Virus record (IMG/VR): IMGVR_UViG_3300020183_000229 | Location: 1 to 37,171 of that record | Length of the DNA: 37,171 bases | From: a virus | Reading direction: 5' to 3' (one strand) | In this document: positions 1 through 37,171 of the stretch, piece after piece | Layout of the letters: each line of letters begins with the position of its first letter | Numbering within the stretch: position 1 is the stretch's first letter | The notes under the pieces: generated by a model | Seen by the model: the letters and a program-made list of their open reading frames with translations, nothing else | What the model was told of the DNA's origin: nothing | Databases searched by the model: none | Translations under genes and position numbers: made by a program

Positions 1-2
1 AA

Positions 3-689
3 CTTATTAAGTACTACCTCGCCACATCTGTTGTAGTGCTGATGTTTATTACCTCGATGGGTATATTTGGATTTCTTTCAAAGGCTCATATTGAACAAAC
101 AACTATATCATCTGATCAAACGGTAGTCATTCAAAATATAGAACTTCAAATTGATCAAGAAAATAGAAGAATTAAAAACGCTCAAAGAGCTCTCGACTCT
201 TTAAATGCTATTGTAGAGCAGTCTAATGCTAAAGATGCAAATTTTATTCGCACCAAGCAAAAGAAAGAGCGTGACGGACTCAACGGTGAGATAGATCAAG
301 CCTCAAAAACAATTCAACAGCTTAATGAAAAATTAGTTCCTCTCAAAAAAGAGAATGCAAAAATAATAGCTGAGGTAGGGCCTATCAAATATATCGCCGA
401 TTTAATTTACGGGGAAGGTGCACAACAACATCTGGAGGCAGCAGTAAGATGGGTAATTATAATACTAGTACTTGTGTTCGATCCGTTGGCTGTGCTATTG
501 CTAGTAGCAGCGAACATAAGTTTGGTGAGACCAAGTCAAGATTCCAATGCAACTCATCAACCTCCAAAGTCTTCAACGACACGACAGAAAAGAGATCCTT
601 TATGGGTGTCTAAAACAAAACAGTTGAAAGAAAAAAAGAAAGCCGGTATAATAGAGATTGATGAGAAGTCTATTATGGAGATGAAATAA
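3..689 (+). CDS. Membrane-anchored coiled-coil protein (5' partial)
   Basis: The reading frame is open back to the window edge, so the true start lies outside; an internal GTG at 36 is unlikely to be the start. The visible protein begins with a hydrophobic segment ending about residue 27, then a long charged, Gln/Lys/Glu-rich coiled coil (about residues 40-120), then a second strong membrane segment near residues 145-170, and a basic tail rich in Lys/Arg/Ser. This gives a two-pass topology with a coiled-coil domain between the membrane segments. No enzymatic motif is visible. It sits one base before the next small gene and just upstream of uvsX, so it is probably co-transcribed with replication genes. 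I recognise it only as a membrane protein of the type common in T4-like marine phages; function unknown. Confidence 0.75.
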   Translation, partial: LIKYYLATSVVVLMFITSMGIFGFLSKAHIEQTTISSDQTVVIQNIELQIDQENRRIKNAQRALDSLNAIVEQSNAKDANFIRTKQKKERDGLNGEIDQASKTIQQLNEKLVPLKKENAKIIAEVGPIKYIADLIYGEGAQQHLEAAVRWVIIILVLVFDPLAVLLLVAANISLVRPSQDSNATHQPPKSSTTRQKRDPLWVSKTKQLKEKKKAGIIEIDEKSIMEMK

Positions 690-886
690 TGCTAGTACCT
701 AATACCTATAAACTATTGGTGAAATGTGTTGAAGAAGGAGTAGCGTATGGTATGAGTCGCGCTCATAAACACACCGAAACCCCTGATGAGAATTATCTTA
801 AACAATGTCTTGAAGATGCTATTATGCTAGAAATTTGTGAATGGTTTGACTTTAAACAAGGAGTTGATAATGAGTCTAATGGCTAA
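689..886 (+). CDS. Small hypothetical acidic protein
   Basis: A 65-residue soluble protein whose ATG overlaps the upstream TAA by one base, and whose 3' end overlaps the SD and start of uvsX by 17 bases. It is predicted mostly helical (Tyr-Lys-Leu-Leu-Val near the N-terminus, acidic ED/EICEW near the C-terminus). No known motif was recognised. The tight overlaps on both sides argue that it is a real translated gene, coupled to uvsX. Confidence 0.6.
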   Translation: MLVPNTYKLLVKCVEEGVAYGMSRAHKHTETPDENYLKQCLEDAIMLEICEWFDFKQGVDNESNG

Positions 887-1943
887 ACTACAAAAGAACT
901 CTACCATTAAAGATACCGCTGTACTCTCTGAGTCGAGGTTCTTTACTGCTAAAGATATGATTCAAACTTCAGTGCCTATGGTAAACGTGGCACTATCTGG
1001 TCGACTTGATGGAGGTCTTACTCCTGGGTTGACTGTACTTGCAGGTCCGTCTAAACACTTCAAGACTGCCTTTGCTCTGCTAATGGCAAGGTCTTATTTG
1101 GAGAAGTACGATGATGCAATTGTTCTATTCTACGATTCAGAATTTGGATCTCCGCAAAGTTATTTTTCTGCTTTTGGCATTAGCCCTGAACGTGTGCTTC
1201 ATACTCCTATTACTGATATCGAGCAGCTCAAGCACGATATTATGGCTCAGTTTAATAACATAGATCGTAATGATCGAGTAATTGTAGTTATCGATTCTGT
1301 TGGTAATCTAGCATCGCGCAAGGAGGTTGAAGATGCTTTGGAAGGTAAGTCTGTGGCTGATATGTCTCGTGCTAAACAGCTTAAGTCTCTCTTCCGCATG
1401 GTAACTCCGCATCTTACTATCAAGGATATTCCTCTAGTAGTGGTTAATCATACCTATAAAGAAATTGGAATGTTTCCTAAAGATGTAGTAGGTGGTGGTA
1501 CTGGCATTTACTATTCTGCTGACACTATCTGGATTCTTGGACGTCAACAGGATAAAGATGGCTCCGAGCTTGTAGGGTATAACTTTATTATCAACGTGGA
1601 GAAGTCTAGATATGTTCAGGAGAAGTCAAAGATTCCTATCACAGTGTCTTTTGACGGTGGAATTTCGAAGTGGTCTGGCTTGCTGGATATTGCTCTCGAA
1701 AGTGGCCACGTTACTAAGCCGTCTAACGGCTGGTATCAGAAAGTTGACAAGACGACTGGAGAACTGGTTGGCAACAAAATAAGAGCAGCTGATACCGATA
1801 CTAAAGAGTTCTGGATGCCTATTCTTCAAGATAGTACTTTTAGAGAATTTATTAAGTCTAAGTATTCTGTAGGTACTGTGTCAATGGCTGATTATGATCA
1901 GCTTGCAGAAGAGTTGGGTGAGCTGGAGGCTGAAACCGAATGA
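870..1943 (+). CDS. uvsX: UvsX-type RecA recombinase
   Basis: Phage strand-exchange recombinase of the RecA/UvsX family, 357 aa, close to the usual UvsX length. It would form an ATP-dependent filament on ssDNA for homologous recombination and recombination-dependent replication. Walker A is GPSKHFKTA (about residues 59-67), the variant typical of T4 UvsX rather than the bacterial GPESSGKTT. Walker B is VIVVIDS (about 137-143), and the loop region near VVNHTYK...GGGTGIYYSAD matches RecA-type DNA-binding loops. I start at ATG 870 because AAGGAG lies at 858-863 with a 6-base spacer; the GTG at 837 has no SD and would overlap the upstream gene more. The stop overlaps the helicase ATG (ATGA), implying translational coupling with the replicative helicase. 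Confidence 0.93.
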   Translation: MSLMAKLQKNSTIKDTAVLSESRFFTAKDMIQTSVPMVNVALSGRLDGGLTPGLTVLAGPSKHFKTAFALLMARSYLEKYDDAIVLFYDSEFGSPQSYFSAFGISPERVLHTPITDIEQLKHDIMAQFNNIDRNDRVIVVIDSVGNLASRKEVEDALEGKSVADMSRAKQLKSLFRMVTPHLTIKDIPLVVVNHTYKEIGMFPKDVVGGGTGIYYSADTIWILGRQQDKDGSELVGYNFIINVEKSRYVQEKSKIPITVSFDGGISKWSGLLDIALESGHVTKPSNGWYQKVDKTTGELVGNKIRAADTDTKEFWMPILQDSTFREFIKSKYSVGTVSMADYDQLAEELGELEAETE

Positions 1944-3328
1944 TGGAAAGTACAATCCTTTCGCATTTGATTGATAACTCTGAGTATGGAAGAAAGGTAA
2001 TTCCGTTTCTAAGTGCAGAGTATTTTCAAGACATCAATGACAGAACCGTATTTCAGCTAATTAATACGTACGTAGATGAATATAATGCTTTTCCTACTAA
2101 AGAGGCATTGCTCATCGACCTCGGTCGTGTAGATTCTCTTACTGACGATCAGTTCAAAGAATGTAAGAATATTATTACTAACCTTAAGGCTGATCCATCT
2201 ACTGAGATGGAGTGGCTGTTAGATAATACCGAGAAGTTCTGCCAAGATCGCGCGCTCTATAACGCCATTACTAAATCTATTAAGATAATGGGCAATGATA
2301 AAGGTAATGTGAGTAAAGGGGGAATTCCTCAACTACTTGCAGACGCCTTGTCTGTATCTTTTGATACATCTATTGGGCATGACTTCTTTGATAATTTTCT
2401 TGAGCGATATGATTTCTATCATCGTGTAGAGAATAAGATTCCTTTTGATCTGACTTACTTTAATAATATCACCAAGGGAGGTCTAGCTAAGAAGACCTTG
2501 AATATCGCTCTAGCTGGTACTGGTGTTGGTAAGTCCCTGTTCATGTGTCATTGTGCAGCTAGTAATCTTCTAAACGGGCATAATGTATTGTACATTACCT
2601 TGGAAATGTCTGAAGAGAAAATCGCTGAACGTATTGATGCAAATATTCTAAATGTTACAGTAGATGAATTGGCAATGCTTCCTCGAGATGCATACGAGAA
2701 GAAGATTACTCGCGCAAAAGAAAAGACTACTGGTAAGCTAATTATTAAAGAATATCCGACTTCGTCAGCTGGGTCGGCTAACTTTAGACATCTTTTGAAC
2801 GAGCTGAAAATTAAACGTAACTTTGTTCCAGATATCATCTACATTGACTATCTGAACATTTGTGCATCATCGAGGTTAAAACATGGCGCGAATGTTAATT
2901 CGTACACGTATATTAAATCTATTGCGGAGGAGCTTAGAGGTCTGGCCGTTGAGTTTAACGTCCCGGTTGTATCGGCGACTCAGACTACACGTTCAGGTTT
3001 TACAAGCTCGGATATTGGTCTGGAAGATACGTCGGAAAGTTTTGGCCTCCCTGCGACAGCGGACTTCATGTTCGCCATCATCTCTACAGAAGAGCTTCAA
3101 ACACTCGGCCAATACCTGGTCAAGCAGCTGAAGAATCGCTACTCTGATCCTAACTTGAATAAGAGATTTGTTATTGGAGTAGATAGACCTAAGATGAAAC
3201 TATTTGATGTAGAGCAAGGCGCTCAAGATGATATCATTAATGATATTCCTACACCTGATAAGCCTCGTCCTGGAGACAGACAAAAAGCGGAAAAGTTCGA
3301 TAAATCTGTATTCGATAACTTCTCGTAA
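1940..3328 (+). CDS. 41: Replicative DNA helicase, gp41/DnaB-like
   Basis: Hexameric 5'-3' replicative helicase, 462 aa, similar in length to T4 gp41. The N-terminal helical region (about 1-150) precedes a RecA-like motor: Walker A AGTGVGKS (192-199), an LEMS motif after it (221-224, typical of DnaB motif H1a/H2), and Walker B IIYIDYLN (299-306). The Gln/Arg region with SATQTTRSG and a C-terminal KNRYSDP match DnaB motifs 3 and 4. It would travel on the lagging strand with the primase encoded at 21119. The start is the ATGA overlap with uvsX. The Lys/Asp-rich C-terminal tail (about 430-462) may contact primase or SSB; that is inference. A structured intergenic region and terminator follow. 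Confidence 0.93.
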   Translation: MMESTILSHLIDNSEYGRKVIPFLSAEYFQDINDRTVFQLINTYVDEYNAFPTKEALLIDLGRVDSLTDDQFKECKNIITNLKADPSTEMEWLLDNTEKFCQDRALYNAITKSIKIMGNDKGNVSKGGIPQLLADALSVSFDTSIGHDFFDNFLERYDFYHRVENKIPFDLTYFNNITKGGLAKKTLNIALAGTGVGKSLFMCHCAASNLLNGHNVLYITLEMSEEKIAERIDANILNVTVDELAMLPRDAYEKKITRAKEKTTGKLIIKEYPTSSAGSANFRHLLNELKIKRNFVPDIIYIDYLNICASSRLKHGANVNSYTYIKSIAEELRGLAVEFNVPVVSATQTTRSGFTSSDIGLEDTSESFGLPATADFMFAIISTEELQTLGQYLVKQLKNRYSDPNLNKRFVIGVDRPKMKLFDVEQGAQDDIINDIPTPDKPRPGDRQKAEKFDKSVFDNFS

Positions 3329-3468
3329 GCTAAATATACTACCATAACAATAAATTATAGGTGTATATTTGCATACTAGCAAGAGGCAAGCGCATCGGAT
3401 AGCGAAGGAAGTGACGAGTAAGCTGTTTACAGCAGGTGGGGTTCCTCTCGTCTATACACTAACTACAT
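3329..3468 (+). other. Structured intergenic region after helicase gene
   Basis: A gene-free stretch ahead of the terminator. It can fold GACGAG (3413-3418) with CTCGTC (3447-3452), enclosing the hairpin GCTG-TTTA-CAGC (3422-3433). The base composition here is richer in G than its surroundings. No ORF with an SD fits. It could be a short 3'UTR-derived RNA or a small independent RNA ending at the terminator at 3469; no convincing promoter was found in front. Confidence 0.3.
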
Positions 3469-3503
3469 GACTCAGCACAGCAATGTGACTGGGTCTTTTT
3501 TTT
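3469..3503 (+). terminator. Rho-independent terminator
   Basis: Stem GACTCAG/CTGGGTC (3469-3475/3489-3495, one G-T pair) extended by CACA/TGTG around a GCAA tetraloop, followed by eight T (3496-3503). Ends the uvsX-helicase transcription unit. Confidence 0.85.
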
Positions 3504-3505
3504 GC

Positions 3506-3534
3506 TTGCCTTATTTTCTTACATATACTATAAT
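3506..3534 (+). promoter_or_regulatory. Sigma70-like promoter
   Basis: TTGCCT (3506-3511), 17-base spacer, TATAAT (3529-3534). The element starts right after the T-run of the preceding terminator, and transcription would begin near 3541, only a few bases before the SD of the next gene. Confidence 0.7.
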
Positions 3535-3559
3535 ATAATCTCTAATAATGGAGATTATT

Positions 3560-3985
3560 GTGATCATCTATACTAATCAATCCTCACGTAAAACTAAGAA
3601 GTCTAAGCGCGCAAAAGAGCGCGCTCAGAAGATGCTTGCCGAGCAGAACGCATGGTTCGATAAGAAGTACGGCAAGACGCTTAGTACTGCAAAAGTACCA
3701 ACTAGCACTAGTAAGAGTGTTCTAAGAACCGACTACGCATGGGAAGAGAATGCGCGTCGTGCAGCTGAACATCGTGCTAAGTATCCTAGTCTAATTACGA
3801 CATTCACCGCCACTACACCTGTACAAAAAGTAAAATATGATGATCCTGAAATGGTTCGTCGTGAGCAACTAGCTCAAGAGGAGGTCGAGCGTAAGAAGAA
3901 GCGCACTGCTCCTCTCTGGAATAAAGGTGGTTATCAATATATTCCTGACGATATGGATCTCAGTACTCTTGGGAGAAAAGTTTAA
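3560..3985 (+). CDS. Hypothetical basic protein
   Basis: About 141 aa, strongly basic at the N-terminus (KTKKSKRAKERAQK around residues 10-25) and again near the C-terminus (ERKKKR), with a long charged helical middle. Such a composition suggests nucleic-acid contact or disorder, but no fold was recognised. I prefer the GTG at 3560: ATGGAGA (3548-3554) then acts as SD with normal spacing, whereas ATG 3548 would start about 7 bases from the predicted transcript start and have no SD. The stop overlaps the next ATG by one base. Confidence 0.65.
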   Translation: MIIYTNQSSRKTKKSKRAKERAQKMLAEQNAWFDKKYGKTLSTAKVPTSTSKSVLRTDYAWEENARRAAEHRAKYPSLITTFTATTPVQKVKYDDPEMVRREQLAQEEVERKKKRTAPLWNKGGYQYIPDDMDLSTLGRKV

Positions 3986-4359
3986 TGTTTAATGAATTTC
4001 AATTTAATTACCGTGATGTGGGTCCTAACTCCGCTATCAATACTAAACGAGAAATCGCCCATAAAATTATCTCAGATGATATTAATGAGCTGCTTAGAGA
4101 GTTTCAACTCTTCCTATACGGAGCTGGATTTAAATTTGAAGGTAATATACAATTAGTCAACAATGAACAGGCTAAGCAGAATACTCCACCATTTGATATG
4201 AGTCATAGTATGGATGTGAACAGCTACATTCATAATATTACAGCTGCTAGTATGGGTGAGTCTATGGCAGCTACTGAAAGAGCTAAACCGAAAGATAATG
4301 ATGTACCCAAGAACGATGATGATTGTGGGTGCGATGACCATGGAAAAGAGTTCAAGTGA
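3985..4359 (+). CDS. Hypothetical protein with Asp/Cys-rich tail
   Basis: A 124-residue protein starting at an ATG that overlaps the previous TAA. The first 60 residues look folded (aromatic start, then KIISDDINELLREFQLFLYGAGF). The C-terminal 25 residues are acidic and end in DDDCGCDDHG, a possible metal-binding or disordered tail. No family was recognised. It overlaps the next gene by 4 bases (GTGA), so it is part of the operon started at 3506. Confidence 0.6.
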   Translation: MFNEFQFNYRDVGPNSAINTKREIAHKIISDDINELLREFQLFLYGAGFKFEGNIQLVNNEQAKQNTPPFDMSHSMDVNSYIHNITAASMGESMAATERAKPKDNDVPKNDDDCGCDDHGKEFK

Positions 4360-4910
4360 ATATTTTCTATCTAGATGAAGATCCTATTCAGTGCGCCGAA
4401 CAGCACTGTGATAAGCATGTAGTGAAGATGATAGTTGAGTACGCTCAGTTATTGTCTACCGCCCATCGAGTTCTCGATGGGGTACAATATCTAGATAGAA
4501 CTTCCAACGGACGTTCGATTAAACGATGGAGACTTCAAGATGAGAGAGAAACTCGAGTATATAAAGCAACGCATATTAACCACCCTTCCAGCATTTGGAC
4601 CAGACAATCTGACTCTAATTATAGGTGGTTGCATAATCTGTTTTGTGCGCTAGCTAACGAATATACATACCGATATGAAAAACAACACAAGACATATTCT
4701 GAACTAGCTTTAGTTCTTAAGACTCCTCCTAAGAACATCAAGCTGGGTGATTTGACTGACCCTACACCTGCTATGCCTTTACAATATCAGATATCAACCC
4801 AATCCAAGGACTGCTATCATGAATACTACAAAAAAGGTAAAGTGGAAATCGCTAAATGGACTAAACGTAACACGCCACGGTGGTTCTATGGAAGTGACAG
4901 TTCAAGGTAA
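4356..4910 (+). CDS. Conserved phage protein of the CDKHVVKM type
   Basis: A 184-residue protein that begins MNIFYLDEDP and has the conserved CDKHVVKMIVEYAQLLSTAHR stretch (about 18-38). It also has an NHPSSIWTRQS motif near residue 75 and a C-terminal Trp-rich end. I recall this as a widespread family in T4-like and other phages, normally left as hypothetical; the conserved Cys, His, Asp and Arg residues suggest an enzyme or nucleic-acid-binding fold, but no activity is assigned here. Start is GTG 4356, overlapping the upstream TGA in a GTGA, with a GGAAAAGAG SD-like stretch in front. Confidence 0.7.
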   Translation: MNIFYLDEDPIQCAEQHCDKHVVKMIVEYAQLLSTAHRVLDGVQYLDRTSNGRSIKRWRLQDERETRVYKATHINHPSSIWTRQSDSNYRWLHNLFCALANEYTYRYEKQHKTYSELALVLKTPPKNIKLGDLTDPTPAMPLQYQISTQSKDCYHEYYKKGKVEIAKWTKRNTPRWFYGSDSSR

Positions 4911-5340
4911 AGGCTCTATCGACTTCAAAAACAAACTCATTACAGCCGCAAAGTTTTATGGGTATGAACTGCTTAACAAAAAGATGGCTGATAATATTGT
5001 AGTAGACTTAGTCTTAAATCCTAGACTCGACGCTTACGGTTATTGCGATGGGATGTCGCGAGATTATAATGAAAGATGGTTTGAGATAGAACTTAAGCCG
5101 GTAGAAAATAAGGCTATTATATTCTGTACCCTAGCTCATGAAATGGTACATCTCAAACAGATGGCTAAGAGAGAGCTGGTTGATGAAAGATGGAAGGGCA
5201 AAATGTACCGCAATACCAACAGCACGTACTGGACACTTCCATGGGAGAAAGAAGCTCAAGAACAAGAAGAGATTCTTTTCAAGCAGTTTATTGAGCAATA
5301 TAGACTACAAGATTATTTTGGAGACTATACTTTAGAATAA
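4888..5340 (+). CDS. HExxH zinc metalloprotein, SprT-like
   Basis: About 150 aa. The HEMVH motif (residues 84-88 from this start) in the context LAHEMVHLKQM is a zincin-type zinc site: two His ligands and the catalytic Glu. A later acidic helix (PWEKEAQEQEE) could give the third ligand, as in SprT-like or WSS1-like proteins. Known SprT-family members act on DNA-protein crosslinks, but substrate and activity here are inference. An upstream ATG (4819) would overlap the previous gene by 92 bases; ATG 4888 gives a 23-base overlap, with GGTGG just before it. The next gene starts 14 bases downstream. Confidence 0.7.
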   Translation: MEVTVQGKGSIDFKNKLITAAKFYGYELLNKKMADNIVVDLVLNPRLDAYGYCDGMSRDYNERWFEIELKPVENKAIIFCTLAHEMVHLKQMAKRELVDERWKGKMYRNTNSTYWTLPWEKEAQEQEEILFKQFIEQYRLQDYFGDYTLE

Positions 5341-5354
5341 AGATTGGATATATT

Positions 5355-5618
5355 ATGCCATACGTGAAGCCAGAAGAGCGTGGAGTCATTTACGCTCAAA
5401 CCCCAGGACAGCTTAACTACCAAATTACCACCCTTGTTGATAGATATATTAAGAACAAGGGCGGAATCTCTTATAGCAACATTAATGAGGTTGTAGGAGT
5501 AATCGAGTGTGTAAAGCTCGAACTTTACAGGCGTATTGCATCACCGTATGAAGATAAGAAGATTCAAGAAAACGGAGATGTGTATACTGATTACAACGAG
5601 ACAAAGGATTCTAAATAA
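5355..5618 (+). CDS. Conserved phage protein, DUF6899-like
   Basis: An 87-residue soluble protein with the run PGQLNYQITTLVDRYI (about residues 18-33), a central IECVKLELYRRIASPYEDKK stretch and an ENGDVY end. This pattern is a common small conserved phage protein, which I recall as DUF6899; no biochemical role is known to me. It is the last gene before a hairpin-rich gap and terminator. Confidence 0.7.
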   Translation: MPYVKPEERGVIYAQTPGQLNYQITTLVDRYIKNKGGISYSNINEVVGVIECVKLELYRRIASPYEDKKIQENGDVYTDYNETKDSK

Positions 5619-5640
5619 GAATGATTCTTATGTAGAAACA

Positions 5641-5655
5641 CCACGGATTCCGTGG
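5641..5655 (+). repeat. Short perfect hairpin
   Basis: CCACGG-ATT-CCGTGG, a 6-bp stem with a 3-base loop, 22 bases after the stop of the 5355 gene. No U-run follows. It may help transcript end formation or 3' protection together with the terminator at 5700. Confidence 0.45.
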
Positions 5656-5699
5656 GTTCTAACCTATTGATTTTATTGGGCTTTTTCCAATACAGCTAA

Positions 5700-5724
5700 C
5701 CCCTTGATTTTCAAGGGGTTTTTT
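5700..5724 (+). terminator. Rho-independent terminator
   Basis: Perfect 8-bp stem CCCCTTGA/TCAAGGGG (5700-5707/5711-5718), 3-base loop, six T (5719-5724). Ends the 3560-5618 operon. Confidence 0.92.
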
Positions 5725-5759
5725 GTTGTGTTTTCGTGTTGGTTTTCGGGAAAAAACAG

Positions 5760-5788
5760 TTGATTTAATTTCGTCACACCCTTATAAT
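5760..5788 (+). promoter_or_regulatory. Sigma70-like promoter with extended -35
   Basis: TTGATT (5760-5765), 17-base spacer, TATAAT (5783-5788). The -35 sits in CAGTTGATTTAATT, which recurs at several other promoters in this window. Starts the small-gene block 5825-6664. Confidence 0.85.
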
Positions 5789-5824
5789 ATACGTATGTTA
5801 AATGAGAAAGTGAAAGGAAACGAA

Positions 5825-6157
5825 ATGCAAGTAACTGTATTCCATAGAGGTGAAGACAGCAACGAGATGGTTCGCGTAGCGGTTATCGACGCTGGTAAAC
5901 GTGATTTGAACGCTGCACTGAACTATGCGTTCTTCAGAACTCAGAACATCGACGGGTCCTGGAGCCGTCCTGCAACGTTCGAGTTCAATGGTCAGATGGT
6001 CAGCAACTCTGACTTCTCCGAAGATACTCTTGTAGTAGCAGAGTTACCCGTTTATAACGGCAACGTTTACGGTCTTCGTTCTACAATGGTTGGTGATGTA
6101 TTCTTCGCAGATGGTAAGCGTTTCGAAGTTGATTTTACTGGTTTCAAGGGGAACTAA
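5825..6157 (+). CDS. Hypothetical protein
   Basis: 110 aa, beta-rich looking, with a VTVFHRGEDS start and a GKRFEVDF end. I use ATG 5825 with the SD AAAGGAAA in front; the frame is open upstream, but earlier starts fall within or before the promoter at 5760-5788. No family recognised. First gene of the block driven by that promoter. Confidence 0.65.
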   Translation: MQVTVFHRGEDSNEMVRVAVIDAGKRDLNAALNYAFFRTQNIDGSWSRPATFEFNGQMVSNSDFSEDTLVVAELPVYNGNVYGLRSTMVGDVFFADGKRFEVDFTGFKGN

Positions 6158-6159
6158 TT

Positions 6160-6471
6160 ATGACTAAGTTTGTGAAAGATGGTTTTAACTATCACGGCGG
6201 TTATCTTACTTATGGTGAGAAGCGCGATTTTATTGCACGCTTCAAATATCAAAAGGGTGATAAGGTTGGCTTTCAAAGCTTCCTTATCAAGAACTTTGAA
6301 GTAGAAGAGTATCTCAATCGCTTGGCTGCAGGAGAGACTCCTGTTGGTATTCTCGAGTCTAAAGGATACGTTTCTGCAGCTATCAAGCGCATCCTGCGTA
6401 TCAGTGGTTTTGAGCCTACTTTAGCAGGCAAGCAAGCCTATCTCAATCGTAACATTCAGTATGGAGTTTAA
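6160..6471 (+). CDS. Hypothetical protein
   Basis: 103 aa, 2 bases after the previous stop, with AAGGGG as SD. Basic and aromatic (NYHGGYLTYGEKRDFIARFKYQ near the N-terminus), probably a small folded domain. A helical stretch EEYLNRLAAGETPVGILESKGY lies in the middle. No family recognised; operon position suggests an early accessory protein. Confidence 0.6.
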   Translation: MTKFVKDGFNYHGGYLTYGEKRDFIARFKYQKGDKVGFQSFLIKNFEVEEYLNRLAAGETPVGILESKGYVSAAIKRILRISGFEPTLAGKQAYLNRNIQYGV

Positions 6472-6472
6472 T

Positions 6473-6664
6473 ATGTTTACAGTGAATAAGTATCTCGTCT
6501 TCCTGACTAACTTTGGTTACTTTCTAGATAAGGCTTGTGACACTCTCGATGAGGCTATCGAGTATGGCCGATCTAAAGGATTTGAGTTCTCAGTTGTGAA
6601 GGATAACATCATCCAAGGAAGCTGCTCTGGTGTGAGCCTTTCCTATCAGTCGTTTAATGCTTGA
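6473..6664 (+). CDS. Small hypothetical protein
   Basis: 63 aa from ATG 6473. GGAG at 6463-6466 gives correct SD spacing to this ATG; the in-frame ATG 6461 would overlap the upstream gene and has no SD. It carries alternating hydrophobic strands and an EAIEYGRSKGFEF helix-like segment. Function unknown. The next promoter's -35 overlaps its stop codon. Confidence 0.55.
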   Translation: MFTVNKYLVFLTNFGYFLDKACDTLDEAIEYGRSKGFEFSVVKDNIIQGSCSGVSLSYQSFNA

Positions 6665-6689
6665 TTTATTTTCGCTTGAAGTATATAAT
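6661..6689 (+). promoter_or_regulatory. Sigma70-like promoter
   Basis: TTGATT (6661-6666), 17-base spacer, TATAAT (6684-6689). Drives the 6719-8074 small-gene operon. Confidence 0.83.
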
Positions 6690-6718
6690 CATTGTACAAA
6701 TTAAGAATGGAGAGAAAA

Positions 6719-6982
6719 ATGGAAGTCAAGTCTTTTATTAAGCCTACAACAATTGTTCGTTCAATAATGCAGAAGCACGGAGCTCCAAAGCATATGATAT
6801 GGACAAATAGATACGAAAAATGTAAGACTGTAAAATGTTACATACATAATTTGGATACTGTTTCCCTAGCAGCTGATATCTCTGAGGTACTAGAGAAGAG
6901 TGGTGTTAATGGCTTCCATATTAAGAACTTCAATCGCATATCTTTTATTGTTCGTATTCCTCTTAGCGAACAACCAATATGA
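6719..6982 (+). CDS. Hypothetical basic protein
   Basis: 87 aa from ATG 6719, with GGAGAG (6709-6714) as SD; ATG 6707 is a possible alternative. Basic first half (KHGAPKHMIWTNRYEKCKTVK), then an alternating pattern that could form a small alpha/beta fold. No family recognised. First gene after the promoter at 6661. Confidence 0.55.
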   Translation: MEVKSFIKPTTIVRSIMQKHGAPKHMIWTNRYEKCKTVKCYIHNLDTVSLAADISEVLEKSGVNGFHIKNFNRISFIVRIPLSEQPI

Positions 6983-6996
6983 TAAGGAGTGATGTT

Positions 6997-7476
6997 ATGT
7001 CGCGCAAGTATACTCTTATGCATGATAATTTTTCTAGCATCCACAATGCACGTTGCAACCTGCTCTCGCTTATTGAGAGGATAGATGGTGTAGTTAATGA
7101 AAAGGTGGTAGATGAACTGAAGAGGATCAATGCTCACCTAACCGAAGGACTTGCTGATGTATATGAGCAAGAAACAAAAGACTTTGACTCGCGTTCGATG
7201 CATTATGAGAAAGTGCGCGATGCCAATCGCTTTATGTCTGTCTGGTCCATCTTTGAAGTAGATAATATCTTTGATCTGTCTGGTATCAAGGGACGAGAGC
7301 TTGCTTATGAAGGTAAAGTTGTTCCTCTTCCTGGAGGTAACCTCCAGTGGTGGGATCTTTGGCGAGCAGCTGAGAATGTAATGAAGGCATCTGGTGATAC
7401 TCATCACGTCTTCATCGAACAGTTTGCACCACGTAAGAACAACCCTGCCGTTATCGAACTTGTTACCGGGAGCTAA
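6997..7476 (+). CDS. Hypothetical protein
   Basis: 159 aa. ATG 6997 has AAGGAG (6984-6989) with 7-base spacing; ATG 6979 lies upstream of that SD. The N-terminal half is helical (SLIERIDGVVNEKVVDELKRI), and the C-terminal half holds Trp-rich NLQWWDLWRAAENVMKASGD. No motif points to a function. Overlaps nothing and is followed closely by a small HTH-like gene. Confidence 0.6.
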   Translation: MSRKYTLMHDNFSSIHNARCNLLSLIERIDGVVNEKVVDELKRINAHLTEGLADVYEQETKDFDSRSMHYEKVRDANRFMSVWSIFEVDNIFDLSGIKGRELAYEGKVVPLPGGNLQWWDLWRAAENVMKASGDTHHVFIEQFAPRKNNPAVIELVTGS

Positions 7477-7477
7477 T

Positions 7478-7648
7478 ATGTCTAGGATGGGTGATCTTAT
7501 TATTGATATTGAAGAATGCATTCGATCGCACCCTGATTGGGGTATTCAGCGAATTGCTGATGCTCTAGAAGTACCCTTTTCCTGGGTTGAGGGTAGTTAC
7601 CGCGAGATTAATGGAGAAGAATGGGATGAGCAATCAGAGACCAGGTAA
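7478..7648 (+). CDS. Small HTH-like protein
   Basis: 56 aa from ATG 7478, immediately after the previous TAA and with GGGAG just upstream. The stretch HPDWGIQRIADALEVPFSWVEGSYREI has the spacing of a helix-turn-helix (IADALEV turn then a second helix), so a small DNA-binding regulator is possible. Too short to assign to a family. It overlaps the next gene by 23 bases. Confidence 0.5.
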   Translation: MSRMGDLIIDIEECIRSHPDWGIQRIADALEVPFSWVEGSYREINGEEWDEQSETR

Positions 7649-7847
7649 GTATCATAAAGCATCAGGTGCAGATTCAGGCATACATATTAATGCATTTGCA
7701 CTTATTAATTTTTGTAAAGAAGCTCAAGAAGTACTCCAGAAGCGAGGAGAAGAAGATTCAGCTCTTCGCTTTGAAATTCTAGGAGACTACTTGCGTGAAG
7801 ATTACAAAGGTGGACAAATTAATACTGGGAGGGCTTTGGGCCTATGA
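7626..7847 (+). CDS. Small hypothetical protein
   Basis: 73 aa from ATG 7626; the frame is open further upstream but this start gives the smallest overlap and follows GGAGAAGAATGGG. Helical middle (FALINFCKEAQEVLQKRGEEDSALRFE). No family recognised. The stop overlaps the next start (ATGA). Confidence 0.5.
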   Translation: MSNQRPGKYHKASGADSGIHINAFALINFCKEAQEVLQKRGEEDSALRFEILGDYLREDYKGGQINTGRALGL

Positions 7848-8074
7848 TTAAAGAAAACCCTTACGCTGAAAACGTAGTTAAGAAATTAGTATTCGAAGGT
7901 GACGATTATATGCGATTTGTTCGAGTATCTAAAGTAGGACAATTCGATGTGTTAGATATGTGGGACGAAGAAAATAAAACTGGTAATATCCTTCGATCTT
8001 GGGACATGTATATTCCGGTTGGCTCAATGCAGAAGATTGCAGCTGCAATTACTGAATACATCGATAAAAAGTAA
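7844..8074 (+). CDS. Small hypothetical protein
   Basis: 76 aa, started by an ATGA overlap with GGGAGG upstream. Beta-strand-like pattern (YMRFVRVSKVGQFDVLDMWDEE) and a C-terminal helix. Function unknown. Last gene of the operon before a strong terminator. Confidence 0.58.
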   Translation: MIKENPYAENVVKKLVFEGDDYMRFVRVSKVGQFDVLDMWDEENKTGNILRSWDMYIPVGSMQKIAAAITEYIDKK

Positions 8075-8093
8075 ACACTACATTATTCTTTAC

Positions 8094-8134
8094 AAAGCTT
8101 CTCATGGACCTAAATATCCTGAGAAGCTTTTTTA
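8094..8134 (+). terminator. Strong rho-independent terminator
   Basis: Perfect stem AAAGCTTCTCA/TGAGAAGCTTT (8094-8104/8120-8130) followed by a T-run to 8134. It separates the early-type small genes from the virion-type block. The loop contains CCTAAATA, weakly like a T4-type late promoter. Confidence 0.93.
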
Positions 8135-8147
8135 TTAGGAGAATTAA

Positions 8148-9449
8148 ATGTCTAGTCTTGGTGCTGATGAGATGTATAAAAGGGAAGGAAGAGTTACTAC
8201 CTTTCTTAAGAAATTAGAGACAAAAGACCCTTTTGTTCTTACTAACGGACTTAAAGTAGTACTGGTTGATAACGAGCCATTAAGAGAGGCTCTTAAAAAT
8301 AAAGTACCTGTAAAGAATATCACGCTAGTTGATGATAAGGGAAATACTTATTCCTTTAATAAGCTTCAAAAGACTCCTGAGTTTGGAGGAGGTGGGGGCT
8401 CAGGTGCTGGATCAGAAGTAACTGACCTCGGTGAATCTGCTCAAGCTCTTTACGCTCAGGCGCTCTTTCTTTATGGTAATACGGAGAAAGACTCGTTAGT
8501 AAAAGCGTATGAGAAAGTTGATGTTTCAGCTTCTCTAGAAGAATTAATGACCAAGCTTCCAGAGGATTGGATTGAATCGAGCAGGATTGGAGCTAAGGCT
8601 ATTAAGGACAATCTGTATATACAGAATGCAACCTTTCATCGACAATCAAAATGGGTACAAGGATTAGAAAAGCATTTTAAGAATCTTAACAAACAAGAAG
8701 GTTCTATCTTTGGTGATATTAATAAATGGTCTCCAGCAGACATCTATATGTTATCATCGAAAGGGGCCTCTATACCCTTCTATAATGCAACTACTCTTGC
8801 TGACTTTAATGCTGTTATGTACGATGCGATAAAGAGTAAAGATATAGTTGGTATCTCGTTAAAAAAGATGATAGGAACAGCTTCGTTTAAGTATTATAAT
8901 ATCGGTGAGAAGAAAAAGAAGATAAAATATAAGAGTTATACGGTCGGAAAAACTGGCTTTTTTAATGCAAAAGATACCTTTATATTCTTCGAAGAAGATG
9001 GTCAAATTCAGTTTAGAACATTTCCATCTTTTCAGGGAGAAATAAAAGGCACAAACGCCAGCCAAGGAAAGATATCCTATGGTGCTATTGCCCCTATCTT
9101 TCGTACAAAGTTTGAGGTGACCGCTCCGGAAATCAATGATGTTAAAAGAGCTATTAAGAACTCAAGACAAGAGTTTCTTAAAGCGTTGTATGTAATGTAT
9201 ATGCAATTAGATACTAAAGATAGCCCAAAATTAACACCTGAAGTCTTTATTCAGAAGGCTAATGAAAAAGATGAGGAGTGGTTGTTGAGTAAGTTTATGG
9301 GGTGCGCTATCATTCAGCTGATGCTAAGTGTTACATTGCCTCGTAAATGGAAGTCTACTGATGATCCTAAAGATGTACTAATCTCATCTATCATTACATA
9401 CGCTTCCTCTCAGTCGGATCTTTCAGGACCATATGCTAAAGTTGAATGA
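8148..9449 (+). CDS. Conserved phage protein with Gly-rich linker
   Basis: 433 aa. A short N-terminal domain (about 1-78) is joined by a GGGGGSGAGSE linker (about 80-90) to a large C-terminal part beginning TDLGESAQALYAQALF. That Gly-rich linker followed by a (T/S)xxxESAQ(A/C)LY motif is a pattern I recall from proteins of several myovirus and siphovirus lineages, usually hypothetical. No enzymatic residues are obvious. It is the first gene after the terminator at 8094 and precedes genes with capsid-targeting-like tags, so a virion or assembly role is plausible but not shown. Confidence 0.7.
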   Translation: MSSLGADEMYKREGRVTTFLKKLETKDPFVLTNGLKVVLVDNEPLREALKNKVPVKNITLVDDKGNTYSFNKLQKTPEFGGGGGSGAGSEVTDLGESAQALYAQALFLYGNTEKDSLVKAYEKVDVSASLEELMTKLPEDWIESSRIGAKAIKDNLYIQNATFHRQSKWVQGLEKHFKNLNKQEGSIFGDINKWSPADIYMLSSKGASIPFYNATTLADFNAVMYDAIKSKDIVGISLKKMIGTASFKYYNIGEKKKKIKYKSYTVGKTGFFNAKDTFIFFEEDGQIQFRTFPSFQGEIKGTNASQGKISYGAIAPIFRTKFEVTAPEINDVKRAIKNSRQEFLKALYVMYMQLDTKDSPKLTPEVFIQKANEKDEEWLLSKFMGCAIIQLMLSVTLPRKWKSTDDPKDVLISSIITYASSQSDLSGPYAKVE

Positions 9450-9457
9450 GATAAATA
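9450..9457 (+). promoter_or_regulatory. Possible T4-type late promoter
   Basis: GATAAATA matches the NATAAATA/TATAAATA late-promoter box of T4-like phages and sits 34 bases before the start of the next gene, directly after a stop codon. Confidence 0.4.
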
Positions 9458-9490
9458 GAGTATAGAATACAGTTAACAGGATTAAACACA

Positions 9491-10681
9491 ATGGATTCAT
9501 TTAAATTATATCTATCAGAAGCAGCTGCATCAGAGGATAGACTATCTCATCTAGAGCATGCGGAAGACCATGTTATCAATGCTGGTGACAAAGGCTTTGC
9601 CCATGCATTCCATAATCTTCAAGATACACATGATAAGCTTCACGGTAAACATAACAACACAACCGTGATGACCAAGTATGATGGCTCTCCATCCATTGTG
9701 TTTGGACATCATCCAGAAACCGGCAAGTTCTTTGTTGCATCTAAGTCTGCGTGGAATAAAGATCCAAAGATTAACCATACTCCAGAAGATATCGAAAGAA
9801 ACCACGGACATGCTCCTGGTCTAGTTACCAAACTCAAGCATGCGTTAAAGCACCTACCAAAGGTAACTCCAAAAACTGGTGTTTATCAGGGTGACTTAAT
9901 GCACTCTGGTATTAAGTCTAAATCTAATCCAGAAGGTGATGTTGATACTCATGCTGGTAAATACCATTTCAAACCTAATACTATTACCTATTCAACCAAG
10001 CATGGTTCAGATGAAGGTAAGAAGATTGAAAAGGCCAAGCTTGGAGTAGTAGTTCATACCGCTTATAAAGGTAAAACCTTTGCTAGCATGAAGCCAGACT
10101 ATGCTCCTGATCTTAGCCATTTCAAAGATCATCCAGAAGTTCATCGTATTGATAATAGAAACGATGTACAACACGCTAAGATGTCTCCAGAACATCACGA
10201 GAAGTTTAAAAAGCATCTGCATGCTGCCACTGCTGCGTTTAATTCTGCACATAAAGACTTTGATAAGGGGCTAGAAGGTCATCGTGAGCATATTAAGACA
10301 TATATCAATAAGACTGTTCGTGATGAGACTAAGCCAACTTTGACCGGATACAAACAGCACCTCAAGGATAAATTTACAAAAGAAACTACCAAACTTAAGA
10401 CCGATAAGGCTCGAGGTGCCAAGCAAGCAGAAATGAACACCCATCTTCAGCATGTTGAGGACAATAAACATCATATGCAATCGGCTTTAGATATGCATCA
10501 TCACCTTCAAGCAGCTAAAGATCAGCTGGTGCATGCTATGTCTTCACACCAAAAGTTTGAGCATCATATTGGTGGTATTAAGTCAAAGCCAGAAGGATAT
10601 GTCGTTGTGAGAAACAACAGACCTACTAAGCTAGTTGATCGTAAAGAATTCTCAAGAGCAAACTTCCTAGCAAGATCATAA
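9491..10681 (+). CDS. KxDG ligase-like nucleotidyltransferase with capsid-targeting-like tag
   Basis: 396 aa. Motifs of the covalent nucleotidyltransferase (DNA/RNA ligase) superfamily are in order: KYDGSPS (residues 62-68, candidate AMP-accepting Lys62), GVYQGDLMH (about 130-138, motif III-like), EGYVVVR (near 367, motif IV-like) and a late Lys-containing KLVDRKEF (motif V-like). It resembles phage putative RNA ligases (I recall DUF6267). His/Lys-rich spacers separate the motifs. The first ten residues MDSFKLYLSE followed by Ala match the T4 capsid-targeting peptide MKTYQEFIAE|A position by position, including the [LI]xE|A protease site, so the enzyme may be packaged and trimmed. The stop overlaps the start of a HAD phosphatase, forming a possible end-healing/sealing pair. 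Ligase activity is inferred, not shown. Confidence 0.75.
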   Translation: MDSFKLYLSEAAASEDRLSHLEHAEDHVINAGDKGFAHAFHNLQDTHDKLHGKHNNTTVMTKYDGSPSIVFGHHPETGKFFVASKSAWNKDPKINHTPEDIERNHGHAPGLVTKLKHALKHLPKVTPKTGVYQGDLMHSGIKSKSNPEGDVDTHAGKYHFKPNTITYSTKHGSDEGKKIEKAKLGVVVHTAYKGKTFASMKPDYAPDLSHFKDHPEVHRIDNRNDVQHAKMSPEHHEKFKKHLHAATAAFNSAHKDFDKGLEGHREHIKTYINKTVRDETKPTLTGYKQHLKDKFTKETTKLKTDKARGAKQAEMNTHLQHVEDNKHHMQSALDMHHHLQAAKDQLVHAMSSHQKFEHHIGGIKSKPEGYVVVRNNRPTKLVDRKEFSRANFLARS

Positions 10682-11304
10682 TGGACACGTTTAAGCAGTA
10701 TCTAGAAAAGAAGAATAAAGGATCATTGCACGTCTTTGATGTGGATGATACTTTGTTTCATACCACAGCTAAGATTCATGTAAAGGATTCTAGCGGCAAG
10801 ACTGTTGAGAAGCTTTCTAACTCAGAATTTAATGATCATAAACTACCACATGGTCATAGCTATGACTTTAAAGAGTTTACCTCTGCACATAAGTTTAATA
10901 AGGAATCAAAACCTATTCCTAAGATGTTAAATAAACTTAAAGCTATTCACTCTAATATTAAACAAAAGCCTAACTCACGAGTAATTATGAATACTGCTCG
11001 TGCAGACTTCGATGATAAGAATAAGTTTCTAAACACGTTTAGAAAGCATGGGGTAGATATCGATAACATTCATGTACACCGTGCTGGTAATATTCCTGGT
11101 GATCAGTTTCCTGCTCATAAGAAGGTTCAAATTATCAAGAAGTACCTCGACGACAACAAGATAGGTTCCGTACATATGTACGACGATTCAAAGACCAATC
11201 TTAAGCATTTCGTTGGCATGAAGCAAGATCATCCAGACGTTAATTTTCATGGATGGCATGTAAAATCAGATGGATCAATACAAAAGTATAAACCTGAAGA
11301 ATAA
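10681..11304 (+). CDS. HAD-superfamily phosphatase, tagged N-terminus
   Basis: 207 aa. HAD motif I is FDVDDTLF (19-26, nucleophile D20, acid/base D22), motif II lies in MNTARADF (about 99-106), and motif IV is YDDSKTNL (near 180). The class is close to phage polynucleotide 3'-phosphatase domains, although a general HAD phosphatase cannot be excluded. The N-terminus MDTFKQYLEK resembles the tag of the neighbouring ligase-like protein (M-x-[ST]-F-K-x-Y-L) but lacks a perfect LxE|A site (LEK). Its ATG overlaps the ligase-like stop codon, so the two are translationally coupled. Confidence 0.8.
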   Translation: MDTFKQYLEKKNKGSLHVFDVDDTLFHTTAKIHVKDSSGKTVEKLSNSEFNDHKLPHGHSYDFKEFTSAHKFNKESKPIPKMLNKLKAIHSNIKQKPNSRVIMNTARADFDDKNKFLNTFRKHGVDIDNIHVHRAGNIPGDQFPAHKKVQIIKKYLDDNKIGSVHMYDDSKTNLKHFVGMKQDHPDVNFHGWHVKSDGSIQKYKPEE

Positions 11305-11310
11305 TAAATA
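11303..11310 (+). promoter_or_regulatory. Possible T4-type late promoter
   Basis: AATAAATA, a match to the NATAAATA late box, lying in the 73-base gap before the 11378 gene and overlapping the upstream stop codon. Confidence 0.35.
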
Positions 11311-11377
11311 ACCATATGCGCTACAGTAAGGCTAAGGCAAACCTGTGGTATAACGGATAAGTCTAAGGAAAACTCCG

Positions 11378-13594
11378 ATGGAAAAAGATGATAAGAAAAA
11401 GGGTGTTAAAACCCTTAAAGATTTTACCCTAGGTAAAAAGAAAAACGAAATTAAATTCAACCCTGAGTTAGAAACTAGACAGGGTATGAATGAAGAGGCT
11501 GAAAAGACCGTTGCCATGCTATATGGCCGCATGAACCCGCCTACTAAGGGTCATGAAGAAAATGTCGAAGGACTGAAAGCGCTCGCTAAAAAGCATAATG
11601 CCGATCATGTCGTGATCGCGTCCCATTCTCAAGACTCCAAAAAGAATCCGTTAGACGCCAAGACCAAGATGAAGCACCTTAAGCGTGCGTTCCCTGGTAC
11701 TAATCTAGTGGCTGCCGATAAAGAACACCCATCAATTTTTCATCACCTTGCTAAGCTACATCAGCAAGGATATAAGCATGTCATCATCGGAGCAGGTGAA
11801 GACAGGGCAGACGAATACAATAAAGTAAAAGAGTATAACGGCAAAGAAGGCCGTCACGGTGTGTATAATTTCAAATCTATTAAAGTAGTATCTACAGGTG
11901 AGCGTAAGCAAGGAGTATCAGGTACTGATATGCGCAAGCATGCTACATCTAGTAACTATGATGAGTTTAAAAAGAACCTTCCTTCCAATTTACAAAAGCA
12001 CGACGAGCATGCAAAAGCGCTTTACCATGATACTAGAAAAGGACTTGGTGTGAACGAAGAGTACATTTATACAGAAGCAGACTTTGACGAGGTTGCAGAA
12101 GAGTATCTACAGGAAAGAGTTTTAGATCTTCAGCAACGTCGTAAGCGTGCTATTCAAATGCGTAAGATTGCACCAAAGCTTCAACGCGCTCGCGCTATTG
12201 CTATGCATAGACTTGCAGGTGATAAGCAATTAAAGAGACGCGCATTCAAGATGGCAAAAGATATTCTACGTAAACGTTACGCCGGTCAGCGTGGTGCACA
12301 CTATCACGAGCTCGGTCCTACAGATAGAATTTCAGTCGATAAGCAAATCGATTCAAAAGTATCAGCAATCAAGCGTATAGCTGCTCGTTTAATGCCAAGA
12401 TTGAAACAAGCTGAAGCTAAGCGTCTTCAAGCTGTAAGGTCTGGCACTAAACCAGCAGGTTTAGGCGGTGTACAACCAGGGATGGTTGCCGCTAGTTTTG
12501 ATCCTCTATTGAAAATGGTAGAAGGTTTGTACGAATCAAAAGAAGAGTTTGATACTGTTATGTCTATTGCACAAGCTGCTCTAAACAAAGTAGCTCCTAT
12601 CACTGAACAAGAAAAACATAATATTCAAGTTAAGTCCAAGCTTTCTGGAATTGACTCTTCTATTCTAGAAGAAGTGTTTAGACGTGGTCTATTAATTGCA
12701 GAAGGAAATGAAAAGCAAATTCGTCAACATGCCTTCCAGCGCCTGAACTCTTTTGTATCTGGTGGTAAGGCATTCTACGAAGATGATAGTGATCTGGCTG
12801 AACAGCTTGGCCAAGATAAATCTAGAAATGCTCGCGAGAACGACGCGCCATTTGAACCAGATCCTAAGAAGGGCCCTATTGCTACACCTGGCAAACACGG
12901 TCAGGGATACTCTACAGCAAGACATCTTGCTCGTATGGGTTTAAAGCAATTTATGGATAAGCAAAAAGAAAAACTAAAAGAAGAAGCTGAGCTAAGCGAA
13001 GCAACCGACTTGAATAAACACATAGCTGATTTTTCTAAAGGTATCAAATCATCTTCTGCGAAGCAGAGCACCTACAAACGCGACAACAAGCCTATACCTA
13101 ATATGAAGCATGTTGAAACTGACGCTGATCATCAGAAGGTGTTTGATCATCTAAAGAAAATGGGATATAAAAAGTCTAGCGGGTATGATTCAAACCCACA
13201 TAAATTTGATATGCATAACAACCATGAGACAATGATTTCAAAAAGCGATCCAGTACATCACTCATCTGGTATCTCAGCACATATTGAAAAAGAACATGGC
13301 AGTAAGATGAAAGTTCATTTTACTCAACGCAATATGAAGGAAGGTTTAGATCTAGTAAGTGAAGCAAAAGACCAGAACAAGCGTAATAGAATGCGCGAAC
13401 TGGCAAAAGCAGGTCTTGTTGATAAGCAAGACTATTCAAAATTTGACAACATAATGTCAAAGATTATGACATCAGGTAACACTGATGATATTTCTCAACA
13501 GGAGAAGGCGTTTCTTGCAACAATGTATGACAGACTTTCAGATGTCATTACTAGCAATCAGCAAATTTTCCAACAAGTGAAAAAGAAGGTATAA
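11378..13594 (+). CDS. Nucleotidyltransferase-domain modular protein
   Basis: 738 aa. The N-terminal domain (about 43-215) is a cytidylyltransferase/NMNAT-type HxGH fold: GRMNPPTKGHE (50-60) supplies the nucleotide-binding TxGH, and GVSGTDMRKH (179-188) is the ISGTxxR-type motif. A basic helical domain follows (about 250-350, RAIQMRKIAPKLQRARAIAMH), then a linker with FVSGGKAFYED, and a C-terminal module bordered by LSE|A (539-542) and VSE|A (660-663), sites of the kind cut by T4-type prohead proteases. The substrate of the transferase cannot be told (NMN, pantetheine and others use this fold). The length is far above a free NMNAT, so it is likely a virion-associated fusion. Start ATG 11378 follows AAGGAAA. 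Confidence 0.75.
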   Translation: MEKDDKKKGVKTLKDFTLGKKKNEIKFNPELETRQGMNEEAEKTVAMLYGRMNPPTKGHEENVEGLKALAKKHNADHVVIASHSQDSKKNPLDAKTKMKHLKRAFPGTNLVAADKEHPSIFHHLAKLHQQGYKHVIIGAGEDRADEYNKVKEYNGKEGRHGVYNFKSIKVVSTGERKQGVSGTDMRKHATSSNYDEFKKNLPSNLQKHDEHAKALYHDTRKGLGVNEEYIYTEADFDEVAEEYLQERVLDLQQRRKRAIQMRKIAPKLQRARAIAMHRLAGDKQLKRRAFKMAKDILRKRYAGQRGAHYHELGPTDRISVDKQIDSKVSAIKRIAARLMPRLKQAEAKRLQAVRSGTKPAGLGGVQPGMVAASFDPLLKMVEGLYESKEEFDTVMSIAQAALNKVAPITEQEKHNIQVKSKLSGIDSSILEEVFRRGLLIAEGNEKQIRQHAFQRLNSFVSGGKAFYEDDSDLAEQLGQDKSRNARENDAPFEPDPKKGPIATPGKHGQGYSTARHLARMGLKQFMDKQKEKLKEEAELSEATDLNKHIADFSKGIKSSSAKQSTYKRDNKPIPNMKHVETDADHQKVFDHLKKMGYKKSSGYDSNPHKFDMHNNHETMISKSDPVHHSSGISAHIEKEHGSKMKVHFTQRNMKEGLDLVSEAKDQNKRNRMRELAKAGLVDKQDYSKFDNIMSKIMTSGNTDDISQQEKAFLATMYDRLSDVITSNQQIFQQVKKKV

Positions 13595-13596
13595 AA

Positions 13597-13824
13597 ATGT
13601 TAAACAAAATTAAAGAGTGGTTGTTTGGACCATACAAAGAAGAGGTAAAGACGGTTGAAGCAGCTCCACAGCTAGCTCCAGTTGTACAAGAGCAACCAAA
13701 GAAACAAAATAATAAACAACGTCACTATCCTAAAAAGCAGCCTGCTAAGACTGCACAAGAGGTTAAAAAGCCCAAACAACCTAAGCGTAATAACTGGCAA
13801 ACAAAACCAAAGAATAAGCAATGA
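13597..13824 (+). CDS. Small basic disordered protein
   Basis: 75 aa. A short N-terminal helix (KIKEWLFGPY) is followed by a Pro/Gln/Lys/Asn-rich low-complexity tail with about 20 Lys/Arg, typical of a DNA-contacting or scaffold tail. It sits 2 bases after the previous gene and overlaps the next by 4 bases. Function unknown; an internal capsid protein is one possibility. Confidence 0.6.
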   Translation: MLNKIKEWLFGPYKEEVKTVEAAPQLAPVVQEQPKKQNNKQRHYPKKQPAKTAQEVKKPKQPKRNNWQTKPKNKQ

Positions 13825-14015
13825 AGTCTTTTAAGTCTTTTCTAGATGAGAATTTTATGGATGGACGTAACCCTCAAGATAAAGGGGATATGAGTAGACA
13901 TGGTCTCAAGGGAAAGACTATTGCACAGTTGAAGAAGATTAGATCGTCTGAGACTGCGTCACCAAGAAAGAAGCAGCTAGCTCATTGGTACATTAACATG
14001 CACAAAGGTAAATAA
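13821..14015 (+). CDS. Small basic protein with capsid-targeting-like tag
   Basis: 64 aa. It begins MKSFKSFLDE then Asn, matching the M-x-[ST]-F-K-x-[FY]-L-x-E tag pattern of its neighbours (LDE|N instead of LSE|A). The rest is RHGLKGKTIAQLKKIRSS...SPRKKQLAHWYINMHKGK, a conserved small phage family I recognise by pattern but cannot name. Basic character suits DNA binding inside the head. The next ATG follows the stop directly. Confidence 0.65.
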   Translation: MKSFKSFLDENFMDGRNPQDKGDMSRHGLKGKTIAQLKKIRSSETASPRKKQLAHWYINMHKGK

Positions 14016-14288
14016 ATGTTATCGTTTAAAGAATATTTAATCGTCGAAGCAGAATATCAGGGACGCGAAGTATCCCTTGGTAAACCTATGGCTGGTGACG
14101 TTAAAAAGTCAAAAGTGTATGTTCGTCATCCAGAAACCGGAAACGTCGTTAAGGTAAACTTTGGCGATAAAAATATGCGTATTAAAAAGAATATTCCGGC
14201 ACGACGTAAGTCATTTAGAGCAAGACATAACTGCGACAACCCAGGTCCAAGACATAAGGCAAGATATTGGTCTTGCAGGGCGTGGTGA
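14016..14288 (+). CDS. Small virion-type protein with LIVE|A tag
   Basis: 90 aa. N-terminus MLSFKEYLIVE then Ala, again a tag with an I-x-E|A protease-like site. The C-terminal half is strongly conserved in marine myoviruses as I recall: KKSKVYVRHPETGNVVKVNFGD followed by ARHNCDNPGPRHKARYWSC, with two Cys and several Arg/Trp. Such proteins are usually hypothetical; zinc binding is possible but only two Cys and one or two His are visible. Part of the tagged gene cluster 9491-14288. Confidence 0.7.
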   Translation: MLSFKEYLIVEAEYQGREVSLGKPMAGDVKKSKVYVRHPETGNVVKVNFGDKNMRIKKNIPARRKSFRARHNCDNPGPRHKARYWSCRAW

Positions 14289-14292
14289 TTAA

Positions 14293-14679
14293 ATGGCAAA
14301 TAAACATATTTTAAAATTAACAGATACAGAAGCGGTGTTAAAACTATACACCACTTCACCTACAGGTACTACTATTGATATTAGCTTGCAGACCGATCTT
14401 ACTGCCAACGGACAAACATGGGTAGGAAATGCTCATGTAGGTATTCAGTACATTGCATGGGGCGCAAAGAAAGATAAAGAAATCGATATCACCAGAATAA
14501 TTACCCCAGCCAACAACGAAGTGCATGGACACTATTATTTAATTAATGCAGGTGTAATGGACTTTAATGGTCAAGGATTTGTTGACGATGTATATGCAAG
14601 TAAAGATATTAGAGTCACATTGGATGGCGAAGGCCACGTAATAATTAAGCTTAGAAAACAACATGGGTGGACAAGATAA
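14293..14679 (+). CDS. Beta-rich virion-type protein
   Basis: 128 aa with alternating Thr/Val/Ile strands (ILKLTDTEAVLKLYTTSPTG), a Gly/Asn-rich middle and an IKLRKQHGWTR end. This composition is typical of small head or tail decoration proteins in T4-like marine phages, but no specific homologue is assigned. The TAA overlaps the ATG of the Dps-like gene. Confidence 0.6.
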   Translation: MANKHILKLTDTEAVLKLYTTSPTGTTIDISLQTDLTANGQTWVGNAHVGIQYIAWGAKKDKEIDITRIITPANNEVHGHYYLINAGVMDFNGQGFVDDVYASKDIRVTLDGEGHVIIKLRKQHGWTR

Positions 14680-15116
14680 TGGATGAATTAATTAAACAGA
14701 TGCAAAAGCTGCTAGCAGATACCTTTGTGTTATATCTCAAAGGTCATAACTATCATTGGAATGTTGAGGGTAAAGATTTTGCCCAGCTACACGATTTCTT
14801 TGGTAGCTTTTATGAAGAAGTACATGGATCTGTCGATACAACAGCAGAACAGATTAGAGCTATGGATGAGTATGCTCCTGGCACTCTGATCAGATTCAAA
14901 GCGTTATCTTCTATTGAAGAAATTATCGCTGTACCATCTGCTATGAATATGATTATTGATCTCTATAATTCTAACGAACAACTATTACAACAATTAGAAA
15001 TGTGTAATGAGCTGGCAGAAAAACAAAAACAAACCGGTCTTGCTAATTACTTGCAAGAAAGAATCGATATGCATAAGAAACACTCCTGGATGCTTAGAGC
15101 GTTCACAAAGGGATAA
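14679..15116 (+). CDS. dps: Dps-like ferritin-family protein
   Basis: 145 aa from ATG 14679, which overlaps the previous TAA; the GTG at 14667 is an alternative. The four-helix ferritin-like pattern is clear: NYHWNVEGKDFAQLHDFFGSFYEE (about 24-47) followed by DTTAEQIRAMDEYAPG (53-68). This is the Dps ferroxidase arrangement with His26, His38, Asp53 and Glu57 as likely iron ligands. Dps dodecamers oxidise and store iron and can bind DNA. It lies among virion-type genes, so it may act inside the particle or protect DNA late in infection; that is inference. Confidence 0.85.
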   Translation: MDELIKQMQKLLADTFVLYLKGHNYHWNVEGKDFAQLHDFFGSFYEEVHGSVDTTAEQIRAMDEYAPGTLIRFKALSSIEEIIAVPSAMNMIIDLYNSNEQLLQQLEMCNELAEKQKQTGLANYLQERIDMHKKHSWMLRAFTKG

Positions 15117-15118
15117 AA

Positions 15119-15754
15119 ATGAGTAAGTTTAGAACTCTAGAGGGCTTTATTAGAGACGTTATGACCGGTCAATCAAAGACTGGAAATAAAACTGTTCTTG
15201 AAAACGCCATTCGTACTATTATGGAAAAGCCAGAAGATATCGAAACCGATCAGAATGATCAGATTACAGTCGGCTCATATGTTACAAAGAATTTTGAAGT
15301 CTGCCCTGTCGCTCAAAAACTCTATACCAGTCTTAAGGATAATAAGAAGGTGGATGTTAATGAGGCTGAGAAGGCAGCAATTCAATTAGATAAACTATTT
15401 GCTTTAGAAAAAAGCGTTGTAGCTAAAGATGCAGCCACTCCAGAAGATGTAAAGACTGCAGAGGACTTAGAAAAGAAAGCCATGCACCACGCAACTAAGG
15501 CTGGACTAGACCAGGACTTTGGTTTTGTCGGGGCGCATGTTGAAGTTATAAAGAAAAAAGTAACTAATATGGATAGAGTGGTCGATGCAAAAGATTACTC
15601 TCACAAAGACGAGGTAGTAAAGCGCTTTAAGACATTCGATAAGCGAAACAACCCTGATCCAAAAGGTACTGATTTTGACACAGACAATTCTAAGTTTGCA
15701 ATAACACGAAATCTAAAAGCACAACGCAAAGTAAAAATTATCGATGGAGACTAA
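15119..15754 (+). CDS. Hypothetical virion-type protein
   Basis: 211 aa, helical and charged, with no known fold. N-terminus MSKFRTLEGFIRDVM is faintly like the [ST]FK-x-[YF]L tag of nearby proteins, but no LxE|A follows. The C-terminal third is basic (HKDEVVKRFKTFDKRNNPDPKG). It lies 2 bases after Dps and just before the modular polyprotein-like gene, so a packaged or head-assembly role is possible. Confidence 0.6.
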   Translation: MSKFRTLEGFIRDVMTGQSKTGNKTVLENAIRTIMEKPEDIETDQNDQITVGSYVTKNFEVCPVAQKLYTSLKDNKKVDVNEAEKAAIQLDKLFALEKSVVAKDAATPEDVKTAEDLEKKAMHHATKAGLDQDFGFVGAHVEVIKKKVTNMDRVVDAKDYSHKDEVVKRFKTFDKRNNPDPKGTDFDTDNSKFAITRNLKAQRKVKIIDGD

Positions 15755-15764
15755 GGAGCAAAAA

Positions 15765-17849
15765 ATGAGCCTAAAAGATATTAGTGCAGCACTTGCACAG
15801 GTAACAAGCCAAGTACTTCAAGACTCGCAAGAGCGAATGAAGATTGGTATTGCCGAAGAGGCATTAAAGCACTACGATAAAAATGGTCAATGGCCAAAAA
15901 TGGTAGTGTGGGAAAACAAGATTCGCGACGTTAAGTTTACTCTTGATGAAGCAAAAGAACTAACTGACAAGCAAAAGAAAATTGCTAAGGTAGCTGGCCA
16001 TCCAGGTAAGATTGATGCAGCTGACTTTACCGCTCTTCGTGCAGGTCATAAGATTAAAGAAGAAGCGGAACTATCAGTAGATGAACCAACTGAGGATGAC
16101 TCGGTGTTCGATCTAGTAGATGGTGAAGCTGAATATGAGCTTAAAGAAGGGGTAGAGCTGCAAGAAGGCAAAGTTGTGCATGGTGTTCACACCATCTATA
16201 CTGGTGCTGTAGTAAAGGGTATGCCTGAGGGTAATCCTTCTCATGTTGATGCTGCTCATCTTGGCCGTACTAAAGCTCTTGGCGTGCCAACCGAGAAGGG
16301 TGAGAAGTATGGTAAAACGGTTCGTGTAGTAGTTAAGAATAACGAAACTGGTGATACAACTCATCACCATGTCTATCAGCGCGATTTTCAAGACAGCAAG
16401 CGTCCGAGAATTTCTATTCGTGACGTAGGTGCTGCTCGTGAGAAACAAGCAGAGCATTTCAAAGCACTTCATGACTACCTGTCTGGTAAAAAGCCAACTA
16501 CAAAGTATTCAGGTAAGATAAGCGAAGAAATTGACTTAGATGAAGCCGTAGAAGTTCAGTCTGATCACTACAAATCTGCTCATGGAAAAGCACCCTCAGG
16601 AGAAGGAAGCTGGATGTTTACTCCGTATAAAAGCATCAATTTTTCCAAGCACAAAGAAGGCGAACACTATATTAGCGTACATGGCAAATATGGCGAGGCT
16701 AAAAAGAAAGCACAAGCATGGGCCAAATCCAAGGGTCACGGCATTATTAAAGTAGCCGAAGAAGTTGATCTTGACGAAGCAAAGAAACCAATGACTCAAG
16801 ACGAAAAAGATAGAGTTCAAGCTGGTTTACGAGCAGCAATGAAAAAAAGTTACGACAATGAAATGAAAGGCCGTGCTGCACTTGAAACTGCCAAAGCTGT
16901 CGCTAAAGCCATGGCTTCGGCAGACAAAGCCAAAAAAACTAATGAAGAAAAAGACACTCCAGGTCAAGAGCACATGTGCGCCGTTCATGTCAAGCATTCC
17001 AAATTAGGCGAAGGTCGCACTGTAACTACTCAGCACGCTGATCCAGATGCTGATGGTAACATTGAATGGTATGATGTTATGTTCGAACATGGCATTGAAA
17101 AGCAAGTGCCTACATCAGACCTAGAGATTTTATTTGCTGAGTCTCATATGCACGGTAAGCGTAAGATGAAGGAAGACGTTGACCTGGAGTATGTGGATGA
17201 AGCAGTTACTGTTAAGAAGCAGAACTACTCATGGGGTAAGATGGTAACCGTTCATAAGGGTGCTGATACTTCATACCCTCTACATCCAGAACATCAAGCT
17301 GCTATCAAGCGCCTACGCCCTTCAGGTGAACACTCAAAGACTTCATTCAAAGATGAAACCGGTCGTATGGTTCATGCAACTAGAGAAGGTGATAAAGTTC
17401 ATTTAGTATCACATGGTGCTAACAGCGATAAGACAACCGTTAGTTATAAACACTTCGATGAAGAGGTAGAGTACGTAGATGAGGGTCGTGGCCGCCCACG
17501 TAAGAATCCAGATGATCCAAAGTGGAAAAAGCAGAACCAGGCTAAGCCTATTAAAACCAGCAAGCATGATGACGAGGATGAAGAGGATTATGGTCCGGAT
17601 ACAGGTCCAGAGCCAGATCAAAACATCATTAATCAGCTAAAGAGAGCTCATGATGCAAGAAGTATGAAAGGACATGCAGATGTAAAGTTTGCAGATAATA
17701 AGGTTCACAGCGTTCCTTCTCATGTTGCTAAAGCAGTTCTTGATGGCCTAGATAAGTTAAAGCCGTCAGATAGATTAAACGTACAACAGCATATTCATCA
17801 GTCTCATAAGAACTTGATGGCTGTACATAAAGTAATTTCAAAAGCCTAA
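15765..17849 (+). CDS. Modular polyprotein-like protein with LxE|A/G sites and AT-hook
   Basis: 694 aa from ATG 15765 (AAGGAG at 15753-15758; ATG 15744 lacks an SD). Short globular modules are separated by acidic linkers ending in LQE|G (132-134), IDLDE|A (to 260), VDLDE|A (to 338), EYVDE|A (to 479) and EYVDE|G (to 573). LxE|A/G is the cleavage rule of T4-type prohead proteases. Modules include a His-rich domain after LQE, an SDHYKSAHGK-type domain after the first LDE, a basic Ala-rich helix, and a CAVHVKHS...EWYDVMFEHGIEKQV domain known from other phage virion proteins. An AT-hook GRGRPRK (574-580) follows the last site. The picture is of a precursor yielding several small internal DNA-binding proteins, but processing is inferred. 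Confidence 0.75.
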   Translation: MSLKDISAALAQVTSQVLQDSQERMKIGIAEEALKHYDKNGQWPKMVVWENKIRDVKFTLDEAKELTDKQKKIAKVAGHPGKIDAADFTALRAGHKIKEEAELSVDEPTEDDSVFDLVDGEAEYELKEGVELQEGKVVHGVHTIYTGAVVKGMPEGNPSHVDAAHLGRTKALGVPTEKGEKYGKTVRVVVKNNETGDTTHHHVYQRDFQDSKRPRISIRDVGAAREKQAEHFKALHDYLSGKKPTTKYSGKISEEIDLDEAVEVQSDHYKSAHGKAPSGEGSWMFTPYKSINFSKHKEGEHYISVHGKYGEAKKKAQAWAKSKGHGIIKVAEEVDLDEAKKPMTQDEKDRVQAGLRAAMKKSYDNEMKGRAALETAKAVAKAMASADKAKKTNEEKDTPGQEHMCAVHVKHSKLGEGRTVTTQHADPDADGNIEWYDVMFEHGIEKQVPTSDLEILFAESHMHGKRKMKEDVDLEYVDEAVTVKKQNYSWGKMVTVHKGADTSYPLHPEHQAAIKRLRPSGEHSKTSFKDETGRMVHATREGDKVHLVSHGANSDKTTVSYKHFDEEVEYVDEGRGRPRKNPDDPKWKKQNQAKPIKTSKHDDEDEEDYGPDTGPEPDQNIINQLKRAHDARSMKGHADVKFADNKVHSVPSHVAKAVLDGLDKLKPSDRLNVQQHIHQSHKNLMAVHKVISKA

Positions 17850-17859
17850 GGAGACAAAA

Positions 17860-18186
17860 ATGGCACTATATGGTAAAAGAGACCAGTACAGCGATGCACC
17901 AAAGTTCGTTGTAAGCGCAAAAACAGGCGACACCGGTCAAGAGCAATTTGGTAACACAGTATTTGGAGTTGACCCAACTGAGACAAGAGTTGCAGATGGT
18001 GTTACTCATGCTGGTTGGGTACTAAGAACAACAGGTTCAGGTGGCCGCTCTGGTCGTGTATTTCAAGAAACTTTAGTTGCAATGGGCTCAATGGCTACTG
18101 ATGCAACTGATTTTGCCAATACATCAACTTCTGCAGTTGCTAACACAACCGGTACTGCTGACGACTCAACCTACGCTGATAGCTAA
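17860..18186 (+). CDS. Conserved virion-type protein (MALYGKRD family)
   Basis: 108 aa with the N-terminus MALYGKRDQYSDAPKF and the core THAGWVLRTTGSGGRSGRV...ETLVAMGSM. I recognise this pattern from marine T4-like phages, where it is a small structural protein of unknown exact place. The tail is Thr/Ala/Asp-rich. AGGAG precedes the ATG; the stop overlaps the next ATG by one base. Confidence 0.7.
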   Translation: MALYGKRDQYSDAPKFVVSAKTGDTGQEQFGNTVFGVDPTETRVADGVTHAGWVLRTTGSGGRSGRVFQETLVAMGSMATDATDFANTSTSAVANTTGTADDSTYADS

Positions 18187-18431
18187 TGCCTATTAGTAAT
18201 ACCACTAAGGTAACAGTAACAGGACTGGCTAAGGAGGAAACTCCCAAGCCAGTCCTGGATACTGAGGTGAAGAGTCAACCTTTGCCGACGGTTACTAAAA
18301 TCGTCAATAGAACAGACAATTTAAGAATATCTGTTAGGCAAAACACATCCATAGTGAAAGAGGTAAAAGGGGAGATAAAGACATCTAAATATATGGAATC
18401 AATGATGTCTGGAGATAATAACGATGGCTAA
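18186..18431 (+). CDS. Hypothetical protein
   Basis: 81 aa with a Thr/Val-rich, Pro-containing N-terminal half and a basic-acidic mixed C-terminus (KEVKGEIKTSKYMESMMSGD). No family recognised. The coding sequence contains an exceptional 15-bp hairpin (18220-18257) near its start. It overlaps the next gene by 8 bases. Confidence 0.55.
   Translation: MPISNTTKVTVTGLAKEETPKPVLDTEVKSQPLPTVTKIVNRTDNLRISVRQNTSIVKEVKGEIKTSKYMESMMSGDNNDG
18220..18257 (+). repeat. Long intragenic hairpin with GAAA tetraloop
   Basis: CAGGACTGGCT pairs with AGCCAGTCCTG (11 bp), then an internal loop and GGAG/CTCC closing a GAAA tetraloop (18237-18240). All of it lies within the 18186 coding region. Confidence 0.7.
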
Positions 18432-19035
18432 TAAATCAAAGAAAATTTCTGAGCTCTTAGCAATAACAGGAGCGTCTACTGGTGACTTAATGGTCATTGT
18501 AGATGATGCTGGAACTACTGATGCTACCACTAAAAAGATTACAGTAGATAATCTCTTTGGTAATATTTCTGTTCGTGTTGCTACATCAGCTAATATTACT
18601 ATGACAGGCAATGTGTTCTTAACAGCCAATCAGTTGATGATTAAGAGAACATTTACACCTAATACAGATACGTTTACTATCGGTCAAGGCTCGTTATTCT
18701 ACGACAATAATTACATATACATCGCCCCACTTACCGATACAGTTAAACGAGTTAAGATTAAATCCTTCTCGGAAGCAGAAGAAACTCAAAACGTATTTAC
18801 ACGCTTTGTAGGTAATACAGGCTCTGTAGATGCAGCTGCAACTAATCATATTATAAACATTTACGGTAGTAATGGCATCTCTACTGCAGTGTCTGGTAAT
18901 ACTATCACTATTTCATTAACCTCATTGACGGTGAGCGGTCCATATGCTAACGACACGGCGGCCGCCGCTGCTAACGTAGCTGTTAACGCACTATATTATA
19001 CTGCCGCAGGAGACGTCAAGATTAGATTGAGTTAA
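18424..19035 (+). CDS. Virion structural protein, fibre-like
   Basis: 203 aa. It starts with the KKISELLAITGASTGDLMVIVDD...TKKITVDNL pattern found at the N-terminus of many phage tail-fibre and whisker proteins. A beta-strand middle follows, and it ends with GPYANDTAAAAANVAVNALYYTAAGDVKIRL, a motif repeated at the C-termini of marine phage structural proteins. Likely a trimeric fibre, whisker or decoration subunit; exact position unknown. Confidence 0.72.
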   Translation: MANKSKKISELLAITGASTGDLMVIVDDAGTTDATTKKITVDNLFGNISVRVATSANITMTGNVFLTANQLMIKRTFTPNTDTFTIGQGSLFYDNNYIYIAPLTDTVKRVKIKSFSEAEETQNVFTRFVGNTGSVDAAATNHIINIYGSNGISTAVSGNTITISLTSLTVSGPYANDTAAAAANVAVNALYYTAAGDVKIRLS

Positions 19036-19037
19036 TT

Positions 19038-19430
19038 ATGCTAGAGAAGCTTGACGAAACAAATTTTTTATTATACGCAGCAAAGTATTACGATAACCCG
19101 CAATGCTTTGATACATTAGAATTTTATGATGATTTAAAAAAGTTTAAATACTTAAAGCGTCTGTTTAATCGCTATGAAGAAACAGGCGATTTAAAAGAAA
19201 GACTTATACTGAACCATATCACATTGCTTGCTAATGTATTTGGTCCAGTACATACAACAAGGATGTTATTCTTTAAGTTAAAGAATCATCTACCAGTTTT
19301 AAAACCTTTTTTGGAAGCATTAGGTTTGCTTCCAGATAGAGTAACCAACATAGGACTAGAAGGTAAAACGATTGACACAAAATACATCATTTCAGATGAA
19401 TATGTGTGGTCGGTAATCAGGAAAGTATAA
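19038..19430 (+). CDS. Conserved phage protein (YDNPQC type)
   Basis: 130 aa, helical. It shows the pattern LLYAAKYYDNPQCFDTLEFYDDLKKFKYLKRLFNRY near the N-terminus and LKERLILNHITLL after it, a combination I recall from small conserved proteins of marine T4-like myoviruses. No function is known to me. The stop overlaps the next ATG (TAATG). Confidence 0.7.
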   Translation: MLEKLDETNFLLYAAKYYDNPQCFDTLEFYDDLKKFKYLKRLFNRYEETGDLKERLILNHITLLANVFGPVHTTRMLFFKLKNHLPVLKPFLEALGLLPDRVTNIGLEGKTIDTKYIISDEYVWSVIRKV

Positions 19431-19984
19431 TGGCAAATAAAATTTTAGACGTCTTTCTTGTATATCAGTTTGTCAAACGAATTATAACTCCGTTTGAGAA
19501 GTGGCCTGCCTTCAAGTTAGGTATTATCGATAAAGACGGCAAGGTTCTTAAGAAAAGAAAAACATTAAAAGACCAGGAAGAGAAAAACGCTTGGGGCTAT
19601 TTTGATATTATGACAGCTAATATGAAAAAGGTATTAGCTAAGATTCCTGGCGGGGGCAGCACGGTAGGTACTATGGCTGCCGCAGCTTTGTTGCTTAGAG
19701 AGCAGAATAATTTAAAAGAATTAGATGAAGACGCAATGGAGCTTCGTCTAAATCAATTATTAGAAGGTCTTAAGGACCCAAAAGATAATCCATGCTGGGA
19801 TGGATATAAACCAGTAGGAACTAAAAAGAAAAATGGTAAGACAGTTCCAAACTGTGTACCTGAAGAGGTTGCAGTTAACAATGCTGGAGGTGGTCAAGTA
19901 GCTGGCATTGGAGTAGGAGATAAAGGCGAGCCAGGCGTTACCTTGGCCATGTTAAAGCGATATAAAAAGAAAAATAAGGCTTAA
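19430..19984 (+). CDS. Conserved phage virion-type protein
   Basis: 184 aa from ATG 19430, overlapping the previous TAA. The N-terminal segment LVYQFVKRIITPFEKWPAFKLGIIDKDG and the following KKRKTLKDQEEKNAWGYFD are a pattern shared by marine myoviruses. A CWDGYKPVGTKKKNGKTVPNC region (two Cys) and a Gly-rich GGGQVAGIGVGDKGEPG tail follow. A structural or assembly role is likely; the exact part is unknown. Confidence 0.7.
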   Translation: MANKILDVFLVYQFVKRIITPFEKWPAFKLGIIDKDGKVLKKRKTLKDQEEKNAWGYFDIMTANMKKVLAKIPGGGSTVGTMAAAALLLREQNNLKELDEDAMELRLNQLLEGLKDPKDNPCWDGYKPVGTKKKNGKTVPNCVPEEVAVNNAGGGQVAGIGVGDKGEPGVTLAMLKRYKKKNKA

Positions 19985-19986
19985 CT

Positions 19987-20427
19987 ATGTGGATTTTGGG
20001 TTGGCTTCCTTACTGGGTTTTCTATGCAATATTATTTGCAGGTCTTGCAGGCCTGTTAGTAAGCTTTGTACTTAGTTTCATCCCCTTCGTCAGCCAATAC
20101 AAAACTCCTATTCAGGTCCTTGCAGTAGTACTAATTGCTATTGGCACGTATATGTCAGGTGCTATTTCTAATGAAGAGGCCTGGCAAGCTAAAGTAAATG
20201 AGATGCAGGTTAGAGTGGCTGAGGCTGAGGCCAAAGCACAACAAAAAAATGTAGAGATAGTTGAAAAAGTAGTTTACAAAACACAACTTATCAGAGAAAA
20301 AGGTGACACTATCATTAAGTATGTTGACAGAGAAATTGTCAAGTATGATGAGAAATGTACTATACCATCTGAGTTTGTAGATGTTCTTAATCAAGCGGCT
20401 TCGCCTGATGAAAAGGGCAAGAAATGA
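19987..20427 (+). CDS. Inner-membrane spanin (Rz-like)
   Basis: 146 aa. Two hydrophobic segments at the N-terminus (about 5-30 and 40-60) are followed by a periplasmic coiled coil rich in Glu/Lys/Ala (about 65-125) and a C-terminal KCTIPSEFVDVLNQA segment, as in many Rz-like i-spanins. It would span the inner membrane and join the o-spanin encoded next to fuse membranes during lysis. The next gene, a lipoprotein, overlaps its stop by 4 bases, the usual Rz/Rz1-type arrangement. Confidence 0.8.
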   Translation: MWILGWLPYWVFYAILFAGLAGLLVSFVLSFIPFVSQYKTPIQVLAVVLIAIGTYMSGAISNEEAWQAKVNEMQVRVAEAEAKAQQKNVEIVEKVVYKTQLIREKGDTIIKYVDREIVKYDEKCTIPSEFVDVLNQAASPDEKGKK

Positions 20428-20690
20428 AATATGTACTATTATTAATATCTAGTCTTGCTCTTTCTGGATGTTCGTCATTAGTCCCAGTTAAACCAGAGTT
20501 CCCTAGCGCTCCAAAAACGCTAATGGAGCCTTGCCCTCCTCTAAAAAAGCTTAAGCGTGATGCCAAGCTTTCTGATGTGGCTAAAAATGTAACTGAGAAT
20601 TATACACTGTACCACGAATGCTCTGCTAAACATGAGGCATGGGTTGAGTGGTACGAAACACAAAAAAATATTTTTGACGAATTAAAGTGA
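20424..20690 (+). CDS. Outer-membrane spanin lipoprotein (Rz1-like)
   Basis: 88 aa. Signal peptide MKYVLLLISSLALSGC with a lipobox (LSGC, Cys16), followed by a Pro-rich stretch and a short charged mature domain. This is the o-spanin pattern. With the upstream i-spanin it would form the spanin complex that disrupts the outer membrane of a Gram-negative host. The overlapping start (ATGA) supports the pairing. Confidence 0.82.
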   Translation: MKYVLLLISSLALSGCSSLVPVKPEFPSAPKTLMEPCPPLKKLKRDAKLSDVAKNVTENYTLYHECSAKHEAWVEWYETQKNIFDELK

Positions 20691-20700
20691 GACCTCAACC

Positions 20701-21051
20701 ATGGATGCAGAAAGAATAGCTAAATTGGAAGCACAAGTAGAGTCCTTAAAAGAAGATATGACGGAAGTCAAACAAGATATAAAAGAACTTCATTCACGAA
20801 TTACTACCGGTAATAGGGAGATTTGTGATCGTATTGAAGTTATGGATGCACGCATTGAGAAAAAGATGAATGAGTCCGCAGAGGCCGCAAAGAAGCAGCA
20901 TGAACTTATTCAGAAAGAGATTCAAGTTGATATCAACAAGATCTCCGATCGCGTAGATGTACTTGAAAGGTGGCGTTGGATGATAGTAGGTGGTGCAATT
21001 GCACTAGGTTGGGCGTTATCAAAAATTGATGTCTTTAAACACTTTCTTTAA
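20701..21051 (+). CDS. XhlA-like coiled-coil membrane protein
   Basis: 116 aa. A long coiled coil (about residues 3-90) is followed by RWRWMIVGGAIALGWALSKI, a single C-terminal membrane segment. This layout is that of haemolysin XhlA-like proteins, which often accompany holins. Right after the spanins it completes a lysis-type cassette, and it might serve as holin or holin partner; no endolysin is seen in the window. Confidence 0.65.
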   Translation: MDAERIAKLEAQVESLKEDMTEVKQDIKELHSRITTGNREICDRIEVMDARIEKKMNESAEAAKKQHELIQKEIQVDINKISDRVDVLERWRWMIVGGAIALGWALSKIDVFKHFL

Positions 21052-21058
21052 ATAACGC

Positions 21059-21087
21059 TTGATTTCATTCTACTAACTCTATATAAT
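21059..21087 (+). promoter_or_regulatory. Sigma70-like promoter
   Basis: TTGATT (21059-21064), 17-base spacer, TATAAT (21082-21087), 32 bases before the primase ATG. Restarts replication/nucleotide-metabolism transcription after the lysis cassette. Confidence 0.83.
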
Positions 21088-21118
21088 ATCTTTGTGTTTG
21101 ATCAGAAAGGTATTATTG

Positions 21119-22141
21119 ATGAGTTTGTGGCTAGATCATAAGTATGTGGGTTTGTTATCGAATCGGTTAGAGCGATTTCATCGCAAGACGTCCGATTTAT
21201 ATAATTGTAGGTGTCCTCTGTGTGGAGACTCTAAGAAGGATCTCACTAAGACACGTGGGTACTTGATAGCCCGAAAGGGTAGTGTCATGTACTATTGCCA
21301 TAACTGTGGTGCGTCCATGGGGCTTGGTAAATTCATTCAGCAAGTAGATAATACTCTTTACGATGAGTATATTCGTGAAGTTCTTCTTGATAAGAACACC
21401 AATAGAGAAGTAGAGCATGACGTAAAGCCAGATATCACCAAGATTGTTTGGCCAAAATACTTGACTGATTCACCGCTGAAGACTTTAAAGAAGATCTCTC
21501 AGCTTCGCTATGACCACCCAGCAAAAAAATACGTTGATAAGCGCATGATACCTACCCCGTATCATGCTAAACTATTCTTTTGCCCTAAGTTTAAACAATG
21601 GGTGAATGGTATAGTTCCTGATAAGTTTGAAAATGTTGAGAATGACGAACCTAGACTTATAATTCCTTTTCTTGATAAGCAAGGTAACTTGTTTGGATTT
21701 CAAGGCCGTTCGTTTAAGAAAAACGGCATTCGTTATATAACTATTATTCTTAACAATGATTATCCTAAAGTCTATGGGCTTGACAGTTGTAACCTAAACG
21801 AAAAGGTTTACATCTTTGAAGGCCCTATCGACTCAATGTTTATTAAAAATAGTTTGGCGATGGCTGGTTCTGACTTGAGTGGAAGCCTAAGTATAGAACC
21901 TAACAACGTAATTATGGTATATGATAACGAGCCTCGCAATAAAGAGATCGTTAAAAAGGTTGAACGCTCTATCGAAAAAGGCTATAATGTAGTGATATGG
22001 CCAGAGCATATGGAAGAAAAAGATTGTAATGATATGGTTATGGCGGGGATGGGCTTAGCTGATCTCAAACTTATAATCGATTGTAATACGAAGCGCGGAA
22101 TGGAAGCAATGCTTGCATTTCAAATGTGGAAAAAATGTTAA
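21119..22141 (+). CDS. 61: DNA primase, gp61-like
   Basis: 340 aa, nearly the length of T4 gp61 (342). The N-terminal zinc-binding domain has CPLC (32-35) and CHNC (60-63) in the expected spacing, with GDSKKD after the first pair. The TOPRIM domain begins at FEGPIDSMF (233-241), with the acidic DNEPRNKE-type stretch after it supplying metal-binding residues. It would synthesise RNA primers on the lagging strand with the gp41-like helicase encoded at 1940. Start ATG 21119 follows AGAAAGG; earlier ATG-like starts fall upstream of that SD. Confidence 0.92.
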   Translation: MSLWLDHKYVGLLSNRLERFHRKTSDLYNCRCPLCGDSKKDLTKTRGYLIARKGSVMYYCHNCGASMGLGKFIQQVDNTLYDEYIREVLLDKNTNREVEHDVKPDITKIVWPKYLTDSPLKTLKKISQLRYDHPAKKYVDKRMIPTPYHAKLFFCPKFKQWVNGIVPDKFENVENDEPRLIIPFLDKQGNLFGFQGRSFKKNGIRYITIILNNDYPKVYGLDSCNLNEKVYIFEGPIDSMFIKNSLAMAGSDLSGSLSIEPNNVIMVYDNEPRNKEIVKKVERSIEKGYNVVIWPEHMEEKDCNDMVMAGMGLADLKLIIDCNTKRGMEAMLAFQMWKKC

Positions 22142-22153
22142 GGTGAAACATAA

Positions 22154-22852
22154 ATGAAAGTTAGATTAATCTCTTACTCACAGGCAGACAAAGATGCATT
22201 TAATGAATACGACGAGTACAGTACAAGCAATTCACTACAAGAGCTTATCGCCTTCTGTGCGCGTGTCTCCAATCCTTCCAATCAGTTCAATACAGAAACA
22301 TCCAACAAACTCATCCGATACCTCATCAAGCACCAACACTGGTCGCCACTCGAAATGGTATCAGCATGTCTCGAAATTACAACCACAAGAGACATTGCAA
22401 GACAAATCCTTAGACACCGCTCCTTCTCATTCCAAGAGTTTTCTCAGCGCTATGCTGACCCTACTAATGACTTGGATTTTGAGACAAGAGAGGCTAGACT
22501 CCAGGATCAAAAGAACAGACAAAACTCAGTTGACACCGGCGATAGAGAGCTCAAGCGTCTATGGCAAGAAAAACAACAAGGTGTCATTAGAGCTGCTAGA
22601 GAAGCCTACACTTGGGCTATCAGTAACGGTATAGCAAAAGAACAAGCAAGAGCAGTATTGCCAGAGGGTAATACTGTTAGTAAACTTTACATGAACGGAA
22701 CGCTTCGTTCGTGGATACATTATATACAACTTAGGTCTGCCAATGGCACACAGAAAGAACACATGGAGGTAGCAAGAGCATGTGCAACAGTAATTGCAAA
22801 TGTCTTTCCGATGGTAACGGAATTTGTAGGCGAACAGGGGAAGAAAGAATGA
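22154..22852 (+). CDS. thyX: Flavin-dependent thymidylate synthase
   Basis: 232 aa. The ThyX signature RHRSFSFQEFSQRY (87-100) matches RHRxxSxxExSxR exactly. The enzyme makes dTMP from dUMP using FAD, NADPH and methylenetetrahydrofolate (EC 2.1.1.148), without the DHFR coupling of ThyA. A late Arg/Ser segment (RAVLPEGNTVSKLYMNGTLRSW) matches the dUMP-binding region. Located between primase and nrdA, and overlapping nrdA by 4 bases, in a dNTP-supply operon. Confidence 0.95.
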   Translation: MKVRLISYSQADKDAFNEYDEYSTSNSLQELIAFCARVSNPSNQFNTETSNKLIRYLIKHQHWSPLEMVSACLEITTTRDIARQILRHRSFSFQEFSQRYADPTNDLDFETREARLQDQKNRQNSVDTGDRELKRLWQEKQQGVIRAAREAYTWAISNGIAKEQARAVLPEGNTVSKLYMNGTLRSWIHYIQLRSANGTQKEHMEVARACATVIANVFPMVTEFVGEQGKKE

Positions 22853-24654
22853 TAGAAACAGTACACGGAATTAAGGTTGATTATTCTCGCGACACGCTTT
22901 TTGATGAGCTTGGATTGAAGAGACTTAGAGAGTCATATATGCGCGAGGATGAACAATCACCGCAGGAACGTTTCGCATTCGTTTCAAAGACCTTTGGTTC
23001 TAATGAAGAGCACGCCCAGCGCTTGTATGAATACTCATCAAAGCATTGGCTATCTTATTCTACACCAATCCTAGCTTTTGGACGCACAGCACGAGGCTTA
23101 CCAATCTCTTGTTTCCTTCCATATCTCGATGACAGCTCATCCGGCCTAGTTGATACACTTTCGGAAGTTAACTGGCTATCGATGTTAGGAGGTGGTGTTG
23201 GAATTGGTATCGGAATCCGTAGTGCTGACGATAAGTCTGTCGGCGTCATGCCTCATTTGCGCACTTATGATGCGTCAAGTCTCGCCTATCGCCAGGGCCG
23301 CACTCGCCGCGGTAGTTATGCCGCTTATCTTGATATTAGCCACCCAGACATTCTTATCTTTTTGGAGATGAGAAAGCCTACCGGCGATCCTAATATGCGT
23401 GCTCTTAATCTGCACCATGGTATTAACATTCCTGATTCATTCATGCAGATTCTAGAACGATGCATGTTGAATCCAGAAGAAGATGATTCATGGGAGTTGA
23501 AAGATCCTCACTCAGGTGAAGTGCGCGAGGTTGTTTCAGCAAAAGAACTATGGCAGCGCATTCTAGAATCTCGTATGCAGACTGGTGAACCATATATTCA
23601 CTTCATTGATACATCTAATCGTGCAATGCCTCAGTTTCAGAAGGATCTAGGTCTATCAATTAGACAATCTAATCTATGTTCTGAAATTATTCTTCCTACA
23701 GACAAGAAGCGTACAGCTGTATGTTGCCTGTCTTCACTCAATCTAGAGTATTACGACCAGTGGAAGAATAATAAAAAGTTTCTACGTGACGTAGCGGAGA
23801 TGCTTGATAATGTACTTCAATACTTTATTGAGAATGCACCGTCTACTATTGCTCGTGCAAAGTTTTCAGCCATGCGTGAGCGTTCTATCGGTGTAGGAGC
23901 TCTTGGATGGCATGCTTATCTTCAAAAGAATAATCTGGCCTGGGAGTCTCCTATGGCTGTTGGCGCCAACCTCAAGATCTTCAAGCATATCAGAAGTGGA
24001 TTAGACAATGCAAATAAAGAACTTGGTGCCGAGCGCGGTGAAGCACCAGATGCAAAAGGTACAGGGCTTAGATTTTCTCACCTCATGGCCATCGCTCCTA
24101 ATGCTAGCTCCTCTATTCTTATGGGTAATACCTCTCCTTCTATTGAGCCATTCCGTGCTAATGCTTATAGACAGGACACATTATCAGGTGCGCACCTCAA
24201 TAAGAACAAGCACCTGGATGGCATCATTAAGAAAGCAGTGGAAGAAGATTCCGAACTAGACTATAATGAAATATGGTCGTCAATTATTGCTAATGACGGC
24301 TCATGTCAGCATCTAGAGTTTCTCGATCAAAACACCAGAGATGTGTTTAAGACATCGATGGAGATCGATCAACGTTGGTTAATTCAACATGCATCTGATC
24401 GTCAACAATATATCGATCAAGCTCAGTCTCTTAATCTTTTCTTCCGCCCAGATGTAAATATTAAATATCTACATGCAGTTCATTTCATGGCATGGAAGAC
24501 AGGATTAAAAACTTTGTACTATTGCCGCTCAGAGAAAATTCATAAAGCCGATAAGGTATCAAAACGTATTGAGCGTCAGCGTATTGAAGAAGAATCCAAG
24601 ATTGATTTACAATCAATCATTCAAGGTGACGCATGCCTTGCGTGTGAGGGTTAA
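22849..24654 (+). CDS. nrdA: Ribonucleotide reductase, class Ia large subunit
   Basis: 601 aa; catalytic subunit that reduces NDPs to dNDPs with NrdB. Active-site residues visible: Cys88 (LPISCF), N275-x-C277-x-E279 (NLCSEI), a Cys pair 292-293 near SSLNL, and the radical-transfer tyrosines Tyr557-Tyr558 (KTLYYCR). The C-terminus GDACLACEG (Cys596, Cys599) is the swinging disulfide reduced by thioredoxin, and a thioredoxin-like gene lies at 28597. It is shorter than the 761-residue E. coli NrdA and lacks an N-terminal ATP-cone, so dATP overall-activity inhibition is probably absent. Start is the ATGA overlap with thyX. Confidence 0.93.
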   Translation: MIETVHGIKVDYSRDTLFDELGLKRLRESYMREDEQSPQERFAFVSKTFGSNEEHAQRLYEYSSKHWLSYSTPILAFGRTARGLPISCFLPYLDDSSSGLVDTLSEVNWLSMLGGGVGIGIGIRSADDKSVGVMPHLRTYDASSLAYRQGRTRRGSYAAYLDISHPDILIFLEMRKPTGDPNMRALNLHHGINIPDSFMQILERCMLNPEEDDSWELKDPHSGEVREVVSAKELWQRILESRMQTGEPYIHFIDTSNRAMPQFQKDLGLSIRQSNLCSEIILPTDKKRTAVCCLSSLNLEYYDQWKNNKKFLRDVAEMLDNVLQYFIENAPSTIARAKFSAMRERSIGVGALGWHAYLQKNNLAWESPMAVGANLKIFKHIRSGLDNANKELGAERGEAPDAKGTGLRFSHLMAIAPNASSSILMGNTSPSIEPFRANAYRQDTLSGAHLNKNKHLDGIIKKAVEEDSELDYNEIWSSIIANDGSCQHLEFLDQNTRDVFKTSMEIDQRWLIQHASDRQQYIDQAQSLNLFFRPDVNIKYLHAVHFMAWKTGLKTLYYCRSEKIHKADKVSKRIERQRIEEESKIDLQSIIQGDACLACEG

Positions 24655-24655
24655 A

Positions 24656-25168
24656 ATGCAGAGAAGACCTCTTCACTTTATTACGAGAGAAAAAGAGTGG
24701 GAACTACTACAGCGTTTGCTGTCTATAGTCGACGATACTGATTATGACCCAGACACCACCGCTGTAATCATGGCTTCACCAGACTATTCTGCTACCGTAG
24801 CTATGCATCTTGCTCATGCATGGTCGCGCAAAGGAGAAATACTTCCTCTTATTCCAGTAGACGTAACATACCCAGATGAAGATCCAGAACCCTATATTGC
24901 AAAAATGGTAATGCAGGCGCCTGAGATCAGACCTTACAGTAAGATTGTTATGGTAGAGGCTGGGATCATCAGAGGTGGTAACTGGAAGTGGATGTTAGAT
25001 GTTCTGTATCTTTGGGGATATAAACGCAGTGATATTACTCTAGTTGCATTGTTAGAGAACGTAGGCTCTAAAATAAAATCTGATTATGTTGGTGAGTATT
25101 ATGATGATGATAAAGAAGAACTGATGTTTTATTTTGAGAGATACAATAAGCACTGGCCAGTAAAATAA
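24656..25168 (+). CDS. Phosphoribosyltransferase-like protein
   Basis: 170 aa from ATG 24656, one base after the nrdA stop. The stretch KIVMVEAGIIRGGNWKWM resembles the PRPP-binding loop of type I phosphoribosyltransferases (hydrophobic strand, acidic residue, small/Gly turn), followed by a DITLVALL strand. The first half has DPDTTAVIMASPDYSATVAMHLA, which fits an alpha/beta fold. The motif is degenerate, so the assignment is weak; it may be a binding protein of the same fold. The stop overlaps the amidotransferase-like gene by one base. Confidence 0.5.
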   Translation: MQRRPLHFITREKEWELLQRLLSIVDDTDYDPDTTAVIMASPDYSATVAMHLAHAWSRKGEILPLIPVDVTYPDEDPEPYIAKMVMQAPEIRPYSKIVMVEAGIIRGGNWKWMLDVLYLWGYKRSDITLVALLENVGSKIKSDYVGEYYDDDKEELMFYFERYNKHWPVK

Positions 25169-25806
25169 TGAACATAGCACTCTACGTACAGCACCCTAGG
25201 TGTTCGGTGCAGTGCGGTAATGGTATTATTAAAGCACTTCATCCTAAATACAAATTCAAAATATTCTCAAAGCATGAATTAGAGAGTGGATTTTTTAACG
25301 ATGTTGATCTAATATGCATACCAGGAGGTGTTGGAGACGCAGTCACATTCCAGCACTTAATGAGCAATCACAAGAGTAGTATTAGAAAGTATGTAAGAGA
25401 CGGTGGTCGTTATCTTGGCATTTGTATGGGTGCTTATTGGGCTGGACCAGAGTACCTAGATATTTTTGATGCGACTATCGATCAATATATTACTAGACCT
25501 AACTCATGTACAAGAAGACCACATCCTAAAGCAATAGATGTAGAGTGGTTAGGTAATAAAGATAAGATGTATTTCTATGACGGCTGTACAATTATTGGTG
25601 ATAATATGGATATTGTGGCTACCTATAGCAACGGTGACCCTATGGCTGCTATACAAGGGAAAGTTGGTGTGATTGGATGTCATCCGGAAGCTGAAGCACA
25701 TTGGTACAACTATCCTTCATGGATGAGAAAGCATTATAGTAAAGAAGCAGAAGACAGACATAATAAGTTGTTGTTAGAATTTGTAGATACTTTAATGGAA
25801 AAATAA
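25168..25806 (+). CDS. Class I glutamine amidotransferase-like protein
   Basis: 212 aa. GGRYLGICMGAYWAG places a nucleophilic Cys86 in the class I amidotransferase elbow, and GCHPEAEAHWY near residue 170 gives the His-x-Glu partners. The overall pattern is closest to the BPL_N (biotin-protein-ligase N-terminal) GATase-like group. It could release ammonia from glutamine for a partner enzyme, perhaps the PRTase-like neighbour at 24656, or cleave another amide. It sits between nrdA and nrdB with overlaps on both sides. Confidence 0.65.
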   Translation: MNIALYVQHPRCSVQCGNGIIKALHPKYKFKIFSKHELESGFFNDVDLICIPGGVGDAVTFQHLMSNHKSSIRKYVRDGGRYLGICMGAYWAGPEYLDIFDATIDQYITRPNSCTRRPHPKAIDVEWLGNKDKMYFYDGCTIIGDNMDIVATYSNGDPMAAIQGKVGVIGCHPEAEAHWYNYPSWMRKHYSKEAEDRHNKLLLEFVDTLMEK

Positions 25807-25973
25807 TGGTACTTGAGATATTTTTATATGGATTTTTTTCTGCCTTTGGCTGGTGGACGGCTAATCACTATATTATTGACCCTTACTTCCCACCTGCAAT
25901 AGAAAAGAAAAAAGAAGATAAAAAATCTGAGTCTTCTGCTACCGAACAAACTAAAGAACAAATAGGAAAGTAA
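25806..25973 (+). CDS. Small single-pass membrane protein
   Basis: 55 aa. One hydrophobic, aromatic segment (LEIFLYGFFSAFGWWTANHY, about 3-22) is followed by a Pro turn and a Lys/Glu/Ser/Gln-rich soluble tail. Its ATG overlaps the previous TAA by one base, and it ends one base before nrdB, with GGAAAG near its end acting as the nrdB SD. Function unknown; the tight packing indicates a real gene. Confidence 0.7.
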   Translation: MVLEIFLYGFFSAFGWWTANHYIIDPYFPPAIEKKKEDKKSESSATEQTKEQIGK

Positions 25974-25974
25974 C

Positions 25975-26958
25975 ATGGTAAAGAAAGATAAGTTAAAGCT
26001 AACCGATGAACGCACGTATTTTAAACCGTTTAATTATCCCTGGGCATATGATGCATGGATAAAGCACGAACAATCACACTGGCTGCATACCGAGGTACCA
26101 ATGCTTGAGGATGTTCAGGATTGGAAGAAGAAGCTTACCAAAGAAGAGAGGCAATTTCTTACTCATATCTTTCGCTTCTTTACCCAGGGTGATATTGACG
26201 TAGCGGGTGGATATGTAAAGAACTACCTACCATATTTTAGTCAACCAGAAGTTCGTATGATGTTAATGGGCTTTGCTGCTCGCGAGGCCCTACACATTGC
26301 TGCTTACTCTCATCTTATCGAGACGCTAGGATTACCGGAAACAACGTATAATGAATTTCTTGACTATCAAGAGATGAAAGATAAGCACGAGTACGTTATA
26401 GACGTAGCATCAAAAAATGGAGACGCTGCTTCAACTGCAACTCATATCGCCGTGTTCAGTGCTTTCACTGAAGGGATGCAGTTGTTTAGCTCTTTCATTA
26501 TGCTTCTTAACTTTCCACGTCACGGTAAGATGAAGGGTATGGGTCAGATTGTTACGTGGTCTATTGTTGATGAAACTCAGCACTGTGAAGCTATGATTAA
26601 ACTTTTTAGATCTTATGTTGAAGAGAATAAGCATATTTGGGACGATTCTCTAAAGGGTAAAATTTATTCGATTGCTGAGAAGATGGTTGAATTGGAAGAT
26701 AAGTTTATTGATCTAGCATTTGCAATGGGCCCTATGCAAGACCTTACACCTGATGATGTAAAGACATATATTCGCTACATTGCCGATAGGCGTCTTATCT
26801 CTCTGGGTATGAAGGGCATTTTTAAGGTTAAGAAAAACCCTCTTCCGTGGGTAGAAGAAATGATTAATGCACCCACTCATACTAACTTCTTTGAAAATAG
26901 AGCAACCGATTATGCCAAGGGAGCACTATCAGGTGATTGGGATGAAGTCTGGGCATGA
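25975..26958 (+). CDS. nrdB: Ribonucleotide reductase, class Ia small subunit
   Basis: 327 aa; diiron-tyrosyl radical subunit. E104-x-x-H107 (REALH) with Tyr111 four residues later matches E115/H118/Y122 of E. coli NrdB, and E166 plus E200-x-x-H203 (DETQH) complete the second half of the iron site. QGDID (71-75) supplies the first Asp. The radical Tyr is therefore present, unlike Tyr-less class Ic enzymes. It pairs with NrdA encoded at 22849. The stop overlaps the methyltransferase start (ATGA). Confidence 0.93.
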   Translation: MVKKDKLKLTDERTYFKPFNYPWAYDAWIKHEQSHWLHTEVPMLEDVQDWKKKLTKEERQFLTHIFRFFTQGDIDVAGGYVKNYLPYFSQPEVRMMLMGFAAREALHIAAYSHLIETLGLPETTYNEFLDYQEMKDKHEYVIDVASKNGDAASTATHIAVFSAFTEGMQLFSSFIMLLNFPRHGKMKGMGQIVTWSIVDETQHCEAMIKLFRSYVEENKHIWDDSLKGKIYSIAEKMVELEDKFIDLAFAMGPMQDLTPDDVKTYIRYIADRRLISLGMKGIFKVKKNPLPWVEEMINAPTHTNFFENRATDYAKGALSGDWDEVWA

Positions 26959-27584
26959 GCTACAGCTTTACCGTTGACTGGTTCTCATCTAATATTCCTT
27001 ACTGGGAACAGGCACTAAAACTTTACGGTATTAACTCAAGTAAGCCTATCAGGGTATTAGAGGTAGGAACATTTGAGGGTAGATCAGCATGCTGGATGTC
27101 AGACAACATTCTTGATCATCCAGACAGCAAACTGTTTTGTGTTGATACCTTTCAAGGTGGTGAAGACCATCAAGTAGAGGGCGACCCATATCAATTGAAT
27201 ACCCTCTTTTCGAGATGTATAGAGAACCTTAGGCAATCCAAAAACTTCGAAAAGATATTTGTAGCAAGTGAAAGATCTGACGAGTTTTTTAAAAAGTATA
27301 GAAGTCTATCAACGAATATCGAAGATGATTTTTTTGATCTAATCTATATTGATGGCTCTCACCTAGAAAAAGACGTATACAATGATGGGCTATGTGCCTT
27401 TAGATTACTCAAGCCAGAAGGATTGATTATTTTTGATGACTATGGATGGCCATCGGATGAGGGGTATCCGATTCGCCAGGCCCTCGAACAGCTAGATAAC
27501 AAGCTAGCTTGGACTCCCATTCATACCTTTTGGCAGCGAATGTATGTTCATTCTAGTTCCTTTAAAGGAGACATAAAAAACTAA
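26955..27584 (+). CDS. Class I SAM-dependent methyltransferase
   Basis: 209 aa. VLEVGTFEGRSACWM (about 34-48) is the glycine-rich SAM-binding motif I, and LIYIDGSH with the following GLIIFDDYGWP is the pattern of the Methyltransf_24-type family. Substrate unknown; such phage enzymes may modify sugars, small molecules or capsular structures. Translationally coupled to nrdB by ATGA. Confidence 0.78.
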   Translation: MSYSFTVDWFSSNIPYWEQALKLYGINSSKPIRVLEVGTFEGRSACWMSDNILDHPDSKLFCVDTFQGGEDHQVEGDPYQLNTLFSRCIENLRQSKNFEKIFVASERSDEFFKKYRSLSTNIEDDFFDLIYIDGSHLEKDVYNDGLCAFRLLKPEGLIIFDDYGWPSDEGYPIRQALEQLDNKLAWTPIHTFWQRMYVHSSSFKGDIKN

Positions 27585-27598
27585 CAACGAGAGGAAAT

Positions 27599-27769
27599 AT
27601 GGATAACAACTATATCAACCCCACCGCCAACATTACCTGTCAAAGTTGCTATTCAGAATTCGTGGTCATAAATGAAAATGAAGATGACGAAGTAGCTTTC
27701 TGTCCATATTGCGGAGAACCATTAATTGAAGATTATGATGAGCTAGAGGAATTACCAGAAGACGAATAA
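27599..27769 (+). CDS. Small zinc-ribbon protein
   Basis: 56 aa. Two Cys-x2-Cys pairs (C14-C17 and C35-C38) form a zinc ribbon, followed by an acidic tail of about 15 residues. GAGAGGAAAT provides an SD. Small zinc ribbons of this sort may bind nucleic acid or act as adaptors; no specific role known. Confidence 0.68.
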   Translation: MDNNYINPTANITCQSCYSEFVVINENEDDEVAFCPYCGEPLIEDYDELEELPEDE

Positions 27770-27770
27770 T

Positions 27771-27792
27771 CCTCCTATATAATAACAGGAGG
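27771..27792 (+). promoter_or_regulatory. Inverted repeat covering the SD of the nuclease gene
   Basis: CCTCCT (27771-27776) can pair with AGGAGG (27787-27792), the SD for the ATG at 27800, leaving a 10-base AT-rich loop. Folding would hide the ribosome site, as described for the T4 GIY-YIG gene I-TevI. Confidence 0.5.
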
Positions 27793-27799
27793 AATTTAA

Positions 27800-28201
27800 A
27801 TGTCATGGATTTATAATGGAATTGAGTATACTGAACCACAAGAAGAATATTACGGGTTCGTTTATATCATTACCAACATACTAACCAATAGAAAATACAT
27901 CGGTAAAAAACTTTTTTGGTTTAAGAAGACCAAACAGGTGAAAGGTAAAAAGAAAAGGTACCTAGTGCCTTCCGACTGGATTGAATATTGGGGATCATCA
28001 AAAGAACTACAACAAGATATACTTGCTCAGGGAAACCAATACTTTACCCGTGAGATAATTCACTTATGTAAGAATAAGGGTGAATGCTCTTACCTCGAAG
28101 CTAAGGAACAATTCGATAGAGAAGTTCTTATGAGACCCGATGAATATTATAATGACTGGATTATGTGTCGAGTACATAGAAAGCATATACAAAAAAAGTA
28201 G
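27800..28201 (+). CDS. GIY-YIG nuclease-like protein
   Basis: 133 aa. GFVYIITN (19-26) and KYIGKK (32-37) are the GIY and YIG halves of the nuclease core, with a Gly/Ser SSKEL segment and CSYLEAKEQFDREVL containing the catalytic-type Glu further on. It resembles the small free-standing GIY-YIG proteins of T4-like phages, and could be a homing, repair or host-DNA nuclease. No intron is visible nearby. The SD is inside an inverted repeat at 27771. Confidence 0.78.
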   Translation: MSWIYNGIEYTEPQEEYYGFVYIITNILTNRKYIGKKLFWFKKTKQVKGKKKRYLVPSDWIEYWGSSKELQQDILAQGNQYFTREIIHLCKNKGECSYLEAKEQFDREVLMRPDEYYNDWIMCRVHRKHIQKK

Positions 28202-28230
28202 TGGATTTTATTTAAATGATTTCCTATAAT
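28202..28230 (+). promoter_or_regulatory. Sigma70-like promoter before tRNA-Arg
   Basis: TGGATT (28202-28207), 17-base spacer, TATAAT (28225-28230); the tRNA starts 18 bases after the -10. Confidence 0.82.
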
Positions 28231-28247
28231 TACAAAGTAAATTTAAC

Positions 28248-28323
28248 TGCCCGTAGTACAACTGGATAGTGCATCTGCCTTCTAAGCAGACTGTTGGGGG
28301 TTCGAGTCCCTCCGGGCAGGCCA
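28248..28323 (+). tRNA. tRNA-Arg(UCU)
   Basis: Perfect 7-bp acceptor CTGCCCG/CGGGCAG, anticodon stem TCTGC/GCAGA with loop CTTCTAA, T-loop TTCGAGT and encoded CCA. Reads AGA. Confidence 0.95.
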
Positions 28324-28370
28324 TTTTACTATTACACAAAGTACAGACATAGACACAGAAAGAAACAAAG

Positions 28371-28610
28371 ATGCTGATGCAAATGAATAAGGCGGGTTAC
28401 GATGAACGACACGGTGGTGCCTACGATCGTGGATCGGCTGACTCCTACTACAATCGACCCTTCAACCCGCATATGTATGCAGGTGACACTATGACCAGCC
28501 CTCGCATTCCTATGGAGTGCATGACCGCTGAAGAAATCACGGCCTACACCGCAGGCTTCCGCGACAACGAACAGTTCAGCGACAAAAGGACTACCGATGA
28601 AGATAATTAA
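28371..28610 (+). CDS. Conserved small phage protein
   Basis: 79 aa with the pattern YDERHGGAYDRGSADSYYNRPFNPH and a C-terminal ITAYTAGFRDNEQF, which I recognise as a common small phage hypothetical. Gly/Tyr/Asp-rich, likely partly disordered. ATG 28371 or 28383 could be the start; neither has a strong SD. It overlaps the thioredoxin gene by 14 bases. Confidence 0.6.
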   Translation: MLMQMNKAGYDERHGGAYDRGSADSYYNRPFNPHMYAGDTMTSPRIPMECMTAEEITAYTAGFRDNEQFSDKRTTDEDN

Positions 28611-28857
28611 ATTTTACGCTGAATGGTGCGGCCCTTGCAAAGTACTTTCCAAGACATTGGAAAGTATGAAGGATGAGTTGTCTGTAGAGATTGAAGAGGT
28701 AAATATTGACGAAGATATCGACAGGGCTCGTCTATATAATATACGAAGCGTTCCTACCATGATCCTAGAAGACAATGGTAAGGAACTATCTCGTCAGATA
28801 GGTAATCTATCTGCAGGTGATATTAGAAAGTTTTTAAACATGTCGACACAGGCGTAA
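28597..28857 (+). CDS. Thioredoxin-like protein
   Basis: 86 aa, thioredoxin fold with the redox centre WCGPC (10-14) and cis-Pro in RSVPTMIL. The usual Trx strands and helices are present but the protein is shorter than bacterial Trx (about 105). It is the probable reductant of the NrdA C-terminal disulfide encoded at 22849, as T4 NrdC is for its own enzyme. Ends 4 bases before an unusual tRNA. Confidence 0.87.
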   Translation: MKIIKFYAEWCGPCKVLSKTLESMKDELSVEIEEVNIDEDIDRARLYNIRSVPTMILEDNGKELSRQIGNLSAGDIRKFLNMSTQA

Positions 28858-28861
28858 CAAT

Positions 28862-28954
28862 ACCTCGGTAGCTCAGCGGTAGAGCAGCGGATTTATACCC
28901 CGTCAGCGCCAGATAAGCGGCAGGTCGTGGGTTCGAATCCCACCCGAGGTACCA
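28862..28954 (+). tRNA. Atypical 93-nt tRNA, anticodon uncertain (UAU by position)
   Basis: Acceptor ACCTCGG/CCGAGGT (perfect), D arm GCTC/GAGC, T arm GTGGG-TTCGAAT-CCCAC and CCA are standard. The anticodon stem GCGGA/CCCGT has an A-C mismatch, and its 7-base loop TTTATAC places TAT at 34-36, reading AUA (Ile). A 23-base variable region follows (28904-28926) with a GCGC/GCGGC stem, a class II feature not expected in tRNA-Ile. It may be mis-folded by eye, a class II tRNA, or carry an insertion. Confidence 0.7.
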
Positions 28955-28964
28955 AAGGACAATC

Positions 28965-29765
28965 ATGAAGCTGACAAAAAAGCAATACAACAAACTAGTA
29001 AAAATAAAAGCTATCAGACCACTTAAAGATATCTATATCTTTGATGTTGATGGAACGCTTACTGATAGTCGCCAGCCAATGAACGCACAATTCAAGAAGT
29101 GGTTCCTGCAATGGATTAAGCAATATGATAATGAAGTGTATTTGGTTACTGGAAGCGACTACGCTAAAACAAAAGAGCAAGTAGGTAGTCAGATCCTTAC
29201 AGAGGTTGATGCGTCTTTTAATTGCTCAGGTAATTCTATCTGGAAGAATGGTAAAGAGATATACACCACCTCTTGGAGACCATCACAACAGCTTCAAAAC
29301 ACTCTCACTGCATTTTTGAGAGAGTCAAAGTTTCTAGATCGTTCAGATAGATTTATTGAATTAAGACCTGGTATGGTTAACTTCTCAGTTGTAGGTCGAG
29401 GATGTACTCCTGCTCAAAGAAGCGCATACATTGCCTTTGATAAGAGGGAGCGTGAGAGACTTTATTTTGCACAGACTATTAATAAGAATTTTCCTGATCT
29501 AGTTGCTTCCGTAGCAGGAGAGACAGGTATTGATATTTTTCCTAAAGGAAAGGATAAAGCGCAAGTCTTAGACTACTTCAAAGAGAACTCACAGTATGTA
29601 ACGTTGCACTTCTTTGGAGATAAGATGAGATCAAATGGTAATGATCGCCCGCTTGCTGATGCTATTAAAAAAGAATATAACGGTGAACATATAATCGTTC
29701 CTGTACTAGATTGGAATGATACGTTCGATTGGCTACAAAAATACGGAACAACAAAGAGAGTTTAA
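28965..29765 (+). CDS. Phosphomannomutase-like HAD phosphatase
   Basis: 266 aa. HAD motif I FDVDGTLT (26-33, Asp27/Asp29) is followed by a central MVNFSVVGR and late FGDKMRSNGNDRPLA, matching the eukaryotic-type phosphomannomutase (PMM) family rather than typical phosphatases. The known reaction interconverts mannose-6-P and mannose-1-P. It is followed immediately by a cytidylyltransferase-like gene, so sugar-nucleotide synthesis is a possible joint role. Starts after the tRNA with AAAGGA as SD. Confidence 0.75.
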   Translation: MKLTKKQYNKLVKIKAIRPLKDIYIFDVDGTLTDSRQPMNAQFKKWFLQWIKQYDNEVYLVTGSDYAKTKEQVGSQILTEVDASFNCSGNSIWKNGKEIYTTSWRPSQQLQNTLTAFLRESKFLDRSDRFIELRPGMVNFSVVGRGCTPAQRSAYIAFDKRERERLYFAQTINKNFPDLVASVAGETGIDIFPKGKDKAQVLDYFKENSQYVTLHFFGDKMRSNGNDRPLADAIKKEYNGEHIIVPVLDWNDTFDWLQKYGTTKRV

Positions 29766-29766
29766 T

Positions 29767-30219
29767 ATGTATGTTAATGAGAAAAGTGTTAGAGGTAAGA
29801 TTGGTTTCACATGCTCGGCGTTTGATCTACTACATGCCGGTCATATTCTTATGCTAGAAGAAGCCAAGGCTAATTGTGAATATCTGATTGTAGGTCTTCA
29901 AAATGATCCTACTATGGATAGACCAGAGAAGAATAAACCAGTGCAATCGATTGTAGAGAGATACATTCAGCTTACTGCGTGTCGTTATGTAGATGATATC
30001 ATTGTATACAATACAGAGAAGGATCTAGAAGACCTACTAACTATTCTTCCTATCAACATTCGCTTCCTGGGTGTTGAGTATGAGGATAGAAATTTTACAG
30101 GGAAAGACATTTGTCATTATAGAGGTATTGACTTATACTTCAACAAACGAGATCACAGGTTCTCATCTTCTGAGCTGAGAACACGTACTGCTAATGCCAA
30201 CCCGCGGGTATCATTATAA
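29767..30219 (+). CDS. Cytidylyltransferase-like protein
   Basis: 150 aa. HAGH (23-26) within AFDLLHAGHILMLEEAK and a C-terminal SSSELRTRT are the nucleotide-binding motifs of the glycerol-3-phosphate/ethanolamine cytidylyltransferase family. The product would be a CDP- (or ADP-) activated sugar or alcohol phosphate. ATG 29767 follows the PMM-like stop; an upstream start would overlap that gene. The pair could modify phage DNA, phage surface or host envelope; the exact substrate is unknown. Confidence 0.75.
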   Translation: MYVNEKSVRGKIGFTCSAFDLLHAGHILMLEEAKANCEYLIVGLQNDPTMDRPEKNKPVQSIVERYIQLTACRYVDDIIVYNTEKDLEDLLTILPINIRFLGVEYEDRNFTGKDICHYRGIDLYFNKRDHRFSSSELRTRTANANPRVSL

Positions 30220-30271
30220 AGAGCAAAAAAGATCAATAAAATCAATAAGTTACAACTTTTTTGAAAAACAG

Positions 30272-30301
30272 TGGATTTTAATTTAAAAAGAGCTATATAA
30301 T
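30272..30301 (+). promoter_or_regulatory. Sigma70-like promoter before tRNA-Gly
   Basis: TGGATT (30272-30277), 18-base spacer, TATAAT (30296-30301), with the tRNA-Gly start 10 bases downstream. Confidence 0.78.
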
Positions 30302-30310
30302 ACAAGGAAT

Positions 30311-30384
30311 GCGGGCAAGCACAAGGTGTGTCGTCAGCCTTCCAAGCTGCACAGAGTTGAGTTCGATTCTCGCTGTCCGCTCCA
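30311..30384 (+). tRNA. tRNA-Gly(UCC)
   Basis: Acceptor GCGGGCA/TGTCCGC, anticodon arm TCAGC-CTTCCAA-GCTGC, T-loop TTCGATT, encoded CCA. Reads GGA. Confidence 0.93.
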
Positions 30385-30392
30385 AAAAACAG

Positions 30393-30421
30393 TTGACTTA
30401 ATTTTCAAGGTAATATAGAAT
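30393..30421 (+). promoter_or_regulatory. Promoter of the tRNA-array leader
   Basis: TTGACT (30393-30398), 17-base spacer, TAGAAT (30416-30421). Predicted start near 30428, which coincides with the ATG of the leader ORF, so the transcript may be leaderless. Confidence 0.68.
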
Positions 30422-30427
30422 ACAAAA

Positions 30428-30532
30428 ATGTTAAAACATTCGGTACAATTTACAACAACAGTAAATCCTAATCACGCAAGTGATTGGGCCGGTATTCTAT
30501 CACCAGAATATTTTGGGGGTCGTTTAAGCTAG
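30428..30532 (+). CDS. Putative attenuator leader peptide
   Basis: 34 codons. The ORF has three consecutive ACA (Thr) codons at 30452-30460 and single codons for many amino acids served by the downstream tRNAs (for example CTA TCA CCA GAA at 30497-30508). It ends with TAG inside the 5' arm region of the antiterminator stem. A hairpin CCTAATCAC-GCAA-GTGATTGGG lies within it (30467-30488). The first downstream tRNA reads ACA (tRNA-Thr UGU at 30641). The layout matches classical translational attenuation, but no SD precedes the ATG, so translation would need leaderless initiation. It could also be a short conserved gene. Confidence 0.5.
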   Translation: MLKHSVQFTTTVNPNHASDWAGILSPEYFGGRLS

Positions 30533-30593
30533 GACGCAGATCTGTACTCTTAACTTAAACGGCCCCGGTAGACCAAAAGTTACCGGGGTTTTT
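30516..30593 (+). promoter_or_regulatory. Attenuator: antiterminator versus terminator stems
   Basis: GGGGTCGTTTAAG (30516-30528) pairs over 13 bp (one U-G) with CTTAAACGGCCCC (30554-30566). The last four C of this stem are also the first bases of the terminator CCCCGGTA/TACCGGGG (30563-30570/30581-30588), so the two folds exclude each other. A ribosome reaching the leader stop at 30530-30532 would cover the 5' arm and favour termination; a stalled or absent ribosome would favour read-through. Mechanism inferred. Confidence 0.6.
30563..30593 (+). terminator. Rho-independent terminator in the tRNA leader
   Basis: Perfect 8-bp stem CCCCGGTA/TACCGGGG, 10-base loop, five T (30589-30593). Confidence 0.88.
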
Positions 30594-30594
30594 A

Positions 30595-30625
30595 ATTGGC
30601 GAAAGCCAATCGCTCTTTGACAATT
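30595..30625 (+). promoter_or_regulatory. boxB-like hairpin and boxA-like antitermination site
   Basis: ATTGGC-GAAA-GCCAAT (30595-30610) is a perfect hairpin with a GNRA loop. It is followed at once by CGCTCTTTGACAATTT, which differs from the rRNA-leader boxA GCTCTTTAACA by one base. The order hairpin-boxA is that of rrn leaders. It stands 16 bases before tRNA-Thr, after the terminator. Confidence 0.6.
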
Positions 30626-30640
30626 TAGAATTTATTATTT

Positions 30641-30716
30641 GCTGGATTAGCTCAGTTGGTAGAGCAACCGCCTTGTAAGCGGTAGGTCGTCAGTTCGAAT
30701 CCGACATTCAGCACCA
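30641..30716 (+). tRNA. tRNA-Thr(UGU)
   Basis: Acceptor GCTGGAT/ATTCAGC, anticodon arm ACCGC-CTTGTAA-GCGGT, T-loop TTCGAAT, CCA encoded. Reads ACA, the codon repeated three times in the leader ORF. Its anticodon loop is copied in the mini-RNA at 31071. Confidence 0.94.
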
Positions 30717-30720
30717 TTTT

Positions 30721-30795
30721 GGACCGTTCGTCTATCGGTTAGGACACCGGGTTTTCATCCCGATAAGAGGAGTTCGACTCTCCTACGGTCTTCCA
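30721..30795 (+). tRNA. tRNA-Glu(UUC)
   Basis: Acceptor GGACCGT/ACGGTCT, anticodon loop TTTTCAT, T arm AGGAG-TTCGACT-CTCCT, CCA at 30793-30795. The CCA is also the first three bases of a 19-bp inverted repeat. Confidence 0.92.
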
Positions 30796-30946
30796 TTTAT
30801 TATATGCTATCGGGGGTAACGTCTATGGACGCATAGACTACACGACATCAAAGGGCCTTCTTAGAAGTCTAATATAACCCTAACAAAGGCTAATGACGGC
30901 TGCAACCGACTCAAAAATATGTTCTTGGATAGCATATAATAAATGG
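30793..30946 (+). ncRNA. Structured RNA closed by a 19-bp inverted repeat
   Basis: The left arm (30793-30811, CCATTTATTATATGCTATC) is perfectly complementary to the right arm (30928-30946). The 116-base interior holds the perfect hairpin GTCTATG-GACG-CATAGAC (30821-30838), a CTTC-TTA-GAAG hairpin, and further pairing possibilities. There is no ORF and no tRNA fold. It lies between tRNA-Glu and tRNA-Tyr, a position like that of the T4 stable RNAs C and D of unknown function. It could be a stable RNA or a processing structure of the tRNA precursor. Confidence 0.65.
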
Positions 30947-30959
30947 TAGTAAAGAATAT

Positions 30960-31046
30960 GGGTAAGAGGCGAATATGGTTGGTCGCGCCGGACTGTAAAT
31001 CCGTTCTCTTAGAGCGTTGGGGGTTCGAATCCCTCCTTACCCACCA
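30960..31046 (+). tRNA. tRNA-Tyr(GUA)
   Basis: Perfect acceptor GGGTAAG/CTTACCC, anticodon arm CCGGA-CTGTAAA-TCCGT, long class II variable arm, T-loop TTCGAAT, CCA. Confidence 0.94.
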
Positions 31047-31070
31047 AATTAAATATGGTTAGAAGAGTTT

Positions 31071-31133
31071 AGGTTAGTTACAGCAATCATAAATGCATTC
31101 AACTTGTAATTGAAAAACGCAAAAAACTAACCT
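31071..31133 (+). ncRNA. Element E1: minimal tRNA-like RNA with Thr(UGU) anticodon loop
   Basis: 63 nt. AGGTTAGTT (31071-31079) pairs perfectly with AACTAACCT (31125-31133). Between them are CAGCAA (31081-31086), a possible 3-bp GCA/TGC D-like hairpin, and a perfect 5-bp anticodon-type stem TTCAA/TTGAA with a 7-base loop CTTGTAA (31103-31109), identical to the anticodon loop of tRNA-Thr(UGU) at 30641. Only 10 bases replace the variable and T arms. No CCA follows; GTTG does. It belongs to a five-member element family in this array. Confidence 0.65.
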
Positions 31134-31143
31134 GTTGTTTAAT

Positions 31144-31233
31144 GGAAGTGTGGCAGAGTATGGTTTATTGCACCGGTCTTGAAAACCGACGACCCGAAAG
31201 GGTCCGTGAGTTCGAATCTCACCGCTTCCGCCA
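31144..31233 (+). tRNA. tRNA-Ser(UGA)
   Basis: Acceptor GGAAGTG/CGCTTCC, anticodon arm CCGGT-CTTGAAA-ACCGA, class II variable arm GACCC-GAAA-GGGTC, T arm GTGAG/CTCAC, CCA. Its anticodon loop is copied in element E2. Confidence 0.94.
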
Positions 31234-31235
31234 TT

Positions 31236-31310
31236 AGCCGTGTAGCTCAGAGGAAGAGCAATCGCTTGATAAGCGATAGGTCGACATTTCGAAACTGTCC
31301 ATGGCTACCA
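31236..31310 (+). tRNA. tRNA-Ile(GAU)
   Basis: Acceptor AGCCGTG/CATGGCT, anticodon arm ATCGC-TTGATAA-GCGAT, T-loop TTCGAAA, CCA. Confidence 0.93.
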
Positions 31311-31317
31311 AGTCTAT

Positions 31318-31394
31318 CGCGGAGTAGGGGAGCAGCCGTCCCCGCTGGTTTCATATGCCAGAGATCGTAGGTGCGAATCCTACCTCCGCAACCA
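31318..31394 (+). tRNA. tRNA-Met(CAU), initiator-like
   Basis: Acceptor CGCGGAG/CTCCGCA has a C1-A72 mismatch, the hallmark of bacterial initiator tRNA. Anticodon arm CTGGT-TTCATAT-GCCAG; the three G-C pairs usual in initiator anticodon stems are not all present. T-loop TGCGAAT, CCA encoded. Confidence 0.88.
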
Positions 31395-31402
31395 GAAAGT
31401 AG

Positions 31403-31431
31403 TTGATTTTTTTATTCAACAGAACTATAAT
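31403..31431 (+). promoter_or_regulatory. Sigma70-like promoter inside the tRNA array
   Basis: TTGATT (31403-31408), 17-base spacer, TATAAT (31426-31431), 18 bases before tRNA-Asp. Confidence 0.84.
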
Positions 31432-31448
31432 CAACAAACTAGAGACTT

Positions 31449-31524
31449 GGTCTTAAAGTGTTCATGGACGCACGCTGGCTTGTCACGCCAGAAGAGTGGG
31501 GATCGTTACCCCCTAGGACCGCCA
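31449..31524 (+). tRNA. tRNA-Asp(GUC)
   Basis: Acceptor GGTCTTA/TAGGACC, anticodon arm CTGGC-TTGTCAC-GCCAG, G/C-rich T stem with loop ATCGTTA (atypical), CCA. Confidence 0.9.
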
Positions 31525-31529
31525 GATTT

Positions 31530-31606
31530 GCCCCGGTGACGGAATTGGTATACGTGTTGGTCTTAGAAGCCAAATTTTAGGAGTTCGAGTCTCCTCTGGG
31601 GCACCA
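31530..31606 (+). tRNA. tRNA-Leu(UAG)
   Basis: Acceptor GCCCCGG/CTGGGGC, anticodon arm TTGGT-CTTAGAA-GCCAA, T arm AGGAG-TTCGAGT-CTCCT, CCA. The variable region is only 5 bases, unlike a normal class II tRNA-Leu. Confidence 0.9.
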
Positions 31607-31613
31607 AGTTTAT

Positions 31614-31688
31614 TGCCAAGTAGCACAGCGGTAGTGCAGGAGACTGTTAATCTCTTGGTCGTAGGTTCGATCCCTACCTTGGCAGCCA
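31614..31688 (+). tRNA. tRNA-Asn(GUU)
   Basis: Perfect acceptor TGCCAAG/CTTGGCA, anticodon arm GGAGA-CTGTTAA-TCTCT, T-loop TTCGATC, CCA. Confidence 0.94.
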
Positions 31689-31704
31689 GACATGTTAAAT
31701 ATAA

Positions 31705-31781
<77 letters not shown>

Positions 31782-31787
31782 AGTTTA

Positions 31788-31840
31788 GGATCCTTTCAGC
31801 ATATAAAAAACTTTACTTGAAATAAAGCCAAAGCGGATCC
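31788..31840 (+). ncRNA. Element E2: minimal tRNA-like RNA with Ser(UGA) anticodon loop
   Basis: 53 nt. GGATCC (31788-31793) pairs with GGATCC (31835-31840). Inside are TTTCAGCA (31794-31801) and a perfect 5-bp anticodon-type stem CTTTA/TAAAG with loop CTTGAAA (31816-31822), identical to the anticodon loop of tRNA-Ser(UGA) at 31144. Only CCAAAGC stands where variable and T arms would be. AGTTG follows. Same family as E1, and it lies immediately upstream of groES. Confidence 0.62.
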
Positions 31841-31873
31841 AGTTGATTTAATAATTAAAAGAGGACATAGTAT

Positions 31874-32146
31874 ATGAAAAGCTCTAACATCAGACCGATG
31901 AAGAAGATGGTTCTTATTCAGCAAATTGGATTTGATTATAAAAGTAAAGCCGGTCTCATCATCGACGCAGATGCTTTAGGACATCATGCTACTGCACGAG
32001 TTCTTGCTGTAGGACCTGACTGTACTGAAGTAAAGAAGGGTGATGAAGTTTATCCTGCCTGGTCAACTGCGCAAATTGTAAAGTGTGATGATAAGGAAGA
32101 CGTCGCGATGATTAACGAAGATAATATTATCGCTGTTAAGATTTAA
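31874..32146 (+). CDS. groES: GroES-like co-chaperonin
   Basis: 90 aa. N-terminal NIRPMKKMVLIQQ and the following mobile-loop region match GroES; GLIIDADALGHHATARVLAVGPD and VKKGDEVYPAW...NEDNIIAVKI complete the GroES beta barrel. It is a little shorter than host GroES (about 97). It would cap host GroEL to fold phage capsid protein, as T4 gp31 does for gp23. AGAGGACATAGT precedes the ATG. It stands alone between tRNA-Pro/E2 and tRNA-Ala. Confidence 0.87.
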   Translation: MKSSNIRPMKKMVLIQQIGFDYKSKAGLIIDADALGHHATARVLAVGPDCTEVKKGDEVYPAWSTAQIVKCDDKEDVAMINEDNIIAVKI

Positions 32147-32222
32147 GGGGCCATAGCTCATCTGGGAGAGCGCCTGCTTTGCACGCAGGAGGTGGTCGGT
32201 TCGAGTCCGATTGGTTCCACCA
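32147..32222 (+). tRNA. tRNA-Ala(UGC)
   Basis: Acceptor GGGGCCA/TGGTTCC (two G-T pairs), anticodon arm CCTGC-TTTGCAC-GCAGG, T-loop TTCGAGT, CCA. Starts at the base after the groES stop. Confidence 0.93.
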
Positions 32223-32224
32223 AT

Positions 32225-32298
32225 TGGGGTATCGTCTAATGGTAGGACACTGGATTTTGATTCCAGGTATCGTGGTTCGAGTCCATGTACCCCAGCCA
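32225..32298 (+). tRNA. tRNA-Gln(UUG)
   Basis: Acceptor TGGGGTA/TACCCCA, anticodon arm CTGGA-TTTTGAT-TCCAG, T-loop TTCGAGT, CCA. Confidence 0.93.
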
Positions 32299-32303
32299 AG
32301 TAT

Positions 32304-32379
32304 GGACGCTTAGCTCAGTAGGTAGAGCAGTAGACTTTTAATCTATTGGTCGTGGGTTCGAATCCCGCAGCGTCTACCA
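32304..32379 (+). tRNA. tRNA-Lys(UUU)
   Basis: Acceptor GGACGCT/AGCGTCT, anticodon arm GTAGA-CTTTTAA-TCTAT, T-loop TTCGAAT, CCA. Confidence 0.94.
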
Positions 32380-32385
32380 TTCAGT

Positions 32386-32407
32386 GGAGTTGTAAGCTTA
32401 CAACTCC
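32386..32407 (+). repeat. Perfect 22-base palindrome
   Basis: GGAGTTGTAAG is followed directly by CTTACAACTCC. It would form a hairpin with a minimal loop between tRNA-Lys and tRNA-Val. No U-run follows, so RNA processing or 3' protection is likelier than termination. Confidence 0.7.
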
Positions 32408-32420
32408 CCACAAAGATTAC

Positions 32421-32495
32421 GGGTGGTTAGCTCAGTGGTAGAGCGTCTCGTTTACACCGAGAGGGTCGGGAGTTCGAAACTCTCACCGCCCACCA
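32421..32495 (+). tRNA. tRNA-Val(UAC)
   Basis: Acceptor GGGTGGT/ACCGCCC, anticodon arm TCTCG-TTTACAC-CGAGA, T-loop TTCGAAA, CCA. Confidence 0.94.
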
Positions 32496-32501
32496 TATAA
32501 T

Positions 32502-32577
<76 letters not shown>

Positions 32578-32584
32578 ATGATGA

Positions 32585-32661
32585 GCCCTGATGACGGAAT
32601 AGGTATACGTATCGGACTTAAAATCCGAGTTCTGAGGGTTCGAGTCCCTCTCAGGGTACCA
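32585..32661 (+). tRNA. tRNA-Leu(UAA)
   Basis: Acceptor GCCCTGA/TCAGGGT, anticodon arm TCGGA-CTTAAAA-TCCGA, T arm GAGGG/CCCTC, CCA. Variable region only 5 bases, as in tRNA-Leu(UAG). Confidence 0.91.
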
Positions 32662-32670
32662 ATATGATAG

Positions 32671-32688
32671 GCCGATCTAGTTATCGGC
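32671..32688 (+). repeat. Hairpin after tRNA-Leu(UAA)
   Basis: GCCGAT-CTAGTT-ATCGGC, perfect 6-bp stem without a clear U-run, just before the promoter of the E3-E5/Ro-like unit. Confidence 0.5.
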
Positions 32689-32703
32689 ACCAGCAGATTT
32701 TAG

Positions 32704-32732
32704 TGGTTTTTATTTTCAAGGGTCGGTATAAT
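32704..32732 (+). promoter_or_regulatory. Promoter of the E3-E5/Ro60-like unit
   Basis: TGGTTT (32704-32709), 17-base spacer, TATAAT (32727-32732). The predicted start near 32739 is just before element E3, so the elements form the first 390 bases of the transcript. Confidence 0.7.
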
Positions 32733-32747
32733 CGAAAAATGAGTTCT

Positions 32748-32918
32748 TGGATGGATTCAGCAACACAAAAATACATATAGAACGTCATCCTCGTGGTGAC
32801 TAGAGATCACGTCGAAGTGTGATTAGGTTTCTACTCCGAATAGTAGAATATGGTAGCCGGCGAACTCACCTGAGTGTATGGGGCTGCATGAAAAAATAAA
32901 TGACCAGCCAACCATCCA
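32748..32918 (+). ncRNA. Element E3: multi-hairpin RNA
   Basis: 171 nt closed by TGGATGG/CCATCCA (32748-32754/32912-32918), with an extra T-G pair outside. ATTCAGCAAC follows the 5' arm and GTTA follows the 3' arm. The interior carries successive hairpins: GTCATC/GGTGAC, ATCAC/GTGAT, TTCTACT/AGTAGAA (32829-32848), ACTC/GAGT and GGCTGCAT/ATG-AC-CAGCC (32882-32909). No protein-coding frame fits. First of three tandem elements before the Ro60-like gene. Confidence 0.65.
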
Positions 32919-32927
32919 GTTAAGTTT

Positions 32928-33045
32928 GGAATAGGTTCAGCAATGAACAAAACTTCGATGGCATTATGCCTTCTCCAGAGGCCGGGATCTCCTGGCGACA
33001 TGAGTTTCGATTTCTCATGTAAAACAAAAAGTAGGAAACTATTCC
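32928..33045 (+). ncRNA. Element E4: multi-hairpin RNA with T-loop-like hairpin
   Basis: 118 nt closed by GGAATAG/CTATTCC (32928-32934/33039-33045), extra T-G pair outside, GTTG after. GTTCA-GCAA-TGAAC (32935-32948) puts the conserved CAGCAA in a hairpin. GGCA/TGCC, CCAGAG/CTCCTGG and CATGAG/CTCATG (32999-33019) follow; the last has TTCGATT, a tRNA T-loop sequence, in its loop. Confidence 0.65.
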
Positions 33046-33054
33046 GTTGTTTTT

Positions 33055-33113
33055 AGGTTCAGTTCAGCAAAACTAAAGATACATCAGTCAATCTGACTAG
33101 TAAAGTAGAACCT
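33055..33113 (+). ncRNA. Element E5: small structured RNA
   Basis: 59 nt closed by AGGTTC/GAACCT (33055-33060/33108-33113), extra T-G pair outside, GTTG after. TTCAGCAA at 33063-33070 and the hairpin AGTCA-ATC-TGACT (33086-33098) lie inside. Its flanks closely resemble E1 (TTTAGGTT near the start, ACCTGTTG at the end). It ends 21 bases before the Ro60-like ATG, next to its SD. Confidence 0.6.
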
Positions 33114-33134
33114 GTTGAAAAGAGGATAAGTGAA

Positions 33135-34541
33135 ATGAACGCTTTTGTAAATGCAGTTGTTAATCAAGAAGCACGTACCGAAAACGGTATGGTAGCTCGT
33201 AAGTCTACCGCTAAGGCGACTGTAGACTTGTTCTTTAAAATTGGTGGATCACGTGGTAAGAATATTATCCCAGATTTCACCGCAGCACTAGTTGAGAATG
33301 AAGATGTAGCTCTTCGCATTACTCAATGGGCTCGCGACGTACGCGGGGGTGCGGGTGAACGCGAACTGTTCCGTCAGGTATTGAAGCATCTAGAAACCAC
33401 TCGTCCAGAGTTGGCCGTTCGTCTGCTTCATAAGGTTCCTGAGGTAGGTCGTTGGGATGATCTTCTAGTGCTAGACGGTCCTCTGAAGGCTAACGCTTTC
33501 GAGTTGATTAAGTCTGCACTAGAAGCCGGACACGGTCTAGCAGCAAAGTGGATGCCTCGTAAGGGCAAGATCGCGGAAGAACTTCGTGAGTACTTTGGCT
33601 GGACCCCTAAGTTCTATCGTAAGCGTTTGGTAGAACTAACCAAGGTTGTTGAATCTCAGATGTGTGCAAACGAATGGGATAACATCAACTTCAGTCATGT
33701 GCCTTCATTGGCTTCCGCTCGCTACAAGAAAGCTTTCTTTAAGCATACTCCAAAGTATGCTGAGTATGTGGCTTCTCTTGTTAAGGGTGACAGCCCTAAG
33801 GTGAAGGTAAATGCAGGTGCAGTATATCCTTATGATGTTCTTAAGGGTGTAATCAATACTTCCTTTAACAAGACTCAACTTGATCTTGTTAAGATGCAGT
33901 GGGAGGCGCTAGAGAACTTTGTTGGTGATGCCAACATTCTTCCTCTAGTAGACGTGTCAGGTTCTATGGCTTGCCTAGCTGGTCAGAAGTCAACCTTTAC
34001 ATGCCTAGATGTAGCTGTATCTCTAGGCCTGTACCTGGCTGATAAGAACAAGGGAGCGTTCAAGGATACTTTCTTGACCTTCTCAGGTAAGCCTGAGTTA
34101 TTGCATCTAAAGGGTGATATCATCCAGAAGTGTAATCAGATGACTAAGTCTAAATGGGAGATGAATACCAACCTGAGCGCTGCTATTCAGAAGATTCTGG
34201 ATGTAGCTGTAAAGGGCAATGTCTCACAGGAAGATATGCCAAAGATGCTTTTGGTTCTATCAGACATGCAGTTTGACCAATGCGCACGCCTTGATGATTC
34301 TGCTATTCAGATGATCGAACGTAAGTACGAAGAAGCTGGATACGAAATGCCAAAGATTGTGTTCTGGTGCTTGAACTCAAAAGACAACGTACCTGTGAAG
34401 TACAACAAGCAGGGTGTTGCTCTGGTATCTGGCTTCTCGCCAAGTATTGTGAAAGCAGTACTATCTGCCAACATGAACGACTTCACTCCAGAAGCAATCA
34501 TGTTGAAGACTGTGATGGTTGATCGTTACGCGATTGCCTGA
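33135..34541 (+). CDS. Ro60-like DUF2828/TROVE-vWA protein
   Basis: 468 aa. The N-terminal helical-repeat part (about 30-260) has RDVRGGAGERELFR (67-80) and VPEVGRWDDLL (101-111), signature motifs of DUF2828 and shared in spirit with TROVE domains. The C-terminal von Willebrand A domain (about 265-440) has an intact MIDAS: DVSGS (273-277), T345 and D377. Ro60 proteins form a ring that binds misfolded RNA and Y RNAs; DUF2828 proteins are usually placed as Ro-like RNA-binding relatives, which I recall rather than can test. Start ATG 33135 with GAGGA 8 bases before. Three structured RNA elements lie directly upstream under one promoter, a strong hint of an RNA partner. A terminator follows. Confidence 0.8.
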   Translation: MNAFVNAVVNQEARTENGMVARKSTAKATVDLFFKIGGSRGKNIIPDFTAALVENEDVALRITQWARDVRGGAGERELFRQVLKHLETTRPELAVRLLHKVPEVGRWDDLLVLDGPLKANAFELIKSALEAGHGLAAKWMPRKGKIAEELREYFGWTPKFYRKRLVELTKVVESQMCANEWDNINFSHVPSLASARYKKAFFKHTPKYAEYVASLVKGDSPKVKVNAGAVYPYDVLKGVINTSFNKTQLDLVKMQWEALENFVGDANILPLVDVSGSMACLAGQKSTFTCLDVAVSLGLYLADKNKGAFKDTFLTFSGKPELLHLKGDIIQKCNQMTKSKWEMNTNLSAAIQKILDVAVKGNVSQEDMPKMLLVLSDMQFDQCARLDDSAIQMIERKYEEAGYEMPKIVFWCLNSKDNVPVKYNKQGVALVSGFSPSIVKAVLSANMNDFTPEAIMLKTVMVDRYAIA

Positions 34542-34564
34542 CCTACTCTTAAACGAGTAATGAG

Positions 34565-34589
34565 AGGGCCCTAGTGGCCCTTTCTTTTT
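34565..34589 (+). terminator. Rho-independent terminator after Ro60-like gene
   Basis: AGGGCC/GGCCCT (34565-34570/34576-34581), 5-base loop, then TTTCTTTTT. Confidence 0.88.
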
Positions 34590-34605
34590 ATATAAAATAA
34601 ATAAC

Positions 34606-34695
34606 GGAGGATGGGCCGGATGGTAAGGCAGCGGTTTGCTAAACCGTAGATCAGTTAAAATGGGTCAGTGGGTTCGATTCCCACATCCTCCGCCA
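34606..34695 (+). tRNA. tRNA-Ser(GCU)
   Basis: Perfect acceptor GGAGGAT/ATCCTCC, anticodon arm GCGGT-TTGCTAA-ACCGT, long class II variable region, T arm GTGGG/CCCAC, CCA. Confidence 0.93.
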
Positions 34696-34700
34696 AGTAT

Positions 34701-34781
34701 GCCCCTGTGGCCAAATTGGTATAGGCAGCTCTCTCAAAAGGAGTGTTATGTATCTCGGTTCGAGTCCGAGCAGGGGTACCA
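34701..34781 (+). tRNA. tRNA-Leu(CAA)
   Basis: Acceptor GCCCCTG/CAGGGGT, anticodon arm GCTCT-CTCAAAA-GGAGT, 9-base variable region, T-loop TTCGAGT, CCA. Third Leu isoacceptor. Confidence 0.88.
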
Positions 34782-34789
34782 AGATTAAT

Positions 34790-34864
34790 GTGTAGGTGAC
34801 CGAACGACTAGGTAGCAGTCTGCAAAACTGTTTCAAGTGGGTTTGACTCCCACCCTACACTCCA
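34790..34864 (+). tRNA. tRNA-Cys(GCA)
   Basis: Perfect acceptor GTGTAGG/CCTACAC, anticodon arm GCAGT-CTGCAAA-ACTGT, T-loop TTTGACT, CCA. Confidence 0.91.
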
Positions 34865-34884
34865 ATTAAGAGGTGAGTACAATC

Positions 34885-35367
34885 ATGCTAAAGAATAAAA
34901 TAGATGTTAATGAAATCAGAACATATGTAGATCAGTGTGGACCAAATACAAAGCTATATCTTGGCTGCGACTCTGAGCGAGTTCTTGTGAAAGGTCAATG
35001 GTATGCTGACTATATTCTAGCAGTGGTTGTACATATTAATTCATGCAACGGTTGCAAAATCTTTGGTGCTACAACAAGAGAAAGAGATTTTGATCAACGT
35101 AAAAATAGACCTGCTATTCGTCTAATGAATGAAGTTTATAAAGTAGCAGAATGCTATCTAGAATTAGCACAGGTGTTTGAAGATCATGAGATCGAAGTTC
35201 ACCTTGATATTAACCCTGACGATGAGTATGGTTCAAGCTGTGTAGTATCTCAGGCTATTGGTTATATTAGAGGGGTATGTAATGTTGTACCCCTGGTTAA
35301 ACCAAGAGCATTTGCTGCTTCATACGCAGCAGATCGTCTGAAGGGTCTTGGTTTGCTGGCAGCGTAG
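34885..35367 (+). CDS. RNase H-like protein, YkuK/DUF458-like
   Basis: 160 aa. LYLGCDSERVLV (about 24-35) begins a ribonuclease-H-like strand with its Asp, followed by YADYILAVVVHI, a helical RLMNEVYKVAECYLELA, and VHLDINPDDEYGSS with further acidic residues; the KPRAFAASYAADR end is typical of YkuK-like proteins. The fold suggests RNA or DNA cleavage or binding, but activity is unproven for this family. Start ATG 34885 (AAGAGG 11 bases upstream) rather than GTG 34873. It lies between tRNA-Cys and tRNA-His, so an RNA-processing role is an attractive guess. Confidence 0.68.
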   Translation: MLKNKIDVNEIRTYVDQCGPNTKLYLGCDSERVLVKGQWYADYILAVVVHINSCNGCKIFGATTRERDFDQRKNRPAIRLMNEVYKVAECYLELAQVFEDHEIEVHLDINPDDEYGSSCVVSQAIGYIRGVCNVVPLVKPRAFAASYAADRLKGLGLLAA

Positions 35368-35379
35368 CAGCCAGTCAAT

Positions 35380-35455
35380 GCAGGGGATAGTGTACCGGTG
35401 CGCACAACTGTCTGTGAAACAGTAAGATAGGGTTCAACTCCCGTCCACCTGCCCA
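35380..35455 (+). tRNA. tRNA-His(GUG)
   Basis: Anticodon arm ACTGT-CTGTGAA-ACAGT; extra 5' G (35380) opposite C73, as required in tRNA-His. The acceptor is imperfect (CAGGGGA/CCACCTG) and the outer T-stem pairs are mismatched. Confidence 0.8.
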
Positions 35456-35462
35456 GTAATTT

Positions 35463-35538
35463 GCACCTTTAGCTGATGTGGTCATAGCGGCGGTCTGAAG
35501 AGCCGTTGAAGTTGGTTCGATTCCAACAGGGTGCACCA
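35463..35538 (+). tRNA. tRNA-Phe(GAA)
   Basis: Acceptor GCACCTT/AGGGTGC, anticodon arm GCGGT-CTGAAGA-GCCGT, T arm GTTGG-TTCGATT-CCAAC, CCA. Confidence 0.93.
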
Positions 35539-35543
35539 AAAGA

Positions 35544-35617
35544 ATCTCAGTAGTGTAACGGCAGCATTACAGTCTCCAAAACTGTCGGTGGGGGTTCGAA
35601 TCCCTCCTGGGATGCCA
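35544..35617 (+). tRNA. tRNA-Trp(CCA)
   Basis: Acceptor ATCTCAG/CTGGGAT, anticodon arm ACAGT-CTCCAAA-ACTGT, T arm GGGGG-TTCGAAT-CCCTC, CCA. Confidence 0.93.
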
Positions 35618-35651
35618 AATTAAAACAAGCTTAACAAAGACTGCTTTACAG

Positions 35652-35696
35652 TTGATTTAAATTAGCCCTTATGCTATAATCAGTAGCGTAAGGGCT
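35652..35696 (+). promoter_or_regulatory. Promoter overlapping a terminator-like inverted repeat
   Basis: TTGATT (35652-35657), 17-base spacer, TATAAT (35675-35680). AGCCCTTA (35664-35671) and TAAGGGCT (35689-35696), followed by TTCTT, form an 8-bp stem with the -10 in its loop, possibly the terminator of the tRNA array combined with a new start. Confidence 0.75.
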
Positions 35697-35730
35697 TTCT
35701 TATACCATTCAAAGGAATTTTAGAGTAATT

Positions 35731-36064
35731 ATGAACGAATATACGCCGGATGTATGGCACATCCTTAAACTAGAAGGATATTCTAATTCAGAGGGTCCTG
35801 TATATAAAGTACTGGCAGGCTGGTACGGAGGATTTACAGGAAGCGATTCCTGGAAACTTAACAGCGGTATTACCGAGATAGTGGATCAAGGTGATTACTA
35901 CGACATCAAAGGATATTCTGGTTGGTAGCGTTTATAAATGTTACAAAGGAATTGAAAGGTTTTCAGGTCTTACATCAAGTATGCTAACATACTGGCAAAA
36001 AGAATCTAATATTAAAGTTGAAGCAATAAGTATTGAAGATACAATTAAATTTTTAAAGGAGTAA
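35731..36064 (+). pseudogene. Frameshifted small conserved phage gene
   Basis: The first frame (35731-35928) ends DIKGYSGW with an early stop. The next frame (+1, from 35924 to 36064) continues GSVYKCYKGIERFSG and ends at TAA, giving the expected continuation of the family pattern GYSGSVYKC. At the junction TGGT is repeated (TCTGGTTGGTAGCG), so a 4-base duplication explains the shift. Together the parts would make about 112 aa. It is either a recent mutation, a sequencing error, or less likely programmed +1 shifting. The original protein is a small phage hypothetical with GGFTGSDSWKLNSGI. Confidence 0.75.
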
Positions 36065-36067
36065 GTT

Positions 36068-36625
36068 ATGCCAGGCGTGTTTCTCGTAAGTGATACACAC
36101 TTTGGTCACGCTGGTGTTTGTCGCTTCATGCGTGATGATGGTGTTACCAAACTTCGTCCGTGGGATAGTCCTGAAGAGATGGATGAAGAAATGGTAATGA
36201 GGTGGAACGAAACTGTTCGACCAACCGACAAAGTCTATCATCTGGGTGACGTTGTTATTAATAGAAAAGCACTTAACATTCTTCCTCGCCTGAACGGTGA
36301 TAAAGTTCTTATTAAGGGCAATCATGATATCTTTAAACTGGAAGATTATACTAGACACTTTAGAGATATTCGTGCTTATCATGTGATGAACAATATAATT
36401 CTTAGTCACATTCCTATTCATGCTGAGTCTAAAGGTAGGTTTGCTGGTAATATTCACGGACATCTTCATTCAAATAGAGTGAAAGTAAATGATGTAATTG
36501 ATCCTTGGTATCACTGCGTCTGTGTCGAACAAACAGACTTTAAGCCAATTTTGTTTGAGCATGTCTTGAAAAGGATGGAAAATGAACGTGATGAGTTGGC
36601 TTCAATACAGCGATATATCGATTAG
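36068..36625 (+). CDS. Calcineurin-like metallophosphoesterase
   Basis: 185 aa. The metal-binding blocks are in order: SDTHFGH (8-14), HLGDVV, KGNHD, LSHIPIH and IHGHLH. All five motifs of the binuclear metallophosphoesterase fold are intact. Substrates of the family range from phosphoproteins to cyclic nucleotides and DNA; none can be chosen here. GGAG precedes the ATG. Its 3' end overlaps the next gene by 44 bases. Confidence 0.85.
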   Translation: MPGVFLVSDTHFGHAGVCRFMRDDGVTKLRPWDSPEEMDEEMVMRWNETVRPTDKVYHLGDVVINRKALNILPRLNGDKVLIKGNHDIFKLEDYTRHFRDIRAYHVMNNIILSHIPIHAESKGRFAGNIHGHLHSNRVKVNDVIDPWYHCVCVEQTDFKPILFEHVLKRMENERDELASIQRYID

Positions 36626-36767
36626 TATTAGTCTAAACCCCGTCAGATGGCTACAAGCAGAGCTATCTTTGACGGGGCCTGATGATATGAATCCTAAGAT
36701 GAGAGCATTTTATTTTAGAGCGCTCTTCCTAACAGTACAGGCAGTAATAGATGACGGGAGTTGGTAA
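36582..36767 (+). CDS. Small hypothetical protein
   Basis: 61 aa overlapping the phosphoesterase gene by 44 bases, with AAGGATGG upstream. ATG 36591 could also start it. The part after the overlap (NPVRWLQAELSLTGPDDMNPKMRAFYFRALF) looks like a conserved small domain. Function unknown. Confidence 0.55.
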   Translation: MNVMSWLQYSDISISISLNPVRWLQAELSLTGPDDMNPKMRAFYFRALFLTVQAVIDDGSW

Positions 36768-36955
36768 TGTTTATTTTAATGCTACAGCTTAGAGAAAAAC
36801 TAGGCGACGTGATGCTAATTCCTATTGTGCTATATCCGCTACTTTTTATTTGGTCGCTCAATACATTATTTGCTCTTGAAATACTTTACTCCTGGAGTAC
36901 ATATTTTGCATCTTGGGCTATTCTTCTTATTTTTGAACTTGGAGTTATGCAATGA
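36767..36955 (+). CDS. Small membrane protein
   Basis: 62 aa, starting with an ATG that overlaps the previous TAA, GGGAG upstream. After a short amphipathic start it has two hydrophobic segments (about 16-36 and 42-60). Unknown function. The stop overlaps the next ATG (ATGA). Confidence 0.65.
   Translation: MFILMLQLREKLGDVMLIPIVLYPLLFIWSLNTLFALEILYSWSTYFASWAILLIFELGVMQ

Positions 36956-37171: not shown

Follow-up and report, generated by a model that had tools for sequence, protein, structure and literature searches.

A probable T4-type capsid-targeting tag is shared by a ligase-like enzyme, a HAD-type phosphatase and two small basic proteins on a T4-like phage fragment

The internal proteins IPI, IPII and IPIII of phage T4 carry a 10-residue N-terminal tag in which positions 4 and 7 are aromatic, position 8 is I or L and position 10 is E, and they are cleaved by gp21. 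This tag, the capsid-targeting sequence, is already known and has been described for the T-even phages. In the T4 record, IPII and IPIII start with MKTYQEFIAE/A (here and below, a slash marks the protease site), IPI starts with MKTFKEFTSTTT and the ADP-ribosyltransferase Alt starts with MELITELFDE/D; the positions at which IPI and Alt are cut are given as background. Mutagenesis of IPIII assigned residues 4 and 7 to targeting and residues 8 and 10 to processing, and Asp at position 10 stops processing but not targeting (PMC9026906, a review of Black's work). Alt, with its similar start, is a precedent for a head-packaged and injected enzyme. In P1, an N-terminal signal directs the large anti-restriction protein DarB into the head, but its authors report no consensus among the Dar N-termini, and the scaffold is not of the T4 type.

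The locus described here resembles the T4 internal proteins in that unrelated protein bodies have only the tag in common and some of these proteins are small and basic; the T4 IPI start, MKTFKEF, is nearly identical to starts found in relatives of this phage. However, the cargo here is not limited to small restriction inhibitors: the tag opens large conserved enzymes (ligase-like and HAD phosphatase) and, in relatives, an NMNAT-like protein and an adenylate kinase as well. The residue following E10 is less often A than in T4, and both the host and the phage lineage differ. Compared with Alt, the enzymes are different, and T4 packages a single large one. The predicted ligase fold and the HAD phosphatase together suggest an end-healing and sealing pair such as T4 Rnl1/Rnl2 and Pnkp. 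T4 makes these proteins after infection, whereas their counterparts here appear to be addressed to the head.

The same tag is found on virion-associated proteins of cyanophages, namely a set of proteins in S-CREM2, NMNAT-like proteins in S-SCSM1 and S-SZBM1 and a kinase in S-CRM01; in the last three phages, the genes with the tag sit in a block similar to the one described below, after gp41/MazG replication genes. The sections of the cyanophage virion papers that bear on detection name no targeting tag. In the literature searched, from which subscription journals were largely missing, we found no report of the tag outside the T-even phages, and cyanophages combined with the capsid-targeting sequence yielded only a T4 review mentioning both. 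As far as this literature goes, two aspects are new: the general labeling of conserved enzymes with the tag in T4-like phages of both marine and fresh waters, and the explanation that the tag offers for the enzymes published from cyanophage virions.

The window, i.e., the whole stretch of DNA analyzed, spans 37,171 bases and corresponds to an entire IMG/VR record. It comes from a T4-like (Kyanoviridae-type) phage, of which it is a fragment that lacks the head genes. A Megablast search with the window found no matches among phage isolates, so the evidence was drawn from protein-level relatives; the isolate relatives identified by DUF6267 are overwhelmingly Kyanoviridae-type Synechococcus and Prochlorococcus phages, plus Pelagibacter and Methylophilales phages. 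The motif M-x-[ST]-F-K-x-[YF]-L opens four neighboring ORFs, at 9491, 10681, 13821 and 14016, and the features of this block are as follows.

9450..9457, + strand: late-promoter-like GATAAATA, upstream of 9491
9491..10681, + strand: DUF6267 ligase-like enzyme (predicted), 396 aa, N-terminus MDSFKLYLSEAAAS, tag MDSFKLYLSE/A
9491..9520, + strand: tag of the ligase-like protein, with a predicted prohead-protease cut after codon 10 (LSE/A)
10681..11304, + strand: HAD-type phosphatase (PNK 3'-phosphatase-like), 207 aa, N-terminus MDTFKQYLEKKNKG, tag MDTFKQYL without E10
11303..11310, + strand: late-promoter-like AATAAATA, upstream of 11378
11378..13594, + strand: cytidylyltransferase/NMNAT-like protein of the same block, untagged start
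13597..13824, + strand: untagged Lys-rich protein of the same block, 75 aa, pI 10.2
13821..14015, + strand: basic protein of no family, 64 aa, N-terminus MKSFKSFLDENFMD, tag MKSFKSFLDE/N
14016..14288, + strand: basic protein, phrog_7595, 90 aa, N-terminus MLSFKEYLIVEAEY, tag MLSFKEYLIVE/A

The bodies of the four tagged proteins belong to DUF6267 (E 6e-100), the HAD/PNK-like phosphatases (phrog_415), no family and phrog_7595, respectively, and are unrelated to one another, while F4 and Y/F7 are present in all four. It was thus shown, exactly as the original prediction had it, that four neighboring but unrelated proteins share this start; its further claim that the N-terminus of the 9491 protein aligns residue by residue with the T4 sequence, LxE/A included, also held (ungapped against IPII and IPIII). 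Homologs of the phrog_7595 protein start with MIGFKAFISE/A and MKKFKSYLTE. The NMNAT-like protein at 11378 has a weak internal KTLKDFTLG at residues 11-19; the candidate codon for an alternative, tagged start is GTT, which is no start codon, and the protein was counted as untagged. Its family carries the tag in many relatives and has been detected by mass spectrometry in S-CREM2 and S-SCSM1 virions.

The DUF6267 N-termini were defined, with no motif filter, as the stretch preceding the conserved HLEHxED that begins the domain, which gave 68 distinct extensions. F4 was present in 48 of the 68, F/Y7 in 54, L/I8 in 50 and E10 in 45, with positions 2, 6 and 9 variable; the conserved positions (4, 7, 8 and 10) are those mapped in T4 IPIII. 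The tag is modular: in contrast to the window, the same DUF6267 enzyme is untagged in S-PM2, MED4-213, S-CRM01 and S-SZBM1, where it begins directly at the domain. In an AlphaFold2 model of the 9491 protein (mean pLDDT 89.6), residues 1-12 scored below 50, and the tag is predicted to be a loose peptide outside the ligase-like fold.

Within the window, the protease site [LI]xE/[AGS] occurs as an exact LxE/A at position 10 only in the 9491 protein. The site at 14016 is IVE/A, shifted by one, that at 13821 is LDE/N, and the 10681 protein lacks E10; the residue following the cut site is often E, D or K instead of A. Cleavage, also part of the original prediction, was therefore only partly borne out, and it remains an inference from sequence alone: well supported for the 9491 protein, fairly and plausibly for 14016, poorly and doubtfully for 13821 (E/N) and not at all for the HAD protein. 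The HAD protein could be targeted unprocessed; in T4, Asp10 blocks processing but spares targeting.

The DUF6267 protein has KxDG at K62-D64-G65, EG at 368-369 and K380, and residues K62, D64, G65, E368, G369, V371 and K380 are invariant in 28 homologs. When its model was compared using VIA-align, the 50 best rows were all RNA/DNA ligases, with a top Z of 9.5 across 186 residues; Foldseek alone gave weak matches (best E 0.036), the top hits being ligases, and no relatives emerged when the PDB was searched by sequence with the alignments of DUF6267 and of the HAD protein. DUF6267 is thus most likely an RNA/DNA-ligase-type nucleotidyltransferase, with a moderate fold match and with ligase activity inferred. 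The HAD protein, assigned to phrog_415 (polynucleotide kinase), is similar to the phosphatase portion of these kinases, and its catalytic motifs are intact: DxDxT, NTAR and DD are conserved, and FDVDDTLF and YDDS are kept in 8 homologs. A full tag with E10 is present in 7 of 10 homologs of this protein.

Related loci (n = 92) were gathered from IMG/VR using DUF6267 and HAD queries. Across these loci and the window, a looser regular expression, M.{1,2}[FYL]..[FYLI][LIMF].{1,2}E, matched 107 of 1527 gene starts vs 6 of 7004 internal ATGs, a >80-fold enrichment at gene starts. This expression was designed with T4 already known, the DUF6267 profile was not selected by it, and counts over homologs share ancestry and are not independent. 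When the complete records of T4, S-CREM2 and two relatives were surveyed, the N-terminal background was ~3 in 850, leaving out T4 IPII/IPIII and the S-CREM2 proteins detected by mass spectrometry. In one relative (record G005, locus L090), five genes in succession, those for the DUF6267 and HAD proteins included, start with MKTFK[QE]Y[LI]; elsewhere among relatives, the tag is also found on an adenylate kinase, an NT5C-like nucleotidase and other proteins. The scheme is patchy, with at most one clearly tagged protein in each of the large relatives G001 and G003. In the window, the shared tag residues use differing codons (TCA/ACG/TCT/TCG; AAA/AAG; CTA/TTA) and the 40 nt upstream of the tagged genes are mutually unrelated; L090 likewise shows differing synonymous codons and unrelated upstream DNA. 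This indicates that the tag is conserved at the protein level and is not a DNA repeat.

Packaging could be assessed by mass spectrometry only through published virions of relatives, in which the tagged S-CREM2 enzymes and the S-SCSM1 NMNAT are found in particles; of all the evidence, the S-CREM2 data weigh most. In S-CREM2, 52 virion proteins have been detected by mass spectrometry (PMC10665884). We scanned the whole S-CREM2 genome and inspected every N-terminus against that table, which identified ORF6, 13, 14, 136 and 154, plus ORF12 with an embedded tag, as tag carriers. Specifically, the detected proteins include, by the authors' annotation, a SAM hydrolase starting with MKDFDSFLEEF, an APH-like kinase starting with VKRFDAFLTEEE and a cytidylyltransferase starting with MKNFSSFLTEAD, together with ORF13 (MKDLHSFLTEQ) and ORF136 (MQTFSMFFSED). 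In the Cas9-annotated protein, the tag is embedded at residues 19-25 (...LRFASFMAE/AAVD), and its S-CRM01 counterpart reads ...LSLDSFIKEAA. The tag was present on all four detected non-tail enzymes, at the N-terminus in three and embedded in one, vs 0/53 of the named non-structural proteins that escaped detection, a set that includes polymerase subunits, primase and ribonucleotide reductase (Fisher p 2.5e-6; p 3.3e-5 with the two endolysins entered as detected enzymes lacking the tag). Over all S-CREM2 proteins, the tag is present on 5/52 detected vs 1/167 undetected (p 0.003). The authors warn of possible carry-over in the CsCl preparation (PMC10665884), and ORF154 was detected by 3 peptides only. 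In other cyanophages, the NMNAT reported from the S-SCSM1 virion starts with MKSFLQFLKEA, the S-SZBM1 cytidylyltransferase with MRFRQFIIEA and the S-CRM01 kinase with MISFDQFLSE; an NMNAT-like protein and a kinase-type protein have been reported from the S-SZBM1 and S-CRM01 virions, respectively (PMC10665884). The link between the tag and proteins detected in relatives' virions is thus shown.

Two further properties set the tagged genes apart. NATAAATA, a T4-like late-promoter motif, occurs in the 150 nt preceding 37/118 tagged genes vs 184/1434 untagged ones (p 5e-7), and ATAAATA gave the strongest tagged-gene enrichment among all permutations of the motif letters. Evidence for late promoters is limited to motif placement in the window and this multi-locus enrichment, and the window as a whole holds no more copies of NATAAATA than chance predicts ([CGT]ATAAATA: 1 observed, ~5.7 expected). 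Tagged proteins are also basic (median pI 9.48 vs 7.22 untagged), significantly so even without DUF6267; in the window, the block from 8148 to 14288 has pI values of 9.0-10.3 vs 5-6 for the replication enzymes, while the tagged S-CREM2 proteins are not uniformly basic. Both the motif enrichment and the basic charge are shown. As for head machinery, a PF03420 (gp21-type, S77) prohead protease is encoded by 5/7 relatives' records and lies beside the genes for the scaffold and the major capsid protein in the 3 examined in full; the window itself yielded no PF03420 hit, which is unsurprising in a fragment that lacks head genes. No strong F..FLxE/A site like that of T4 gp23 was seen in the relatives' major capsid proteins, and weaker LxE/A sites occur in those of 2/3 relatives.

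Alternatively, the shared start might have no function in the protein and reflect a cassette for translation initiation or recombination, with the same 5' DNA element duplicated ahead of accessory genes. Tags are indeed more alike within a contig than across contigs (0.52 vs 0.43 identity, reached in 0/2000 shuffles, or 24/2000 without L090), but co-adaptation to one scaffold fits this likeness too. The differing synonymous codons and unrelated upstream DNA in the window and L090, the conservation of amino-acid positions 4, 7, 8 and 10 despite large sequence divergence and the association of the tag with virion detection all speak against a cassette, which we regard as very unlikely.

We hold it to be just as improbable that the tag is an address to another place in the cell (membrane, replisome or host target) and that detection in relatives' virions reflects contamination. 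The block does sit among replication genes, and CsCl carry-over was raised by the S-CREM2 authors (PMC10665884); however, 0/53 other named non-structural S-CREM2 proteins were detected, the tag matches the T4 targeting determinants (PMC9026906), and the genes have late-promoter-like motifs and basic products. Chance or compositional likeness of short N-termini can be all but excluded. The loose expression does match by chance at <1% of starts, e.g., in a clamp-loader-like protein of G001, but neither the enrichment over internal ATGs nor the recurrence of the tag on the same families across many contigs fits this explanation.

We conclude that the shared N-terminus is likely a capsid-targeting sequence like that of T4 IPIII, because its positions match the mutationally mapped IPIII determinants, tagged enzymes occur in relatives' particles, the tag is modular and disordered in the model, tagged genes are richer in late-promoter-like motifs and their proteins more basic, and relatives encode an S77 prohead protease. 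The original prediction had the ligase-like enzyme and the HAD phosphatase packaged in the head and injected: packaging is well supported but, without virion data, it is inferred for this phage, as is injection. Its claim of head cargo beyond the few internal proteins of T4 is likewise supported as an inference from the tagged enzymes and the relatives' virion mass spectrometry.

In the mechanism that we propose, which for this phage is inferred from core docking to repair, proteins with the consensus M-x-[ST]-F-K-x-[FY]-[LI]-x-E/x would be synthesized late in infection and would dock onto the prohead scaffolding core via hydrophobic residues 4 and 7. The shell would then close around this core. 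Where a site exists, the S77 (gp21-type) prohead protease would cleave after residue 10, releasing the cargo. The mostly basic cargo would remain among the packaged DNA and be ejected with it into the next host. In this phage, the cargo would comprise the ligase-like enzyme, the polynucleotide-phosphatase-like HAD enzyme and the two small basic proteins, possibly joined by the neighboring NMNAT-like protein. Its likely use would be immediate nucleic-acid end repair and counter-defense at the start of infection, a role that a packaged end-healing and sealing pair beside an NMNAT-like protein could fit.

If the capsid-targeting reading is true, it would provide a sequence-readable rule to explain the metabolic and regulatory enzymes found in cyanophage virion proteomes, make injected effectors predictable in uncultured T4-like phages and offer natural docking peptides for protein-delivery particles based on marine phages. 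Head-loaded counter-defense would extend from the small restriction inhibitors of the T-even phages to conserved enzymes. A bolder reading, toward which the evidence tips only slightly, is that one transferable tag serves as a general loading code in the T4-like phages of aquatic bacteria. Gaining the tag would then make a conserved enzyme (ligase, phosphatase, NMNAT, adenylate kinase, protein kinase or nuclease) a virion-delivered effector, dropping it would end delivery, and every phage would have its own injected kit, readable from its sequence.

A window protein with an excess of prohead protease-type sites (cut marked by |) is listed here with a Dps/ferritin-like protein.

15744-17849: 701-aa protein with many [LIM]xE|[AGS] sites
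14667-15116: Dps/ferritin-like protein (PF00210, E 1e-22)

Analysis of the 701-aa protein revealed 7 [LIM]xE|[AGS] sites versus 1.5 expected from composition (P < 0.0005), including LDEA (three times), LQEG, and LKEG. It may be a core protein that undergoes multiple prohead protease cuts, as a T4 scaffold protein does. The Dps/ferritin-like gene lies a short way downstream of the tagged block. Farther along, positions 28247-35617 carry 24 tRNA genes representing nearly all amino acids, a set unusually full for a phage fragment. The DUF6267 and HAD proteins of the window are identical to those of the 18.7-kb IMG/VR contig 3300021093_000505; therefore, this virus population has been sampled more than once.

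In cyanophage S-CREM2, ORF160 (L005:28342-29235) encodes a protein detected in the virion that matches the phrog_696 major head protein profile. Over a stretch of 24 aa it is 75% identical to the major capsid protein of this phage, and relatives have a GFDP-like segment in common. This may be a second docking or mimicry element. ORF12 (L006:7704-10313), also listed among the virion proteins, is annotated as Cas9/Csn1, but its sole match is phrog_3561, a phage family of unknown function, and the Cas9 label is possibly wrong.

In T4, the 54-aa hypothetical protein of gene 61.1 (L009:18966-19130) begins with MKTFKEFIKED, a complete match to the capsid-targeting-like tag. This product might be a so far unrecognized T4 internal protein.

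Follow-up and report, generated by a model that had tools for sequence, protein, structure and literature searches.

A putative ribosome-mediated attenuator that polls the tRNAs of its own operon, found ahead of a phage tRNA array

We found that a viral tRNA array is preceded by a leader which, with a probability of about 0.88, is a ribosome-mediated transcription attenuator polling the tRNAs that its own operon supplies. The window, i.e. the whole stretch of DNA that was analysed, comprises 37,171 nucleotides of the IMG/VR virus record IMGVR_UViG_3300020183_000229. A promoter, a short ORF, an antiterminator, a terminator, and tRNA genes follow one another in it (Table 1). Three things can be read from the sequences: these parts, their mutually exclusive pairing, and a match between the codons of such leaders and the tRNAs of their arrays, which across a family is specific to frame and position. 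In addition, the comparison of sequences supports the view that the window leader is one member of a wider class of attenuators, mostly with an rrn-type boxA downstream.

The original prediction had named a promoter, a 34-codon ORF with three successive ACA codons, an antiterminator whose 5′ arm overlaps the end of this ORF, a terminator sharing four bases with it (CCCC, 30563-30566), and tRNA-Thr(UGU) behind the terminator, and each of these parts was recovered. It had missed the GAAA hairpin and the boxA between terminator and tRNA-Thr. The terminator stands before the first structural gene, and no promoter-like site was found between it and tRNA-Thr. Furthermore, antiterminator and terminator are mutually exclusive, and a ribosome terminating on the short ORF would mask the antiterminator 5′ arm, which starts 14 nt ahead of the stop codon (value from the sister contig L006). 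A tie between control codons and operon product was found at the level of the family. The leader of L006 differs by one change, 30562 G to A, which turns an antiterminator U.G pair into U-A; this single event preserves the helix and is compatible with an antiterminator.

Promoter matches of the 10/12 type occur at chance level in the window region (8 versus 7.7 expected in 4 kb). No SD was found upstream of the leader ATG, and the original prediction had regarded this absence as its weak point. However, the ATG lies 6 nt downstream of the −10 hexamer, and therefore the predicted transcript begins at or beside the AUG. The missing SD fits a leaderless ORF, and a leaderless start would account for it. 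Meanwhile, the tRNA genes further on, up to 35617, may be part of the same array.

Table 1. Features of the leader and the head of the tRNA array in the window
Feature	Position	Strand	Remark
Promoter, sigma-70-like, TTGACT-N17-TAGAAT	30393..30421	+	10/12 consensus matches
Expected transcription start of leader	about 30428	+	Spacing from −10
Leader ORF, 34 codons, MLKHSVQFTTTVNPNHASDWAGILSPEYFGGRLS	30428..30532	+	ORF call; probably leaderless
ACA-ACA-ACA, codons 9-11 of leader ORF	30452-30460	+	
Antiterminator 5′ arm, inside ORF codons 30-34	30516..30528	+	13-bp helix with 30554-30566
Antiterminator 3′ arm	30554..30566	+	Final four bases common to terminator
Intrinsic terminator, CCCCGGTA..TACCGGGG and T-run	30563..30593	+	Hairpin 30563-30588, then T-run
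GAAA-tetraloop hairpin ATTGGC-GAAA-GCCAAT, boxB-like	30595..30610	+	Directly 5′ of boxA
rrn-type boxA, GCTCTTTGACAATTT, exact	30612..30626	+	Sole match in window; 14 nt before tRNA-Thr
tRNA-Thr(UGU)	30641..30716	+	First gene of array
16-gene tRNA array behind attenuator	30641..32661	+	Cpn10 gene within

The window leader folds far better than its shuffles (z = −5.65; 0 of 200 shuffles as good), and its antiterminator helix is better than those of 60 out of 60 shuffles. For the predicted switching, the sequence was folded up to the end of the T-run, and the ribosome was taken to cover 11 nt past the A-site codon. Without a ribosome, the probability was 0.99 for the antiterminator and 0.00 for the terminator. 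Placing the A site at the first ACA gave 0.92 and 0.20, respectively, and placing it at the third ACA gave 0.92 and 0.43; for a ribosome that had reached the stop codon, the values were 0.00 and 0.98. Since the antiterminator reaches 0.99 without a ribosome, absent translation would also favour read-through in the window.

To collect further leaders, we scanned for a T-run followed by boxA, and later for a T-run with a boxA-like core and a tRNA; among the matches listed, many phage arrays begin with a terminator, boxA, and a first tRNA. These matches include 154 boxA-like sites that are no more than 60 nt from a tRNA. At 94 of them, a terminator ends at most 45 nt upstream, and the T-runs at those 94 sites come partly from the selection. 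Grouping by upstream sequence gave 60 families, in which terminator and boxA are 2-41 nt apart. In 31 of them, the helix joining the terminator 5′ arm region to sequence 15-97 nt upstream was better than all 60 dinucleotide shuffles (about one family expected), and the helix overlaps the terminator arm by at least three bases in 57/60. An ORF fitting a fixed rule that ignores composition (ATG start, a length of 15-50 codons, and 15-65 nt from the stop to the terminator) is present in 58/60. Among the matches listed, at least 113 array heads carry both terminator and ORF, at least 100 of these pass the helix rule, and at least 82 distinct leaders are left after identical peptides were dropped. 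Four loci (L661, L669, L570, and L578) joined the set after their leaders had been viewed; the others entered blind to leader composition, except a few loci read early. Doubtful calls among the 82 include, for instance, L542 at 1906, L543 at 357, L236, and L574.

An SD is absent in 78 of the 82 leaders, and the ATG lies 6-7 nt after the −10 in 8 of the 30 leaders whose promoter matches at least 10/12 bases. Codon-position differences between related leaders (39/50/65) are mildly coding-like; this signal is too weak, and we dropped it as a proof of coding. As a separate observation, an N-terminus MKNLxNI or MKNCxxHNI is common to many leaders (L535, L541, L557, L559, L569, L570, L578, and others) independently of the array, and is perhaps a translation-initiation or pausing signal.

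The strongest evidence comes from comparison, namely from the codon content of the 82 leaders. After the sixth residue, 54.3% of residues belong to amino acids of the leader's own array, compared with 38.2% for permuted arrays (z = 12.8); the permuted maximum is 43.0%, and none of 5000 permutations reaches the observed value. For the 60 leaders with arrays of 2-14 amino acids, a range that leaves out 7 leaders with one-amino-acid arrays and 15 with at least 15, the match is 50.2% versus 31.3% (z = 12.7), and a non-redundant subset of 50 leaders gives z = 11.8. The match is confined to the true frame (z = 12.5; +1, 0.3; +2, −1.1), and it is absent on the antisense strand (z = −1.8) and in both flanks (90 nt 5′ and 60 nt 3′; z = 0.2 and −0.9). 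Furthermore, it is concentrated in the stretch that starts at codon 8 and stops 12 nt short of the antiterminator arm (59.3% versus 31.0%, z = 12.7). The four codons next to the arm on its upstream side show a weaker match (z = 4.7), and there is none in codons 2-7 (z = 1.4) or from the arm onward (z = 0.6). The codons carrying the match are the ones at which a stalled ribosome would leave the antiterminator arm free. In addition, the frame-specific signal of the family supports the view, at the level of sequence, that the leader ORF is coding.

Leader codons also match the array at the level of codon boxes, in the case of Leu (OR 7.8, P = 0.0014) and in that of Arg (OR 14, P = 0.0006); the split-box codons of Ser showed no match (P = 0.44). 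When two operons of one contig carry different tRNA sets, each leader is fitted better by its own array in 13 of 13 pairs (11 contigs). Thus, kinship between phages cannot account for the match. For instance, QPQPQQHPQ precedes Pro, His, and Gln tRNAs (L553), and YFICKFEEYM precedes Cys, Glu, Phe, Ile, Lys, Met, and Tyr tRNAs (L212). Meanwhile, LTLSLCTLSRRS stands ahead of Cys, Leu, Met, Arg, Ser, and Thr tRNAs (L569), and LPLHSSLSSSTRRP ahead of His, Leu, Met, Pro, Arg, Ser, and Thr tRNAs (L499). Several such operons occur in two uncultured phages, LR745206.1 (634,780 bp) and LR756502.1 (642,428 bp), for example ISIAVIGNGAGAI ahead of Ile, Gly, Met, Gly, Gly, and Ala tRNAs, SSRSRSSKS ahead of Arg, Ser, and Arg, and ASYESYYEE ahead of Glu and Tyr.

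These results also bear on an attenuator that works independently of translation, in which a protein, a small RNA, or polymerase pausing selects the hairpin, while the ORF has no role in it or specifies a micro-peptide. The fold of the window leader agrees with it in so far as the antiterminator is predicted without a ribosome too. However, the match to the array is restricted to the reading frame and to the codons ahead of the arm, it differs between operons on one contig, and a functional peptide would not track the tRNA set of an array. We regard this explanation as highly improbable.

The window's own array covers every amino acid except Arg, counting tRNAs to 35617, and because it is nearly complete, the codon match of the window leader taken alone is uninformative. 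This leader is correspondingly broad: its 33 residues include 18 different ones, compared with 14.9 ± 1.7 in window proteins, which is borderline (P = 0.056). As a group, leaders of broad arrays are broad (mean z of distinct residues 2.41, n = 15), a breadth not seen in the leaders of narrow arrays (0.24, n = 49). A plain trp-type control confined to Thr and ACA, as the original prediction had it, is too narrow, and the family polls many codons. Its logic that slow decoding favours read-through is nevertheless supported by the frame-specific match ahead of the arm in the 82 leaders.

At equilibrium, the mean terminator probability in the 82 leaders is 0.82 without a ribosome, 0.67 with a stalled ribosome, and 0.95 once the ribosome has reached the stop codon, and the change exceeds 0.3 in only 27 of them. 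Equilibrium folding thus failed as a proof of switching, for in most leaders the terminator remains the favoured fold despite a stalled ribosome. The switch must therefore be kinetic (co-transcriptional), as in known attenuators. Before the terminator 3′ arm is made, and with the ribosome upstream, the antiterminator has P > 0.8 in 77/82 leaders, a result that is partly built in by the helix rule. A ribosome at the stop codon covers the antiterminator arm in 80/82.

The boxA needs to be considered separately. The window boxA equals that of E. coli rrnB apart from one A/G position, and, as at a boxB-boxA site, a boxA consensus and a hairpin lie upstream of a stable RNA. In rrnB itself (L580), a hairpin-like stretch is followed by GCTCTTTAACAATTT. 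Among 124 exact boxA matches listed from the IMG/VR scan, 11 are followed on the same strand by a tRNA at a distance of up to 300 nt and 4 are preceded by one, and none has a tRNA on the other strand. The 120 listed matches to the reversed pattern had no same-strand tRNA; one had an opposite-strand tRNA upstream and one downstream. A boxA follows the leader in 72 of the 82 leaders, largely by selection; among the matches listed in a scan for boxA only, 6 heads have their boxA at most 60 nt away, and one of these 6 has the attenuator. By eye, GNRA hairpins like that of the window precede boxA in L120, L121, L128, L248, and L273. As side observations, L210 and L234 show (by eye) a terminator, a promoter-like sequence, and then boxA, so that the terminator could be bypassed, and L242 (504 and 769) and L264 have two successive boxA sites ahead of one tRNA array, with promoter-like sequence before each.

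One may ask if boxA alone matters. The array would then be Nus-antiterminated like rrn, the terminator would end an upstream unit, and the ORF and antiterminator would be accidental. In the DUF2828-linked relatives of the window, which have no attenuator, boxA or near-boxA does lie 13-15 nt ahead of the next tRNA (L088, L092, L116, L120-L123, and L126), with promoter-like sequence directly 5′ of it where the contig extends enough. The phage arrays of L116, L120-L123, L088, and L092 thus have boxA just 5′ without an attenuator, and the excess of downstream tRNAs over the reversed pattern (11/124 versus 0/120 listed matches) also agrees with such a role. However, the window lacks a promoter-like site from terminator to tRNA, the 2-41 nt gap in the 60 families gives little room for one, and both the mutually exclusive helix and the frame-specific match are left unexplained. 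We therefore rejected this explanation as the whole story, and consider it very unlikely.

Under the attenuator reading, from which we infer translation, read-through, a physiological trigger, and a function for boxA, RNA polymerase would start at about 30428, and a ribosome would load on the 5′-terminal AUG and read the 34-codon ORF as a test. If all polled codons are read fast, the ribosome at the stop would cover the antiterminator 5′ arm, the terminator would form, and tRNA-Thr would not be transcribed. If a tRNA is scarce, because it has been cleaved by a host defence nuclease, is uncharged, or is outstripped by phage demand, the ribosome would stall upstream. The antiterminator would then form first, and the polymerase would read through into the tRNA genes. 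The emerging boxA may serve to load NusB/S10, an antitermination complex of the host, which would shield the long untranslated array from Rho. Finally, the new tRNAs would restore fast reading of the leader and close the switch.

We slightly favour a broader proposal, in which the tRNA arrays of phages, ranging from that of the window to uncultured ones of more than 630 kb, would be inducible counter-defence operons. Each would be kept shut by a polling peptide with the codons that its own tRNAs decode. The loss of any such tRNA (e.g. to a host anticodon nuclease) would unlock the operon that supplies its replacement, and in large phages the tRNAs would be distributed over several operons, each polled on its own. 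Phage tRNAs are reported to let phages escape tRNA-cleaving defences (PMC10264068, PMC11555353). A rather less probable, though serious, alternative keeps the mechanism and takes the signal to be ordinary amino-acid starvation or codon demand, i.e. homeostatic feedback rather than tRNA loss caused by defence. Every cause of slow decoding would have a like effect, classical attenuators sense charging, and broad arrays have broad leaders. However, the operon product is tRNA, which is no cure for a lack of amino acids, and the help that phage tRNAs reportedly give against tRNA-cleaving defences also points away from this signal. If the polling leader is real, the phage would sense tRNA shortage through sensor codons that can be read from sequence, which would predict the tRNA losses that each phage expects and explain the timing of phage tRNA supply. 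Ribosome-mediated attenuation would extend to tRNA genes and viruses, and multi-codon polling would be a natural translation sensor.

Ribosome-mediated attenuators are known from amino-acid operons, including trp, his, leu, ilv, and pheA. PMC1183508 also concerns such transcription attenuators. They share with the phage leader an ORF with control codons, an antiterminator and a terminator with common bases, and an ORF end that masks the antiterminator arm. The phage leader differs from them in standing before viral tRNA genes, in polling many codons set by the downstream tRNAs, in its leaderless or SD-less ORF, in an antiterminator that pairs with the ORF end itself, and in the boxA that follows. 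In attenuators of the pheST type, a tRNA synthetase operon, i.e. a gene of translation supply, is under the control of decoding speed; the product is an enzyme and one amino acid is polled. In T-box riboswitches, read-through likewise responds to the state of a tRNA, but the uncharged tRNA is bound directly, without a leader ORF; Rfam found no T-box in window 27500-36500. Like the window, E. coli rrnB has a hairpin and then boxA GCTCTTTRACAATTT just 5′ of a stable untranslated RNA, whereas the putative boxA of the window lies downstream of a conditional terminator and adjoins phage tRNAs. The tRNA-Tyr of T5-like phages, a tRNA supply against tRNA-degrading defence, has a strong promoter of its own, and the part of PMC11555353 that treats it describes no attenuator.

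In the text retrieved from open PubMed Central papers, no description of an attenuator or a boxA ahead of tRNA genes of phages was found. The words ‘attenuat’ and ‘leader’ are absent from the main texts of PMC10264068 and PMC11555353, and the ‘boxA’ matches in PMC9025141 proved to be a primer name.

Conservation in relatives had been proposed as a check. It failed in the loci linked to the window through DUF2828 and held elsewhere, in at least 82 distinct phage leaders. Loci fetched via the window's DUF2828 gene contain tRNA genes in 51 of 80, and their 169 array heads have 4 terminator-like matches and no case of terminator with leader ORF. Thus, the attenuator is not a fixture of the window's gene neighbourhood. 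By the terminator and ORF rule, no such operon was found in the fetched stretches of T4, PVP-SE1, Moby, Aswh_1, PAK_P1, V45v66, MW202545, and two Sugarlandviruses, and Vibrio phage D479 (L574) gave one doubtful match. BLAST of the window leader and three other arrays against named phages returned matches at the level of tRNAs only; the matches in Klebsiella Sugarlandvirus were likewise nothing but pieces of tRNA. In bacterial genomes, the 105 boxA/tRNA heads among the matches listed have a terminator in 23 and an ORF in 5; of these 23 listed terminator heads, 11 are of the Thr-Tyr-Gly-Thr-Trp type (whole or cut), and none of the 11 has the ORF. Besides, L661 and L669, contigs of Acidobacteriaceae MAGs, have matching leaders and long arrays and look phage-like, which hints at hosts.

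The window holds some further elements near the array. A tRNA-Gly(UCC)-like gene that ARAGORN missed lies directly upstream of the attenuator promoter (30309-30383; Rfam 22.8 bits, threshold 29), with promoter-like sequence near 30270-30300. Within the tRNA region, a 468-aa protein with DUF2828 and DUF7788 is encoded at 33135-34541. Finally, a possible structured RNA lies between tRNA-Glu and tRNA-Tyr (30796-30945), for which Rfam gave no match. It has long pairing ends (TTTATTATATGCTATC / GATAGCATATAATAAA) and includes the motif GGGGTAACGTCTATGGACGCATAGACTA, and a similar motif occurs just 5′ of the tRNA array in L213 (5048).
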